DNA from: a virus
Virus record (IMG/VR): IMGVR_UViG_3300049259_000402
Span: 1-49,714 of that record
Length of the DNA: 49,714 nucleotides
Reading direction: 5' to 3' (one strand)
Shown: positions 1 through 49,714 of the stretch, piece by piece
Layout of the letters: every line of letters starts with the position of its first letter
How positions within the stretch are numbered: position 1 is the stretch's first letter
Translations under genes and position numbers: made by a program
The notes under the pieces: generated by a model
The model's input: the letters and a program-made list of their open reading frames with translations, nothing else
What the model was told of the DNA's origin: nothing
Databases searched by the model: none

Positions 1-1089
1 TCAGAGGTGTGGGCCGAGGTTCTTGGCGTGCCAATAGAACTGGTAATCGTCCTCGGCGAACAGCAGGTTCCCGCCTGTCGACTTGACCACCAGACAGAAC
101 CGCACGTTCCCGCCATCCAGGTCGCCCGGGGTCACGTCGAACCCTCGTGCGCCCGGGTGCCCGAGGAAGTTCGACGGCTGGGGGTAGGTGGCCGGGTCGC
201 CCTCAACCGCGCCGATGTTGGTGTCGTTGGCCAGGAATCGCACGATGAGGGAACCGACCACCACGCCGACATCGAAGTAGCTGCTCGAGTTGTTCAGCCG
301 CATCATGTCGTTGTAGTCGATCTCCACCCAGTCGCCCACGGCCGCCGGGATGTCGATCTCGAACGGCCCACCGAGGTGCTGCTGGAGCACCTGCCACGCG
401 CCGCCAGTGTCGGGTGTGGTGACCGTGTCGGACGTGATCCGGGCCTTCCGGATGATCGGCTTGCGAGCTGCGGCGGACACACCGCTGGTCAGCGTGGCCA
501 AGTCGGTGGCCAAATTGGTGACCTGCGACTGGGGGATCGCACCGACGCGCGCCGTGGGCGCGACGGTCGGCGTGCCGCCGATGACGATGGTGGCGTCGGC
601 GGCCGTGACCGAGGTGACCGACCCGGAACCGGCGGCCGGGCGTTGACTGGCGGTGAGGATGCCGTCCGAACCGAGGGTGGCGACACCGTTGGCGGCGCCC
701 AACGCGGACAGCGGCACGTACGAGGTCCCCGCGACCGGCGCGGTGGCGTGTTGCGCGTACAGCGCGGCCAGCGTGGTCGTGGTCGGCGAGGAGGGCAGCG
801 ATGCGTAGAACACGGCAGCCCACACGTCGGTGGCGACGGTGATCCTGTAGGTCCAGCCCTGCGGTACCAGGCCGGGGCTGTCGTTGGCTGGCAGGACCGG
901 CTGGTTGACGAACGCGCCGTTCGCGATGGCGTAGCTGGCGGGTACCTCGTCGCCGAGCACGTAGCCCTCGCTGGTGGCCAGCGCGGCGGGCAGTTCGAAT
1001 GTGGCCGTGCCGGTCGCCAGCTGGCCGGTGGTGGGGTGCTCGACGGTGCCACCGAGGGTGACGGTGGCGACCGATCCAGGCAGCGGCAT
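1..1089 (-). CDS. Minor tail protein / tail fibre (receptor-binding candidate)
   Basis: 362 aa, starting at the ATG at 1089 (MPLPGSVATV) rather than at the upstream in-frame GTG; the stop codon is the first three bases of the window. The N-terminal third is beta-rich. A 'SGSVTSVTAADATIVIGG' segment around residue 185 is the Gly/Ser/Thr-rich linker seen in actinophage tail fibres, and 'VPLSALGAANGVATLGSDG' is likewise a typical fibre motif. The C-terminal 130 residues look like a globular beta domain that could bind a receptor. It is the last gene of the tail/lysis operon, two bases after the holin-like gene. The exact role (fibre or minor tail subunit) is inferred. Confidence 0.8.
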   Translation of the reverse strand: MPLPGSVATVTLGGTVEHPTTGQLATGTATFELPAALATSEGYVLGDEVPASYAIANGAFVNQPVLPANDSPGLVPQGWTYRITVATDVWAAVFYASLPSSPTTTTLAALYAQHATAPVAGTSYVPLSALGAANGVATLGSDGILTASQRPAAGSGSVTSVTAADATIVIGGTPTVAPTARVGAIPQSQVTNLATDLATLTSGVSAAARKPIIRKARITSDTVTTPDTGGAWQVLQQHLGGPFEIDIPAAVGDWVEIDYNDMMRLNNSSSYFDVGVVVGSLIVRFLANDTNIGAVEGDPATYPQPSNFLGHPGARGFDVTPGDLDGGNVRFCLVVKSTGGNLLFAEDDYQFYWHAKNLGPHL

Positions 1090-1091
1090 GG

Positions 1092-1313
1092 TCAGCTCAC
1101 CGGCGGCGTAGGCGTGGGCGCCGACGTCACCGCGGCTGGCTTGGTCGCGTTGGCCGGGAACGCGATGGTCGCGATGGTGCCGCACACCGTGCAGATCCCG
1201 GCGGCCAGCGTGACGTCAACATGCACGTCGAACATCGCGAGGACGGTGACGACAGCGGCCGGGGTGAGCGCGCCCAGCAACGCGCCGAACGCCTTCGAAT
1301 ACCGCTTGATCAT
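1092..1313 (-). CDS. Small holin-like membrane protein
   Basis: 73 aa. The ATG at 1313 overlaps the stop of the endolysin gene (ATGA), so the two are translationally coupled. Two hydrophobic segments at about residues 10-30 and 37-55 are joined by a short polar turn, followed by a Pro/Thr-rich tail. Size, two membrane spans and position directly after the endolysin suggest a holin that permeabilises the cytoplasmic membrane. Short phage membrane proteins cannot be assigned from sequence alone; other candidates lie at 3213-4335. Confidence 0.7.
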   Translation of the reverse strand: MIKRYSKAFGALLGALTPAAVVTVLAMFDVHVDVTLAAGICTVCGTIATIAFPANATKPAAVTSAPTPTPPVS

Positions 1314-2281
1314 GCGGCACCTCCAGCGGCCGGGATTGCGGCCAGACGAGCCTCGAGCGCATCCACGACGGCGTCGCCGATCTGGGCCGGCGTGGCGCCG
1401 ACGGACAATAGCGGCGCGAGCAGCGGGGCCAGTGCGTCGGCGAACAGCTTCGGATCCACACCGCCGGATGTCATGGCCGCCAGCATCTGGGCGACGCCGG
1501 TCTTGGTGTCCGTGTCGGCGGCCTGCACCGCGGCGAGGATCGCTGCGTCGTGTGTGGACAGTGAGCCGTCGAGGGCGGCGAGCTGCTGCTGGACGCCGTA
1601 GACCAACAGGAACAGGTCTCCGGCCGGGTGCTGTCCGCCCACGCCAGGGAGGCAGGACTGGGCGCCGGCGATGACGGTGGCGTCGCTGGGGTTGGCGGGG
1701 TCGAGCATGTCTCCTCCAGGTAGCGGTCTGCGCAGCCAATCTCGATCTACGATTACCCTGCCGACCATCTCGGTGCCGGTGTTGTCCTGCCAGATGTGCG
1801 TCAGCGAGTCCACAAGGGACCGGGCACCGGCCTGCCACTCGATGTCGACGAGCTTGCCCGGCCGCAGCGCGTGGATGAACTCGCTGAAGCCGTAGCCCAT
1901 CGCCCGCCGGCCGGCGGCCCTGATGACCTTGCTGGCTGCGGCCTGGAACGCGATAGCGGTGGAGATCTGGCCGGCGGTCAGATGCTCGTCGGCGGTCACA
2001 CCCAGCGGAATACCGATGGCGCCTTGAGCGGCCATGTCCGCCAGGCCGGCCTGCCCATAGCTGGCGCCAGCGGACGCACCGAGCTCGGCGTCGTGCTGGT
2101 CGTGCTCCACCACGCCGATCGCACCCAGGCCCGCCGCGCGCACCGCCCGGTAGTAAGCCGCAGTGCAGTTCTTCGATAGCCACGGGGTGCCGAAATACAG
2201 CATCAGGCCTTCGAAGCCCTGCGCGCGAGCCTGTTTCGGGTCGGGCTTGCCGGCCGCGTCGCCCCATTTTCCAGCCGTCAT
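1310..2281 (-). CDS. Endolysin-like protein, DUF1906 / glycoside-hydrolase-like domain
   Basis: 323 aa, ATG at 2281. Residues 1-215 resemble the DUF1906 (Rv2525c-like, TIM-barrel glycoside-hydrolase-like) domain found in actinophage lysins: 'KWGDAAGKPDP' at the start, 'LMLYFGTPWLS', 'GLGAIGVVEHDQ', 'MGYGFSEFI' and 'VDIEWQAG'. Residues 225-323 are helical and Ala-rich and may mediate wall targeting or oligomerisation. Adjacent to a holin-like gene, it probably degrades peptidoglycan at lysis. No separate amidase or LysB is visible. The catalytic residue is inferred, not proven. Confidence 0.75.
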   Translation of the reverse strand: MTAGKWGDAAGKPDPKQARAQGFEGLMLYFGTPWLSKNCTAAYYRAVRAAGLGAIGVVEHDQHDAELGASAGASYGQAGLADMAAQGAIGIPLGVTADEHLTAGQISTAIAFQAAASKVIRAAGRRAMGYGFSEFIHALRPGKLVDIEWQAGARSLVDSLTHIWQDNTGTEMVGRVIVDRDWLRRPLPGGDMLDPANPSDATVIAGAQSCLPGVGGQHPAGDLFLLVYGVQQQLAALDGSLSTHDAAILAAVQAADTDTKTGVAQMLAAMTSGGVDPKLFADALAPLLAPLLSVGATPAQIGDAVVDALEARLAAIPAAGGAA

Positions 2282-2448
2282 TGTCGGTTCCGTGCCTTCT
2301 TCGCCGCCGCACGCTTGGCGGCCTGCTTGCGCCGGTCACGCTTGGGCCGGTTCACCACGGGTACGTGTTGGATGGGCGTGTGCTGGTTCCATGACCGCGA
2401 GGGCATTGCGCAGCCGGCGCAGTAGGGATCGGCGCAGTTCTGTATCAC
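2278..2448 (-). CDS. Small basic Cys-containing protein, unknown
   Basis: 56 aa, GTG start at 2448 overlapping the upstream stop (GTGA); its stop overlaps the endolysin ATG. The N-terminus has a compact Cys cluster (CADPYCAGC) that could bind zinc. The C-terminal half is strongly basic (KRDRRKQAAKRAAAKKARNRQ-like), suggesting nucleic-acid binding. No family is recognised. Confidence 0.65.
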   Translation of the reverse strand: MIQNCADPYCAGCAMPSRSWNQHTPIQHVPVVNRPKRDRRKQAAKRAAAKKARNRQ

Positions 2449-2717
2449 GCCGTCACCGCGTGATCGAGCTGCGCGCACGCGTTGGGCGGCAACTGAGCCC
2501 CGTCCTCGTGGTTGACGATCACCGACATGCCGCCGTCGACCTCGATCAGGGCGCCGACCGGCCACGTCGCGGGACGTCGTTGCTCGGGTGGTGTGTCGGC
2601 CTCGTACATCAACCGGTCGAGCGCGTAGTCGATCAGCACAGCGCCGCACCACCCGCACCGCTGCCGCAGTTGCGAACCGACCTGGATATCGGGCCCGGCG
2701 ATGTGGACGGTGCCCAT
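2445..2717 (-). CDS. Small zinc-ribbon-like phage protein, unknown
   Basis: 90 aa, ATG at 2717, coupled to the Acb2/Tad1-like gene at its 5' end and to the 56-aa gene at its 3' end. 'RQRCGWCGAVL' near residue 20 is one CxxC knuckle; only one further Cys occurs near the C-terminus, so a full zinc site is uncertain. The rest is mixed alpha/beta. It resembles small proteins often found near actinophage lysis genes, but I cannot name a function. Confidence 0.65.
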   Translation of the reverse strand: MGTVHIAGPDIQVGSQLRQRCGWCGAVLIDYALDRLMYEADTPPEQRRPATWPVGALIEVDGGMSVIVNHEDGAQLPPNACAQLDHAVTA

Positions 2718-2947
2718 CAGAAGCTCGGTTCCGGCTGGGCGACGGCGCGCACGAACGCACTGAAGCCCTCTTCGAAGTGCGTCCGCGCGATGGCCATCCA
2801 GCGGCGATCGACGCCCTCGACGTCGCCGACGCGGCGCCAGAGTTCACCGACGGTCTTCTCGTATGCCTTGATCTCGTTGATGGCGTCGATCTCGTCCTGC
2901 GAGAGGTCTCGGTAGCCGCTGATCTGCTTGTGCTGGTTGTCGACCAT
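2717..2947 (-). CDS. Acb2/Tad1-type anti-CBASS / anti-Thoeris sponge candidate
   Basis: 76 aa, ATG at 2947. The sequence follows the small helical Acb2/Tad1 (DUF7681-type) pattern: 'ISGYRDLSQDEIDAINEIKA' at residues 9-28, then 'GVDRRWMAIARTHFEEGF' and 'RAVAQPE'. Family members form oligomers that bind cyclic oligonucleotides (Acb2) or gcADPR-type signals (Tad1), blocking CBASS or Thoeris effectors. From memory, phage PaMx33 Acb2 uses Tyr11 and Lys26; here Tyr12 and Lys27 have the same spacing. It lies in the late operon, with ATGA overlap to an 89-aa gene upstream. Which ligand it binds cannot be told from sequence. Confidence 0.8.
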   Translation of the reverse strand: MVDNQHKQISGYRDLSQDEIDAINEIKAYEKTVGELWRRVGDVEGVDRRWMAIARTHFEEGFSAFVRAVAQPEPSF

Positions 2948-3216
2948 CAGGCGTCGTCCTTCACGCGCGGCACCCAGATCGGCCGGACCGTGATGTTGAG
3001 GCTGAGGTTGTGCGCGTCGCTGTGACCGTTGGCATCGACGACGAACATCGGCCTTGGGTGGTCGGGCAGCTCACTTTCCGACACACCGGCCAGGGCCTCG
3101 TTGGCCAGGAACGACTTCACGGCGACGCCGAGGTCGCCGCCATAAGTCAAGTCGATCGCGGCGAGCTGCTTGCGGACCTCGTCGGCCGTGCCGGCGGCCT
3201 GAATCGAGAACGTCAT
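2947..3216 (-). CDS. Hypothetical protein coupled to the Acb2/Tad1-like gene
   Basis: 89 aa. The ATG at 3216 was chosen because an excellent ribosome site (CCAGGAGGAAGC) precedes it. The N-terminal half is helical ('ADEVRKQLAAIDL'); the C-terminal half holds 'MFVVDANGHSDAHNLSLNITVRPIWV', which looks like a short beta sheet with an exposed His/Asp loop. Its stop overlaps the start of the Acb2/Tad1-like gene. I recall similar small proteins next to that gene in other actinophages, so a joint role is possible but unproven. Confidence 0.75.
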   Translation of the reverse strand: MTFSIQAAGTADEVRKQLAAIDLTYGGDLGVAVKSFLANEALAGVSESELPDHPRPMFVVDANGHSDAHNLSLNITVRPIWVPRVKDDA

Positions 3217-3527
3217 GCTTCCTCCTGGTTGGTTGCCAAATCGCGCCCCAGTCGGGCGTCGGCCAAAGAGTTGAGTTGCCATACCACCGCGACGGCAGTA
3301 AAGATCGCTGTCCCGGACGGGGTGAGCAGCGAGTGCGTCAGCAGGTTCACCACCGCGACCATCACATAGACCGACATCACGACCACTCGGGTAGCCACCG
3401 TTCGAACCAGATGTCGGTGGACCGGGCCCGACAATCCGCCGCGCAACCGCACCAACGACACGACCTGGAGCGCGACCGATTCGACGGAGACGAACAGGTA
3501 GAGGATTGCCAGGACGACACCGGTCAT
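3213..3527 (-). CDS. Small integral membrane protein (possible holin-like)
   Basis: 104 aa, ATG at 3527, overlapping neighbours on both sides by ATGA. Hydrophobic segments lie at about residues 3-26, 45-65 and 70-88, with an Arg-rich loop between the first two. It sits in a run of three membrane-protein genes upstream of the endolysin, so a role in lysis (holin, antiholin or pinholin) is possible. No family motif is recognised. Confidence 0.65.
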   Translation of the reverse strand: MTGVVLAILYLFVSVESVALQVVSLVRLRGGLSGPVHRHLVRTVATRVVVMSVYVMVAVVNLLTHSLLTPSGTAIFTAVAVVWQLNSLADARLGRDLATNQEEA

Positions 3528-3919
3528 GGTGGCCGCCGCTCGTTCACCAAGCCTCGCAGTGTCTCGACCTGCTTTTCCAGGACCTCTATCCGATTCCGCA
3601 GTTCTCTGGTCTCCGCAGCATGCTCAGCCTTCAGGGTCCGTATTTCCTGGTTGTGTTCCCGCGTGCGCTCGGTCAGTTGCCGGTCAAGTTCGGCTTCGCG
3701 CCTTTGGATCGCGGAGTTGATGGTCGCGAAGTTTTCTCGGTCAGATTTGCGCTCCGCTTCGGCTGCCGCCTCCTTGGCAGCAGCCGTATCAGCTATCGCC
3801 TTGGCCGCTGCGGCCTGCTCCCGGTGCTTGGCGGTTCGCCTGCGGACGATGTACGAGATAAGCAGTCCCACGAACGGGGCAGCGGCCACCAGCCACGCCG
3901 TGATTTCCCCACCGCTCAC
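3524..3919 (-). CDS. Membrane-anchored coiled-coil protein
   Basis: 131 aa, ATG at 3919. One N-terminal membrane segment (about residues 7-25, 'WLVAAAPFVGLLISYIV') is followed by a long charged helix from about 35 to 125 rich in A/E/K/R heptads, predicted as a coiled coil. This layout resembles small phage lysis-associated proteins, but no diagnostic motif is present. Overlaps at both ends place it in the lysis-region operon. Confidence 0.65.
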   Translation of the reverse strand: MSGGEITAWLVAAAPFVGLLISYIVRRRTAKHREQAAAAKAIADTAAAKEAAAEAERKSDRENFATINSAIQRREAELDRQLTERTREHNQEIRTLKAEHAAETRELRNRIEVLEKQVETLRGLVNERRPP

Positions 3920-4335
3920 GGCACCTCGATCTCATCGAGAGCGTCGTCGAGCGTGATGACGCTGCGGATGATCAGGTACAGGTAGGTCGCCCACGATACG
4001 ACGTTGACAATCGTGGTTCCCTTGTCCGTGATGTAGCGCTCATCGAATGCCAGCCACCAGGCCAGCGCATCGATGCCAGCGGCGAACATCGCCACGGCAA
4101 CTAGCACCTTGCGGCGATACAGCAGGAAAGAAATCGCGGCGAAAGCCGCGCCGGCCATGTAAAAGATGCCCCACACGGTTTGGCCAAAAACGGCCAGCAG
4201 GTTGCCGTATGCTGGGGTATTAGCAAAGCGCTCGGGCTGGAGTATCAGGGTGATGCCGATGGTGAAAAACACGGCCGTCATCCAGAGCATATGCGAGCGA
4301 GCTTCCCCCAGCGACCCGAACCTCCTACGGATCAT
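3916..4335 (-). CDS. Four-helix membrane protein, unknown
   Basis: 139 aa, ATG at 4335. Hydrophobic segments at about residues 16-33, 45-70, 76-95 and 108-128, short charged ends, and an acidic tail ('DDALDEIEVP'). It is the first gene after the tail-tip genes and starts the run of membrane genes leading to the endolysin. It could be a holin or a membrane-modifying protein; I do not recognise the family. Confidence 0.65.
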   Translation of the reverse strand: MIRRRFGSLGEARSHMLWMTAVFFTIGITLILQPERFANTPAYGNLLAVFGQTVWGIFYMAGAAFAAISFLLYRRKVLVAVAMFAAGIDALAWWLAFDERYITDKGTTIVNVVSWATYLYLIIRSVITLDDALDEIEVP

Positions 4336-4363
4336 GTGGACTCTCTTTCGTGAAATCGACTTG

Positions 4364-4960
4364 TCAGCCGAAGCTGGGCGGTGTCGGGCCCAGGCTCAGG
4401 CCCAGCAGTTGCACGGACGCGTTCGTCGACGCGCCGGCGGCGGTCTGGCTCGCGGTGATGACGATGTCCAGGCTGGAAAGGCCGACAGAGGAGTGCAGAT
4501 CGAACACATGTTTCCCGTTCACGGCTGCGCCGGTGACGTTCCAGGTGCCGATTGACACCAACGGCGATCCCACCTTGACCTGGAAGGTGTAGACGGCGTT
4601 GTCGCCGACGCTGGCGTCACCCCAGATTCCCTCGACGTACACCGCCGGGTTGAGGACCTCGCCGATACGGCCCTGCCACAGGGTTTTCTCCGTGGCCAGC
4701 TGCGCGTTGGTGATCTGCGCGGAGGACTGCGGTACACCGGAGGCGAAGTTGCTTGGCAGGAACGTCGGGTACATCGGGATGTGCGCGTAGGGCAATGCCA
4801 ATCCCGCTACGGGATCCAGGGCGAACACGGTGACGCCGTTGGCGTCGGCGAGCGAGCGGGTGCCGCTGCGGTTGGACAGGGTCTTGATAAGGCGGCGCAG
4901 CTCGGCGAACTCGGCGGCGATGGCGTCGGTGCCCGTGGTGTAGTTCGGTGTGTTAGGCAC
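4364..4960 (-). CDS. Minor tail protein
   Basis: 198 aa, GTG start at 4960 overlapping the 3' end of the upstream tail gene by 8 bases. After a helical N-terminus ('DAIAAEFAELRRLIKTLSNRSG', residues 12-33, likely a trimerising or docking helix) the protein is beta-rich, with 'YVEGIWGDASVGDNAVYTF' and a C-terminal beta-sandwich-like region. This architecture is usual for actinophage tail-tip subunits. The function is inferred from position and composition. Confidence 0.75.
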   Translation of the reverse strand: MPNTPNYTTGTDAIAAEFAELRRLIKTLSNRSGTRSLADANGVTVFALDPVAGLALPYAHIPMYPTFLPSNFASGVPQSSAQITNAQLATEKTLWQGRIGEVLNPAVYVEGIWGDASVGDNAVYTFQVKVGSPLVSIGTWNVTGAAVNGKHVFDLHSSVGLSSLDIVITASQTAAGASTNASVQLLGLSLGPTPPSFG

Positions 4961-6086
4961 TGGTCATCGCCGCGACGATGTGCTTGTAGGTGTCGGCTGT
5001 GTCGCCGTTGGACAGGCCCAGGATGCGGCGGGAGTAGACGCCGTCGCGGATGAGCCGGTGGCCCTGCAGGTTGTACTGCGCGGTGCCGCCCGGGTCGAAC
5101 GAGCCGAACGGCACGTCCTCGTCGTCCATCAGCGCGGTCACGTCCCACAGCACTTGGCGCTGAATGTTCAGGGCCTCCGCTCCCGCGGCCGCGCCCTGCA
5201 AGGTGGCCTGGTCAGCGCTGGCCGACGTGCTGATGCTGACCGACTCCAGCTTCGGGAATCCGACGGTATCCAGGCTGGTATTCGTGGTCGAGGCCCACAT
5301 CGTGTCGTAGCTGGACCCGTTGCCCTTCTGGTAGGTAGTGCGCGCGCGGGCCGATCCGTTGCGGGTGCGCAGGATCTTGAGGATGTTGCCCGGGTAATCG
5401 AATACCAGCGGGTTACCCGCGTTGGCCAGGCTCGGCGTGCCGATCACCGCGAGGTGATGGATGTGGCTGTCGTCGTACCGATAGGGCTTGAGCAGCACAT
5501 CGGGGCCGGCGGCGTCCTGGGTCAGCGCGTAGAGGAAGTCGCCGGCGGTGTTGAAGTTGTAGCCGAACTCTGAGCGGGTCGTCGACCCGGCGATAGCCAC
5601 CGGGAGGTCCAGCGGGACCGGGTTGCGGGTCTTCGCGTTGGCCAGCACCGCGACCGCGATGCCCTGCATGCTGGACGTATAAGTGCTGTCCGCGCCCGCA
5701 CCCAACCCGACGGACACACCGTTCCACGTGGACGGGACCTGCAAGGTGGCCTTGAGCACCGGCCACAGGCCGGTACCGCCGATCTGCAGCGTGGGCGGGT
5801 CCTTGTCCTGCTCGGCGTCGGACAGGATTGGGCCGGCCTGGCACACGTAGTCGCTGGGCGACCCGTCGCCGCGGCACACGGCGATCGAGAATCGCCAGTC
5901 GTCGGTGAGGTCGGCCAGGTCGTCGCGGGACATGCCGTCCTCGGCGCCTAGCGGTGTCTCGATCGTCCACGAGCCGTCGGCGTTGTAGACCTGCTGCCAG
6001 GTGGGCGTGGTGGCCAGCGGGATCGTCCCGACCACCTCGCCGGTGACCGTGAGGTACACCAGGGCGTAGTAGCCACGCGTCGTCAT
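4953..6086 (-). CDS. Minor tail protein, ReqiPepy6 Gp37-like
   Basis: 377 aa, ATG at 6086. It resembles the tail-tip family called siphovirus ReqiPepy6 Gp37-like: 'VYNADGSWTIETPLGAEDG', 'LTDDWRFSIAVCRGDG', 'GPILSDAEQ' and 'LQIGGTGLWPVLKATLQ'. Such proteins sit after Dit in gram-positive siphophages and form part of the tail tip or hub. It overlaps the preceding tail gene by 4 bases (ATGA). No hydrolase motif is visible. Confidence 0.8.
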   Translation of the reverse strand: MTTRGYYALVYLTVTGEVVGTIPLATTPTWQQVYNADGSWTIETPLGAEDGMSRDDLADLTDDWRFSIAVCRGDGSPSDYVCQAGPILSDAEQDKDPPTLQIGGTGLWPVLKATLQVPSTWNGVSVGLGAGADSTYTSSMQGIAVAVLANAKTRNPVPLDLPVAIAGSTTRSEFGYNFNTAGDFLYALTQDAAGPDVLLKPYRYDDSHIHHLAVIGTPSLANAGNPLVFDYPGNILKILRTRNGSARARTTYQKGNGSSYDTMWASTTNTSLDTVGFPKLESVSISTSASADQATLQGAAAGAEALNIQRQVLWDVTALMDDEDVPFGSFDPGGTAQYNLQGHRLIRDGVYSRRILGLSNGDTADTYKHIVAAMTSA

Positions 6087-7258
6087 GCCCGGACCCAGGT
6101 GAAACTCACTGCGGTGCGACCGGCCAGCGCGGCGTTGGGGTGGTCGATCGACCCGGTCGCGGAGGAGATGGCGTTGATGACCACCGAGGCGCCGGCCGCG
6201 AACCGCTGCTCCGCGGAGCAGTTCATGTCCACGATCGCGCCGGCCGCCGGCGAGGGGATGTCGTCCGTGCCGTAGACCTGTGTCAGTGCGGCATCACTGA
6301 TCTGTAGGAACCTGGTGATCGACGCGGTCGTGTCGCCGATGCGGGTGTCTGCGGTGATACGCCACAGACCGCCGCGTTGGAACGTGAACGTGGTGTTGTT
6401 GGTGCCGCTGGCCACGACGTCCGGGCAGGTGTAGTCCGCGACGGGGAACTGCACGAGGTTGCTCCCGGCGGCTAGCACCTGGGTGCCTGAACTGGCGGCC
6501 CGGTACCGGGCCTGCCCGGCGCCGGCGCCGGTCAACGCCAGGGTGTCCCAGACGCCGGTGACGACGTTCCAGCGGTCGATCGTGCCCTGTGTGGCGACCA
6601 CGCTGGTATCGCGCAACTCTCCGAGCATGAACCCTGGATCGGTGACAGCGTCGCCGGGTAGCAGGGGTCGGATCGCGCCGCGTGGCGCCGTGGAGCGGCG
6701 TTTGTCGGCGAACTCGCCGCCGGTGAGCACGGTTTGCCCTGCGGCCACCGTGATCTGCGCGATGGGAATGGAGTTCGACGGCGCAGCGGGAGGCGACGGC
6801 GAGCCTGCCGCCACACCGGTGGTGACGAGGTATTGGGTGAGGCTGGTGCCGCCGTTGTCGCCCTTCGCGCCGTCGAACACCTGCAGATCGATGCGGTCGA
6901 TCCGCGGGTTGATGCCGTTCGCGGTCGTCAGCGTTACCACACCGGTGCTGTTCACGGTGACCAGATAGCTGCCGACCAGGGTGGTGCGTTCGACCACGGC
7001 CGCACCCAGGAACAGGTTGACCGTCAGACCTGAGCCCGAGGCGCTGGCCCGCATCGCCTGCGGCACACCGGATGCGAAACCGTCGCCGCCGACGAGGACA
7101 CCGGGCCGCGCGGTGTTGAGCTGGTTGTTGCCGGTGGCGCCCTCCATGAGGAGCGCCAGGTCGTAGTAACGCACCCGCTGGGCGTTGTCCTGCGATTGGA
7201 TGGTGTGGGTGCCGCCGGCGTTGCCGCTGGACCCACCGATGGCGTAGGTCGTCGCCAT
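6083..7258 (-). CDS. Minor tail protein (tail-tip / baseplate)
   Basis: 391 aa, ATG at 7258 with a strong ribosome site (GGAGGAGATCCT). The N-terminal half ('VLVGGDGFASGVPQAMRAS', 'GLTVNLFLGAAVVERT', 'NPRIDRIDLQVFDG') is typical of actinophage tail-tip proteins that resemble upper-baseplate subunits; residues 270-391 form a beta-rich C-terminal domain ('FTFQRGGLWRITADTRIG') that could be TNF-like. It lies between Dit and the Gp37-like gene. A host-contact role is inferred. Confidence 0.78.
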   Translation of the reverse strand: MATTYAIGGSSGNAGGTHTIQSQDNAQRVRYYDLALLMEGATGNNQLNTARPGVLVGGDGFASGVPQAMRASASGSGLTVNLFLGAAVVERTTLVGSYLVTVNSTGVVTLTTANGINPRIDRIDLQVFDGAKGDNGGTSLTQYLVTTGVAAGSPSPPAAPSNSIPIAQITVAAGQTVLTGGEFADKRRSTAPRGAIRPLLPGDAVTDPGFMLGELRDTSVVATQGTIDRWNVVTGVWDTLALTGAGAGQARYRAASSGTQVLAAGSNLVQFPVADYTCPDVVASGTNNTTFTFQRGGLWRITADTRIGDTTASITRFLQISDAALTQVYGTDDIPSPAAGAIVDMNCSAEQRFAAGASVVINAISSATGSIDHPNAALAGRTAVSFTWVRA

Positions 7259-7271
7259 AGGATCTCCTCCG

Positions 7272-8171
7272 TCAGAAGGCGGCGGACAGCGAGGCCGTCA
7301 GCACTGGGGTCATGGATGCCGAGACACCCTGGAACTGGCACGTGATCGATTGGCCGGGCGGCACCCGGAACCATTGACGGCTGGTGAGGAACCGGCCGTA
7401 GGACACGCCGTTCAACAAGACGCTGCGGTGGCGCGGATTCGTGTCGATGACGAGCGTGTCACCGGTCTGCAGCACGTTGGTGTAGGCCAGTTGTTGGGCC
7501 GGGCTGATCTGCGCGACGATCGGGTTGGTGAGGGTCGCACCGTCGGTCGGGCCGGAGATCGTGAACTTCGGCCACGCGTCGGCGACGCCGGGGTTGGTCA
7601 GTTGGATCAGCCCGGTGCTGGTTACGAGCCCGTAGTCGACACCGCCCGCGCCGGCCCCGGTGTAGTCGACGCCACCGGCGCCGGCCCCGGTGTAGTCGAC
7701 GCCGCCTGACGCGGCCGGCAGCCCGGTGCTCTGGGAGGGCAGCGCGAGATACCGATACGGGTCCGGCGCAATGAGCACCAGCTGCCATTCCAACCCCGTC
7801 GGCGACGTGCGATCCAATTGGCAGCCGTTGCCCAACTTCACCCGCGCGGTCAGGACACGCGAGTTCTCCTGCACCGACAACGTATCCAGGCCTCCGTACA
7901 GCAGGGAGGTGAACTGGTCGGCGGCCGCGTCCGGGGCCCCCGGGCTGGGTGCCTTGGCGTACCCGGGGATCGTGATGACCCGCTCGCCGCGTGTCGTGGG
8001 GGTGGAGTAGCTGCCGTCCTCGGTGGGGATGTCGATGTCCGATCCCCGCACCGGCAGCGGGTCGAACCAGCCCGTCGAGGACGGGCTGACCCACATCACC
8101 CCGTTGACGTCGACCACGTTGGCCGACCAGGCGCCGATCGTCCAGATCGGAGGCTGCAGCAGTGTCGTCAT
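7272..8171 (-). CDS. Distal tail protein (Dit-like)
   Basis: 299 aa, ATG at 8171, ATGA-coupled to the tape measure. Position directly after the tape measure and features such as 'DIPTEDGSYSTPTTRGERVITI', 'LEWQLVLIAPDPYRY', 'NPGVADAWPKFTISGP' and 'VIDTNPRHRSVLLNG' match the Siphoviridae distal-tail family that links the tube to the tip complex. Residues 156-180 contain a ten-residue unit GGVDYTGAGA repeated in tandem, encoded by a 30-bp DNA repeat. Confidence 0.82.
   Translation of the reverse strand: MTTLLQPPIWTIGAWSANVVDVNGVMWVSPSSTGWFDPLPVRGSDIDIPTEDGSYSTPTTRGERVITIPGYAKAPSPGAPDAAADQFTSLLYGGLDTLSVQENSRVLTARVKLGNGCQLDRTSPTGLEWQLVLIAPDPYRYLALPSQSTGLPAASGGVDYTGAGAGGVDYTGAGAGGVDYGLVTSTGLIQLTNPGVADAWPKFTISGPTDGATLTNPIVAQISPAQQLAYTNVLQTGDTLVIDTNPRHRSVLLNGVSYGRFLTSRQWFRVPPGQSITCQFQGVSASMTPVLTASLSAAF
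7632..7706 (-). repeat. In-frame 30-bp tandem repeat inside the Dit-like gene
   Basis: The unit encoding GGVDYTGAGA occurs twice and a further half-unit encodes GGVDYG, about 2.5 copies. Copies are nearly identical at the DNA level, so the array can vary in length by slippage without breaking the frame. It lies in the linker between the N- and C-terminal halves of the distal tail protein. Confidence 0.8.
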
Positions 8172-11100
8172 CGGCGTGTGTTCCGCAACTGCCAGGCGGT
8201 GCGGCTGGCGACGACCTCGGCGACGGTCATGACGTCCTCGTTGCGGGACACCGTGTTGTAGTTGTTGATCGTCGGTCCGGCCGCCGGGGCGTGGCCGCTG
8301 GTCTGGGGTGCCCCGTTGATGCCGCCGGCGGCGTAGGCCCGCACCAGCGCGTAACCCATGCGGCGGGCGGTTTCCAGCAAGATGCTCTGCGACCTCGATG
8401 ATGCGTTCACCGGAATGTAGGCCTCGTCGTCGATGACCCGGTCACCGATGATCCGCAGGGCGTTGGGCGGGACGATCTGGGCGTAGCCGCCGCGCATCGG
8501 GCGCATCCCGCCCGCCGCCCACGCCTCGACCAGCCCGCCGGCGGCCTGCGGGACCTGCACGCCGTGGGTGCTGACCGCGTTGATACGCACGGTGCCGCTA
8601 CTGGCGTTGATCCGGGCGATCAAGGTGTTCAGGGCGCCCTGCGCGGCGTCGATGTTGGCGCCGATCGCCACTTGCCCGTTGGGCAGGTGGATCACCTGGA
8701 ACCCGATGGCCTGCAACGCCGCGGCGGCGGCATCGGTGATGGAGTGGACGGTGACCGATTTCTGGTCCGGCGTGGCGTGGATCTTGTCGATGACGCCCTG
8801 GACTTCCTGCTGCACCTGCGGCGCCGTGCCCTGGGTGGTCACCAGCGTGGCGACCTGCGAGGGAATCAAGCCGTACTTGTCGGCCAACGTGTTCGCCGCG
8901 GTCGCGCTGATACCCATCGACTCGGCGATCGCGATGAACTGCTGCCGGGTCGCCGCGGTCGCTTCCTCGACCTTCTTGAAACTCTGCGGCAAGCTGTCGC
9001 CGGCCGCCTGGCTGACCTTGAACGTCTGGGTCGCGACATCGGCCATGTCGCCACTCAGGTCGTGCACAAAGGACTGGAGTTGCTGTCCTGCCTTGGTGCT
9101 GGTGTCGATCGAGCCGTTCAGCCCGACCAGTGACTGGCCGAGCTGGTCGATCGAGACACCGGCCTGCTGCGCGGAATCCTTGAGGGTCTGCTGGAAATCG
9201 CTGAACGCTCCGTTCAGGGTGGATTGCGCCGCGTCCAGATCGATCTGCCCGCCGTGTAGCAAATCCAGGGCACTCTTGAGGGCAGAGGTTTTGTCCGCCG
9301 CGGAGGACGTCGAATCGGCCAGCGTGTTCATCGACGTGATCAGCGAGGACGCCGTGGTGGTCGAGGTGCCCATGGCCTGCGCGGTCTGGTCGACCTGCCG
9401 CTGGGCCTCCGAAAGGTTGTCGTTCGCGCCGCCGATCGCGCCGCCCAAGGTGCTGAAATCAGTAGAGCCGCGTTGGACGTCGTCCAGCAGCTGGCCCAGC
9501 ATGGCCTCGGTTTCGGGGGATTGCTGCCCGACGTCGGCGATGGCGTTCTTGACCTTGCTCAGTGCCGCCTGGTTCCCGACGGCGACTTCGTTGAAATCGT
9601 TGAACGTCAGGCCTGCTTCGTGCAGGGCGCCGGACATCTGGTCGATGTTCGTCGAGTTGTGCAGCCATTCGCTCGACTGGTCCCGCAGCTGCCGGTTGAC
9701 CGAGGTCATGACATCCGCGTTGCCGGTTTGCGCGTCCAGCAACGCGCTCAGGGCGATGTGCTGCCGGTCGGCCGCGTCGGACACACCGTTCGAGGCGTCC
9801 TTTTGGGCCTGCTGCTGCCGGGTCTGCTCGGTGATCGCCCCGGTGGTTTTGTCCAGGGTGCCGGCGAGGTCGGATACGGCCTGCTTGTGCTCGGCCGCCG
9901 CCTTCGCGGCGGCCTCCTGGTTCGACGCGAGCAGCCCCAACCCGAGGGACGCGCCGGCCATGGCGATCCCGAACGGGCCGCCCAGCGCCGAGACCAGACC
10001 GCCAGCGGCGAGCTTCAAGCCGGTGCCGGCTGCGGCGGCGGTGCCGGCCAACCCGCCGAACCGTTGCGCGCCTTCGGAGGCGGTGGTGAAGCTGTCCTTC
10101 ATCGCCGACAGCGCCGGGGACCGCTCGACCAGTGTGCTGAGCGCGGCGGTGAACGTGCTGATCGGCTGTCCGGCCGCGGCCGCGCCGTCCCGGATCGCGA
10201 TGGTCTGGTCGCGGAAGCTGCGGGCCGCGGCGACTGCGGGCACCGTGCTGGTGTTGAACGCGTTGACCGCCGACCCGAGGTGACTGACCGACTGGCCGGT
10301 CGCCTCGGCCAGGGACCGCTGCACAGCCATCTCACCGGCGAACTGACGCACGGTGCTCGTCGCGGTGCTTACCACCGACGCTGCCGCGCGCACGGGCGCG
10401 GTCAGCCCGGACACCGCCCGACCGAACAGGCCGGTCTTCGCCGACCCGTCACCGGCCGCGGACCCGGTGCCGCTGAACGCGTTCTTCAGTGACCCGAGGA
10501 TCGACGGGCCGACCTTGAGCGCCACCAGGGCTACTGCCGCGGACTGGACCGGGCCGGGTAGTTCAGCGAACACGTGGACCGCTTCGGCGACCACGTCGGC
10601 GACCGGTTTCACCGCGCCGGCCGCGACCTTCGCCGCACCGCCCACAATGGTCAGGGCCGTCCCGGTGGCGCGCAGGGGGCCACCGGCCTTGTCGGCGCCC
10701 GCGATGACCTCACCGACCGCCACAGCGACCGGGTGCAGGTCGCGGGCGACGGTGGTGTAGGCCTGCCCGACCTGCCGGGTGTAGGACGCCACGATCGCGA
10801 CGCCCTCGATGGTGGCGTCCCGCAGCCCGGACACGATTGGCTTGACGAGCTGCTCGGCGCCGGTGGCGACCTCGGCGGCCTTGTCCCGCAGCGCGGCCGC
10901 GACCGCCGGCCCGTAGGTCTGGGCGGCCTTGATCCCGGTCTGCAGGACCTTGATCGTGGTGTTGCCGGCGCTGGCCAGCAGCCCGGTCGCCGACCGCGTG
11001 GCCCTTTCCAGAACGGGCGAGATCTGCTGGAACACCTCCAGCTGCACGGTTTGCAGCTGCGATTGGAAGCCCTGTACCGCGCCGCCCAGGCCCTTCATCT

Positions 11101-12076
11101 GGGCGGCCGCGACGTCCGCGGCGCCGCCGGAACGGCCCACTGCGGTGGACATCTTGGTCCAGTCCGCCGCGGTATCCTGCGCGGCGACGCCGGCCAGGCG
11201 CACCGCGTCGGTGCCGAACACGGTCGCGGTGGCCTGCGCGAACTGCTGCTGGGTCATGCGGGCCGACGCGTCGTGCAGCTGGCTCATCAGGCTCTGCAGC
11301 CCGACGAACTTCCCGGTCGCGTCGAACACCTTCAAACCGAGGTCCTGGATCGCAGCAGCCGCTGGCTTGGTCGGCGCGGCCAGCTGGGTGAGCGCGGTCT
11401 TGAGCAGCGTGCCGGCGTCGGAGCCCTTGATGCCGGCGTTGGCCAGCAAACCCAGCGCGGTCGAGGTGTCCTCGATGGACACCCCGAACTGGTGGGCCAC
11501 GGCACCGACCTGGGACAGGGCCTGGGCGAAGTCGGTGATGTCGCCTGAGGACTGGTTCGCGGTGTTGGCCAGCACATCCGCGACGTGGCCGGCCGAGCTG
11601 GCCGACAAGCCGAAGGAATTGAGGGCGTTGGCCTGGATCTCGGCGGCCTGTGCGCCGGAGATCTGCGCGGCCGCCGCGAGCTGCAGGGTGCCCTTCGCAG
11701 CCTGCATGGCCTGGTCGACACTCAGGCCGCCCTTGGCCAGTTCCAGCATGGCCTGCGCCGCGTCGGCCGCCGAGGTCGCTGGCAGGGACAGGTCGTTGCC
11801 CAGCGCCACCGCGCGGGCCGATACCGCGGCCATCTGCTCGCCGGTGGCGCCGGAGACGGCCTGGATCTGGTTGAGGTTGTTCTGGTAGTCGATGCCCAGG
11901 GTGATGGCTTGCTTCAGGCCGACCGCGGCGATACCGACGCCGGCGGCGATCGCGCCACCGATCGCCAGGCCGGCCTTGCTGATGCCCGACGTGCTGGCCC
12001 GTAGTCCCGCGGTGACCTTGCCTTCGAACCCGGTGAGGTCCGGATTGATCAGGATGTCGATTTTCCCACCGGGCAT
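8168..12076 (-). CDS. Tail tape measure protein
   Basis: 1302 aa from the ATG at 12076; an in-frame GTG at 12082 overlaps the ribosome site GGGAGGT, so the ATG is preferred. The N-terminal 400 residues are of TP901-type tape-measure style ('YQNNLNQIQAVSGATGEQ', 'QAMLELAKGGLSVDQAM', 'NALNSFGLSASSAGHVAD'). There are hydrophobic stretches near residues 36-55 and 700-720, long Ala/Gln-rich helices, and a C-terminal region with 'GAPQTSGHAPAAGPTINNYNT'. It sets tail length, roughly 195 nm at 0.15 nm per residue. It follows the tail chaperones and precedes Dit, the canonical order. Confidence 0.95.
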   Translation of the reverse strand: MPGGKIDILINPDLTGFEGKVTAGLRASTSGISKAGLAIGGAIAAGVGIAAVGLKQAITLGIDYQNNLNQIQAVSGATGEQMAAVSARAVALGNDLSLPATSAADAAQAMLELAKGGLSVDQAMQAAKGTLQLAAAAQISGAQAAEIQANALNSFGLSASSAGHVADVLANTANQSSGDITDFAQALSQVGAVAHQFGVSIEDTSTALGLLANAGIKGSDAGTLLKTALTQLAAPTKPAAAAIQDLGLKVFDATGKFVGLQSLMSQLHDASARMTQQQFAQATATVFGTDAVRLAGVAAQDTAADWTKMSTAVGRSGGAADVAAAQMKGLGGAVQGFQSQLQTVQLEVFQQISPVLERATRSATGLLASAGNTTIKVLQTGIKAAQTYGPAVAAALRDKAAEVATGAEQLVKPIVSGLRDATIEGVAIVASYTRQVGQAYTTVARDLHPVAVAVGEVIAGADKAGGPLRATGTALTIVGGAAKVAAGAVKPVADVVAEAVHVFAELPGPVQSAAVALVALKVGPSILGSLKNAFSGTGSAAGDGSAKTGLFGRAVSGLTAPVRAAASVVSTATSTVRQFAGEMAVQRSLAEATGQSVSHLGSAVNAFNTSTVPAVAAARSFRDQTIAIRDGAAAAGQPISTFTAALSTLVERSPALSAMKDSFTTASEGAQRFGGLAGTAAAAGTGLKLAAGGLVSALGGPFGIAMAGASLGLGLLASNQEAAAKAAAEHKQAVSDLAGTLDKTTGAITEQTRQQQAQKDASNGVSDAADRQHIALSALLDAQTGNADVMTSVNRQLRDQSSEWLHNSTNIDQMSGALHEAGLTFNDFNEVAVGNQAALSKVKNAIADVGQQSPETEAMLGQLLDDVQRGSTDFSTLGGAIGGANDNLSEAQRQVDQTAQAMGTSTTTASSLITSMNTLADSTSSAADKTSALKSALDLLHGGQIDLDAAQSTLNGAFSDFQQTLKDSAQQAGVSIDQLGQSLVGLNGSIDTSTKAGQQLQSFVHDLSGDMADVATQTFKVSQAAGDSLPQSFKKVEEATAATRQQFIAIAESMGISATAANTLADKYGLIPSQVATLVTTQGTAPQVQQEVQGVIDKIHATPDQKSVTVHSITDAAAAALQAIGFQVIHLPNGQVAIGANIDAAQGALNTLIARINASSGTVRINAVSTHGVQVPQAAGGLVEAWAAGGMRPMRGGYAQIVPPNALRIIGDRVIDDEAYIPVNASSRSQSILLETARRMGYALVRAYAAGGINGAPQTSGHAPAAGPTINNYNTVSRNEDVMTVAEVVASRTAWQLRNTRR

Positions 12077-12100
12077 GCTCACCTCCCAGCAGGTGTCAGG

Positions 12101-12930
12101 TCAGATCACGCCGACGACGGTTTTCCAGTCGTCGAGCGAGGCGGGTTGGTCGGGCAGGCTGTGTCGTGTCACCGCGGCGGTGTAGTCGGCGATGCGCTGC
12201 TGCGCCAGCAGCGGTGGCCGGTGCGCGATCGGCGGGATCAGCGGATGCCGGGGCGGGGTGATCCCGGCCCGTTTCCGGGCGGCGCGTTCCCGGGCGGCGT
12301 CGCGGTCGTTCGGGTCGATGATGCGGTCGGCCCAGGACAGTTCCAGGGCGTAGGCCTGCTGTTCCAGCAGTAGCGCCGTGTTCTCCTCGTGCGGGCCCCA
12401 GTGGTCGCGCAGGCCGTTGACCAGCGCCAGGAAATCGGCGACCGGGTAACGGAAGAAGGCCTCACGCAGATCGAGGTGGTAGGTGCGGCGGAAGGCGGCG
12501 AGTGTGGCGTCCCAGCGGGGACCGAGGATGTCGATCAGGACGCCGAGTCTTCCCCCGCCGCGTCCTCCCAGTCATCGTCCAGCACGATCCCCACGAAACA
12601 GCCGCTGGCGTTGAGGAAACCGCGCATCGCGGCCCGCAAATGCCGTTTGGGCAGCCCGTCGAGCACTGTATCCAGCCGTTCAGCGTCTTCACCGATCAGC
12701 AGTCGCAGGCCGTTGAGGAAGTTCTCGGCGCTGGAGTTCCCGGCGACCAAGTCCTGGTACTGCACGACCTCGGCGGCGGTGAGGTCGGTGCGCACCGAGT
12801 AGGTGTATCCGGCGAGCTTGACCTTCGCCGGCTTCAGCTGCCGTTGCGCCAGCAGCGCGTCCAGGTCGAGCAGGTTCTGGTCGGCCAGGTCCGGTTCGGA
12901 CCGTTGGGTGTTCGTGTGGGCGCCTGACAT
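12101..12930 (-). CDS. Tail assembly chaperone, long frameshifted form (gpGT-like)
   Basis: The first frame (12535-12930) is joined to a second frame ending with the TGA at 12101-12103. The downstream part, about 149 codons beginning 'RLGVLIDILGPRWDATLAAF' and ending 'DDWKTVVGVI', is open in the -1 frame relative to the first. I see no ATG or GTG that could start it near its beginning. A G5AA run (GGGGGAA, 12550-12556) lies 13 bases before the first-frame stop, where zero-frame codons are GGG GAA. In siphophages a -1 shift here makes the fused chaperone that loads the tape measure. The downstream frame carries 'FRRTYHLDLREAFFRYPVAD' and 'LRDHWGPHEENTALLLEQQ', matching the T-like half. Confidence 0.8.
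12535..12930 (-). CDS. Tail assembly chaperone, short form (gpG-like)
   Basis: 131 aa, ATG at 12930 (MSGAHTNTQ). The alternative ATG ten codons upstream (12960) lies inside the end of the major tail gene. Sequence such as 'LKPAKVKLAGYTYSVRTD', 'AEVVQYQDLVAGNSSAENF' and 'GLRLLIGEDAERLDTVLDGL' fits the first tail-assembly chaperone of actinobacterial siphophages. It lies between major tail protein and tape measure. It ends in an acidic tail (DDDWEDAAGEDSAS), inside which the -1 frameshift would occur. Confidence 0.85.
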   Translation of the reverse strand: MSGAHTNTQRSEPDLADQNLLDLDALLAQRQLKPAKVKLAGYTYSVRTDLTAAEVVQYQDLVAGNSSAENFLNGLRLLIGEDAERLDTVLDGLPKRHLRAAMRGFLNASGCFVGIVLDDDWEDAAGEDSAS

Positions 12931-12941
12931 TGGTCGGTCTC

Positions 12942-13523
12942 CTAGGCGAGCGGGTTCCACGAGGTGAATGGCCGGATAGCTTTGTCACCGTTGATCGGCG
13001 CCAGCGGTTTGAATTCCATATCCCAGCCGGCGATATCCGAGTCGTCCATCGTCTGGGGTGGCGGGGTAGCCAGCGTGGCACGCTCGAGGAAGAACGCCTC
13101 CCATTTCCCGCCGGACTGCACCCGGATCAGCAGCCCGAACTCCTCGTCCGGGCCCATGTTCCACTCGTACACACCGGTGGCGTACGTCGAGATCGTCCCG
13201 CCGGTGAGGATGGTCAGCACCGTCGCCTTGCTGTAGTCGGTGGGGCGGCACGCGATGACCGCGGTGGCGGGTTTCTTATCCGTGGCGTAGGGCGCACCGG
13301 ACTTGTCGTTCCACACGTCGAAGTCCTTGACCGCCTGGCTCGGGGTGACCTTGAAACCCGCCTCGATACCACCGAAGGCGTCCATGTTGGTCAGGACACT
13401 CGCGACGGTCACCTGCGGCTGGCTCGCGAACGGGTTCAGCGGCGGCGCACAGCCGGACGGGCACCGGAACGCGTCACCGTCCAGCCAGAGGGCGGCCGCG
13501 CCCGAATTGACGAAGTTGGACAT
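12942..13523 (-). CDS. Major tail (tube) protein
   Basis: 193 aa, ATG at 13523 with a strong ribosome site (CCAGCAGGAGGATGC). Position before the frameshifted chaperones and motifs 'SNFVNSGAAALWLDGDAFRC', 'NMDAFGGIEAGFKVTPS' and 'LIRVQSGGKWEAFFLERATL' fit the tail-tube subunit that stacks around the tape measure. The closing 'GWDMEFKPLAPINGDKAI' is also typical. It is preceded by a 97-base noncoding gap with a hairpin, unusual in this tightly packed operon. Confidence 0.88.
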   Translation of the reverse strand: MSNFVNSGAAALWLDGDAFRCPSGCAPPLNPFASQPQVTVASVLTNMDAFGGIEAGFKVTPSQAVKDFDVWNDKSGAPYATDKKPATAVIACRPTDYSKATVLTILTGGTISTYATGVYEWNMGPDEEFGLLIRVQSGGKWEAFFLERATLATPPPQTMDDSDIAGWDMEFKPLAPINGDKAIRPFTSWNPLA

Positions 13524-13553
13524 GCATCCTCCTGCTGGAGTGGTGAAATTTCC

Positions 13554-13601
13554 TGGGCGCCAGTGGACAGAGCCGGGCCCGGGCCGCCGGTCAGGCGCCC
13601 A
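13554..13601 (-). promoter_or_regulatory. Inverted repeat upstream of the major tail gene
   Basis: In the 97-base gap between the tail terminator and the major tail gene, TGGGCGCC (13554-13561) pairs with GGCGCCCA (13594-13601). The loop contains a further self-complementary GCCGGGCCCGGG core. It could be an attenuator, an RNA-processing site or part of a late promoter that raises tail-tube output. No T run follows the stem. Confidence 0.4.
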
Positions 13602-13620
13602 CCGTGCGGCGACCCGGGGT

Positions 13621-14067
13621 CTACTCGACGATCGTGGTCATCTCGATCTCGATGGAGCAGCCGTACATCGGTGCTTCCGGGCCGCGGGACGTGTCGACCT
13701 CCTCGGTCGGGCCCTGCGTCACGATGGGGCTGTAGAAGGCGTTCTCGTAGGTCTGCTGGTGGCGTTCCAGCGGCGCCAGCACTGCCGCCGCGGTCGACGC
13801 GATCCGCCACGCCACCAGGAACGGGTCCTGGTCGGTGCCGGCAAACGCGGGCGGGCACCATGCGGTCACCCGCACCGTGGGCCGCCACGTCCCCCGCGAG
13901 GAGTTGATCGGCGGGTTGATCAGCGTGCGGACCGTGACATATGGCGTGGTGACGTCGCTGGGTGTGCGGCCGGCGACGCGACCCGAGCAGGTGTCGGTGA
14001 ACGTGGTGTCCGCGGACAGCACGGCGATGACGGCGCCGGACATCCACGGCAGGATCGGCGCGGTCAC
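13621..14067 (-). CDS. Tail terminator / tail completion protein
   Basis: 148 aa, GTG start at 14067 overlapping the upstream stop (GTGA). Small alpha/beta protein with 'MSGAVIAVLSADTTFTDTC', 'VTTPYVTVRTLINPPINSSR' and 'WRIASTAAAVLAPLERHQQTY', followed by 'EEVDTSRGPEAPMYGCSIEI'. Such proteins sit between the head-tail connectors and the tail tube protein in this phage type and cap the tail so that it can join the head. The assignment rests mainly on gene order. Confidence 0.7.
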   Translation of the reverse strand: MTAPILPWMSGAVIAVLSADTTFTDTCSGRVAGRTPSDVTTPYVTVRTLINPPINSSRGTWRPTVRVTAWCPPAFAGTDQDPFLVAWRIASTAAAVLAPLERHQQTYENAFYSPIVTQGPTEEVDTSRGPEAPMYGCSIEIEMTTIVE

Positions 14068-14462
14068 CGCACGACCTGCCGCCGCGGGTGCGACGGCCGG
14101 GACGATCCGTGCCGCGCGACATGGCTGCCGACACCCGCACGGCCGCCGCCGCGTGGTTTGACACCGGAGTAGCGGCCGAACTGCGCCGCCGCTGATGTCA
14201 GGGTGGCGTGCGCCGGCGTGTGGCTGGTGCCGTATTCCTTGTACCCGGCGGTCGGGTCGTTGTCGACGACCTCGACCTGGGTGCCGTCGACCTGGACACC
14301 GATACCGGCCTGGAACCGGCCGGTGAGCACCGGTGCGGCCGCCCGGGCGATCGCACCGATCTCGTGCGCGATCTGCGCCCGGTCCTCGATGGACAGTTGC
14401 CTGGCCTGCGCGACGCATTCCGCGCCGTACACGGTGATCGTGATCGCGGTGACGGTGGGCAT
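14064..14462 (-). CDS. HK97 gp10-like head-tail / neck protein
   Basis: 132 aa, ATG at 14462. Motifs typical of the HK97 gp10-like family are present: 'AIARAAAPVLTGRFQAGIGV', then 'AGYKEYGTSHTPAHATL', equivalent to the usual 'aYa.yvEfGT..hpa.PFl' block. The C-terminus is Arg/Gly-rich. It acts in joining capsid and tail, and lies between the stopper-like and tail-terminator genes. Confidence 0.8.
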   Translation of the reverse strand: MPTVTAITITVYGAECVAQARQLSIEDRAQIAHEIGAIARAAAPVLTGRFQAGIGVQVDGTQVEVVDNDPTAGYKEYGTSHTPAHATLTSAAAQFGRYSGVKPRGGGRAGVGSHVARHGSSRPSHPRRQVVR

Positions 14463-14464
14463 GC

Positions 14465-14824
14465 TCAGCTCCGTTGCAGGTCGGAGATCAGGCGCAGCGA
14501 CGCCGCGACGAACTGGGGGTGTCGGTGCGGCCGGGAGACCGGCTTGCCCATCACCACGTAGTCCAGGCCGGCCTCGTCGGTCACCTCGGAGGTCGGCTTG
14601 ATCGGGGTGCCGGCCGGCAGCAGCAGATCGAACATCGACACAGTCGTGCTCTGGGTAGCCGTGACCTCGAACTGGCTACGCAGTTCCGTCACCGGCCGCG
14701 CCGCCAGATACGCCCGGCTGAGCAGCACCGTCGGTGTCCCCGGCAGCTCGTTGTGGGTCACCGGGTCCTGCCTCGGCGGTCCCGGCGTCGTAATGGTCAC
14801 CTTGTGCGGGAAGTTCGGCGCCAT
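14465..14824 (-). CDS. Head-tail adaptor / stopper protein
   Basis: 119 aa, ATG at 14824 with ribosome site GGAGGTGTCCG. The beta-rich pattern 'FPHKVTITTPGPPRQDPVTH', 'PTVLLSRAYLAARPVTELRS' and 'LDYVVMGKPVSRPHRHPQF' is that of small phage head-closure proteins. It lies between a gp15-like connector and a gp10-like protein. The first 149 bases also encode the end of the preceding gene in another frame. Confidence 0.75.
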   Translation of the reverse strand: MAPNFPHKVTITTPGPPRQDPVTHNELPGTPTVLLSRAYLAARPVTELRSQFEVTATQSTTVSMFDLLLPAGTPIKPTSEVTDEAGLDYVVMGKPVSRPHRHPQFVAASLRLISDLQRS

Positions 14825-15029
14825 CGGACACCTCCGCATCGGTCCACGGACTGGGATCACCGGGCGGTGCCGGTTCGTCGGCCGGCTCGGACTGATCGGA
14901 CTGTCCGGTCTGGACCTGGTTGGGCTGCTGGTCGAGGTGGTTGGCCAGCACACCGAACGGGCTGCCCCAGTGCTCGGTGCCATCCGGCATCACCACGTGC
15001 ACCACGGTGTCGGTCTGTGCCTCGTCCAT
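14676..15029 (-). CDS. Small acidic protein of the connector cluster, unknown
   Basis: 117 aa, ATG at 15029 preceded by a strong ribosome site (GGGAGGAGACAC). Residues 1-35 look structured ('DTVVHVVMPDGTEHWGSPFG'); the rest is Asp/Gln/Gly-rich and probably disordered. The stop lies 149 bases inside the head-tail adaptor gene, a far longer overlap than the usual 4 bases. The low-complexity tail may be an accident of the missing stop. No function recognised. Confidence 0.6.
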   Translation of the reverse strand: MDEAQTDTVVHVVMPDGTEHWGSPFGVLANHLDQQPNQVQTGQSDQSEPADEPAPPGDPSPWTDAEVSDGAELPAQGDHYDAGTAEAGPGDPQRAAGDTDGAAQPGVSGGAAGDGTA

Positions 15030-15412
15030 GTGTCTCCTCCCGGGATGATGGAGAACGCCCGCTTCGGTGGCACACCGGACAGCAGGTCGATCTCGTCGTC
15101 GGTCATGGCCAGCCCGGCCGCCGCCGCGCGGGCCAGCTGGTAGGCGTATTCCGGGTAGGTCTCGCTGACCACGGCGGCGCCGCCGTGGTCGACGGCTTCC
15201 ACGACCCGGATGAGGATCTGGCAGGTGACCGCCAGGGCGAGGTCTGAGTCGACCTCGCCGCTGGCGATCCGTTCGTCCAGACCTGGGGACTTCGTCCGCA
15301 CCAGCGCCGACACGTCCTGCAGCAGCAGCGTGATCTGCTGGGTCTGGCCGGTGTCGAACTCGGTGTTCAGGCGGCCCGCCACGTCGGCCGGGGTGGCGAA
15401 CGGGACACCCAT
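14990..15412 (-). CDS. Head-tail connector, phage Gp15/Gp19/Gp42-like
   Basis: 140 aa, ATG at 15412, overlapping the upstream stop (ATGA). 'PFATPADVAGRLNTEFD', 'ITLLLQDVSALVRTKSPGLDE', 'LALAVTCQILIRVVEAV' and 'MTDDEIDLLSGVPPKRAFSI' follow the helical adaptor family that binds under the portal. The C-terminal twelve residues read through the ribosome site of the next gene, giving a 40-base overlap. Confidence 0.82.
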   Translation of the reverse strand: MGVPFATPADVAGRLNTEFDTGQTQQITLLLQDVSALVRTKSPGLDERIASGEVDSDLALAVTCQILIRVVEAVDHGGAAVVSETYPEYAYQLARAAAAGLAMTDDEIDLLSGVPPKRAFSIIPGGDTWTRHRPTPWCTW

Positions 15413-15795
15413 CAGGCGTCCAGATTGTCCACGGCGGCCACGATGTCGTCGCGCGTCATCTGGTCGGTGACGGCCATGCCGCGCTGCACGGCGTAGGCGG
15501 CCCATTCGTCGCGGCCGCTGCCCTTACCCACGCGTGGCGGCTGCGATACGGCACCATCACCAGCGTTGGCGCCACTGGCGCCACCACTGGCGCCAGCATC
15601 GCCACCGCCGGCGCTGGCGGGATCGGTGTCGCGGTCGCCGTCCTCGACGACATCCTCGTCGTCGTCGGCCCAGGCGTGCGGGTTGGTGATGGCATCCTGC
15701 GCCCACGCCGGCGGCACGCTGCCGGCCCGGAAAATATGCTGGTCACCGCCCTCGTCCGGCACATGCACCGTGAAAGCCAGTTTCCTGCCACTCAT
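15412..15795 (-). CDS. Capsid-associated protein with a C-terminal SAP/Lsr2-like helix pair
   Basis: 127 aa, ATG at 15795. Residues 1-45 form a beta-containing head ('RKLAFTVHVPDEGGDQHIF'). Residues 46-85 are an acidic then Gly/Ala/Ser linker encoded by short GC-rich repeats. Residues 97-124 ('GRDEWAAYAVQRGMAV...MTRDDIVAAV') resemble the short helical motif of Lsr2 or Rho N-terminal-like domains. Such proteins occur directly after the major capsid gene in actinophages. The role is unknown; a capsid-surface or head-assembly part is likely. Confidence 0.7.
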   Translation of the reverse strand: MSGRKLAFTVHVPDEGGDQHIFRAGSVPPAWAQDAITNPHAWADDDEDVVEDGDRDTDPASAGGGDAGASGGASGANAGDGAVSQPPRVGKGSGRDEWAAYAVQRGMAVTDQMTRDDIVAAVDNLDA

Positions 15796-15806
15796 CGGGT
15801 TCCTCC

Positions 15807-16832
15807 TCACAGGACGGTGGCGACCATGGCCAGATCGGGGTTGGCCAGGATCGGCATGCCGATCGCGGAGGCCTTCGTCCACAGCGACGGCGGGTCGTTG
15901 TCGCTGTAGGCGCCGCCGACGATGCCGCCCTGCTGACCTTCCTCGAGGCCGTAGCCAGGGTCCATCGCCTCGGCGGGAATGCCCCACACCGTTTGGCCCA
16001 GGCTCGTGTCGTCCACGCTGCCCGGCGCCGGCAGCAGCAACACCTTGTTGTCCGGGACGATGCGGGTCGCGCTACCAGCGACGGACACCTGCGCGTCGTA
16101 CAGCGTGATCGGCGGCAGACCGAACGCCTCCAACACCGCGTTGATCGCGTCCTTCGACACGATCGAGGGCTCACCGGCCAGGGTGGAGTAGGTCTGCCGG
16201 AAGTCGGTGGACCGCATCAGCACCGCCAGAATCCGGCGGGACATGACCATCGACCCGATCTGCGCGCCGGTCTGGATGTAGGTCTGCTGCCAGGCCATCA
16301 GGTCCGACACCGGCACCGCGTTGCTCGCCGACCACAGGATCGCCGGTGTCACCGAGAAACCCGAGTCACGGCCGAAGTTCACCGTGGCGTTGACGCCGTT
16401 CTCGGCAAACGTCAGGGAACCGTTGACCAGCACCTGGCCGCGCGCCATCTCCATGCGCGCCGCGATACTGCGCGCGACGATCAGCGCGTCGTTGTAGATG
16501 GACTGCACCATCACGTCGGTGTTGCGCAGCCGGCGCAGCCGCAACCGGGTGTACTCGTCGAGCAGGATCTTCTCGCTGATCGGCGGCAGCTCACCGATGA
16601 GCCGCTTGAGGCCCTCGCGGCCACCGATCGGGGATTCCGCGTTGTAGGCGCGGAACACACCGGCCCGCGCCAGGCCCAGTTGGCCGGCGGTCACCCGGTA
16701 GTCGATGTCCTCGACGGTGACGTTGGGCAACCACTGCGAGAGGACGAACTGGTTGAGCTGGATGTCGACCAATGCTTGCCGGATGAAGCCGGTCAGCTCG
16801 ACCGGCAGGATGTAGTCGTTGTTTAGATCCAT
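15807..16832 (-). CDS. Major capsid protein, lambda gpE family
   Basis: 341 aa, ATG at 16832. Strong match in style to the phage E capsid family: 'NNDYILPVELTGFIRQAL', 'NQFVLSQWLPNVTVEDIDYR', 'YNAESPIGGREGLKRLIGELP', 'EYTRLRLRR' and 'VARSIAARMEMARGQVLVNG'. The C-terminal half contains 'KVLLLPAPG' and 'GIPAEAMDPGYG'. Length is normal for the family. It follows a gpD-type decoration gene, the usual pairing for gpE capsids. It forms the icosahedral shell. Confidence 0.93.
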   Translation of the reverse strand: MDLNNDYILPVELTGFIRQALVDIQLNQFVLSQWLPNVTVEDIDYRVTAGQLGLARAGVFRAYNAESPIGGREGLKRLIGELPPISEKILLDEYTRLRLRRLRNTDVMVQSIYNDALIVARSIAARMEMARGQVLVNGSLTFAENGVNATVNFGRDSGFSVTPAILWSASNAVPVSDLMAWQQTYIQTGAQIGSMVMSRRILAVLMRSTDFRQTYSTLAGEPSIVSKDAINAVLEAFGLPPITLYDAQVSVAGSATRIVPDNKVLLLPAPGSVDDTSLGQTVWGIPAEAMDPGYGLEEGQQGGIVGGAYSDNDPPSLWTKASAIGMPILANPDLAMVATVL

Positions 16833-16847
16833 TGTGGACCGACCTCC

Positions 16848-17234
16848 TTACCGGTAGATGAAGTGGACATTGGTGGCCATGGCGGTGGCGTCGATGACGA
16901 TGATCGGCACCTTGGCCGCGATGACGGTGCCGTGTTCCAGCAGCGCGCCCTGCACGTCACTGCTGGTCGCGGAGACACGCACGTCGCCCAGCAGGAACCC
17001 GGCGAGGACGGCGGTGCCGTCGACGGCACCGGGCGTGTACGGCCCGTAAAAGCCGCTGGCGGTGATCTTGCCCAGCGGCAACCCGCTGGGGTAGAACCCG
17101 TTGGGCGCGTGGGTTCCCGCGGTGAAGGCGGCGGTGTGGAGGGTGACGGAGCGTCCGGCCTGAGTGCCGTGGGCCGAGCCGAGCCACGTGTAGTCACCGC
17201 CGCCGAAGGTCTGGGTCTGGACCGTGAGATCCAT
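16848..17234 (-). CDS. Head decoration protein, lambda gpD family
   Basis: 128 aa, ATG at 17234. Features of the HDPD family are visible: 'RSVTLHTAAFTAG', 'NGFYPSGLPLGKITASGFYG', 'TAVLAGFLLGDVRV' and a closing 'ATNVHFIYR'. Trimers bind the three-fold sites of the expanded gpE shell and stabilise it against DNA pressure. It sits directly upstream of the capsid gene, 15 bases apart. Confidence 0.88.
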   Translation of the reverse strand: MDLTVQTQTFGGGDYTWLGSAHGTQAGRSVTLHTAAFTAGTHAPNGFYPSGLPLGKITASGFYGPYTPGAVDGTAVLAGFLLGDVRVSATSSDVQGALLEHGTVIAAKVPIIVIDATAMATNVHFIYR

Positions 17235-17243
17235 GGTGGACTC

Positions 17244-17915
17244 CTACGTCGAGGGAGTGGGGAGCTGGACGGCTTTGGTCGCCTTGAACGACGCGTACGC
17301 GTCGACGCCGTCCTTGAGCGTCTTCTTCGGCGGCTCGCCCGACGAAGGAGTGCCCTGGCCCGGGTGCGATGCGTGGCCAGGGGTCGTGGTGGTGCCCGGG
17401 GCGGCCGTCGCGGCCTGCTGGAGTGCGGCGATTCGGGTCGCCTGCGCGGTCAGCTCGTCCGGCGTCGCGCCGGTGAGTAGTGCCGCGTTTTCCGGGGTGA
17501 TCCCGTGCTGCAGCGCGGTCTGGCTGCGCAGCCGCTCGGTGCGCTCGGTCTCCAACTGGCGGGTGATGTCCGCGAGTTGGTCGGCGAGCTTCTGGTCGGC
17601 CGGCCGCTGGTCGGTGGCCGCCTGCAACTGCCTTTTCGTTTCGGCGAGCTGCCGTTCGGCTTCCTTGCGGGCGTCGCGCTCCGTGTGGAGAGCCTTCAGT
17701 CCTGCCTCGCCGAGCTGGTCGCCCGTCGCGGGCGCCGGCTGGCCGGCAGGTTGACCAGCCGGCGGTGCACCAGCCGGTTGTCCAGCTGGTGCGCCCGGCG
17801 CGGGCGCGGGGGCCAGCTGCGGCGCGGGTGCGCCACCGCCTCCCGCGGCTGGTGCGTCGCCGGTCGGTACGGTCCGCAGGTATCGGGCCATGCGGGTGCG
17901 GGCAGTGATCCCCAT
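17244..17915 (-). CDS. Capsid scaffolding protein
   Basis: 223 aa, ATG at 17915. An Ala/Pro/Gly-rich disordered stretch (about residues 22-66) is followed by a long charged coiled coil (about 70-135, 'ERDARKEAERQLAETKRQ') and a polar C-terminus with 'PPKKTLKDGVDAYASF'. Coiled coil plus disordered linker upstream of the decoration and capsid genes is the usual scaffold. No protease gene is seen nearby; the VG15/MuF-like gene is the other assembly factor. Confidence 0.82.
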   Translation of the reverse strand: MGITARTRMARYLRTVPTGDAPAAGGGGAPAPQLAPAPAPGAPAGQPAGAPPAGQPAGQPAPATGDQLGEAGLKALHTERDARKEAERQLAETKRQLQAATDQRPADQKLADQLADITRQLETERTERLRSQTALQHGITPENAALLTGATPDELTAQATRIAALQQAATAAPGTTTTPGHASHPGQGTPSSGEPPKKTLKDGVDAYASFKATKAVQLPTPST

Positions 17916-17954
17916 CGCGGGGTACCTCCATGATCGATGACCTGGGCGTCGCGC

Positions 17955-18935
17955 TCAGATCAGGTAGGCGAAACGGCGTAGCTGGCGGGTGACTTCGGTG
18001 CGGTCCCAACCGAACTCGTCAGCGAGCCGGTAGATCTCATCCGGCAACAGCCGGGGAACCGTGGTGGTGCGGTAGCGCCGCCCGGGAACCTTCCGCAGTT
18101 CCGAGTCCGGGCGGCGTCGCAGCGTGCCGTCGGGCAAGATCTCGTAACCGCCGAACAGAGCCCGCCTCGTCGTGCCAACCGTGGTGGCCTGCACCTCGCG
18201 GCCGAAGGCTCGCATCGTGGTGACACCGGAGTAGGCGTTGACGACCTGGCCGATGTCGGCGCCGTCCCGGATGGCACGGGCACCGGCCACACCGAACACC
18301 GTGTCCTGCTGATCGGGTGTCAGCGACCGGAAGTACATGGCCGGGCTGGTGGTCCAGTCCGGTGTGGATTTGGCCGCCGGCACGTTGATGCAGTCGCACC
18401 GTGGGTGCCGGTCGAACGCGGTCATCGAGTGGTACACCCGCCCGGCGAGCACCGCGCACCGGGAACAACTTGGCGCGTTGAGCATCCGCACGTACGACTG
18501 GACCGCCGGCCGGGCCTGCATCCCGGCTTGCACCGCGCCCCGCGCGGTGTCCTGCATTCCGTTCGCCACGATCGACGTGGCCAGCAGCCGCTTCGCCGGC
18601 CGGTCCACCGAGTTCGGTGCGAAGATCAACAGACGCATCCACGACCCGGCGCCGTCGGTGAGGTCGGCAAACCCCTCCGCGTTGACATGCGCGTCGGCGG
18701 CGGGGTCGGCGCCCTGCGCGTGCAGCACCTGGTCCAGGAACGGGTCGGCCAGCGCGGCCGCGGCAACCTGCAGCGCCAGCAGCTGCTGCGCGATCGTGGC
18801 GACCGCGTCGCGCCACCCAGTCGGTGAACTGATCCGGGTCAGCGCCGATCCCAGCAGTGTCAACGCGATCTCGACGAGGCGTTGCACGGTCCGCTGGTGC
18901 AGCAGTGCCGCCTCAGCGACCGATGCCGGTAGCAC
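17955..18935 (-). CDS. VG15 / MuF-like minor head protein
   Basis: 326 aa from the GTG at 18935, overlapping the end of the portal by 23 bases; longer in-frame starts would lie deeper in the portal gene. Helical N-terminal part, then 'PSCSRCAVLAGRVYHSMTAFDRHPRCDCINVP', of the CxxC...HPxCxC type seen in VG15/MuF-like minor capsid proteins. The C-terminal 90 residues ('YEILPDGTLRRRPDSELR', 'GWDRTEVTRQLRRFAYLI') are basic. It probably enters the prohead with the portal and scaffold. The start is the weakest part of this call. Confidence 0.8.
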   Translation of the reverse strand: MLPASVAEAALLHQRTVQRLVEIALTLLGSALTRISSPTGWRDAVATIAQQLLALQVAAAALADPFLDQVLHAQGADPAADAHVNAEGFADLTDGAGSWMRLLIFAPNSVDRPAKRLLATSIVANGMQDTARGAVQAGMQARPAVQSYVRMLNAPSCSRCAVLAGRVYHSMTAFDRHPRCDCINVPAAKSTPDWTTSPAMYFRSLTPDQQDTVFGVAGARAIRDGADIGQVVNAYSGVTTMRAFGREVQATTVGTTRRALFGGYEILPDGTLRRRPDSELRKVPGRRYRTTTVPRLLPDEIYRLADEFGWDRTEVTRQLRRFAYLI

Positions 18936-20484
18936 TACCCACGCCGCCGTTCGCGGTCTGTGTGATCGCGAGCGGCCCGAGACCCTGCGGCCACGCCCCG
19001 GCACGCGATGCGTTGGACACGTGCGGTTGCAGGGCGTCGACTGCGGCCGTCGGATCGGGCGCCGGCTGGCCGGCCGGCGCCGGCGGCACCTGTGCTGGCG
19101 GGGTCGGCGGTTGGCCACCGGCGACGTTCAGCGCGCGCAGACCGGCCGCGATCGTCTGGCCCAGCCCACCGGTCGAGGCCTGCCGCTGCGCGATCGCTGC
19201 CCGGGCGGCGATCGACATGCCGATGAACTGGCGGGCGTACTCCTCGTCGAACAACCCGACTTGCAGGGCCTGCACCGCGGCCTGGACCTTGCTGGCGGCC
19301 GTCGGTGTCGATGCGTCACGCCACACGGTCTCCAGCTTGATCGCGGTCGACGGGTCACGGCCCATGATGTCCAGCCCGATCCGCACGCCCTGCTCCCACG
19401 GCTCCCCGAACGTCACCTGGCGGCGTTCGGCGCGCTTCACCAGGCGGGCCTCGGAGTACAGGATCGCCTCGGCCGACACCGGGTTGTCGGTGGTGTAGGC
19501 CATGTAGTGCGCCGGCAATCCGTACAGCGTGCCCGCGATCGACGCGAGCAGCTTGATCGAGTTGTGGAAGTTCGTCATGTCCGACGCGGAGAACTGACCC
19601 AACCGCGTGTACTGGTTGTCCTGCGCGTCTTCCGATGTGACCGCCCACACCGGACCGGTCGCGATCGCCCACGCTGGCAACGGTTTACCCGTCTTCGGGT
19701 CGACGAAATCGGCTTCGCGGGCGCCCACCGCCCACCGCCTGGGCAGAGCGTGGTGCTCGATGCCGGCCATCATGTTCGTCGCGATCTGGTTCGCGGCGTC
19801 CGCCGGCGATTTGATGTCGTGCAACTCGGTGCGGCCGTAGCCGCGGTGCGGCCGGTTGAGCATCGGCACGACCGGCACCATTGGCGAGGTCTGATCGTTC
19901 TGGTCGACCTGGGCCCACCCCAGCGACTGCGACCTCATGTCGCCCAGCTCGAACACGTAGCTGTGCCCGGGCAGCATCAGCTCGCCCATGTCCTCGGTCG
20001 GCAAATTCTCATCCGACCGCCACGTCTGCAGCGCGGCCATCACCCGGCGGCTGCGCGGATCGGTCTCCACCGCAACCTGCTCCGGATACTCCACCGTCAG
20101 CCGCGGATACGCACCGGCGCCCGGGCCGACCATCAGGTAGGCCTCGCGGGTCACCAGCGAGCAGATATGCGCCTCGCTGGACACGGCATCCAGGCCGTTG
20201 GACTGCCACATACCGGCGATGTCATCGTCGACGGAATCCGAGTCACCCAGTGCGAAACCCTCGATCGTGAGCCGCTCGTCCAGCGCGTCGATCACCAGAC
20301 CGGGCCAGTTGATGATCAGCGCGGGGAACCGGTCCTGCTGCTCCCTGAGGATCCGCGCGATGTAGTTCAACGGCTGCTCGCCGAAGTAGTAGCGCCAGTT
20401 CGCGGCGTGCTGGGCGCGGTATCGCAGCCGCCGCAGGTTCAGGCGCGTGAACCAGTCCATCGGCGAGAGGTCGGACAGCTTCAC
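18913..20484 (-). CDS. Portal protein, SPP1 gp6-like
   Basis: 523 aa, ATG at 20484. 'RYRAQHAANWRYYFGEQPLN', 'INWPGLVIDALDERLTIEGF', 'PVVPMLNRPHRGYGRTELHDI' and 'SAEAILYSEARLVKRAERRQ' match the SPP1-type portal of actinobacterial siphophages. Length is normal. The C-terminus (430-523) is Pro/Ala/Gly-rich and disordered. It forms the twelve-subunit DNA channel at one capsid vertex, directly after the large terminase. Confidence 0.94.
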   Translation of the reverse strand: MKLSDLSPMDWFTRLNLRRLRYRAQHAANWRYYFGEQPLNYIARILREQQDRFPALIINWPGLVIDALDERLTIEGFALGDSDSVDDDIAGMWQSNGLDAVSSEAHICSLVTREAYLMVGPGAGAYPRLTVEYPEQVAVETDPRSRRVMAALQTWRSDENLPTEDMGELMLPGHSYVFELGDMRSQSLGWAQVDQNDQTSPMVPVVPMLNRPHRGYGRTELHDIKSPADAANQIATNMMAGIEHHALPRRWAVGAREADFVDPKTGKPLPAWAIATGPVWAVTSEDAQDNQYTRLGQFSASDMTNFHNSIKLLASIAGTLYGLPAHYMAYTTDNPVSAEAILYSEARLVKRAERRQVTFGEPWEQGVRIGLDIMGRDPSTAIKLETVWRDASTPTAASKVQAAVQALQVGLFDEEYARQFIGMSIAARAAIAQRQASTGGLGQTIAAGLRALNVAGGQPPTPPAQVPPAPAGQPAPDPTAAVDALQPHVSNASRAGAWPQGLGPLAITQTANGGVGSATGIGR

Positions 20485-20497
20485 GCGGCGACCTCCC

Positions 20498-22057
20498 TCA
20501 CGATAGGACCAGCACCCGGCGCTGCCCGCTGCGCGCCGCGCCGGCCGCGACCGCGTCGCTCTTGGCTTCGTGCGCGAGCACGGTGGTCATGGCTTTGTCG
20601 ATCTTCTGGTGTTGTGATGGTTTGCCGAGGATGTAGCGCTCGTTGGGTTTGGCGACCTTGCGGGCGTTGTCGATGTGCAGGTTGGTGATCCGGTCGTTGT
20701 CGTGGGTAATGCCGCCGTTGGCCAGGTCCTGCACGAACCGCTTCAACGCCTCGTGCATCTGGGTAATGCGGTTGGTTTCCCACACGATCACGCGCCGGTC
20801 GCCGTACTTCAGTTGCCACGCCTCGATCTCGGTGCGCCACGCCCGCGGGTCGTAGTAGCCGCGCACCACCTTGTAGGTGTGCATCACCTCGTCCATCGCC
20901 GCGTCGACCTCGCCCACCGGGATGCGGCCGCCGAACTCGGCCGGATCCCACACCGTCGGGCGCCGGTCAGGCCCGTAGGTCGGGGTGAAGGCGTACCCGT
21001 CGAGGGTCTCGGCGGTGATCGCGGTCCAGTCGTCGGTCTCCGACCCGTCGAACCCCAGGCACACCCTGGTGCCCCGCTCCACAATCCGCGGCCGCCGGCC
21101 GGCCTCCCACGCGCCGTCGCGCAGCCACGTCGCGCGGCCGGCCTTGGCGCGGTTGAGGAAGAACCGCTCGGCCTGCGCGTCCTCACCGCGGTCCAGCAGT
21201 TCGACGACCTCGGCGTCGACCCGGTCCAGGTCGACCCACCACGAGTCGCCGTACACGATCTTCATCGCCCGGCGCCGTTCGACCTTGTTCCGCACCGACA
21301 ACCGTTTCGGGGCCTGGACATGGTCGCGGTATACGTCGTCGACCCCGGTTTCGCCGGTCTGCTGCGCGACGGAGTTGTCCGTCGGGGACCAGGCGTTCGT
21401 GGTTTCCATCGCGCGGCCACCCATGCCGGCCAGGCCACGCTTCTGCGCGTCCGCCAGGGCGTGACCCTTGTTCGTCTTCACCCACAGGCCGGTCTCGTCC
21501 TGCAGCGCGAACGTGATGCGCTGGCCGACCCGGCTGATCGCGTTGGAGGTGACCGGTTTGATCTCCCCGCCGTTGGCCAGGTTGATGCGAGTGCCACCGG
21601 TGTCGGGGATCCGGTCGGCCAGCGGCCCGAGCTCGATCATCGGGAGCAGCGCACCGTAGACGTTGTCGGTCTGGTCGTCTGACGTCGCGGTGATCTGGAT
21701 GACCGGAGTCGGCCACGGCCGGCCCACCGGCTCGCCGTCGGCGTCCCACCCGTCGAACAGGGCGTCGCCGTCGGCCTCGTTGCAGATGATGCTGGACGAG
21801 AACGGGCCCTTTCCCCACTTCTGCGGCCGCACCAGCTGGCTGCGCCGGTAGCGCCACGCCATCGCCGGCCGGTACGGGTCGGCCTCGGGCCGCACCCGGT
21901 AGTGATGGACGAGGAACTTCCACATCTCGTCGGTCAGCAGATACGGCTGGCCGGCGTGGTCACCGTCCGGGATGACACAGCTCGCTTCGATCCATTCACC
22001 GACCGACCAACCCAGGGAAGGGAACTCGCCCTGGTAGCTGGGACCTCGCCAGGGCAT
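20498..22057 (-). CDS. Terminase large subunit
   Basis: 519 aa, ATG at 22057. N-terminal ATPase: Walker-A-like 'RPQKWGKGPFS' (77-87, atypical but usual in this family), motif 'ITATSDDQTDNVYG', and Walker B 'ITFALQDETGLW' with Asp187-Glu188. C-terminal RuvC-like nuclease: 'GFDGSETDDWTA' with Asp337, 'YYDPRAWRTEIEAW' with Asp403, and a late acidic motif around 'KIDKAMTTVLAHEAKSD'. It powers DNA packaging and cuts at its start and end. It follows the small subunit by nine bases. Confidence 0.95.
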   Translation of the reverse strand: MPWRGPSYQGEFPSLGWSVGEWIEASCVIPDGDHAGQPYLLTDEMWKFLVHHYRVRPEADPYRPAMAWRYRRSQLVRPQKWGKGPFSSSIICNEADGDALFDGWDADGEPVGRPWPTPVIQITATSDDQTDNVYGALLPMIELGPLADRIPDTGGTRINLANGGEIKPVTSNAISRVGQRITFALQDETGLWVKTNKGHALADAQKRGLAGMGGRAMETTNAWSPTDNSVAQQTGETGVDDVYRDHVQAPKRLSVRNKVERRRAMKIVYGDSWWVDLDRVDAEVVELLDRGEDAQAERFFLNRAKAGRATWLRDGAWEAGRRPRIVERGTRVCLGFDGSETDDWTAITAETLDGYAFTPTYGPDRRPTVWDPAEFGGRIPVGEVDAAMDEVMHTYKVVRGYYDPRAWRTEIEAWQLKYGDRRVIVWETNRITQMHEALKRFVQDLANGGITHDNDRITNLHIDNARKVAKPNERYILGKPSQHQKIDKAMTTVLAHEAKSDAVAAGAARSGQRRVLVLS

Positions 22058-22066
22058 CGCGCCCTC

Positions 22067-22666
22067 CTAGCCGGTCTCATCGACCACCTGCAGCCGGCTT
22101 CGCGCCGACCCGTTCTGCTGCTGCGCCGGTGCCCGCGTCGCGCGGGCCGTGCGCTTCTCGGCGGTCTCATCCGCCACGATCTCCCACTGCAGGCGCAGCA
22201 ACGCCATCGGCGTCAGACCGATCCGGTCCGACAGCTGCCGGGCCTCTCGTGCGGCGTCCAGGTCGCCCCACTCGGCCAGGCACTTCCACCGCACGTACTG
22301 CGCGATGTCCCGGTTCCAGTGCAGCCGCTGCCACGCCACGGCCTGCGGCAGCCGCCACAGCTGCTTCCACATTGCCAGCTCGACGGTCTCGACGTCCCGG
22401 ATCTGCACGGTCAGGATCGCGACCTGCTCGGCGGCTCGCGTGTGCCGGCGGGACTCGGCCTGGGTCAGCTCGTCCACCAACGCCCGCTCGCCGAGGTCGT
22501 CGACGACGGCCTGGGCGACCTCGAGTTTCGCGCGCAGCGTGAGGTTGGGCAGCAGCGGCCACTTCGGCACCGGACCCTTGCGGCCTTCGGCGGGCAGCGC
22601 GGTGCGGGCCGGTCGGGCGTTGCGGCGTCGAGCGTTCGGGTTCGGCGGCGGCCCCATACCTGCCAT
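22067..22666 (-). CDS. Terminase small subunit
   Basis: 199 aa, ATG at 22666 (MAGMGPPPNPNARRRN), a start very typical of actinophage small terminases; a second ATG three codons on is possible. The basic N-terminus is followed by 'LPAEGRKGPVPKWPL' and a long helical region with Trp/Arg-rich 'KQLWRLPQAVAWQRLHWNRD', then a disordered C-terminal tail. It recognises the packaging site and recruits the large subunit. Confidence 0.85.
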   Translation of the reverse strand: MAGMGPPPNPNARRRNARPARTALPAEGRKGPVPKWPLLPNLTLRAKLEVAQAVVDDLGERALVDELTQAESRRHTRAAEQVAILTVQIRDVETVELAMWKQLWRLPQAVAWQRLHWNRDIAQYVRWKCLAEWGDLDAAREARQLSDRIGLTPMALLRLQWEIVADETAEKRTARATRAPAQQQNGSARSRLQVVDETG

Positions 22667-22748
22667 GTTGATCACCACCTTCCCCGGTCGAGTCCGGTCC
22701 TGACCCGTACGCAGCCGAGCCGGCCTTGCTCGGGGCGACGCGCCGGTA

Positions 22749-22768
22749 GTGGGGGGAGGTACCCCCAC
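22749..22768 (-). promoter_or_regulatory. GC-rich hairpin between HNH and TerS genes (possible cos/pac region)
   Basis: GTGGGGG (22749-22755) pairs with CCCCCAC (22762-22768) around a six-base loop, in the 122-base noncoding gap between the HNH gene and the terminase small subunit. In HNH-containing phages the packaging site is often beside these genes, so this gap is a candidate cos or pac region. It could instead be a terminator for the HNH gene, although no T run is seen. Confidence 0.35.
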
Positions 22769-22788
22769 CCCCGTGGTGTTTCCGCAGG

Positions 22789-23127
22789 TCACAGCCCTGG
22801 CGGTGTGTCTGATTTGCGTGCGTTGCACGATCGGCACAGCACCTGTAGGCGTCCGGTCGGCCGGCCGCCGGCGGCGATGGCGGTCACGTGGTCGGCTGTG
22901 AGGTCGGTGGCTTCGTGTGGTGGCACCCGCCAGCCTGGGCACCAGTTGCCGTGGCGGGCGCGGTGTTGGCGGACGGCGGCCGCGCGCCGGTGCTGCTCTG
23001 CCCACGTGCGTGTGGCTTTGGTGGGGACGGTGCGGCGTTGGTGTCGTTCGCGTTCGGCGCGGTGTGTTGGGCAGCGGCCGTGGTCGGTGAGTTCGGGGCA
23101 GCCGGGTACGGAGCAGACGCCAGCCAT
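22789..23127 (-). CDS. HNH endonuclease (packaging-associated)
   Basis: 112 aa, ATG at 23127. N-terminal zinc knuckle 'CSVPGCPELTDHGRCPTH', then the HNH core 'LTADHVTAIAAGGRPTGRLQVLCRSCNARKSD': Asp79-His80 as first motif and Cys98/Cys101/Asn102/Lys105 as the last. The middle Asn position is Arg93 here, as in some phage variants. HNH proteins beside terminase genes assist cleavage at the packaging site in cos phages. It lies just upstream of TerS. Confidence 0.88.
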   Translation of the reverse strand: MAGVCSVPGCPELTDHGRCPTHRAERERHQRRTVPTKATRTWAEQHRRAAAVRQHRARHGNWCPGWRVPPHEATDLTADHVTAIAAGGRPTGRLQVLCRSCNARKSDTPPGL

Positions 23128-23133
23128 GGGCGG

Positions 23134-23337
23134 TCAGTGCGGCGAGGGCCTGGTGCTGGCCGGTTCGGTGCGCTCGCGGCCGTCGAGGCTGTGGTGGATG
23201 AGCAGCCAGCCGACGCTGCCATCCTCGGCCGTCACTGGCTCGGTGGTAGGGCCGCAGGCGCAGTCGTCGGTCAGCTCGTGCTCGATCATGTCGTGGCACG
23301 GTGTGACGTGGACGTTGCCGCGGTCCGTTCGGTCCAT
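23134..23337 (-). CDS. Conserved small actinophage protein, unknown
   Basis: 67 aa, ATG at 23337. 'HVTPCHDMIEHELTDDCACGPTTEPVTAEDGSVGWLLIHHSLDGRE' is a pattern I recall in many actinobacterial phages near the HNH/terminase genes. His and Cys residues (PCHD, CAC, HH) could bind a metal. No biochemical function is known to me. It ends six bases before the HNH gene starts. Confidence 0.75.
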   Translation of the reverse strand: MDRTDRGNVHVTPCHDMIEHELTDDCACGPTTEPVTAEDGSVGWLLIHHSLDGRERTEPASTRPSPH

Positions 23338-23373
23338 GTTCCACCCGCTTTCCAGAAGTCCCCAGGGTGTCCG

Positions 23374-23438
23374 CCAAGACCCCCCGGGTGTCTTGGGAGG
23401 CGGGCGGACTCGGCAGCCCAGCCGTGGTACGGCTGCCG
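23374..23438 (-). promoter_or_regulatory. Two hairpins in the 242-base gap before the HNH-terminase operon
   Basis: The gap 23338-23579 holds no credible gene. It contains two stem-loops: CCAAGAC (23374-23380) with GTCTTGG (23390-23396), extended by a C/G stem with one mismatch; and CGGCAGCC (23411-23418) with GGCTGCCG (23431-23438). They may end early transcription or form part of a late control region upstream of the packaging and head genes. No confident -10/-35 pair is visible. Confidence 0.4.
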
Positions 23439-23579
23439 TGTCCCTTACTGGGGTGTGGCGGGGCGACAGGGACCAGCTCTCTCGGCTGCTGGCGCCGGCC
23501 GGTACGGGCCGCCACGGGCGGGGACCGGACTCCATCCCTGAGCGTCGCCCCTAGTGGTGGTCCTTGCGCCGCTTGGTGG

Positions 23580-23924
23580 TCAGTAGGTGTAGGCGGCGAG
23601 CTTGGTGGTGGCCTGGGTGCACTTCACGGTGACGGCATTGCCGTAGTACTTGGTGCTGCCCAGCGGGACGATGTAGGTCTTGGTTGCGGCGAGCGCGCCA
23701 CCGAGGTTGTCCAGCACGGTGACGTCGGGCACGGCCTGGCCGTCGGGTGTCTCGACGATGGCGAGCTTCACCGTGCCGGGGGTGGCGCCGGTGTTGACAA
23801 CCAGGATGGTGCGGCCGTTGTTGGGGACGGTGTTGTTGTTGACGATGTCCGCCGTGGTGCCGGCTGAGAGATCGAGTGCCACGTTGTGGGCCAGGGCGGT
23901 GCTGCCGAGAGCGGTTGCGGCCAC
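23580..23924 (-). CDS. Small beta-rich protein, unknown (possibly structural)
   Basis: 114 aa, ATG at 23924. Ser/Thr/Val/Ala-rich with almost no charged residues and regular beta-type alternation ('GRTILVVNTGATPGTVKLAI', 'KTYIVPLGSTKYYGNAVTV'), ending 'LAAYTY'. This composition is usual for capsid or tail surface subunits. It lies outside the main structural operon, upstream of the HNH gene. A decoration or fibre-accessory role is a guess. Confidence 0.65.
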   Translation of the reverse strand: MAATALGSTALAHNVALDLSAGTTADIVNNNTVPNNGRTILVVNTGATPGTVKLAIVETPDGQAVPDVTVLDNLGGALAATKTYIVPLGSTKYYGNAVTVKCTQATTKLAAYTY

Positions 23925-23938
23925 GGTGGGTCTCCTGT

Positions 23939-24127
23939 CTAGCTGAGGTCGTGTTGGCGTTCCATCAGCAGGTGCGCCACGTTGAGCCAGGTTGCGGCCA
24001 TCTCGTCGAGGCGTTCCATCAGGGCGAGGTTGGTTTCGGTTTCGGCGTGGCGTAGCAGCCGGGCCGCGTTGCGGATCGCCTCGTCGATGGTCGGTGCCTC
24101 GTCGTCGGCAACGTTGACGTCGGCCAC
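23939..24127 (-). CDS. Small helical protein, unknown
   Basis: 62 aa, GTG at 24127 with ribosome site GGGAGGCGCC. Acidic, almost wholly helical ('TIDEAIRNAARLLRHAETET', 'LMERLDEMAATWLNVAHLLM'). Similar short helical proteins occur in actinobacterial phages and plasmids. No function recognised. Confidence 0.6.
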   Translation of the reverse strand: MADVNVADDEAPTIDEAIRNAARLLRHAETETNLALMERLDEMAATWLNVAHLLMERQHDLS

Positions 24128-24146
24128 GGCGCCTCCCGTGCTATCG

Positions 24147-24719
24147 CTATTGCGCAGGTGCGGCGTCGGTGATGTGCACGGCGGTGGCAGGCACGAACAT
24201 CCCGCGGCGCCCCTCGACGGAGACGATGTAGCCGTCGACGGGTAGACCGTCGACGTCACGCTTGTCGAGTCGCTCGATGATCGCGGTGACCAGGCCGGCG
24301 ACCTCGCCGGTGGTCGAGCCGTGGAACGTCACCCTGGTGCCGGCCGCGAGGGTCGGCAGCGTGACGCGGTCCTGGTGGTGAGGGTGGTGGATGCGGATCG
24401 CGTAGGGCGCGGTGTCGTGGTCGGCGTGTTCGGTGTCGGCCAGCTGGTCGCGTTCGTGCACTGTGGCGGCCAGTGAGCCGTCGCAGTCGTCGCAGGCCAC
24501 GGCGTAGGCGAATTCCCGCTCGGGTGGTCGGGGTGTCACGTCGACCTCTACCCAGTTGGCGACGTCCTCGTCGGACAGTGCCTCGACGTTCAGTTCCCTG
24601 TTGTTCCACGACCACGTGAACCACGTCTTCTCGAACCACGTCTTGTCGGACTCGTCCACAGCGGGCGGGATCCGCTCGGCGAGCCTGCCGGTGGCGGGGT
24701 TGAGGCGTAGGCGGTTCAC
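24147..24719 (-). CDS. Hypothetical protein with one Cys pair, unknown
   Basis: 190 aa, GTG at 24719, placed five bases after GGAAGG; a GTG two codons upstream is also possible. The N-terminal part has a Trp/Phe-rich block ('KTWFEKTWFTWSWN'), the middle a 'VACDDCDGSLAATVH' knuckle, and the C-terminal 70 residues look like a small beta barrel ('LAAGTRVTFHGSTTGEVAGL', 'GRRGMFVPATAVHI'). No family recognised. Confidence 0.65.
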   Translation of the reverse strand: MNRLRLNPATGRLAERIPPAVDESDKTWFEKTWFTWSWNNRELNVEALSDEDVANWVEVDVTPRPPEREFAYAVACDDCDGSLAATVHERDQLADTEHADHDTAPYAIRIHHPHHQDRVTLPTLAAGTRVTFHGSTTGEVAGLVTAIIERLDKRDVDGLPVDGYIVSVEGRRGMFVPATAVHITDAAPAQ

Positions 24720-24753
24720 AGTCACCTTCCGGGGGGACGCGCTCGCGGATGGT

Positions 24754-24810
24754 TCAGCCGAGAAGCGCATGGAGCAGCGAACACAGGGCGTCGGCAAGGG
24801 TCGACAGCAT
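24754..24810 (-). CDS. Possible 18-residue peptide
   Basis: ATG at 24810 follows an excellent ribosome site (AGAGGAGGTGCCTC). The product MLSTLADALCSLLHALLG is short, hydrophobic and amphipathic. It fills much of the 144-base gap between two small genes. The strong site is the only support; it could be a leader peptide or a chance reading frame. Confidence 0.35.
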   Translation of the reverse strand: MLSTLADALCSLLHALLG

Positions 24811-24863
24811 GAGGCACCTCCTCTGGTGTTTCGTCCCGCGTGGAGCAGTAGCGGCGAGTTCCC

Positions 24864-25088
24864 CTACGGGGCCGGTGTGGCCGGCTCGTCGGGTGCGGCC
24901 GGCCCGGATTGCGTGGCCTGCTGGGCGTCGGTTTCGGCGGTGTGGACGTCGTCGCTGATCTGCTGGCCGATAATGTGGGCGTCGTCGGTGACCTGGCCTT
25001 CGATCTTGGCGATCAGGTCGTGTGCGGCGACGTGGAACTTGTCGACGATCGCGGCCAGTTCGGCGCGGATCTGCTTGAAGTCGATCAT
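24864..25088 (-). CDS. Small helical protein, unknown
   Basis: 74 aa, ATG at 25088. Residues 1-50 form charged helices ('DFKQIRAELAAIVDKFHVAA', 'DLIAKIEGQVTDDAHIIGQQ'); the tail is Ala/Pro/Thr-rich. It may form a small helical bundle. It lies 54 bases downstream of the tRNA on the same strand. Confidence 0.6.
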   Translation of the reverse strand: MIDFKQIRAELAAIVDKFHVAAHDLIAKIEGQVTDDAHIIGQQISDDVHTAETDAQQATQSGPAAPDEPATPAP

Positions 25089-25141
25089 GTGTGGGTTCCT
25101 TCGATGGTGGGCGGGTCGATCCACACGAACGGCGAATTTCG

Positions 25142-25215
25142 TGGCGGGGGGCGGATTTGAACCGCCGACCTCCGGGTTATGGGCCCGGCGCGCTACCGAG
25201 CTGCGCTACCCCGGC
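25142..25215 (-). tRNA. tRNA with CAU anticodon (tRNA-Met type)
   Basis: A cloverleaf folds on the minus strand: acceptor GCCGGGG/CCCCGCC, D-arm GCGC..GCGC, anticodon stem CCGGG/CCCGG with loop CCCATAA (anticodon complement at 25179-25181), T-arm GGCGG TTCAAAT CCGCC, then A73; CCA is not encoded. Position 2-71 is a C-C mismatch in the acceptor stem. Three G-C pairs flank the anticodon loop, as in initiator tRNAs, but the mismatch is not at 1-72. It is the only tRNA in the window. Confidence 0.85.
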
Positions 25216-25226
25216 GTGTGCGGGTT

Positions 25227-25276
25227 GGTCACGCCCGCCGGGTGTCGTGGTGACCGAACAGCGGGCGGGCGTGACC
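25227..25276 (-). promoter_or_regulatory. 12-bp perfect inverted repeat upstream of the tRNA
   Basis: GGTCACGCCCGC (25227-25238) and GCGGGCGTGACC (25265-25276) are perfect complements separated by 26 bases. The repeat lies 12 bases beyond the tRNA 5' end in the 216-base noncoding gap between the XRE gene and the tRNA. It could be a processing structure, a protein-binding site or a weak terminator. No T run follows. Confidence 0.45.
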
Positions 25277-25306
25277 GGGGGCGACCGTTGGGGGAACGGT
25301 GCCAAC

Positions 25307-25381
25307 CGCACAGTGTCACGGTGCGGGGCGCGTTGACCCATCCTTCCCCGATGGGACAGAGTGCCCGACCGTGACAGTGCG
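25307..25381 (-). ncRNA. Nested stem-loop structure, candidate structured RNA
   Basis: Outer arms CGCACAGTGTCACGGT (25307-25322) and ACCGTGACAGTGCG (25368-25381) pair over 14 bases with one two-base bulge. An inner hairpin CCCATC (25337-25342) / GATGGG (25350-25355) closes a seven-base loop. It lies between the XRE gene ending at 25432 and the tRNA. This could be a terminator of the regulator transcript, a binding site, or a small RNA; the pairing is what is seen, the function is inferred. Confidence 0.4.
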
Positions 25382-25431
25382 CAGCATTGCACGTGGTCAG
25401 CAGTTCGGTCGACCGCGCGCAAGCGGGGTTA

Positions 25432-25728
25432 TCACGAGTGGTCAGTTTCGGGCGTCGACGGGAGCTCGTCGTCGCGCCACGAGAGCCGAAGGCCGACTGC
25501 CAGGGCCCAGGCCACCGCTGTGCCCAGCTTGGGTTCCTGCGCGCGGTTCTCCAGTTGTGACAGTGTCCGCTGGCTCGTGCCGATCAGATCGGCAACCTGG
25601 GCCTGAGTGAGACCGGTCTCCCTACGTGCGGCGACCAGGTCGTCAACGAGCTGGCCCAGCACCCGGTTGGCTCGTTGCAGTTCCCTAGCGTGATGTCTCG
25701 CCGGACGTCGAAGATCGACTCTACCCAC
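25432..25728 (-). CDS. XRE-family transcriptional regulator
   Basis: 98 aa, GTG at 25728 with GGGAG seven bases upstream. A complete XRE helix-turn-helix spans about residues 28-82 ('LVDDLVAARRETGLTQAQVADLIGTSQRTLSQLENRAQEPKLG'). It is short with no effector domain and resembles small Cro/antitoxin-type regulators. No toxin gene of a known family overlaps it. Structured noncoding DNA lies directly downstream. Confidence 0.82.
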   Translation of the reverse strand: MGRVDLRRPARHHARELQRANRVLGQLVDDLVAARRETGLTQAQVADLIGTSQRTLSQLENRAQEPKLGTAVAWALAVGLRLSWRDDELPSTPETDHS

Positions 25729-25742
25729 TGAAACGCTCCCGT

Positions 25743-26057
25743 CTACTCGTCGTCCGTGGGCGGCAGGAGCGGCATCGAGAACAAGTGCTCCATTGGTCGA
25801 GGCCCGACGTACTGCCGGCACGTGCACGGCACCCACTGGTCGCCGATGTAGTCGCCGTGCTTGTTTCGGCTGGCCTTGCGCAGTAATTGGCCGTGGCATT
25901 CGTTGGTCTCGCAGTCATGGTGGGCTAGTGCGTGACCGCAGCCGCACGTCGCGGTGGGCGTGTCGGGCTGCTTGCGTGGTCGGTGGACGCGGCCGGCTCC
26001 GTAGCCGGAGACGATCAGTGCGGCGCCGACGGCGAGGCTGATCGGATCGAAGATCAT
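25743..26057 (-). CDS. Membrane-anchored Cys/His-rich protein, unknown
   Basis: 104 aa, ATG at 26057 with AGGAAAAAG upstream. One N-terminal hydrophobic segment (about 6-22) is followed by basic 'RVHRPRKQ' and then a probable zinc-binding domain with 'CGCGHALAHHDCETNECHG' and 'WVPCTCRQYVGP'. The layout suggests a zinc domain held at the inner face of the membrane. No family recognised. Confidence 0.65.
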   Translation of the reverse strand: MIFDPISLAVGAALIVSGYGAGRVHRPRKQPDTPTATCGCGHALAHHDCETNECHGQLLRKASRNKHGDYIGDQWVPCTCRQYVGPRPMEHLFSMPLLPPTDDE

Positions 26058-26078
26058 CTTTTTCCTGTGGTCGGCGCT

Positions 26079-26333
26079 CTACATCGATGCGATCAGCTGG
26101 TGGATCATGTCTTCCGCAGCGACGGGCCGTCCTTCGAGTTCGAGCGCGTCCCTGGCGAGTTCCGCCAGCAAGCCCTGGATCCCAGGCACGAGCGGGTTCT
26201 TGGAGTTCTGCATCAGAGACGCGAACGACGCCGATGCCTGAAGCAAGCCTTCCGCTACGGGCGTGGTCGGCACCTGCATGAGCAGTTCCACGATCTGTAG
26301 TAGGGCGGCCTTGAGCTCGTTGACGTCGCTCAC
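26079..26333 (-). CDS. Small helical protein, unknown
   Basis: 84 aa, GTG at 26333. Three or four helices ('NELKAALLQIVELLMQVPTT', 'AEGLLQASASFASLMQ', 'IQGLLAELARDALELEG', 'AAEDMIHQLIASM'). No Cys and no signal. It follows an XRE gene on the same strand. It could be an interaction partner, but nothing in the sequence shows this. Confidence 0.6.
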   Translation of the reverse strand: MSDVNELKAALLQIVELLMQVPTTPVAEGLLQASASFASLMQNSKNPLVPGIQGLLAELARDALELEGRPVAAEDMIHQLIASM

Positions 26334-26367
26334 TGGCACCGTCTGCCGGATGGTTCGAGCGCCGTGC

Positions 26368-26700
26368 TCACCGCTGGGACAGTTTTTCGGCATAGGCGGC
26401 CAGTAGGTCGTGAGGTGACACTGTCCAGGGCGCTCCACCTACGGGGATGCTTTCTTCGACTATGCGGAGGACAGCACTCTGCCGCACCTTCAAAGCGGTG
26501 CATATCGAAAAGAACATAGCCAGGTTCGGATGTGCAAGTCCGTTGGACTCGAAGCGGGACAAGGTTGTCGGTGACGTATAGAGATGAGTCGCTAGTTCCT
26601 GCTGCTCCAATCCAGCTCCTTCACGCAGTCGGCCCATCAGTTTTGTTGTCGTCTCGATCAGCTCGGCGATTATGGTTGGTTCTGACTGCTGCCCGTTCAC
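26368..26700 (-). CDS. XRE-family transcriptional regulator
   Basis: 110 aa, GTG at 26700 with GGAG five bases upstream. HTH at about residues 18-75 ('LMGRLREGAGLEQQELATHLYTSPTTLSRFESNGLAHPNLAMFFSI'). The C-terminal 35 residues ('VGGAPWTVSPHDLLAAYAEK') are a short helical extension. Base composition appears less GC-rich than the phage core, suggesting separate acquisition. Confidence 0.8.
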   Translation of the reverse strand: MNGQQSEPTIIAELIETTTKLMGRLREGAGLEQQELATHLYTSPTTLSRFESNGLAHPNLAMFFSICTALKVRQSAVLRIVEESIPVGGAPWTVSPHDLLAAYAEKLSQR

Positions 26701-26758
26701 GATGACTCCAGAATGTTTCGGCGTGCAACGATCGGATGGTTGTGCGGGCACGGCCTCG

Positions 26759-27001
26759 TCACGGCTGGTCCTTCCACAGGCCGAGTAGCCAGTCCGTTGA
26801 CCGGCGGTATGCGCGCGCGAGGTGGAGTAGTTCGATTGCGCTGACCGTCCGTATTCCTTGTTCGATCCTGCACATACAGGTTGGGTCAAGACCGATAGCG
26901 CGCGAGGCGGCTACCTGGGTCATGCCGGCCCTAATGCGGGCGTACCGAAGCTGGTTGGCGAGTTTCGTTGTTTCACTGTCGCTAGCCGTGACTCGTCGCA
27001 T
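26759..27001 (-). CDS. Small XRE-family regulator
   Basis: 80 aa, ATG at 27001 with GGAGGGTGAG directly before it. HTH spans residues 14-68 ('ANQLRYARIRAGMTQVAASRAIGLDPTCMCRIEQGIRTVSAIELL'), ending 'RSTDWLLGLWKDQP'. The 'DWLLG' ending is common in phage Cro/CI-like regulators. It is followed 58 bases later by another XRE gene on the same strand. Confidence 0.8.
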   Translation of the reverse strand: MRRVTASDSETTKLANQLRYARIRAGMTQVAASRAIGLDPTCMCRIEQGIRTVSAIELLHLARAYRRSTDWLLGLWKDQP

Positions 27002-27017
27002 CTCACCCTCCCGACAC

Positions 27018-27563
27018 TCAGGTGATGACGACAGCCCCAGACGGGGGCACCGGGTCCGGAACGATCTCGGGGTCCCCGTCGTCGTCCCAATGGCAGTGCG
27101 GGCACCAGGGTTGAAGCGGCTCGTGAACGCGCATCAGGTATGCCTGTATGACACTGAGACCACCAACCCAATAGGCAAGTAGCGACCCGTGTTTGAGCAA
27201 CGTCAATGACACGATACAAGCTGTCGCAGCCCCGACCATTCCGGCAACGCGATAGGGGCGGGTGAATATGCGATGTGCCCACAGGAGCGTGGTCGCTTTG
27301 GTGACAGCTCGCTCAGGACCATCCAACGGTACAGCGATGGCACAGAGCGGACACAGGACCAGGCCGTGATGGTGTGCTGCGCAGATCATCCACAGCATGC
27401 AGACTATGAGAACAAAAGTGAATGCCTTCAGGATGACGTTACCGCGGAAGATATCTTCGGCGACTGTCTCGCCGACCACAAGAATCCAAAACCACATCAT
27501 TTGATGCGAGCTCCACAGCAGAATGCGGTTACGCCGCGTGTTGTCGGGCATCGATACAGGCAC
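27018..27563 (-). CDS. Integral membrane protein with CPLC and CPHC motifs, unknown
   Basis: 181 aa from the GTG at 27563 (AGAGG six bases upstream); ATG at 27551 and TTG at 27608 are alternatives. Hydrophobic segments lie at about 21-36, 44-62, 105-123 and 128-144. Two cysteine pairs, Cys71-PL-Cys74 and Cys154-PH-Cys157, could bind one metal or form a redox site on the same face. Composition is less GC-rich than the phage core. It is boxed between XRE genes, so a lysogenic-conversion or superinfection-exclusion role is possible. No family recognised. Confidence 0.65.
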   Translation of the reverse strand: MPVSMPDNTRRNRILLWSSHQMMWFWILVVGETVAEDIFRGNVILKAFTFVLIVCMLWMICAAHHHGLVLCPLCAIAVPLDGPERAVTKATTLLWAHRIFTRPYRVAGMVGAATACIVSLTLLKHGSLLAYWVGGLSVIQAYLMRVHEPLQPWCPHCHWDDDGDPEIVPDPVPPSGAVVIT

Positions 27564-27617
27564 AGCGGACCTCTCTCTATTGATCTTTCTTGAAATCGAG
27601 GGCAGCAAAGGATAAAG

Positions 27618-28097
27618 TCATTTCTGTGGTTGGAAATCTCGGAGCATGACGAACAGGTCGAGCATCGCGAGGCCGCAGACGTTCGCGAGAACATCGAGTG
27701 CGTCGGGTGTCAGCCCGACGACCGGTTCCGCGAGGCTGCCGAGCGCGGCGAGGCTGGCTGCGGCCCACCTGGCCGCCGGTAAGATTTCACAGCGGGTGCT
27801 CTTGGCCAGCATGGCGAGGTCGACGACGAGTTTATCACCGGCGGCGGGGTACACGCGGCGGTCGACCTCGGCGAGTATCACGTGTGCGCGGGTGCCGAGT
27901 GCGCGGGCGACTTCGTCGAGCCGGTCGACATGGATGTGTCGGGTGCCCAGTTCGTAGGTGGCGAGCGTCTGCAGTGAGATGTCGGCGGTGTCGGGCAATT
28001 CTGCCCGTAGTTGTTTGCGGGTCCAGCCGTTCGCCTTGCGGTGGCTGCGGATGACGTCGCCGACGGTGCGCGCGTAGGTGGATACGATGTCGCTCAT
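27618..28097 (-). CDS. XRE-family transcriptional regulator
   Basis: 159 aa, ATG at 28097, overlapping the upstream 68-aa HTH gene (ATGA). HTH at about residues 11-68 ('VGDVIRSHRKANGWTRKQLRAELPDTADISLQTLATYELGTRHI'), then a helical C-terminal domain of 80 residues ('DKLVVDLAMLAKSTRCEILP', 'LDVLANVCGLAMLDLFVML'). This two-domain layout is common among actinobacterial regulators. The C-terminal half may dimerise. Confidence 0.82.
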   Translation of the reverse strand: MSDIVSTYARTVGDVIRSHRKANGWTRKQLRAELPDTADISLQTLATYELGTRHIHVDRLDEVARALGTRAHVILAEVDRRVYPAAGDKLVVDLAMLAKSTRCEILPAARWAAASLAALGSLAEPVVGLTPDALDVLANVCGLAMLDLFVMLRDFQPQK

Positions 28098-28300
28098 TTT
28101 CGGGGTTTCCCGCCTTTGGAGCGCAGTACGCCGTCGTCTGACAACATGCTGTGGATGGTGCCGTAGGAGCGGCCGGAGTCGGCGACGAGCGCGCGTATGG
28201 GCATGTTGAGTTTGAGATATTTGTATTTGAGGTCGGCGAGTAGTATTTCCCGCGCGACCCCGGTCAGGCGGGTTCCCTTTTTGATTTTTCTGGTGTGCAT
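28094..28300 (-). CDS. Small actinobacterial helix-turn-helix protein
   Basis: 68 aa, ATG at 28300. 'KKGTRLTGVAREILLADLKYKYLKLNMPIRALVADSGRSYGTIHSML' is the signature of a very common short actinobacterial HTH protein (the 'GRSYGFVHR' type). It resembles a resolvase-type HTH without a catalytic part, and ends in a basic tail. Its stop overlaps the XRE gene that follows, so the two DNA-binding proteins are made together. Confidence 0.8.
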   Translation of the reverse strand: MHTRKIKKGTRLTGVAREILLADLKYKYLKLNMPIRALVADSGRSYGTIHSMLSDDGVLRSKGGKPRK

Positions 28301-28357
28301 TCCAGGTTCCAGTGTCCGCGCGTGATGAAATGGGGGGTTGTGTCGCCTGTCAGGCAT

Positions 28358-28861
28358 TCATAACGTGGTGCCGTCGTGGCGGTTCATCGCGCGCTGCGCT
28401 TCGTCGTACTCGTCGACGTCGGGCCGGTAGTCCGACCGGGTTGGTTCGGGGGCCAACTCGGCGGCTGGCGGCGCGGGTTCGGCTGGTTCGGCGCCGAGGG
28501 GTTCGTCGACCACCTCGGGCGGGATGGGTTTCGGGTAGGGGTCTGGCCAGCCTCGGGCGCGGGTGCCGGCGCGGTCGATCGCGGCGATGGAGACGGCGTG
28601 TACCCACTGGGCGTGGGGGGTGTCGGTGGCGGCGACGGCGAGCTGGCGCCACAGGTCGGCGTCGGTCCACGCGCCGAATCGGTGTTCCGCAGTGGCCGGC
28701 ATGACACCGAACACGTCGGGAAGGTCGTCCCACGGGATGTCGGTGGTGACGGCGTGGACGATGGCGGCGAGCACGGCGCGGGGGGTGAAGTTGGGTAGCA
28801 GTGGGCCGAGGAACTCCCACCGTTCGTCGTTGATCACCGATTGGATGCTGAGTTCGGCCAC
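28358..28861 (-). CDS. Transposase-derived DNA-binding protein (DUF4096-like, no catalytic domain)
   Basis: 167 aa, GTG at 28861 with GAGGAGGAGGACCA upstream. Residues 9-75 follow the N-terminal domain of IS5-type transposases (DUF4096): 'NDERWEFLGPLLPNFTPR', 'AAIVHAVTTDIPWDDLPDVFG' and 'RFGAWTDADLWRQL'. The DDE nuclease domain that would follow is absent. Instead there is 'DRAGTRARGWPDPYPK', then a Pro/Glu-rich tail. No terminal inverted repeats flank it. It therefore looks like a domesticated domain, perhaps a phage regulator. Confidence 0.72.
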   Translation of the reverse strand: MAELSIQSVINDERWEFLGPLLPNFTPRAVLAAIVHAVTTDIPWDDLPDVFGVMPATAEHRFGAWTDADLWRQLAVAATDTPHAQWVHAVSIAAIDRAGTRARGWPDPYPKPIPPEVVDEPLGAEPAEPAPPAAELAPEPTRSDYRPDVDEYDEAQRAMNRHDGTTL

Positions 28862-29076
28862 TGGTCCTCCTCCTCGGGTGGTTCCTCGAACCCCAGGTAG
28901 TTCTCGATCTCGCGGAGCCGGTGTTCGTGCTGGCTCAGGCAGCGGCTGCGTTGCTGGCATTCGCGTTCGGCCTCGCGGCGGATACCGCGCCACAGCAGCA
29001 CGATCGCCACGGTGAGCACGAGCCACAGGAAGAACGCCGCCCACGGTGGCGCGTTGCCGAACACCAGCAGCCGCAC
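28834..29076 (-). CDS. Small membrane protein with charged tail, unknown
   Basis: 80 aa, GTG at 29076. One hydrophobic segment at about residues 11-28 ('WAAFFLWLVLTVAIVLLW'), then a charged helix ('RREAERECQQRSRCLSQHEH') and an acidic end ('LGFEEPPEEEDQWP'). It overlaps the DUF4096-like gene by 28 bases. No function recognised. Confidence 0.6.
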   Translation of the reverse strand: MRLLVFGNAPPWAAFFLWLVLTVAIVLLWRGIRREAERECQQRSRCLSQHEHRLREIENYLGFEEPPEEEDQWPNSASNR

Positions 29077-29082
29077 CGGGGA

Positions 29083-29136
29083 TCACACCGGCGAGGGTTG
29101 CTGCCGGCGCGGGCCGGCGGCTGCGGGTTCGTTCAT
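29083..29136 (-). CDS. Possible 17-residue peptide
   Basis: ATG at 29136 overlaps the stop of the preceding gene (ATGA) and reads MNEPAAAGPRRQQPSPV before a TGA at 29083. It ends six bases before the next gene. The coupling pattern matches its neighbours, but length and composition give no independent support. Confidence 0.25.
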   Translation of the reverse strand: MNEPAAAGPRRQQPSPV

Positions 29137-29537
29137 CGCGCACCCACCACCTGGCGGCGCAGCTCGTCGACGGTCACAACCCGGTCGACGCCGTCGACCA
29201 GCGGCGCGTCCAGTTCCAGATCAAGCACCCAGCCACCGACGGCGATCACCGGGCCGCGCGGGATACGGCCGGCCGCTTCGATGCCGACGCTGCCGCTGTG
29301 GCCGCCGGTCAGCGTGACGCTCGTGACCTCGTCGAGGACCTGGATCCACCGCAGGACCGACCTGGTCGCGGCAGGCTCGCCGAGCCTGACTAGCGGTGGC
29401 CGGCCCTCGACGTCCCGCAGGCGGGCCACCTCGGCAGGCGCGGCCAGCCCGATACCACCGGGCCGTGACCGGGCGATCTCCCGGGCGATCGCGTGCAACG
29501 TGTCCGCGACGGAGTAGATACGCGCCGTGGTTGACAT
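29133..29537 (-). CDS. Hypothetical protein, unknown
   Basis: 134 aa, ATG at 29537. Mixed alpha/beta: a helical N-terminus ('SVADTLHAIAREIARSRPGG'), then 'VTSVTLTGGHSGSVGIEAAG' and 'VIAVGGWVLDLELDAPLVDG' as probable strands. Nothing catalytic stands out. A 70-base gap without a gene separates it from the next gene upstream. Confidence 0.65.
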   Translation of the reverse strand: MSTTARIYSVADTLHAIAREIARSRPGGIGLAAPAEVARLRDVEGRPPLVRLGEPAATRSVLRWIQVLDEVTSVTLTGGHSGSVGIEAAGRIPRGPVIAVGGWVLDLELDAPLVDGVDRVVTVDELRRQVVGAR

Positions 29538-29607
29538 CGGAGAATCCCACCTTTCGGGGTCAGCGGGGTGCGGCGCACCGTTTCCGCAGTGGCTGTCTGG
29601 GTCGTCG

Positions 29608-29763
29608 TCAGGCCGCCCGCGGCCGCGGGCGGGTGGTGATCGCGTGGCGGCCGTAGGGCTTGCGTTGCTCGGCGAGTTCGGCGCTCATCTCGGCGACCAG
29701 CCGTTCCAGGAGGCGTTGCACGGTGAGCGCGGCGCCCTTCACGTTGGCGTGCTGGCCGCTCAC
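29608..29763 (-). CDS. Small basic helical protein, unknown
   Basis: 51 aa, GTG at 29763 overlapping the upstream stop (GTGA). One helix ('LTVQRLLERLVAEMSAELAEQ') and a basic tail ('RKPYGRHAITTRPRPRAA'). Possibly a nucleic-acid-binding accessory; not recognised. Confidence 0.55.
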   Translation of the reverse strand: MSGQHANVKGAALTVQRLLERLVAEMSAELAEQRKPYGRHAITTRPRPRAA

Positions 29764-30086
29764 GGTGTGCCCATGTCGCGGTCGCGGTTGGGCGTGTCCT
29801 TGAGCGGTTCGCGGGGCGCGTCCAGCGCGAAAGGCGGCGACAGTTGGCGATACGCCGCGATGACCTCGGTCACGGTGCCGTCCGTGCGCCAGACAGGCTT
29901 GCCGACCGGGTCGGTGCGGTCGATGAGCGCTTCGTCCTCGCCGAGCAGGACGATGGTGTCGACCGACCCGTCCGGCCACGGGTGCATTCGGACCACCAGG
30001 TTGGGCGGTCCGGGCAGCGGGACCCAGCCACCGGTGCTGATCAGGTCCTGGAAAGCCCGCAGGGCCGGGCTGGTGTCGTCGCTCAT
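29760..30086 (-). CDS. Hypothetical protein, unknown
   Basis: 108 aa, ATG at 30086, ATGA overlap with the zinc-finger-like gene upstream. 'GGWVPLPGPPNLVVRMHPWPDGSVDTIVLLG' and 'GTVTEVIAAYRQL' suggest a compact alpha/beta fold. The C-terminus is polar. I recall no family. Confidence 0.65.
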   Translation of the reverse strand: MSDDTSPALRAFQDLISTGGWVPLPGPPNLVVRMHPWPDGSVDTIVLLGEDEALIDRTDPVGKPVWRTDGTVTEVIAAYRQLSPPFALDAPREPLKDTPNRDRDMGTP

Positions 30087-30385
30087 CGCGTTGCTCGCCG
30101 TCGTTCGGAGTTGGATACCGCTGCCGCCGCGGGCCGGCCAGGGACCGCTGTCGGCACGTGGCTGGTGCGCAGGGGGACGTGTTCGGCCAGCCGCCACGCC
30201 TGGTCGCAGCCGGGACACTCCGGTGCCGGCTGTCCCGGTGTCGGCGCGACCACGGTGACCGTCGTGTGCGGCTGGCACAGCGGCGCGATGGCGTCGCCTG
30301 GATCCACGGGCAGGCCGAGGTAGGCGTGCCGCCAGTGGGCGGTCGCCGCCCACCGCCGCCGCGCGGTCAGCGCCAGCATCGTCAT
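30083..30385 (-). CDS. Zinc-finger-like protein of actinomycetes
   Basis: 100 aa, ATG at 30385 (or 30379). 'AHWRHAYLGLP', 'APLCQPHTTVTVV' and 'APECPGCDQAWRLAE' give a single-Cys plus CxxC pattern, with His residues near the N-terminus. It resembles short Pseudonocardiaceae proteins annotated only as zinc finger protein. The start overlaps the preceding gene's stop (ATGA). Confidence 0.6.
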   Translation of the reverse strand: MTMLALTARRRWAATAHWRHAYLGLPVDPGDAIAPLCQPHTTVTVVAPTPGQPAPECPGCDQAWRLAEHVPLRTSHVPTAVPGRPAAAAVSNSERRRATR

Positions 30386-30657
30386 AGCTGCACTCGCCGT
30401 CGTGTGCTGATGGGAGCGGCCAGCGTGACGAGGGAGCGGCCATCGTCACGCCGGCCGCGATCTGGGGAAGCGCCGGCCTGTCCTGCCCGATCGGGGCAGG
30501 CAGGACAGGCCGGCTGGCGGCGGACCCACCGGCGATTACGGCGATGGAGTCGCCGTGCGCGGAGTTTCGCCTGCAGGTCACGCAGGGCCAGGAAGGCGTC
30601 CAGCGGCCCGATCACGCTCACAACGAGCAGGAACATCAGTGCGAGTGGATCGAGCAA
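30382..30657 (-). CDS. Small membrane protein with basic Cys-containing tail
   Basis: 91 aa from the TTG at 30657, chosen because AAGGAGGTGCGCC precedes it; the ATG at 30633 is an alternative. One hydrophobic segment (about 2-18), then a strongly basic region ('LRARRLHRRNRRWVRRQ') and a 'CPACP' motif. It is the first gene of the leftward run that begins at the divergent control region 30658-30844. Confidence 0.6.
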   Translation of the reverse strand: MLDPLALMFLLVVSVIGPLDAFLALRDLQAKLRARRLHRRNRRWVRRQPACPACPDRAGQAGASPDRGRRDDGRSLVTLAAPISTRRRVQL

Positions 30658-30695
30658 GGCGCACCTCCTTCGTAGACTGATGCGTACCCGTCCGT

Positions 30696-30829
30696 GTGTT
30701 GCGCGATCGCATGCCGATGGGTCGATAATGCGTCCGACACGCAACAGGCGCAACACCTGTCGATGCTCCTTCCGGGTGACATGTGGATGTCACTCCTGGT
30801 AGAGGTAAGGTGTTGCATGCGAGCAACAC
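30696..30829. promoter_or_regulatory. Divergent control region with repeated GTGTTGC half-sites
   Basis: The 187-base gap holds five copies or near-copies of GTGTTGC or its complement: 30696-30702, 30741-30746 (six of seven), 30750-30756, 30810-30816 and 30823-30829. The last two form a perfect palindrome, GTGTTGC-N6-GCAACAC. TGACAT (30777-30782) and TAGAGG (30800-30805) are spaced 17 bases and could be the rightward promoter, with the palindrome near the start of transcription. This fits autoregulation by the adjacent DUF5753 regulator. The motif repetition is seen; the binding protein is inferred. Confidence 0.6.
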
Positions 30830-30844
30830 TCGGAGGTCTCACGG

Positions 30845-31693
30845 ATGGCAGCGAAATCACCGACACCGAAGGCGCGTGCCCTTGGTGTTGCGCTTCGCAA
30901 GGCCAGGGAGTCGCGCGGCATGGGCGTACGCGAGTTGGCGGCCAAGATCGGCAGCCAGGATCCGGGCGCGCTGTCGCGGTACGAGAAGGGTGACCGAACG
31001 CCGAAAGCCGAGCGAGTTTCACAGATTCTCGCGACACTCGGCGTGAACGGCTTGGAGTACGAGTCGATCATGTCGCTGACCCGCGACACCGAGGGTCCGC
31101 TGTGGGTCGCAGTGAGCCTGCCCGAGCAGCAGCACCAGATAGCCGCGCTGCTCGAATTCGAGGCCAACGCGACGCGCATCACGTCGGTCGCGCCGCTGTT
31201 GATTCCGGGACTATTGCAGACGCGCGGCTATGCCGAAGCCATGATGAAGGCCGACGATGACGTGCCGCCGAACGAAATACGGACTCGGGTCACCGTCCGC
31301 TTGGGTCGACAGACCGTCCTCAATCCTCCGAACGCGATCCCATTGGATGCGATGATCGTTGAAGGTGTTCTCGATCAGTTGATCGGGACGCCGGCCGTCA
31401 TGGTGGAACAGTTGCGCTGGCTTTTGAAAATCAGTGAGCGCGACAACGTATCGATCCGCGTAGTGTCGAAAATGAGCGGCTGGCATCCGGGTTTGGACGG
31501 CTTGTGCGATGTGATCGAATCCGACCCAATTCCGGTCGTCCAATTGGAAACGCGCAAATCGTCCTTGTTCCTGCATCAAGAACAGGACGTGGATCGCTAT
31601 CGGCGTGCTGTCGAGCAGGTGTCCGAGAAAGCGATGAGCCCGGCGGACTCGGCCGAGCTCATCGCGGAGTACATCAAGAGATGGGATAGATAA
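30845..31693 (+). CDS. XRE regulator with DUF5753 sensor domain (Scr1-type)
   Basis: 282 aa, ATG at 30845 with GGAGG eight bases upstream. HTH at about residues 14-70 ('ALRKARESRGMGVRELAAKIGSQDPGALSRYEKGDRTPKAERV'); residues 90-275 are DUF5753 ('VAPLLIPGLLQTRGYAEAMM', 'RLGRQTVL', 'IVEGVLDQLIGTPAVM', 'YRRAVEQVSEKAMSPADSAE'). Such genes are hallmarks of actinomycete genomes and usually pair with a DUF397 gene, as here. It is transcribed against its neighbours and is less GC-rich in its second half. Probably a lysogenic-conversion or host-derived module. Confidence 0.92.
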   Translation: MAAKSPTPKARALGVALRKARESRGMGVRELAAKIGSQDPGALSRYEKGDRTPKAERVSQILATLGVNGLEYESIMSLTRDTEGPLWVAVSLPEQQHQIAALLEFEANATRITSVAPLLIPGLLQTRGYAEAMMKADDDVPPNEIRTRVTVRLGRQTVLNPPNAIPLDAMIVEGVLDQLIGTPAVMVEQLRWLLKISERDNVSIRVVSKMSGWHPGLDGLCDVIESDPIPVVQLETRKSSLFLHQEQDVDRYRRAVEQVSEKAMSPADSAELIAEYIKRWDR

Positions 31694-31872
31694 TGTCAGT
31701 CGATCAACGATGGCGCAAGTCAAGCTATAGCGGCACCAACGGCGGTTGTGTCGAGCTGAACCGCACCCGAGACACGGTGCGGGACAGCAAGAACCCTGAT
31801 GGTCCAGTTCTTCCGATTGCCGGACTTTCCATGCTACTGCGTGATGTCGGGTTGGGGCGGTTCGACCGGTAG
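31693..31872 (+). CDS. DUF397 protein, partner of the DUF5753 regulator
   Basis: 59 aa. The ATG at 31693 overlaps the stop of the regulator gene (TAATG); the TAG ends at 31872. 'QRWRKSSYSGTNGGCVELNR' and 'VRDSKNPDGPVLPI' are the diagnostic DUF397 motifs. DUF397 proteins bind or modulate the neighbouring DUF5753 regulator in actinomycetes and have been discussed as antitoxin-like partners. Translational overlap indicates fixed stoichiometry. Confidence 0.93.
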   Translation: MSVDQRWRKSSYSGTNGGCVELNRTRDTVRDSKNPDGPVLPIAGLSMLLRDVGLGRFDR

Positions 31873-31892
31873 TACGTCCCGAGAGCAGACCG

Positions 31893-31930
31893 CGAACGCC
31901 CCTCGTCCCATGTCGGACGAGGGGCGTTCG
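31893..31930. terminator. Strong hairpin terminator, probably bidirectional
   Basis: A perfect 16-bp stem, CGAACGCCCCTCGTCC (31893-31908) with GGACGAGGGGCGTTCG (31915-31930), closes a six-base loop. It lies 20 bases after the DUF397 stop and 10 bases before the end of the convergent minus-strand gene. Its place between converging genes is what a bidirectional terminator would need. There is no clear T run on either strand. Confidence 0.82.
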
Positions 31931-31940
31931 TGCCTGGAAA

Positions 31941-32303
31941 CTACGCAACCGGCGCAGGTGATTCACGCCGCGAACGAACGACCACGGCAGAGGCTGCCGC
32001 GAGACCACCAATCGCGAGCACGAGCCACGACCAGATCCGCCGCGTGGTCAGGTTCGAATCGCATGCTGCGGCGGCTGTGCTGGCTGGCGGCGTGTAGGTG
32101 TAACCGGCCGCCGCGACCTGGTTGACACGCCGCATTTCGGTGTTTGTCTCTTGGTCCTCGGCCCCTCGGATGTTCGATGACGCAGCTGACCCACATGCCA
32201 GGGAGGTGCCATCGTCGTAAGCGCTGACGGGGGTGAACAGCAGGATCAGTCCGACGATGACAGCGGCAGCGCCTGCGAGTAGGACGAGGTTCCTGACGTT
32301 CAT
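31941..32303 (-). CDS. Membrane protein with two membrane segments, unknown
   Basis: 120 aa, ATG at 32303 with GGAG eight bases upstream. Hydrophobic segments at about 5-24 and 90-108 flank an extracytoplasmic loop of about 65 residues with two Cys ('LACGSA', 'AACDSN') that may form a disulfide. Ends 'VVVRSRRESPAPVA'. The pattern is common in actinobacterial phages; function unknown. Confidence 0.65.
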   Translation of the reverse strand: MNVRNLVLLAGAAAVIVGLILLFTPVSAYDDGTSLACGSAASSNIRGAEDQETNTEMRRVNQVAAAGYTYTPPASTAAAACDSNLTTRRIWSWLVLAIGGLAAASAVVVRSRRESPAPVA

Positions 32304-32367
32304 GAGGGGTGCTCCGATGGTGTGCGGCGGGGGTGCTGCACGGGTATCGCCGCCAGCAGCACGGTGG

Positions 32368-32688
32368 TTACAGCGCGATGCGTTCGTCGCAGGAGTCAGC
32401 TGCGAATATCCCGCGCCAGTGATCGAGCAGCTTGCGGGCCGCATGCTCCCCGGCCAGATCGCCATGGTGCAGATGTTCCAACCCGGCCTCGGCCTTGGCC
32501 TGCAACGCGGCGAGGTAGTTCAGGCAATGGGCGGCGTAGTCGTGGCCGCATGCCTGGGTCTCGCCGGGCAGGCACTGGGTGAGCTCGACGCCCACCTGGC
32601 CCAGCACTGTGCGCAGGTGCAGCGCGTAGTGCCGCCACGGGGTGGACATGCCGCCCGGCCCGGTCGGGTAGTCGCTGTTGTCGGTCAT
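32368..32688 (-). CDS. Hypothetical helical protein, unknown
   Basis: 106 aa from the ATG at 32688, preceded by GGAGAGGCATCACC. An in-frame ATG at 32736, overlapping the upstream stop, would add 16 residues. Helical, with several His and three or four Cys ('TQCLPGETQACGHDYAAHCL', 'HLHHGDLAGEHAARKLLDHW'). A metal site is conceivable. No family recognised. Confidence 0.65.
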   Translation of the reverse strand: MTDNSDYPTGPGGMSTPWRHYALHLRTVLGQVGVELTQCLPGETQACGHDYAAHCLNYLAALQAKAEAGLEHLHHGDLAGEHAARKLLDHWRGIFAADSCDERIAL

Positions 32689-32732
32689 GGTGATGCCTCT
32701 CCGTTCGTCGTGGTGCGATGGGTGCTGCTCGC

Positions 32733-33569
32733 TCATGACGCGGTGGTGCGTTCGTCGCGTCGGCGCGCGAGGTCGATGACGTCGCCGATGCGGCACAGCG
32801 GCCGGTCCCGGTCGGACTGCCGGTGCGTGTGCACACGCCCGGCGTGCAGCCACGCGCGGGGCAGCAGCTGGCCGCGGGCGATCCAGCAGCGGATGGTGTT
32901 CACCGAGAGGTCGTGCCCATACAACGCGGGCAGGGCCTGCGCGATCTCGGTCGCGGTCGCGAGGTAGTCGCGTGCCTCGTTGAGCAGGAAGTCGCGGCGG
33001 TCGGCGATGTCGTAGGTGCATCGGCATTGGTGGCAGCGGATCACCGACTCGGTCGGATGGCCGTACTGGTCGGCTTCGCAGTACAGATCAGCGTGGCACC
33101 CGTCGCAGGGGCCGGCGTAGGACAGGTCTGGTGGCCGGTCGATGGCGCGGCGGACCTGGTCGATGGCGTAGCGGATCTCGTCGATGAGTTCGCCGGCGTC
33201 GGCGAGCTGGCGGACGTAGACGATGTGGGTGGCCAGCCAGCGCGCGAAGCCAGCGGTCTGGTCGTCGGTCAGGTCGCACACCAGGCTGCGGTGCGCGGCG
33301 ACGCGGCGAGCCCACGGGGCGAGTGTGTGTCGCAGGGTCACGGCGGCCTGAACGGCCCGCCACCGGATCGGCAGCGGTGCGGCGGCCGCAACACCGGTGT
33401 GATCGAGGCTGCCCATGATGCGGTCCAGGCGGGCGAGCGTGACGGCCAGGTGGTCGAGCAGCCACGGGACCGCGACGAGGTCGGCGAACAGGTCGCGGGT
33501 GCAGCTCATGCAGACGTAGGCGTCGCCGGCGGGGTTGGCGCAGCCGGCGACGGTACAGCGGTTGGTCAC
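32733..33569 (-). CDS. Zinc-finger / helix-turn-helix phage protein
   Basis: 278 aa, GTG at 33569 overlapping the upstream stop (GTGA). N-terminal zinc knuckle 'CTVAGCANPAGDAYVCMSC'; a long helical middle; a second zinc cluster near residues 160-195 ('GPCDGCHADLYCEADQYG', 'IRCHQCRCTYDI'); and a C-terminal HTH-like 'LSVNTIRCWIARGQLLPRAW' followed by 'LCRIGDVIDLARRR'. Actinophages often carry such proteins in the early region, probably as DNA-binding regulators. The exact role is unknown. Confidence 0.78.
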   Translation of the reverse strand: MTNRCTVAGCANPAGDAYVCMSCTRDLFADLVAVPWLLDHLAVTLARLDRIMGSLDHTGVAAAAPLPIRWRAVQAAVTLRHTLAPWARRVAAHRSLVCDLTDDQTAGFARWLATHIVYVRQLADAGELIDEIRYAIDQVRRAIDRPPDLSYAGPCDGCHADLYCEADQYGHPTESVIRCHQCRCTYDIADRRDFLLNEARDYLATATEIAQALPALYGHDLSVNTIRCWIARGQLLPRAWLHAGRVHTHRQSDRDRPLCRIGDVIDLARRRDERTTAS

Positions 33570-33739
33570 AGACTTGTCCCCAGGATGATCCATAGTGGAA
33601 TGACGCCGATGATCACCAGGATGATGATCGTGGCGAGGACAGCGAGGCACATCGCGGTGAAGGCCTGTTCGAACCGGCGGGACAGGATGGCACGGCGGCG
33701 GCGTTCGGGTTCGGGTGGCGGGTCGAGAAGTTCGATCAC
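33566..33739 (-). CDS. Small single-pass membrane protein, unknown
   Basis: 57 aa, GTG at 33739 overlapping the upstream stop. A basic N-terminal half ('PEPERRRRAILSRRF') is followed by one hydrophobic segment (about 32-54, 'LAVLATIIILVIIGVIPLWI'). It resembles small phage membrane proteins of unknown role. Confidence 0.6.
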   Translation of the reverse strand: MIELLDPPPEPERRRRAILSRRFEQAFTAMCLAVLATIIILVIIGVIPLWIILGTSL

Positions 33740-33924
33740 GTAGTGTGTCCTTTCAGGAATGCGGCGGTTTCGGTGAGGACGGTCGCGAGGTCGTCGCACG
33801 CGTCGGCGGTCAGCGGCCGGTCGGCGAGGACCAGGGCTGCGCTATCGCCGGCCGCGAGGACGAACGCGTCAGCGCCGATGAACCACAACCGGGTGTTGCG
33901 GTCGGACCTGAACCTAATGATCAA
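33736..33924 (-). CDS. Hypothetical protein, unknown
   Basis: 62 aa from a TTG at 33924 (the best start visible; AGGCAGG upstream is weak). 'TRLWFIGADAFVLAAGDSAA' and 'TADACDDLATVLTETAAFLK' suggest two strands and two helices. Its stop overlaps the next gene (GTGA). Confidence 0.55.
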   Translation of the reverse strand: MIIRFRSDRNTRLWFIGADAFVLAAGDSAALVLADRPLTADACDDLATVLTETAAFLKGHTT

Positions 33925-33943
33925 TCTTGCCTGCCTACGTCCC

Positions 33944-34126
33944 CTAGCCCGCGTTGATCCACTGCGGGAGCGCCCGTATTGCCATGATGTCGGCGATATC
34001 CAGGTGGTCCTTGTCCTTGCCGTTCTCCTGGCACCAGTGCTCGACGACCTGGTCACGGCTCATGATCAGTCCGGCATGGTCGGGACTGCCCTTGATCATG
34101 AAGTCTCGTACGTCGTCTGCGTTCAC
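33944..34126 (-). CDS. Small helical protein, unknown
   Basis: 60 aa, GTG at 34126 with GGGAGGACAACG upstream. 'DDVRDFMIKGSPDHAGLIMS' and 'DHLDIADIMAIRALPQWINA'. Likely an early gene; no family recognised. The 46-base gap beyond its start holds the start region of a divergent plus-strand gene. Confidence 0.6.
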   Translation of the reverse strand: MNADDVRDFMIKGSPDHAGLIMSRDQVVEHWCQENGKDKDHLDIADIMAIRALPQWINAG

Positions 34127-34139
34127 CGTTGTCCTCCCT

Positions 34140-34172
34140 TGACGCTCTGACCTGCGGTAGTACCGTCGCTCC
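34140..34172 (+). promoter_or_regulatory. Possible promoter for the plus-strand gene at 34173
   Basis: TTGACG (34140-34145) and TACCGT, about 16 bases later, give a plausible -35/-10 pair only a few bases before the ATG at 34173, so any transcript would be leaderless or nearly so, which is common in actinomycetes. No ribosome site is visible before that ATG. Confidence 0.4.
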
Positions 34173-34439
34173 ATGCCCACGATCGCGACCACGGTGACAA
34201 CGGACTGGGGTGGGGTAGAGGTCCGCTGGTACCTCGGCGACGACCCGCAAGCACTGCTGGCGACCGCGACGAAAACGACGGTGTGGATCGCCGACGACGT
34301 GCCCGTCCACCTGCCGGTGCTGGTCGACCTGACCCACCAGTCCCTTGTGGCCGGCGGGGCGTCGGCGCAGCAGATCCGGGCCATGGCGACGGCACGGATG
34401 GAGGGTGGGCTGCTGGTGGGAAGGGCCAGATTCGCGTGA
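34173..34439 (+). CDS. Plus-strand hypothetical protein
   Basis: 88 aa, ATG at 34173, no ribosome site but a promoter-like sequence just upstream. 'TTVTTDWGGVEVRWYLGDDP', 'LLATATKTTVWIADDVPVHL' and 'LVDLTHQSLVAGGASAQQIRAM' have normal protein composition and resemble short actinobacterial proteins I recall. It points against the surrounding early operon and ends six bases before the convergent XRE gene. Confidence 0.6.
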   Translation: MPTIATTVTTDWGGVEVRWYLGDDPQALLATATKTTVWIADDVPVHLPVLVDLTHQSLVAGGASAQQIRAMATARMEGGLLVGRARFA

Positions 34440-34445
34440 TCACGG

Positions 34446-34784
34446 TCATGGCTGCTCACCCGCGAGCCGCTCCAGTACCTCGGCGACCGCCTTGAGCACC
34501 GACATGCCCCGTAGGATCTGATCCCGGTCGGCCTGCGACATGTTTGGCGAGCGGCGGCGCGGCTGATCCCGCCTCTCGCCGGTCAGCAGCCAGCCCGGGT
34601 CGACGTCCAGCACGCGCGCCAGATCGAGCAGCGTCGCGACCGATACTGCGCGGCCACCGGCCTCCCAGTAGCTCACCGCAGTCTGCGTGCAACCCATCCG
34701 TGCGCCGAGTTCGTCCTGGGACCAGCCGATGCCGATCCGGCAGTTGGCGATCCGCGCGCCGAGCTGGGCGTTGTAGTCGGTCAC
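34446..34784 (-). CDS. XRE-family transcriptional regulator
   Basis: 112 aa, GTG at 34784 overlapping the upstream stop (GTGA). HTH at about residues 5-65 ('LGARIANCRIGIGWSQDELGARMGCTQTAVSYWEAGGRAVSVATL'), then 'DPGWLLTGERR' and a helical C-terminus. The 'DPGWLLTG' segment is usual in phage Cro/CI-like regulators. It is embedded in the early operon rather than in the lysogeny module. Confidence 0.82.
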   Translation of the reverse strand: MTDYNAQLGARIANCRIGIGWSQDELGARMGCTQTAVSYWEAGGRAVSVATLLDLARVLDVDPGWLLTGERRDQPRRRSPNMSQADRDQILRGMSVLKAVAEVLERLAGEQP

Positions 34785-35113
34785 GGTGTCCACTCGGCCC
34801 GGTAGTCCTCGTGTGTGGACCACTCGAAGGCGAGCAGGCGCAGGGTGTCCCGTGCATGTTCCGGTAGTCGCCACTCGTCTCCGTCGTAGCCGTCGAGGAA
34901 AGTCGTCCACAGGTCCACAATGCGCCGCTTAGCCTTGACGCCACGGAGCACACGGGCCGGATCGTGACGGAATGCGTGCGCACCGACGAGGATGGACTCG
35001 ACTTGGCCCGCGACCTCATCGCCGGGTGGCCATTCGGGTGCAGCGATCTCGGCCGAGAACTGATCGTCGTAGAGCCGTGCTCGGATGAACGCCACAATGT
35101 CGTAGTCGCTCAC
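34781..35113 (-). CDS. DUF6221-like protein
   Basis: 110 aa, GTG at 35113 overlapping the upstream stop. 'DIVAFIRARLYDDQFSAEI', 'HDPARVLRGVKAKRRIVDL' and 'LRLLAFEWSTHEDYRAEW' match the DUF6221 pattern common in actinobacterial prophages. The family has no known function. It is coupled to an XRE gene downstream and a Cys-pair protein upstream. Confidence 0.78.
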   Translation of the reverse strand: MSDYDIVAFIRARLYDDQFSAEIAAPEWPPGDEVAGQVESILVGAHAFRHDPARVLRGVKAKRRIVDLWTTFLDGYDGDEWRLPEHARDTLRLLAFEWSTHEDYRAEWTP

Positions 35114-35676
35114 GGCCGGCTCCCGATACAGACGTTCAACAACAAGACCTTCGCCCACATCACCACCTGCCGCGCCCGGCTCGCAGCCTCGTAACGGCCC
35201 TCAATCCAGCCGCGCGACAACACGATCCGGCAATCCGCAGGTCCGCCCAACTCCACCACATGCAGGTCCTCGTCACGGCCGCGGCGGATCAACGCCGGAC
35301 ACACCGCCGTGGCGAACTCCGCACAGTCCGGGCACAACCACGGCTCCGTGATCACCGGAACCCGGTGGCCCTCGACCTCGACCGTCTGGACCGACACCGA
35401 GCTGACGACCAACCGGCGATCGGGCCAATCCAGCACCCGCTTGCACACCTGACACATACCCAGCCACACGCACTCCCGCTGACGCTGAATGGCCTGGTGC
35501 CGGAAGTCGGCCGGCCCACCGGCCTGATCGGCCATGTATGCCGCGATCTCGCCCACGTTCCGGTCGAACCGGATCCCCCAGTCGGACTCGCGTTCGTCGG
35601 CGCCCCAGCGGTTGACGTAGGGCACCGGCAGACCGCGCCACCGCAGTAGGTGCGCGAGATGTTCGGGCAGTTTCAC
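35110..35676 (-). CDS. Conserved phage protein with two CxxC pairs, unknown
   Basis: 188 aa, GTG at 35676 overlapping the upstream stop. 'LPVPYVNRWG' near the start and 'FDRNVGEIAAYMADQ' are followed by Cys pairs at 'GMCQVCKRVL' and 'WLCPDCAEF', likely one zinc site, then 'VCPALIRRGRDEDLHVVELG'. Similar proteins occur in many actinophage early regions. No enzymatic motif seen. Confidence 0.7.
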   Translation of the reverse strand: MKLPEHLAHLLRWRGLPVPYVNRWGADERESDWGIRFDRNVGEIAAYMADQAGGPADFRHQAIQRQRECVWLGMCQVCKRVLDWPDRRLVVSSVSVQTVEVEGHRVPVITEPWLCPDCAEFATAVCPALIRRGRDEDLHVVELGGPADCRIVLSRGWIEGRYEAASRARQVVMWAKVLLLNVCIGSRP

Positions 35677-35909
35677 GGCTGCGCCGACCCCTCGGACACC
35701 AAGCTGTACCGGTCCTCCCACCCGTCGCGGGCAAAGCCGATCAGGCTCCCGAACCGCTCACCCTCGCCATTAACCGCAACGCAGAAGACCTCGTACATGC
35801 CCAGGCCGGTCACCTCGACACGACGGGCATTACGGCCCTTGCGCCGACGGACCTCCTGCCACACCTGGCCCACCCGGACACCCGGGATGATGATCGGATC
35901 AGACATCAT
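35673..35909 (-). CDS. Small beta-rich phage protein, unknown
   Basis: 78 aa from the first of two adjacent ATGs (35909/35906), which overlaps the upstream stop. 'GVRVGQVWQEVRRRKGRNARRVEVTGLG' and 'RFGSLIGFARDGWEDRYSLV' resemble a short beta-barrel family common in phages. The basic strand (RRRKGRNARR) suggests nucleic-acid contact. Confidence 0.62.
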   Translation of the reverse strand: MMSDPIIIPGVRVGQVWQEVRRRKGRNARRVEVTGLGMYEVFCVAVNGEGERFGSLIGFARDGWEDRYSLVSEGSAQP

Positions 35910-36061
35910 TCGCACTCCTGACCGTCCGGGCCGTAGAGGTCGCGCCACTTGTCGCGGCAGCCGACGCACACCAGGTCGTCCCGGGCCGCGCGCTGAACGA
36001 GATCGTTCAACTCGTAGATGTCGCCGCAACCGGGACAAACGCAGGGCATCTCAATCGGCAT
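35906..36061 (-). CDS. Small zinc-ribbon protein
   Basis: 51 aa, ATG at 36061. Two clear Cys pairs, 'CPGCGDIYEL' and 'CVGCRDKWRDLYG', about 22 residues apart, make a compact zinc ribbon. It overlaps the preceding gene's end by 11 bases. Function unknown; possibly DNA or protein binding. Confidence 0.65.
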   Translation of the reverse strand: MPIEMPCVCPGCGDIYELNDLVQRAARDDLVCVGCRDKWRDLYGPDGQECE

Positions 36062-36281
36062 GGACACCACCCTCGTCCAGGCCCGGGTGTACGACTGTGC
36101 GCGGACCGATGCCGACGCCCCAGTTCGTGACGCCCTCCTCGTCAACCGGGATGCGGAACAGGTGGTGACCACGCGAGCGGTACCACAGTTCGAGGCGCTT
36201 CCATTCCTCCGGCCACGGGATCACCAACTGGCGCAGGAACGGCGCCGGCCGGGCCTCGCTGGGATGCTCTCGGCGGGTCAC
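36051..36281 (-). CDS. Hypothetical protein, unknown
   Basis: 76 aa, GTG at 36281 overlapping the upstream stop (GTGA). 'LRQLVIPWPEEWKRLELWYRS' and 'FRIPVDEEGVTNWGVGIGPR' are normal globular composition. No family recognised. Confidence 0.58.
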   Translation of the reverse strand: MTRREHPSEARPAPFLRQLVIPWPEEWKRLELWYRSRGHHLFRIPVDEEGVTNWGVGIGPRTVVHPGLDEGGVHAD

Positions 36282-36451
36282 TGCTGTCCTCCGGTGTCGA
36301 ACATGCCGCCACACGGGAAGCCGTCCGGCTGCGTCATCCGGTCCTCAGCACCGCGCTCGGCGAGGGACCACGTCTTGCGTCCACACCGGCCGCAGATGGC
36401 GAACGGGGCGTCGTCGCGCAGGTGTTCCGGCCAGTCGCTCTGGTCGGTCAC
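36278..36451 (-). CDS. Small Cys-pair protein, unknown
   Basis: 57 aa, GTG at 36451, one base after the upstream stop. 'FAICGRCGRKTWSL' gives one CxxC and a further Cys occurs in 'GFPCGGMFDTG'. It may bind zinc. No family recognised. Confidence 0.55.
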   Translation of the reverse strand: MTDQSDWPEHLRDDAPFAICGRCGRKTWSLAERGAEDRMTQPDGFPCGGMFDTGGQQ

Positions 36452-36452
36452 C

Positions 36453-36743
36453 TCAGGCCAGCCTGATTCCGGGGTTGCCGATCCGCTCGGCAAGCCATTG
36501 CTGATAGCGCTCGCGTTCACGTTCCATCTCGTCGGCGATCGCGGCGACATATTCGTCGTCGGTGATGACACCCTTGTCGATAAGCAAGCGGGCGAGCGCG
36601 GTGTGGTCGCACATGGCTGCGTTGACACCGACGCGAAGGTGCTTGGGTGTGGTCTCGGCGGCTTGGAGGTTCATTTTCATCGCGACGCCGCTTTGCATGG
36701 CGTGGACGGCGTCGAGGTATCGCTGGCGGTCGGTGTCGGTCAC
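36453..36743 (-). CDS. Conserved actinobacterial phage protein, unknown
   Basis: 96 aa, GTG at 36743 with CCAGGAG upstream. 'YLDAVHAMQSGVAMKMN', 'TPKHLRVGVNAAMCDHTALA', 'LIDKGVITDDEYVAAIADEME' and 'REREREYQ'-like ends follow a pattern I recall from many Streptomyces phages and prophages. It is probably helical. Function unknown. Confidence 0.7.
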   Translation of the reverse strand: MTDTDRQRYLDAVHAMQSGVAMKMNLQAAETTPKHLRVGVNAAMCDHTALARLLIDKGVITDDEYVAAIADEMERERERYQQWLAERIGNPGIRLA

Positions 36744-37069
36744 GTCAACTCCTGGTCTCGGGTGCTAGTCGCAGCGGCCCAGTTGCGCGTGATGAACGCC
36801 AGAACCACTGGCAGTTCGCAGTGGATCCGGAGGCGATCATTCTCGGACAGGTGCGGCAGGAGTTCCGCGAGGTCGCGGTCGGCGTCGCTATTGCCGTACG
36901 GGAATTTCGGATCTTGGGACGCGGCGCCGAACTCGCAGTCGTTCCAATCCCAGCGTGCATGGGCCAGGAGCGTGCAGTGGTCGGCGGTGGGTTCCATCGG
37001 GCCGTTGTATTGCACCTGGCGGGCATAGTTGAAGCGGGCGTTCCAGTCGGTCAGGTCGGGTGTGGTCAC
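36740..37069 (-). CDS. Hypothetical protein, unknown
   Basis: 109 aa, GTG at 37069 overlapping the upstream stop. Helical; 'NARFNYARQVQYNGPMEPTA', 'TLLAHARWDWNDCEFGAAS', 'LRIHCELPVVLAFITRNWAA'. No motif recognised. Confidence 0.62.
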   Translation of the reverse strand: MTTPDLTDWNARFNYARQVQYNGPMEPTADHCTLLAHARWDWNDCEFGAASQDPKFPYGNSDADRDLAELLPHLSENDRLRIHCELPVVLAFITRNWAAATSTRDQELT

Positions 37070-37290
37070 GTGGACTCCTTGTCTCCCTTGGCTTGTCGCT
37101 CCTTCGCGTCGGTGCGCTCGTAGTGCCGCCCGTCGACCACGCCGCGGATATAGCCGGCCCGGTAGCCGGTCTCCTCCGCTTTCTCGCACAGCCGCGCCAG
37201 CAGCCATTGCGTGTTGCTGTTCAGGTGTGCGAACTCGGTGCGCAGTTCGGCCGCGATGTCGACGTTCAGCGGGTAGATGCGGTCAGCCAT
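37066..37290 (-). CDS. Small helical protein, unknown
   Basis: 74 aa, ATG at 37290. 'DIAAELRTEFAHLNSNTQWLL', 'KAEETGYRAGYIRGVVDGRH', ending in a charged tail. It overlaps both neighbours. No family recognised. Confidence 0.6.
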   Translation of the reverse strand: MADRIYPLNVDIAAELRTEFAHLNSNTQWLLARLCEKAEETGYRAGYIRGVVDGRHYERTDAKERQAKGDKEST

Positions 37291-37813
37291 CGCTGGCCTC
37301 CGTGTCGGCCAGCGGCTCGTCGTCGGCCGCGAGCAGAACCTCATCAACGTCGAAGCCAGCTGCACGCAACACCGCATACACGGCGCGCCAGGTCCGCGCA
37401 TTCGATTCGACGTCGACCGGCAACGCGCGGATCACGTCATACACGGCCTGCCAGATATGCTCCGGAACGGACCGCTTGACCCCGGGACGCCCGAGAAGCT
37501 CGTCGGCTGCGGCAAACGGGTCGTACGGTTCGCGGTAGCGGCCCGCGTGATGCGCGACGTTGAGCGCGTCGATAACCCACGGCTTTCCAGGCAGCACCAT
37601 GGCTTCGTCGTCTGCCGGTGCCACAGCTACGACATCGCGCATGGTCTCGTTCGGCTGCGGTGGTGGCGCGAGCAGACCAGCAGCGGCCAGGTTGGCCGCC
37701 ATGAGGTCGGCCCAGTCCTCGTTGCGTTCCGTCAACGGCCGCGCGTGCAACACGCTGGCCGTGGCCTTCAGCGACGCAACGACCGCCGCGTGGCGGGTGT
37801 CCTCAACCATCAC
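37283..37813 (-). CDS. Hypothetical protein, unknown
   Basis: 176 aa from the GTG at 37813, which overlaps the upstream stop (GTGA); the next codon is ATG and could serve instead. Helical, with 'HAAVVASLKATASVLHARPL', 'EDWADLMAANLAAAGLLAPP' and 'IWQAVYDVIRALPVDVESNA', then an acidic tail. No Cys motif or catalytic signature. Confidence 0.62.
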   Translation of the reverse strand: MMVEDTRHAAVVASLKATASVLHARPLTERNEDWADLMAANLAAAGLLAPPPQPNETMRDVVAVAPADDEAMVLPGKPWVIDALNVAHHAGRYREPYDPFAAADELLGRPGVKRSVPEHIWQAVYDVIRALPVDVESNARTWRAVYAVLRAAGFDVDEVLLAADDEPLADTEASDG

Positions 37814-38238
37814 GCACCTGCCGGCAATGCTCGGGTGGTCTCGAACCGCTCGAACACCGTGCTGCCATCCTCGGTTCGCATGTACGGCAGCATCACCTGC
37901 GGCAAGCTCACCATCTCCGTCTCGATGATCGCCAACTGCGCCGCCACCCAATCGCCGAGGATGCGCCACGCGCCCCGCTCGACGTGCTCGGCGGTCAGGT
38001 AGCGCGCTTCGACACGTTGCCGCTTCAGAACTTCCCGGACGGCCGCGGCACGGCACGGCAACGTGTAGTGCAGGGTGTCACCGCCCACCGGGATAGCGAA
38101 GTCGACGCCGACGAGACGCCCGTGAGTGTCGAACTCCGTGGCGACACCGCGCGCGCCGGCCTTAACGAGCTTGGTCGTGATCTCCTGCAGGGTGCGGCCG
38201 ACTGCAACTTTGGTCGTGTAATTGAGCAACGGCATCAT
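37810..38238 (-). CDS. Conserved phage protein of unknown function
   Basis: 142 aa, ATG at 38238. 'PLLNYTTKVAVGRTLQEITTKL', 'VDFAIPVGGDTLHYTLPC', 'GAWRILGDWVAAQLAIIETEM' and 'LPQVMLPYMRTEDGSTVFE' match a family found widely in phages of gram-positive bacteria and in prophages. No function is established to my knowledge. Its start overlaps the stop of a 15-codon reading frame. Confidence 0.75.
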   Translation of the reverse strand: MMPLLNYTTKVAVGRTLQEITTKLVKAGARGVATEFDTHGRLVGVDFAIPVGGDTLHYTLPCRAAAVREVLKRQRVEARYLTAEHVERGAWRILGDWVAAQLAIIETEMVSLPQVMLPYMRTEDGSTVFERFETTRALPAGA

Positions 38239-38282
38239 TGCTCACCGCCGCCGACCGCGCGGATCCCTGGTGGGGTGATCAT
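38235..38282 (-). CDS. Possible 15-residue coupling peptide
   Basis: ATG at 38282 overlaps the upstream zinc-binding gene's stop, and its own stop overlaps the next ATG at 38238. GGAGGACCAGAC is a strong ribosome site. The product is MITPPGIRAVGGGEQ. It fills exactly the 40-base gap between two genes, so it may simply carry ribosomes across. Confidence 0.35.
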   Translation of the reverse strand: MITPPGIRAVGGGEQ

Positions 38283-38476
38283 GTCTGGTCCTCCGTTCGT
38301 GCGGCCTTGATCCGCTGCCAATGACTCGTACAGCCCTGCAACTGCCGGCCAGTGATCGGGCTGGTGCAATAGACGTCCCGCTGCGCGCCACACAGTGGGC
38401 ACTGGACACCGACGCTGGCGTCCTGGGCGGCAACGTCCTCCAACGTGGCCGGAACGGAATCCATCTGGTGGTTCAC
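38279..38476 (-). CDS. Small zinc-binding protein
   Basis: 65 aa, ATG at 38476 overlapping the stop of the helicase-loader-like gene. 'CPLCGAQRDVYCTSPITGRQLQGCTSHWQ' has Cys-x2-Cys, Cys and Cys/His spacing like the short 'CPxCGA..G..C' zinc proteins common in actinomycetes. Function unknown. Confidence 0.65.
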   Translation of the reverse strand: MNHQMDSVPATLEDVAAQDASVGVQCPLCGAQRDVYCTSPITGRQLQGCTSHWQRIKAARTEDQT

Positions 38477-39057
38477 GACGGGGTCTCGCCCTCGACCGCA
38501 TCGGGCAGGTTGGGCTTGCGAACGGACTCCAGTTCGGCGCGGGCGTTCTCGATCAGCCGGCGACGGTCGTTCGGGTCAACCGGCTCGGCGACCGAGCGGG
38601 GGATGCGCACCGCGAACCGATCGGCGAACCGCTCGACCTCCGGCGGCGGTTCGGTGTGCGGCGCGGCCGTGAGCGCGGGCGCCACGGGCATCGGTTGGTC
38701 GTCGGCCCACGCCGCGAGCGCGGTGTCGGTGGCGTGCTGGATGTAGTCGCGGCGCCATGCGAGCTCGGCGCGTGGGTCGTCGGCGAGTTCCTTCGGCGGG
38801 GTGAGGTCGGTGCGCAGCACGGTGCGGCGGATCGTGGCGCGGACTTCGTCGATGGCGTCGGTGATGCGGGCCGGGGTGATGCGGGGTTTGTCGCCGCCGC
38901 GGCGGTGGTAGTTGATCGCGGCGCGGCGGGCCAGTGGCCACGTCCACCGTTCCTCTTCGGCGATGACGAGCCACGCCATGACGTCGCCTTCGCCGACGGT
39001 GCGGTAGTCGAACCCGGCGACGAGCGTGAGCAGGTCGATGATTTCGTTGCGGTTCAC
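38473..39057 (-). CDS. Helicase loader / inhibitor-like replication protein
   Basis: 194 aa, ATG at 39057. 'NRNEIIDLLTLVAGFDYRTVGEGDVMAWLVIAEEE' resembles the start of phage replicative-helicase loader/inhibitor proteins and of a common actinophage protein found after the replication initiator. 'AINYHRRGGDKPRITPARI' follows. The C-terminus is polar. It overlaps the initiator-like gene by 4 bases. The assignment is from pattern and context. Confidence 0.62.
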   Translation of the reverse strand: MNRNEIIDLLTLVAGFDYRTVGEGDVMAWLVIAEEERWTWPLARRAAINYHRRGGDKPRITPARITDAIDEVRATIRRTVLRTDLTPPKELADDPRAELAWRRDYIQHATDTALAAWADDQPMPVAPALTAAPHTEPPPEVERFADRFAVRIPRSVAEPVDPNDRRRLIENARAELESVRKPNLPDAVEGETPS

Positions 39058-39995
39058 GGGGTGGGTCCTGCCGGCAGCGCGGGCTGTTCCGGGTGCTTGA
39101 GGGCCTGGATCGACGCCATGCGGGCGTCGGTGGTGGAGGGCTTGTCGGCGGCGCGTCGGGTGTGACCGTTGCGGCGTTTGACCACGTCAGCTACCAACGA
39201 TGGCAGCAGGCCGGGGCCGATGCCGGTGCGGCTCAGCCAGTCGTCGAGTCCGGCTTGGACGGTGGCCTCGTCGTACTGTTTGAGCAGGTCAGCGGCGTGG
39301 TAGGCGAGCGCGGTGCAGGTCGCGGCGGGGTAGTCGAGGCCCAGGACGCGGCGGACGAGTCGGAACGCGGCGGTGCTGGTCGGGCCGGCTGCGGCTGGGG
39401 GCAGCGTTTCGTCTCGCACGTTCGAGTCGTGAGGCGCCATGCCAAGGTGAGTTGGTTCTTCTTCTGTTCTCTGTACTCTGTCCTCTGGCGATCCGAAGCG
39501 ATGGTTTTGCGATCGGTGGTCCGATCGCATATCCGATCGGTCATGCGATGGTTCATCGGGTGGACCTGGATCGCGCGGATCCAGCGGCGGGCAGAACTCG
39601 CAGTTGGGATCGATGACACCGGCGTCGATGTGCCAGCGCCGATGGTTGCCGATGCGGCCGCCCGTAGCCTTCTTCTCAGCCGCTGCGGCAATCTCCTCGG
39701 CGCTGCGCTGATGTTCCAGGTAGTCGTGCACCTGGACGTAGCCCGCCGGAACGGCCTGACAGGTCGGACACGAATGGCCGTGACGGTGCACCAGCTCCGC
39801 TTCGAGCTCCCGCCGAACCTTCGGCGTGCCGCGTTTGGCCCACGACGCGGCCGACACTCGGCCGTCGGTCCGGTTGCGTGAGCACCAGAACCACGTGCTC
39901 ATCAGCACCCGGAATGCCTTGTCCGACAAGGGTTCGATCTTCGGGTGCTCATCCATGCCGTCGTGCACACGGATGTAGGTACGCTTGTCGGCCAA
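39054..39995 (-). CDS. Replication-initiator-like protein (DnaD/winged-helix type)
   Basis: 313 aa from the TTG at 39995, which sits seven bases after GGAGG; the ATG at 40010 encodes that ribosome site itself. 'RTYIRVHDGMDEHPKIEPLSDKAFRVLMSTWFWCSRN' is the winged-helix N-terminus typical of phage replisome organisers, with a Cys pair 'SCPTCQAV'. The middle is Asp/Arg-rich and disordered (140-205). The C-terminus has 'LDDWLSRTGIGPGLLPSLVAD'. It probably binds the origin and recruits the helicase with the following gene. Confidence 0.68.
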   Translation of the reverse strand: MADKRTYIRVHDGMDEHPKIEPLSDKAFRVLMSTWFWCSRNRTDGRVSAASWAKRGTPKVRRELEAELVHRHGHSCPTCQAVPAGYVQVHDYLEHQRSAEEIAAAAEKKATGGRIGNHRRWHIDAGVIDPNCEFCPPLDPRDPGPPDEPSHDRSDMRSDHRSQNHRFGSPEDRVQRTEEEPTHLGMAPHDSNVRDETLPPAAAGPTSTAAFRLVRRVLGLDYPAATCTALAYHAADLLKQYDEATVQAGLDDWLSRTGIGPGLLPSLVADVVKRRNGHTRRAADKPSTTDARMASIQALKHPEQPALPAGPTP

Positions 39996-40055
39996 TGTGG
40001 CGCCTCCCATCTGTTCGCGCCATGACGGATAGGCGGCCCGGGAGCAGGTCGGGCA

Positions 40056-40373
40056 TCATGTGGCGCCCTTCCCTGGTGACTGGCCGGCGTGCAGTGAGGC
40101 GGTCAGGGCGTCTTCGGTTAGTCGCCGGATCCGGTAGCCCGCCGGGTCGCGTGTCCATCCGAGACTGGCCACTGCTGCGTGGTCTTCGGAACCCATGCCG
40201 GCGCACAGCACCGCGAGGTGCCGGACCGCGGTGAGGTGGTCGCCGGTGAGCGCGGCGGCGTGTTCGAGGATGTCGGCCACCACGGCGGGGTTGAGGTCGT
40301 GGATGGCGGTGATGAGGTCCAGAGCGAGCGGGATCAGTGCGGCGGTCAGCTCGTCTCCTGCGAGCGCGGTCAT
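40056..40373 (-). CDS. Small helical protein, unknown
   Basis: 105 aa, ATG at 40373. Ala/Leu-rich helices ('ALIPLALDLITAIHDLNPAVV', 'AVRHLAVLCAGMGSEDHAAV'), then 'LGWTRDPAGYRIRRLTEDAL'. As the sequence stands, the preceding gene runs into this one in frame because of a one-base change near 40442-40446. Confidence 0.62.
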   Translation of the reverse strand: MTALAGDELTAALIPLALDLITAIHDLNPAVVADILEHAAALTGDHLTAVRHLAVLCAGMGSEDHAAVASLGWTRDPAGYRIRRLTEDALTASLHAGQSPGKGAT

Positions 40374-40664
40374 GGCTGGCTGCCTGACGCGACGTGCGGC
40401 TCGCTGAAGACGTGCCACACATACCCACCGTCGATCACAGTCCCCCAGGTGATACCAACGCGGGTCAACGGTTCTTCCTGTGCCGACGAGGTGGAAGCGC
40501 GTGGTGACGGTGTCCGAGTTCGGGTCGACAGCGGCCCACACGTGGACGTCGCGGTGCTGGACGGCGAGATGCAGAAATGCGCCGGTTGGGATCTTGACGT
40601 CGCAGGTGTCGATGCGATCGGACATGAACGGCAGCCGGTATTTGTGGATCACGAGGTCATTCAT
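40370..40664 (-). pseudogene. DUF7352-like gene with a one-base frameshift
   Basis: ATG at 40664 with TGGAGGAACTGCG upstream. The product 'VIHKYRLPF...FLHLAVQHRDVHVWAAVDPNSDTVTTRFHLVGTGRTV' follows the DUF7352-like phage pattern up to 'WYHLG'. The family ending appears one base out of frame as 'TVIDGGYVWHVFSEPHVASG', stopping at the TGA (40370) that overlaps the next ATG. Removing one G from the five-G run (40442-40446) restores a 97-aa protein. In the zero frame the gene fuses with its neighbour (202 aa in all). It could be a mutation, a sequencing error or a recoding site. Confidence 0.7.
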
Positions 40665-40966
40665 CGCAGTTCCTCCAGCACGGCATCCCACTGCGTTGGG
40701 CGCCAGAGCCTGCCGTGGTCGCCGAGCGCGGCCAGCCACTCCGGCTGGCCAGGTCCGAGCCGGCCGCCGTCAGCTTTAAGTTCGGCGAGCAGCACCCTGC
40801 CGTGGCGAGCGAGGACGAGGTCGGGGAAGCCGCGGTGACCGGTCATGGGTGTGGACCAACTGCCGGACGGGCGGCGGGCGGGCCGGAAGTGAGCAACCAT
40901 CCAGGAGTGGGAGCGGGCGGTGTCCAGGACGCGTCGTTGCCAGTCCGCTTCGGACAGGAGTTGCAC
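40661..40966 (-). CDS. VRR-NUC domain nuclease
   Basis: 101 aa, ATG at 40966. A minimal VRR-NUC fold of the PD-(D/E)xK superfamily: 'DWQRRVLDTARSHSWMVAHFRPA', 'GFPDLVLARHGRVLLAELKADGG' with Asp49 and Glu62-x-Lys64 as the metal-binding triad, then 'GQPEWLAAL'. Family members cleave structured or flapped DNA; phage forms likely act in replication or recombination. It is coupled to the frameshifted gene downstream. Confidence 0.9.
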   Translation of the reverse strand: MQLLSEADWQRRVLDTARSHSWMVAHFRPARRPSGSWSTPMTGHRGFPDLVLARHGRVLLAELKADGGRLGPGQPEWLAALGDHGRLWRPTQWDAVLEELR

Positions 40967-40969
40967 GAA

Positions 40970-41725
40970 TCACGCCCCTGTCTGTTGTTCGGTCAGGCCC
41001 AGGGTGGCGCAGGTGTGCAGGACGGCGGCCGCGTCGGTGTGCAGGACGTGGGCGGTCCATTCGACGGAGTGTCCGGCGGCGGTCATCTGCACGATGGCGG
41101 CCGCGCGTTCGGCGGCCGTCAGGCGGTAAAGCGGTAGCCGCCCGGCGATGCATTCGGCGACCGCTGAGCGGTCCACACGGGAGCCGTGCCATGCGTTGCG
41201 GGCCAGGGGCCCAGCGGTGGGGTCGTCGATCCTGTCGCGCGGCCACGCGGCCGGTGGTGGCCAGCCTTTGTGGAGCGCGTCGGTGCGTGCGGCGTCGGAT
41301 GGTCCGGGTACGCCGGCCAGCCGGTTGAATTGGTCGCGGACGTCGGCCCATCGCTGGTAGTTGATGCGTCGCTGGGTGAATAGCCGTGACACGTTGCCTG
41401 GTGTCATGCGGAGTTGGCGGGCGCGTTCGGACAGGGGCCAGCCGATCGCGGCAAGCGCGCGTTGCCGGCGCGCCGCGCCGATGGCCAGAACGACGTCCTG
41501 GTTGGGGTGTGGGTGGATGGTGACGCGGAGCAGGGCGAGGGCGACGTCGAGGTGGACGCGTCGTCGGACGCCGTCGAGGATGGCGATGACGGTGCAGTGG
41601 CTGACATCGGCGGCCTGCCCGATCGAGCGTGGCGGTAGGTCGAGGGCGACCAGGCCGCGGATGTGGTCGCGGACGCGGTCGATGCAGACCAGCGGGTTGT
41701 CGCGTCGGGCGGTGGCCGTGGTCAT
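40970..41725 (-). CDS. Actinophage helix-turn-helix DNA-binding protein
   Basis: 251 aa, ATG at 41725. Two HTH-like units: 'IGQAADVSHCTVIAILDG' at about 40-58 and 'LSERARQLRMTPGNVSRLFTQ' at about 100-120. 'KGWPPPAAWPRDRIDDPTAGP' is the conserved Trp/Asp block of a protein frequent in actinophage early regions, followed by a third HTH-like C-terminus ('LTAAERAAAIVQMTAAGHSVEWTA'). Probably a transcription regulator. Family function not established. Confidence 0.78.
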   Translation of the reverse strand: MTTATARRDNPLVCIDRVRDHIRGLVALDLPPRSIGQAADVSHCTVIAILDGVRRRVHLDVALALLRVTIHPHPNQDVVLAIGAARRQRALAAIGWPLSERARQLRMTPGNVSRLFTQRRINYQRWADVRDQFNRLAGVPGPSDAARTDALHKGWPPPAAWPRDRIDDPTAGPLARNAWHGSRVDRSAVAECIAGRLPLYRLTAAERAAAIVQMTAAGHSVEWTAHVLHTDAAAVLHTCATLGLTEQQTGA

Positions 41726-42576
41726 TGCGGTTCCACAGGCGGCGGCGGGAAGCCCAGGAACACCGGCACGGGGTCGATCTCGCTGCGAAGTTGACCGACG
41801 AGTCCGGCGATGATTTCCCGGCGCACCCGGTCTGGTCGGAGCAGCGCGTACCCGATGGCCAGGGCGCGATTGACGATGCGCCACCGAAGCCGCGCCTGGA
41901 CCTCGGCTGGGGGGACACCGAGGAACGGCGAGATACTGATCACGAACGCAGCGGGAACGTCGAGTCGGCCCTTTTCCCCTGCCCTGGCGTTCGTGGTTTC
42001 CTCAAAGGTGAGCTGGACATCGCCGGAGTCCAGCCGTACGCCGCTGTTGAAATTGACGCTGCGCTTGGCGTCGAACGTCCGGGCGATCTCCAACATGGTC
42101 GCGGCGTCGGGGTCCACGACGGTGTGCGCGAGGTCCTCTAGCTGTTCGGCGAAGTCCGCCTGGCCGCCGAGCTTGTTGTGGCATGCCAGCCATTTCTGCC
42201 AGTCCGGGTCGGCCTTGAGGGTGAGGGTCGCGGTGTGGGAGCGCCAGCCCGGCAGGGTGGCGTCGACGTGGTCGTCGAATACGGCGACCAACTTGCCGCC
42301 GTCGGGGTCGGCCCACACGGTGGTCGTCGCGTCGTCGGCGAGCCGGTTGATGTACTCGGCGAAGTCGTTCGGGTCGTGGACGTTGGCGGTGCCGCGGTTG
42401 CGTCGTGGCGTGCCGAGGTGCCGTTCGAGGCTGCGTTCCTCGACCCGTTCGTCGTTACGCAGCCGGGCGATGACGAACGCGGTGTCCTGCTCGACGGTGG
42501 ACGTCCTCAGGGACCGGTCGGCGTCGCGATAGGCCAGCTCGGCGGCCGCCGAGACCAGGTTGTCGGTGTCGGTCAT
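41722..42576 (-). CDS. DUF2303 (YfdQ-like) protein
   Basis: 284 aa, ATG at 42576. 'ERHLGTPRRNRGTANVHDPNDFAEYINRL', 'KLVAVFDDHVDATLPGWRSHTATL', 'HNKLGGQADFAEQLEDLAHTV' and 'VNFNSGVRLDSGDVQLTFEETT' are hallmarks of DUF2303/YfdQ, a phage family usually found near recombination genes. Biochemical role unknown. It overlaps the 114-aa gene upstream by one base. Confidence 0.88.
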   Translation of the reverse strand: MTDTDNLVSAAAELAYRDADRSLRTSTVEQDTAFVIARLRNDERVEERSLERHLGTPRRNRGTANVHDPNDFAEYINRLADDATTTVWADPDGGKLVAVFDDHVDATLPGWRSHTATLTLKADPDWQKWLACHNKLGGQADFAEQLEDLAHTVVDPDAATMLEIARTFDAKRSVNFNSGVRLDSGDVQLTFEETTNARAGEKGRLDVPAAFVISISPFLGVPPAEVQARLRWRIVNRALAIGYALLRPDRVRREIIAGLVGQLRSEIDPVPVFLGFPPPPVEPQ

Positions 42577-42920
42577 CAGGAGGTCTGTCCTTCCATGTCG
42601 AACATGGTGTGCTGCTTGGGTGGGTTGCGGGTGAGGTTGTTCTGGTCGTCGACGTAGAAGATCGACGCCGGCAGGTCGTACGACGGCACCTTCGCGGTGA
42701 CGCGGGCGGTCACGGTGACGACGTCCTCGGTGCCGGACTGCGGCTTCACGTCGATCGTGAGCTGGATCCGGCCGGCCTTGCGGATTTCGGTCACGGCCGC
42801 GACGAGGTCGCGCATCGTGATCGACAGCTCGGTGTGTGTCTTGCCCTTGTCGAGGTCGTACAGCAGCGCCGCGAACGGGCGTAGCTCGGTGGACTTGTCC
42901 TCGGTGGACTGCTCGGTCAT
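42576..42920 (-). CDS. Conserved partner of DUF2303, unknown
   Basis: 114 aa, ATG at 42920. 'LRPFAALLYDLDKGKTHTELSITMRDLVAAVTEIRKAGRIQLTI', 'VTARVTAKVPSYDLPASIFYVDDQNNLTRNPP' is a pattern I recall immediately upstream of DUF2303 in actinophages. Fixed gene order suggests a joint role in DNA replication or recombination. No catalytic motif seen. Confidence 0.75.
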   Translation of the reverse strand: MTEQSTEDKSTELRPFAALLYDLDKGKTHTELSITMRDLVAAVTEIRKAGRIQLTIDVKPQSGTEDVVTVTARVTAKVPSYDLPASIFYVDDQNNLTRNPPKQHTMFDMEGQTS

Positions 42921-42975
42921 CGTGTTGTCCCTTCCCGGTGGAGTTCCCGTGGCGTGCTCGGCCCGTGCGGTCGTG

Positions 42976-43344
42976 TCAGCCGCTGCCGTTGATCGCGGTG
43001 CGCAGCGTGCGCAAGGTACGTTCGGCCTTCAGGGCGCGGGCTTTCCACGCGTTCCGGTCGGCGGTGATCTCGCTGAGGTTGCCGAGTTGCGCCAGCAGAT
43101 CGGTTACCGCGTCCTGGGTGGTGGCGGCCTTCGGGGCGCGATGCTTGTTCAGGTGTGGCCGGATCGAGAATTGCTTCCGGGACACGTAGTCGCAGTGCAG
43201 GCATCCGTAGGCGGTGCTGCCGTCGTCGAGCAGCAGCGTCCGGGTCTGTTGCAACATCACGGCGTGACCGTTCGGGGTGGCCATGCCGGCGTTGGTGGGC
43301 TCGTCGGCGATGACTTCGTGCCCAAACGCTGTCGTGGCGGTCAC
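42976..43344 (-). CDS. C2H2-like zinc-finger phage protein
   Basis: 122 aa, GTG at 43344 overlapping the upstream stop. Residues 48-68 hold a single C2H2-type finger 'CLHCDYVSRKQFSIRPHLNKH' (Cys-x2-Cys-x12-His-x3-His), followed by a helical region ('AVTDLLAQLGNLSEITADRN', 'ARALKAERTLRTLRTAI'). Such single-finger proteins recur in actinophage early operons. Probably nucleic-acid binding. Confidence 0.75.
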   Translation of the reverse strand: MTATTAFGHEVIADEPTNAGMATPNGHAVMLQQTRTLLLDDGSTAYGCLHCDYVSRKQFSIRPHLNKHRAPKAATTQDAVTDLLAQLGNLSEITADRNAWKARALKAERTLRTLRTAINGSG

Positions 43345-43652
43345 GGCTGCACACCGTCCCCGTTCTCAGTACCGTCCGGGCGTCCCTGCCAACCTGAACC
43401 GGGCTCGCCGACCAGGAGGTCGTAGGACTCCGACTCGCCAGTACCCCGGATCTCCTCGACAGTGACACCGATCGTGCGGGCCGCTGTCAGGAAGGATTCC
43501 GACTCGCGGTCGAACACGGTGACTAGCCATGCCTCCCGGCCATCGGCCAGCGGCCGCGCTTCCAGCCAGTTGGCGAACGTCCCCGTGGCGGTCCAGAAGG
43601 ACATCTTCACGTCGACCGTGGCCGTAACCACGTAGCTATGGACAGCCATCAC
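43341..43652 (-). CDS. Hypothetical protein, unknown
   Basis: 103 aa from the GTG at 43652 (overlapping the upstream stop); the adjacent ATG at 43649 is an alternative. Beta-rich N-terminal half ('VHSYVVTATVDVKMSFW', 'AWLVTVFDRESESFL') and a Gly-rich polar tail. No family recognised. Confidence 0.62.
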   Translation of the reverse strand: MMAVHSYVVTATVDVKMSFWTATGTFANWLEARPLADGREAWLVTVFDRESESFLTAARTIGVTVEEIRGTGESESYDLLVGEPGSGWQGRPDGTENGDGVQP

Positions 43653-44851
43653 GATTCCTCGGTGTCGGCCTGGTCGAGGTTGGCCAGGTAGTGGTCCAGC
43701 GCGCGAGCCGGCTCGTCCTGGCTGGTGATCCGGTGCAGCGAGGCGATCACGTCGGTGGCCTCGGCTCCGGTCAGCTCGCTGGACGAGGCCAGGGAGCGGC
43801 GGATCATCTTGCTGATCGTGTCGAGCTTCTCCGCGCGGTCAGCCACACCGCATGCGGTGAGTTGGGTGTCGATGCGGGTCAGCGCGGCCGCCGACGCCGG
43901 ATCCTCGTCAGCGGAGCCGGTCGGCGCGCCACCCGGCTCGTTGGTGGTCGCATCGGCAATGTCAGCCGGCACGGCGGACGGCCCGGGCGAGGCGGCGGCC
44001 AGCGGCGTCGACGTCGCGACAGACGCAGGTGGCTGGCCGGTGATCTCCTCGACGGTCACGCGATCGACCGGGAACTCTTGCTCCTTGGTGACCTCATGGT
44101 TCTTGATCGACCGGTAGATCGCGGCCAACAGGCTGACCTCGTGCCCAGTCCACCGAATCCGCGGCAGGTCGACCTTGTGTTCCAACTGGTCCAGCGAGAT
44201 GCCCATCTCCTTGAACCAGGCGACCGCGAGATCGATCCGTTCCGACAATGGGGTGCCGTCACCCTGGGCTGAGGTTTCCCGGCACAGCTCCTTCGCGCGT
44301 TCGCTGAACCAGGGCGGCAGGACACCGAAAATGCATTCGCGCAGCCTGCGGGCGCCAGCGTTGGCGTTATTCTCATAGATCTCTTGCAGGCTGACCAGGT
44401 CGTGTGGGGTTGTCTTCTTGGTATGGCGGTCTTTCTTGTCCCGCCGGTGAGGCACAATGAAAGTGTGGGCCAGGCGGGTGCCGGTCTGGACGTCCCAGGC
44501 GAAGGCCTGCATCTCCGACTGGCGCTTCTCGTCGTCGCGGAGCATTTCGATGATGCCGTGCTGGATATGGCCCCAGCAGCGGGCCAGTTCGCGGGCCAGG
44601 TGCACGGTAGGGCCGCTGACGGTCTCCTCGCCGCGCGGTAGCCGGTAGAACGCCTTGTCGGCCATGTAGACCTGGCGGCAGGAGTTCTCCATCTCCCGGA
44701 TCGCTTTGGCTTCCTGGCGGGGAAACTGGCGGGCGCCGTACATGGCGGCGTGGACCTCGGCGACCGCGCGGGACATCTCCACCGCGGTGCCCTGACCGAC
44801 CCGGTCGGGTTGCCCGACCGGCACCGGCAGGGCGATCTCGGTGCTACTCAT
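43649..44851 (-). CDS. Annealase-like recombination protein (partner of the RecE-type nuclease)
   Basis: 400 aa, ATG at 44851. 'GQGTAVEMSRAVAEVHAAMY', 'MADKAFYRLPRGEETVSGPTVHLARELARCWGHIQ', 'MQAFAWDVQTGTRLAHTFIVPHRRDKK' and 'YENNANAGARRLRECIFGVLPPWF' mark a widespread actinophage protein found beside the PD-(D/E)xK exonuclease. Context and size suggest a RecT/Erf-type single-strand annealing function, but sequence similarity to those families is not evident by eye. The C-terminal 130 residues are disordered and Ala/Ser-rich, then helical. Confidence 0.7.
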   Translation of the reverse strand: MSSTEIALPVPVGQPDRVGQGTAVEMSRAVAEVHAAMYGARQFPRQEAKAIREMENSCRQVYMADKAFYRLPRGEETVSGPTVHLARELARCWGHIQHGIIEMLRDDEKRQSEMQAFAWDVQTGTRLAHTFIVPHRRDKKDRHTKKTTPHDLVSLQEIYENNANAGARRLRECIFGVLPPWFSERAKELCRETSAQGDGTPLSERIDLAVAWFKEMGISLDQLEHKVDLPRIRWTGHEVSLLAAIYRSIKNHEVTKEQEFPVDRVTVEEITGQPPASVATSTPLAAASPGPSAVPADIADATTNEPGGAPTGSADEDPASAAALTRIDTQLTACGVADRAEKLDTISKMIRRSLASSSELTGAEATDVIASLHRITSQDEPARALDHYLANLDQADTEES

Positions 44852-44977
44852 CGTTTCCTCCGCATTCCGGGCAGTTCGGATTGCCCGTGCAGTTCTCGCA
44901 TTCGCAGTCGTCGGGGTCGTTCTCGCCAAGGCAGTCCCAGTTGCCGCCGTATCCGTGGCAGCCTCACAGGTCCTCAT
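44844..44977 (-). pseudogene. Small Cys-rich zinc-ribbon gene with a one-base frameshift
   Basis: The ATG at 44977 overlaps the nuclease stop and reads MRTCE. One base later in phase, the frame 'GCHGYGGNWDCLGENDPDDCECENCTGNPNCPECGGNDE' ends at a TAG (44844-44846) that overlaps the annealase ATG. Joining the two needs one extra base in the GAGGC at 44961-44965, giving a 44-aa protein with many CxxC/CxC pairs and start/stop overlaps on both sides, like its neighbours. As given, MRTCE runs instead in a low-complexity frame into the next gene. Mutation or sequencing error are the likely causes. Confidence 0.6.
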
Positions 44978-45891
44978 GCGGCCACGTCCATCTCGGTGCT
45001 GGCGGGCGCATAGTCGCCCCGGGCGTGGGCGCGTTCGAACTGGATCTCGGCCCAGGCGGGGATGCGGCCGATCACAACCTTGTCGCTGTAGCCGGGCCAC
45101 CGGCCGGTCGCGACGCAGCGGCGGTAGACGTCGATGGCGTGATCGTTGAGGACCTGGCCGGCGAGCAGCGTGTCCGGGTGCAGCTGCATCACGGTCACCA
45201 CGTACGGCGGGGTTTTCTCCTGACACACCAGCAGGAACGCGGCGTGCCGGGCAAGACCCAGCTCGTAGACGCCGTCGAGATGCCAGTCGCCTTGCATGTG
45301 GTAGCCATGGGCGTGGATGGCCTTCTCCAGTGCATCCGGCTCCGCGCTGGCGCAGGTTTTGTAGTCGGCCAACAGCATCCGCGCGCCGCTGACATCGTCC
45401 GGGAGCCAGTCCACGCGGGCACGGCGCCAGATGCCGGTACGCCGGTCCCGCCACACCAGGGTCTGCTCCGGGCGCCCGGCGCCGGCGGTGTAGAGCCGGC
45501 CTGCGATCGGGTGGGCACGCAACGCGTCAGCCATCGCGACCACCTGGTCGTGCTCATGGGACAGCAACGGGATCAGGCCGAGGGCGTGCGCGTCGGCCCG
45601 GGCGTCCCGCGCGGCGTTGGTGCGGTAGTTGTCGGCATCGATCACAACCAGGTCGCGGCCAGCACCCAACACCAGCTTGTGGGCCGCGCTGCCCAAGTTC
45701 AGGACCGGCTCGTACTCCTCCGGGTGGTCGGCCAGCCACCGGAACTTGGCCGGACAGCTGGGCGCGAGCAGCCGGCGGCCGCCGGTGGAGGACAGGGATC
45801 CGCCGGCGATCGGGTCGGCGTGGTATTCGGCGTCGGTGAGGTCGTAGACGCCGGGTTCGGTGATCGTGGCCACCGGCTCGGTGGGGTGCAT
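44974..45891 (-). CDS. RecE-type PD-(D/E)xK exonuclease
   Basis: 305 aa, ATG at 45891. 'EPGVYDLTDAEYHADPIAGGSLSSTGGRRLLAPSCPAKFRW' is the characteristic N-terminal block of the RecE C-terminal / PD-(D/E)xK nuclease-like family ('sLSsS..r.Ll...p..fr'), with 'NLGSAAHKLVLG'. The active site is visible as 'RRARVDWLPDD...MLLADYKTC' (Asp and D-x-K). It resects DNA ends to feed the annealase-like protein encoded next, and may support phage recombination and concatemer formation. Confidence 0.88.
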   Translation of the reverse strand: MHPTEPVATITEPGVYDLTDAEYHADPIAGGSLSSTGGRRLLAPSCPAKFRWLADHPEEYEPVLNLGSAAHKLVLGAGRDLVVIDADNYRTNAARDARADAHALGLIPLLSHEHDQVVAMADALRAHPIAGRLYTAGAGRPEQTLVWRDRRTGIWRRARVDWLPDDVSGARMLLADYKTCASAEPDALEKAIHAHGYHMQGDWHLDGVYELGLARHAAFLLVCQEKTPPYVVTVMQLHPDTLLAGQVLNDHAIDVYRRCVATGRWPGYSDKVVIGRIPAWAEIQFERAHARGDYAPASTEMDVAA

Positions 45892-46565
45892 CAGTAGTCC
45901 CGGTCGTGGAAGGCGGCCAACTCGTCGACCAGCCATGCCTCGGACACCAGGTCCTCGTCCGCCACCATGTCCGCGGCCTCCTGCCGCACCTCGATGAACA
46001 GTTCGTCGGGCGGGTTATCTACTGAGCCGGGGTCGGCGGCACAGTCGTGGTGGCACACCAACGTCACGCGGTAGCCGCGCGTGCGCCACGCCTCGATCAG
46101 CGGGCGCCGGATCAGCTCGCGGCCGGCCTCGTCCAGGCGGTCGCGCCACCGGCTGGCGAACGAACCGAGGTCGGTAGCGCCGAAGTCACGCCAGGCGCAG
46201 CCGGGACAGTCGATGACCTGAGGACGATACGTATCCAGCGCCCGCAGGCAGATCAGACCGGGTTCATCCTCCACAATGGATGCGTGCTGGGTGCAGATTC
46301 GAGTCATGATCACGCCCGGAATGAAGCGTCCCTGAGTCGTGATACCGGTGGCATAGTCATGGCGCTTCACCCAGTACGTTGCCTTGTCCGGGCACATCGT
46401 TTCCGCAGGCGGACGCGGCGGATGCGGATCGCTGAAGCGGACGTTGCAGAGCGCCTGGTCGTGATGCCCGCCGGTCGTGAGGTCGGTGGACTGCGCGGCG
46501 AGCAACCGTTTCCGGTCGTCGACGCTGATCGTTTGCGTCCGGCAGGTCTCACCCCTAGTGGACAC
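45891..46565 (-). CDS. Hypothetical protein with Cys pairs, unknown
   Basis: 224 aa from a GTG at 46565, overlapping the end of the preceding gene by 11 bases. Contains 'NVRFSDPHPPRPPAETMCPDKATYWVKRHDY', 'ICTQHASIVEDEPGLICLRA', 'IDCPGCAWRDFGATDLGSFASRW' and a C-terminal acidic helix. It may bind zinc at the Cys residues. No family recognised; it precedes the nuclease gene in the recombination operon. Confidence 0.65.
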   Translation of the reverse strand: MSTRGETCRTQTISVDDRKRLLAAQSTDLTTGGHHDQALCNVRFSDPHPPRPPAETMCPDKATYWVKRHDYATGITTQGRFIPGVIMTRICTQHASIVEDEPGLICLRALDTYRPQVIDCPGCAWRDFGATDLGSFASRWRDRLDEAGRELIRRPLIEAWRTRGYRVTLVCHHDCAADPGSVDNPPDELFIEVRQEAADMVADEDLVSEAWLVDELAAFHDRDY

Positions 46566-46764
46566 GGCGCGCCGCCCGGCGTGCATGGCGGCGGTGCCGG
46601 CGCACCGAGCGCATGATGGGCACCAGGGCCGACCATTGGTCGTCGCTGCCGAGACGCTCGGCGAGCACCGGATCAGGGTCGCGATCGACCGCCCGCCAGC
46701 AGCCAACGCCGATGGCGGCGATGCCGAGAGCAACAACGACCGCGAGGAGCATCCAGGCGGTCAC
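46555..46764 (-). CDS. Small membrane protein, unknown
   Basis: 69 aa, GTG at 46764 overlapping the upstream stop (GTGA). One hydrophobic segment (about 3-25, 'AWMLLAVVVALGIAAIGVGC'), then a polar region and a very basic tail ('RRHRRHARRAARRVH'). No function recognised. Confidence 0.6.
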   Translation of the reverse strand: MTAWMLLAVVVALGIAAIGVGCWRAVDRDPDPVLAERLGSDDQWSALVPIMRSVRRHRRHARRAARRVH

Positions 46765-46925
46765 GACGCGACGTCCACAGGCTCGCGACGCTGGCTGCCG
46801 TCGTGCCGCGTCGAGATCAGCTCGGCGGGTGTGTGGCCACCGGTGAGGACGAACACGAGTACGGCCGCGGGCAGGTACGGCCCGTGGGGCGCCGGGTCGT
46901 CGGGGATACGATGTTGTTCGCTCAT
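46761..46925 (-). CDS. Small membrane-associated protein, unknown
   Basis: 54 aa, ATG at 46925 with GGAGGCATCCCCC upstream. 'HGPYLPAAVLVFVLTGGHTP' is a short hydrophobic stretch; the rest is polar. It is the first gene downstream of a strong hairpin, so it may open a new transcription unit. Confidence 0.58.
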   Translation of the reverse strand: MSEQHRIPDDPAPHGPYLPAAVLVFVLTGGHTPAELISTRHDGSQRREPVDVAS

Positions 46926-46956
46926 GGGGGATGCCTCCATTGGGCTTCGGGGAACG

Positions 46957-46999
46957 CAGATGGCCGCCCGCGTCGCTGGACGACGCGGGCGGCCGTCTG
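46957..46999. terminator. 19-bp hairpin terminator between lysogeny and recombination modules
   Basis: CAGATGGCCGCCCGCGTCG (46957-46975) pairs with CGACGCGGGCGGCCGTCTG (46981-46999) over 19 bases with one T-G pair and a five-base loop. A TGTTTT follows on the plus strand; no T run follows on the minus strand. It stands between the excisionase-like gene and the recombination operon and probably separates the two units. Confidence 0.75.
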
Positions 47000-47054
47000 T
47001 TTTCGGGGCGCGCGCCAGAGCGGGGGAGTGCATGGGGCCGGCGCGCAGTCTGGT

Positions 47055-47315
47055 TTAGGCGGGGCGCAGGATGCGGACCTTGCCGCAGGTGCACATCCGC
47101 GCCGAGGAGATCGCGGCCACGGCGGGGTCGTCGGCTTCAATCCACGCGGTGACCGAGTCGATATGCACTACCCACGGTCCGCGGTTGTTCTTGCGGTGGC
47201 CGTGCAGCTCGCCGGATCGGAGTGCGTCCCACACGGTGTCCTTGCAGCGGCGCGCAATCCGGGCGACTTCGGCGGGGGTCAGCCATTCCGGCGCGGGTTC
47301 GATGGCGGCGGTCAT
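47055..47315 (-). CDS. xis: Excisionase-like helix-turn-helix protein
   Basis: 86 aa, ATG at 47315 overlapping the upstream stop. 'EWLTPAEVARIARRCKDTVWDALRSGELHGHRKNNRGPWVVHIDSVTAWI' is the MerR/excisionase-type HTH_17 pattern. It ends in 'CTCGKVRIL', a possible metal knuckle. Its place beside the regulators and integrase fits a recombination-direction factor (Xis), but a plain transcription regulator is equally possible. Confidence 0.72.
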   Translation of the reverse strand: MTAAIEPAPEWLTPAEVARIARRCKDTVWDALRSGELHGHRKNNRGPWVVHIDSVTAWIEADDPAVAAISSARMCTCGKVRILRPA

Positions 47316-47722
47316 GATGCGACGCTTTCCAGGAGGCAGGTTCGGTCGCCGTCGGGATCGGGCTCGTCCAGTGCGTTGTCGACCGGATCGGGTGCGTCGA
47401 GTGCGTTGTCGAGCGCGTCGGGTGCGTCCAGCGCCGAGGACGCGGGTGGTGGGGTGATCGGCATCGAGTGGTCGCCGGGCGACGAGGGGCTGTGCGGGTC
47501 GGCCAGCAGTACCCGGCGGTCGCTGAGCCGCAGTGCCCAGCACAGCCTGTCGTAGACCTCGGGGCTGACGGTGCGGGAGTGTCCGAGTTCGATCTTGCGC
47601 ATGTACTCGACCGAGACGTCGATCTCGGCGGCCAGACGTGCGGGGGTGATACCGATGTGCTTGCGCATCTCCCGCACGGCGGGGCCGTTGATCGTGATCA
47701 CGGCACGTTCGGGGTTGGGCAT
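47312..47722 (-). CDS. XRE-family regulator, Cro-like candidate of the switch
   Basis: 136 aa, ATG at 47722. HTH at about residues 14-65 ('VREMRKHIGITPARLAAEIDVSVEYMRKIELGHSRTVSPEVYDRL'). The C-terminal 50 residues are an Ala/Asp/Pro repeat ('ALDAPDALDNALDAPDPVDN') encoded by a tandem DNA repeat (about 47370-47440). It diverges from the repressor-like gene at 47899, so the pair probably form the lysis-lysogeny switch. Confidence 0.8.
   Translation of the reverse strand: MPNPERAVITINGPAVREMRKHIGITPARLAAEIDVSVEYMRKIELGHSRTVSPEVYDRLCWALRLSDRRVLLADPHSPSSPGDHSMPITPPPASSALDAPDALDNALDAPDPVDNALDEPDPDGDRTCLLESVAS
47370..47440 (-). repeat. Tandem repeat in the 3' part of the Cro-like gene
   Basis: GTGCGTTGTCGA-type units recur at roughly 30-base spacing and encode Ala-Leu-Asp/Asn-Pro repeats ('ALDNALDAPDPVDNALDEP'). 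The repeat stays in frame, forms a disordered acidic tail and could change length by slippage. Confidence 0.6.
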
Positions 47723-47898
47723 AGACAGGACACTGCATCGCTATCGTGGGGGAAGCAACCCCAACTTTTCAAGATCAGGAACGTTTGTGCCCGATATACC
47801 CGATTCGTTCCGCTAAACATCCGTATAGATCAGCAGGTCAAACGCGAATTTGTACTTCGACTGGACAACGGCGCCCACCAACAGGATGATTCTCGGTT
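47723..47898. promoter_or_regulatory. Divergent switch region between the two XRE genes
   Basis: A 176-base gap, visibly richer in A/T than its surroundings. GGAACG and CGTTCC flank a 22-base core (around 47778-47811) and could be operator arms. TTGACC on the minus strand and GATATA on the plus strand are loose promoter matches. A divergent promoter pair is expected here; exact sites cannot be fixed by eye. No ribosome site precedes the plus-strand ATG. Confidence 0.55.
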
Positions 47899-48402
47899 AT
47901 GACGGTGAATGCCTCCCACCGTCGCTCGCTAGTCGACCTCGGCCGCGCTGTACGCGCGGCCCGCGAGCGACGCCACAAATCCATAGCCGAGCTGGCCACT
48001 GGCCGCTGCTCGCCCAACACCTGGACGAAGGTCGAGCGCGGCTTTTACGTCCACCCCGCCACCTACGACAAGATCGCCGAGGCGCTACGGGTACCGGCCG
48101 AACTGGTCGCCGCAGCGGCCAGCTCGCCCGATCGTCTCACGGAACTGGTCGAGCTGCTCGACGCCGGCGCGAACTACTTCCCCGAACCCAACCGCCTCGA
48201 CGACCGGGCGCTGTGGGACGCCTACAACGCCATCCAGGCCGAGCTCTACGCCCGCTTCTGGCTCTACCACGACGAGGCCACCGGCCCCCGCAGTCCCGGA
48301 CGTCCGCGTATTCGAGGCGCGGTGAACGAACCTGCCGCCAGCTTAGATGCGGCGGGCAACCGCACAGCAACAAGACAGGAGAGACCCCATGGGGTGGGCT
48401 GA
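47899..48402 (+). CDS. XRE-family repressor candidate upstream of the integrase
   Basis: 167 aa, ATG at 47899. HTH at about residues 12-65 ('LGRAVRAARERRHKSIAELATGRCSPNTWTKVERGFYVHPATYDKI'), then helical 'LTELVELLDAGANYFPEPNR' and 'WDAYNAIQAELYARFWLYHDE'. The last 35 residues are of low complexity. No peptidase motif is present. Its end overlaps the integrase start by 14 bases, so both may be expressed together. The natural candidate for the immunity repressor. Confidence 0.75.
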   Translation: MTVNASHRRSLVDLGRAVRAARERRHKSIAELATGRCSPNTWTKVERGFYVHPATYDKIAEALRVPAELVAAAASSPDRLTELVELLDAGANYFPEPNRLDDRALWDAYNAIQAELYARFWLYHDEATGPRSPGRPRIRGAVNEPAASLDAAGNRTATRQERPHGVG

Positions 48403-49714
48403 ACCACGCGGCCCCGGCCAGTTCCGTGCCGCGTACCGCGCCACTGTCGACGGCAAATCGAAGCAGCTCTACGTCAAGGACGAGGACACGGGCGAGACCG
48501 TGCTGTTCACGTCCCCAGCGAAAGCGAAACGCGCCGCGGCCGTCGCCGAGGACAAAGAGCGCAATCGCGCGAAGACGCGGAAGGCGACACGCGCCACCGG
48601 GACGTTCCGCGACTGGGTCGACGAACTGGCCGCGATCCAGGCGACGCCCCAAAGTACGCAGTCCGCCCTGCGCGTGCACGTTCTCCCTCAATGGGGCGAT
48701 GTGCCGCTGCTCGATATCGACGACCGTGAGGACGTCCAGGAATGGGTCGAGGCGCTCAGCGCGACACGGGTCGTGAAGCACACGGTCGACGGCTACGTCG
48801 AGCGCGAACGCGCCTTGTCCGCGAGCACTGTGCAGCGCATCTTCTACACCTTTTCTGGCTACATGAAGAAGGCAGTGAAGCGCAATCGGATCCCGTTCAC
48901 GCCGTGCCAATATATTGACCTGCCGACACAGGACCTGCCCGACGAGCGGTTCCTCACCGTCGCGGAGTTCAACAAGATCCACGCGACGGCACCCGACGAG
49001 GACATGAGAATATTCTGCGACCTCGGCGTAGGAACCGGTTTCCGGTTCGGTGAAATGGTCGGCCTGCACCGGCACAGGATCGACACAGAGCACAAGTCAA
49101 TCGTGGTTCAGGAGACATGGTCGAACGCAACCGGCATCATGAAGGGCTATCCCAAGAGCGGCAAGCGTCGGGGCGTGCCCATTGATGATGAGCTGAGCCG
49201 GAAACTCAAAGATTATATGCGGACACATCCCGCGGTGCCATGCCGGGAACGGCACGTGGACTCGCGCGGGAACACGGTCGCGTGCAACAGTTCCCTGCTG
49301 TTCAGTCGACGCGATGGGCACGCCTGGACTCACGCGCGCACGCAGCAGGCGTGGCGGCCGATGCTGCAGGCCGCGGGCGTGGGGCACGTCCGGATCCACG
49401 ACATGCGACATACCTACGCGAGCTGGCTGATTCAGCGTGGAATTAGCAAAGACGAGCTGTGTCAATTGCTGGGGCATTACTCGGTGATCGTCACGGAACG
49501 TTACGCCCACCTGGCCGGCGCGCACTGGGGCCGGGTCCGCGCGGCGCTGGGCAACACCGAGTGGGTGCCGCCGACGCCCGAGCCGCCCAGCGGCCTGTGG
49601 GTTCCCGCGGGATCCGTCGCGTCGGAGTCTGCTCCTCAGCTGCTCCCCGCGACAGCGGACAAGGGCGGCGCGAAGATCATTCAGTTTCCGCCTCCCCACA
49701 GGTCAGCAGGCTAG
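48389..49714 (+). CDS. int: Tyrosine-family site-specific integrase
   Basis: 441 aa, ATG at 48389 with AGGAGAG upstream; the stop codon is the last three bases of the window. N-terminal arm-binding region, a core-binding helical domain (about 70-185) and a catalytic domain with Arg219 ('GTGFRFGEM'), Lys256 ('YPKSGKR'), His337-x-x-Arg340 ('IHDMRHTYAS'), His363 ('LGHYS') and nucleophile Tyr372 ('ERYAHL'). All key residues are intact. A 55-residue Pro-rich tail follows. It should integrate the phage at an attB site that is not visible here. Confidence 0.95.
   Translation: MGWAEPRGPGQFRAAYRATVDGKSKQLYVKDEDTGETVLFTSPAKAKRAAAVAEDKERNRAKTRKATRATGTFRDWVDELAAIQATPQSTQSALRVHVLPQWGDVPLLDIDDREDVQEWVEALSATRVVKHTVDGYVERERALSASTVQRIFYTFSGYMKKAVKRNRIPFTPCQYIDLPTQDLPDERFLTVAEFNKIHATAPDEDMRIFCDLGVGTGFRFGEMVGLHRHRIDTEHKSIVVQETWSNATGIMKGYPKSGKRRGVPIDDELSRKLKDYMRTHPAVPCRERHVDSRGNTVACNSSLLFSRRDGHAWTHARTQQAWRPMLQAAGVGHVRIHDMRHTYASWLIQRGISKDELCQLLGHYSVIVTERYAHLAGAHWGRVRAALGNTEWVPPTPEPPSGLWVPAGSVASESAPQLLPATADKGGAKIIQFPPPHRSAG

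What the first reader, a model, noticed from the sequence alone, without database searches (positions are those of the whole stretch)
2717..2947. Acb2/Tad1-type anti-defence protein in the lysis-region operon of an actinophage
The 76-aa protein carries the short helical pattern of cyclic-nucleotide sponges, with Tyr12 and Lys27 spaced as Tyr11/Lys26 in PaMx33 Acb2 (from memory). It implies that the host range includes strains with CBASS or Thoeris-type immunity. Its late-operon location is unexpected for a protein needed early in infection; it may travel in the virion, act against lysogen immunity, or have a second promoter.
Basis: partly seen in the sequence, partly recalled or inferred. Interest (0 to 1): 0.75.

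Follow-up and report, generated by a model that had tools for sequence, protein, structure and literature searches.

The report
Acb2 immune-signal sponge in actinophage
This small gene in a virus of actinobacteria encodes a protein of a known family that soaks up the alarm molecules bacteria use against viruses; its place among late genes is common for the family rather than strange.

Summary
Window 2717-2947 (minus strand) encodes a 76-aa protein scoring 61 bits against Pfam Acb2_Tad1_hairpin (cut-off 27). It matches the solved Acb2 chain 8h2j at E 7e-14, and the first nine Foldseek hits of its AlphaFold model are all Acb2 or T4 Vs.4. Tyr12, Lys27 and Thr56 align with Acb2 pocket residues. 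It is an Acb2, not a Tad1: no beta-sheet domain.

The claim that a late-operon position is unexpected fails. Of 43 acb2 neighbourhood groups, 31 could be classed, 24 of them as packaging, structural or lysis surroundings; so were 12 of 14 annotated phage records read. A random-position control gave 5 late of 11 classed, so an excess is suggestive only (p 0.03-0.07).

Acb2 in actinophages is already in print (Statler; Xandras and BigBubba). Most likely this is a compact sponge, made with the lysis genes, that removes CBASS cyclic oligonucleotides late in infection. Binding, hexamer and timing were not tested. New member of a known kind.

The parts
2717..2947 (-). acb2: 76-aa compact Acb2-type cyclic-oligonucleotide sponge
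   Evidence: PF24729 E 9.9e-17; 8h2j E 7.2e-14; Foldseek to 8h2x/8h2j/7uq2 prob 1.00
2945..2949 (-). TGATG overlap: stop of the upstream ORF and ATG of acb2 share a base (translational coupling inferred)
   Evidence: sequence
2715..2719 (-). TGATG overlap: stop of acb2 and ATG of the next ORF share a base
   Evidence: sequence
2445..2717 (-). 90-aa protein with a CxxC pair (CGWC), no family above cut-off, directly downstream in the operon
2947..3282 (-). ORF directly upstream, no family above cut-off; the real start may be the internal ATG near 3216
3213..3527 (-). two hydrophobic helices by a Kyte-Doolittle scan; holin candidate only
3524..3919 (-). one N-terminal hydrophobic helix, then a charged, coiled-coil-like part
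3916..4335 (-). three hydrophobic helices by the same scan; holin candidate only
1310..2281 (-). lysin candidate, Rv2525c-like glycoside-hydrolase-like domain (27.3 bits, cut-off 27.2)
8168..12082 (-). tail tape measure protein, upstream in the same direction
   Evidence: PHROG 10780 E 1.3e-131
48347..49714 (+). tyrosine integrase (suggests a temperate phage)

Best explanation
The gene encodes a compact Acb2. By homology, six copies assemble into a hexamer that binds cyclic di- and possibly trinucleotides made by host CBASS cyclases and holds them without degrading them, so that the CBASS effector is not switched on before the phage finishes. It lies in a tightly overlapped run of genes between the tail genes and the lysin candidate, so it is most likely made with structural and lysis proteins, the stage at which capsid proteins or the prohead protease are reported to trigger CBASS. 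Shown: family membership by sequence and predicted monomer fold, conserved pocket residues, gene overlaps, late position. Inferred: hexamer, ligand binding, timing of expression, benefit to the phage.
For: PF24729 61.3 bits against cut-off 27. phmmer to 8h2j E 7.2e-14; profile of ten sequences (window and nine relatives) to 8h2j E 6.3e-25 and to T4 Vs.4 7uq2 E 7e-7. AlphaFold pLDDT 84.7, helices 17-41 and 48-70; the first nine Foldseek PDB rows are all Acb2 or Vs.4 with probability 1.00 (E 4e-4 to 4e-2), the tenth has E 2.0 and probability 0.44. Tyr12 aligns with Tyr11 of p26 and, allowing one residue of offset in chain 7uq2 (my inference), with T4 Tyr8, whose Y8A form is called binding-deficient; Thr56 aligns likewise with T4 Thr68, where T68M is said to decrease affinity (PMC12657230, passages; alignment). 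Tyr12 and Lys27 are invariant in 10 of 10 aligned sequences, Thr56 in 8 of 10. TGATG overlaps on both sides. CBASS activation late in infection for two Bacillus phages, and capsid proteins implicated as triggers: PMC11153139, passages; prohead protease interacting with a CBASS sensor: PMC12409349, passage.
Against: No binding, oligomer or infection data for this protein. It lacks the 19-residue stretch between the helices that p26 has, so pocket details, above all for trinucleotides, may differ; Foldseek rmsd is 4.1-5.0. NCBIfam has no match. The host and its defence systems are unknown. An internal promoter giving earlier expression was not looked for.
Confidence: 0.86

Rival explanations
1. 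It is a Tad1-type sponge that mainly removes Thoeris signals (gcADPR).
For: Pfam joins the helical hairpins of Acb2 and Tad1 in one family.
Against: Tad1 has an N-terminal antiparallel beta-sheet and two long helices (PMC12043709, passage); this protein has 16 residues before its first helix and no strand of 3 or more residues, and none of the 50 of 53 Foldseek rows shown is a Tad1.
Confidence: 0.05
2. It is an Acb2-fold protein that has lost sponge function and is kept for another role in the late operon, such as assembly or lysis timing.
For: The position next to lysis genes; many relatives lie inside head and tail modules; the region between the helices is shortened.
Against: Tyr12, Lys27 and Thr56 are kept; the gene occurs in 43 different neighbourhood groups among 90 loci, as expected of a cargo gene and not of a structural part; the one relative of the lysin found lies in a locus without an acb2 match within about 6 kb.
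Confidence: 0.07
3. It protects the prophage state or travels in the virion.
For: The phage has an integrase.
Against: Not tested here: no promoter scan and no virion data. [quoted passage not shown]
Confidence: 0.04

Closest known systems
Acb2 of Pseudomonas phages, p26, PDB 8h2j/8h2x
   Same: N-terminal DNQHK(Q/K)I.GYRDLS motif, two helices, pocket tyrosine and lysine, AI(A/G)(R/K)T and R-A-(V/I)-AQP motifs
   Different: this protein is 76 aa and lacks a 19-residue stretch between the helices; Foldseek identity 34-37%
T4 Vs.4 (Acb2), PDB 7uq2
   Same: same predicted fold, equivalent tyrosine and threonine
   Different: 24-25% identity over the fold; the T4 gene is recalled as lying outside the late genes, which was not examined here
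Acb2 of actinophages: Statler gp57 (PMC13348362, part 1 of 2 of the text); Xandras gp101 and BigBubba gp102 (PMC11953737, abstract and passages)
   Same: predicted Acb2 in actinobacterial phages
   Different: not compared by sequence (the Statler record is not held); from their numbers the Xandras/BigBubba genes seem to lie beyond the structural and lysis genes (inferred), so these are probably not late
Tad1
   Same: shares the Pfam hairpin family
   Different: Tad1 adds a beta-sheet domain (PMC12043709, passage) for which there is no room here

Membership tests
Acb2 | score above the curated Pfam cut-off for the Acb2/Tad1 hairpin | tested here: met
   61.3 bits against 27
Acb2 | monomer of two long antiparallel helices matching solved Acb2 | tested here: met
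   model helices 17-41, 48-70; 8h2x_B E 3.9e-4, TM 0.73/0.62, rmsd 4.8. The short N-terminal helix of solved Acb2 is not in the model (residues 1-5 below pLDDT 50)
   Tyr12 and Lys27 in the alignments; invariant in 10 of 10 sequences
Acb2 | homohexamer | not tested
   only the monomer was predicted
Acb2 | binds cyclic oligonucleotides and inhibits CBASS | not testable with these tools
   needs biochemistry and infection tests
Tad1 | N-terminal antiparallel beta-sheet domain before the hairpin | tested here: not met
   76 aa, first helix at residue 17, no strand of 3 or more residues
Tad1 | binds gcADPR | not testable with these tools
   needs biochemistry

The most novel reading that the evidence does not exclude
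Compact Acb2 sponges (about 74-77 aa) may be a predominantly late class of anti-defence gene, repeatedly inserted as a cargo gene between packaging, capsid, tail and lysis genes so that the sponge is made together with the late proteins that trigger CBASS; a broken copy (L013) would then be a mark of selection by sponge-sensing defences such as Panoptes.
Probability: 0.3. Interest if true: 0.5.

Novelty: new member of a known kind. Interest (0 to 1): 0.3.

Why it matters
It adds a short, divergent Acb2 in an actinophage; for mycobacteriophages the role of such sponges is said to be unknown (PMC11953737, passage). It also corrects the idea that a sponge must be an early gene: family members are often found among late genes, which fits late triggering of CBASS and can be tested by timing expression.

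Tried and rejected
Megablast of window 1-20000 against phages: no match (the tool may leave out very near records). Relatives of the lysin candidate or of the membrane protein 3916-4335 in phage records: none. Relatives of tail gene 4953-6086 in viral contigs: none confirmed. One relative of the lysin in viral contigs (L014, 64%), with no acb2 match in that locus. Tad1 identity: rejected, no beta-sheet domain. NCBIfam: no match for acb2. The idea that TGATG overlaps are general in the family was tested and dropped: among 36 groups with a readable start (one locus each), TGATG was at the start in 2 and at the end in 3. Prevalence in bacterial genomes was not estimated; the genome scan used strict peptide patterns and confirmed 5 loci. 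Host CBASS or Thoeris content: not searched, host unknown. Promoters: not scanned. Papers: no paper on a late-operon bias of Acb2 was seen in the listings, the two searches aimed at it (the library lacks most subscription papers); one search gave no paper stating the Tyr11/Lys26 pocket, and finds for these residues in two papers gave none.

Full report
What is there. The window is a 49,714-base virus record. On its minus strand, 2717-2947 encodes a 76-aa protein beginning MVDNQHKQISGYRDLSQ, with the third-position G+C bias of its neighbours. It is the only PF24729 match in the record. Among 1,974 phage records with a terminase relative, Mycobacterium, Gordonia, Streptomyces and Arthrobacter phages dominate; the best is Streptomyces phage Kromp at 56%. 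A tyrosine integrase lies at 48347-49714. This is therefore probably a temperate actinophage; its host is unknown.

Identity. Pfam Acb2_Tad1_hairpin: E 9.9e-17, 61.3 bits, cut-off 27, residues 11-71 to profile 1-58 of 58. PHROGs 717 and 29522, both of unknown function, match at 8e-18 and 1e-16. Sequence search of the PDB: 8h2j p26, E 7.2e-14. A profile of ten sequences, the window and nine of the twelve relatives (identical L006 and L007 and broken L013 left out), reaches 8h2j at 6.3e-25 and T4 Vs.4 at 7e-7. AlphaFold on that alignment gives pLDDT 84.7 and two helices. In Foldseek against the PDB the first nine rows are Acb2 or Vs.4 with probability 1.00 and E 4e-4 to 4e-2; two rows are below 0.001; the tenth row has E 2.0 and probability 0.44. 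TM-scores are moderate (0.66-0.73 by query) and rmsd 4.1-5.0, in keeping with the 19 residues missing between the helices.

Pocket. That these line the p26 pocket is recalled; I did not see the original paper. For T4 Acb2, passages of PMC12657230 call Y8A binding-deficient and say that T68M decreases affinity. In the alignment, allowing one residue of offset in chain 7uq2 (my inference), these are Tyr12 and Thr56 here. Tyr12 and Lys27 are invariant in 10 of 10 aligned sequences; Thr56 is kept in 8 of 10.

Operon. acb2 is joined to its neighbours by TGATG overlaps at both ends (2945-2949 and 2715-2719). Upstream on the same strand are an uncharacterised ORF, three proteins with 2, 1 and 3 hydrophobic helices, and tail genes including the tape measure; downstream are a CxxC protein and a Rv2525c-like lysin candidate just above cut-off. 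The lysis-region reading is thus likely; holins are candidates only.

Is a late location unusual? Two acb2 scans of viral contigs (the second kept the best 80 of 95), one of genome contigs and four annotated phage records gave 90 loci with an acb2 match, one broken (L013) and one partial (L092). Clustering by similarity of neighbouring proteins gave 43 groups. For most groups I picked one large same-strand neighbour by hand, up to a few kilobases away and before seeing its family, and scanned it against PHROGs at E limits of 1e-8 to 1e-5. For L002, L003, L005, L011 and L013 several neighbours had been scanned earlier, and four groups rest on record annotation. Result: 24 groups late (TerL, portal, major head protein, connector, tape measure, tail, lysis); 7 not late (DNA polymerase, replication protein, Cas4 exonuclease, Sak4, transposase, two endonucleases); 12 unclassed, of which 7 were scanned without a functional hit (L003, L031, L032, L055, L059, L082, L090) and 5 were not scanned (L038, L073, L080, L081, L089). 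The weakest late call is L044, whose best hit is an Ig-domain family and whose tail hits are at 5e-7 and 3e-6. In 14 annotated phage records read, chosen by hand for diversity from the hit lists place acb2 among head, tail, packaging or lysis genes and 2 (Aeromonas phage MQM1, Pseudomonas phage 119X) among replication genes. Four of these 14 are also among the 43 groups; overlap of the other ten was not checked. Two of the 12 are loose: Ebordelon (terminase about 1.1 kb away) and VP882 (a methyltransferase lies between acb2 and the tail gene). Against the trend: T4-like records in the hit lists were not read and would probably add non-late cases, and the mycobacteriophage genes in print seem to lie outside the late genes.

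Control. In 20 of the same records, chosen by hand among those of 35 kb or more, I drew a random position, fetched it and scanned the nearest ORF of 200 aa or more at E 1e-6: 5 late, 6 not late, 8 unclassed, 1 without such an ORF. Fisher tests: 24 of 31 against 5 of 11, p = 0.066; for those 20 records, 14 late of 16 classed (4 unclassed; five classed through another member of their group) against 5 of 11, p = 0.033; the annotated set, 12 of 14 against one half, p = 0.013. The picking rule for acb2 was looser than that for the control. So the position is clearly not rare, and an excess is suggested but not established. The sample is also biased to relatives of this compact form.

Why late can make sense. 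Passages of PMC11153139 suggest CBASS cyclase activation only late in infection for two Bacillus phages and cite capsid proteins as implicated triggers in Pseudomonas; a passage of PMC12409349 cites a prohead protease that interacts with a CBASS sensor. A sponge made with these proteins would arrive with the signal. There is also a cost: passages of PMC12657230 and PMC12657218 show that Acb2 activates the Panoptes system and that 14 of 15 T4 escapers sequenced had mutations only in acb2.

Movement. Of 13 window proteins from 1-12082 compared with 101 loci, apart from acb2 only a few matched. L014 has the lysin relative (64%) and a short tape-measure match. L019, whose Acb2 is the nearest intact relative (64%), has distant relatives (26-27%) of two tail proteins, but there acb2 lies before the tape measure gene and not after the tail genes as in the window. 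L011 and L044 each have one weak match; L020 (Acb2 63%) has none. L014 has no acb2 match. Locus L013 carries a broken close relative: 39 bases around the start are 97% identical and 77 at the end are 83% identical in DNA, with an internal loss that shifts the frame, beside a glycosyl hydrolase 25 lysin. An assembly error in L013 cannot be excluded. acb2 thus looks like a mobile cargo gene.

Novelty. Acb2 is an established family, and Acb2 in actinophages is in print: Statler (PMC13348362, part 1 of 2) and cluster E mycobacteriophages (PMC11953737, abstract and passages). This is a new member, in the short form commonest in my sample (74-77 aa in 27 of 36 groups with a readable start). The open point of some interest is whether compact Acb2 genes form a late-expressed class.

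Noticed in passing
L013:4996-5112: Broken acb2, close in sequence to the window's gene, with an internal frameshifting loss, beside a GH25 lysin in a 40-kb virus record; possible loss under selection, or an assembly error.
   Followed up: partly
L015:5980-6675 (PP003914.1): A GenBank record annotates an 'Rz-like spanin' on the opposite strand over an Acb2 homologue (match 6001-6225, plus strand); the Acb2 frame itself is not annotated.
   Followed up: no
L018:5004-5234 (MT104468.1) and several other Pseudomonas records: Acb2 homologues are annotated as 'NAD/FAD-utilizing enzyme', which looks like a propagated misannotation.
   Followed up: no
window 1310-2281: Lysin candidate with a Rv2525c-like glycoside-hydrolase-like domain; no relative found by tblastn in 50,697 phage records at E 1e-5.
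   Followed up: partly
window 25141-25215: Single tRNA-Met gene (anticodon CAT) on the minus strand.
   Followed up: no
L011:5001-5252 and L012:5001-5252: Acb2 relatives with an 8-residue insert and Met in place of the pocket Thr; in L011 the gene follows TerL. They may bind different ligands.
   Followed up: no
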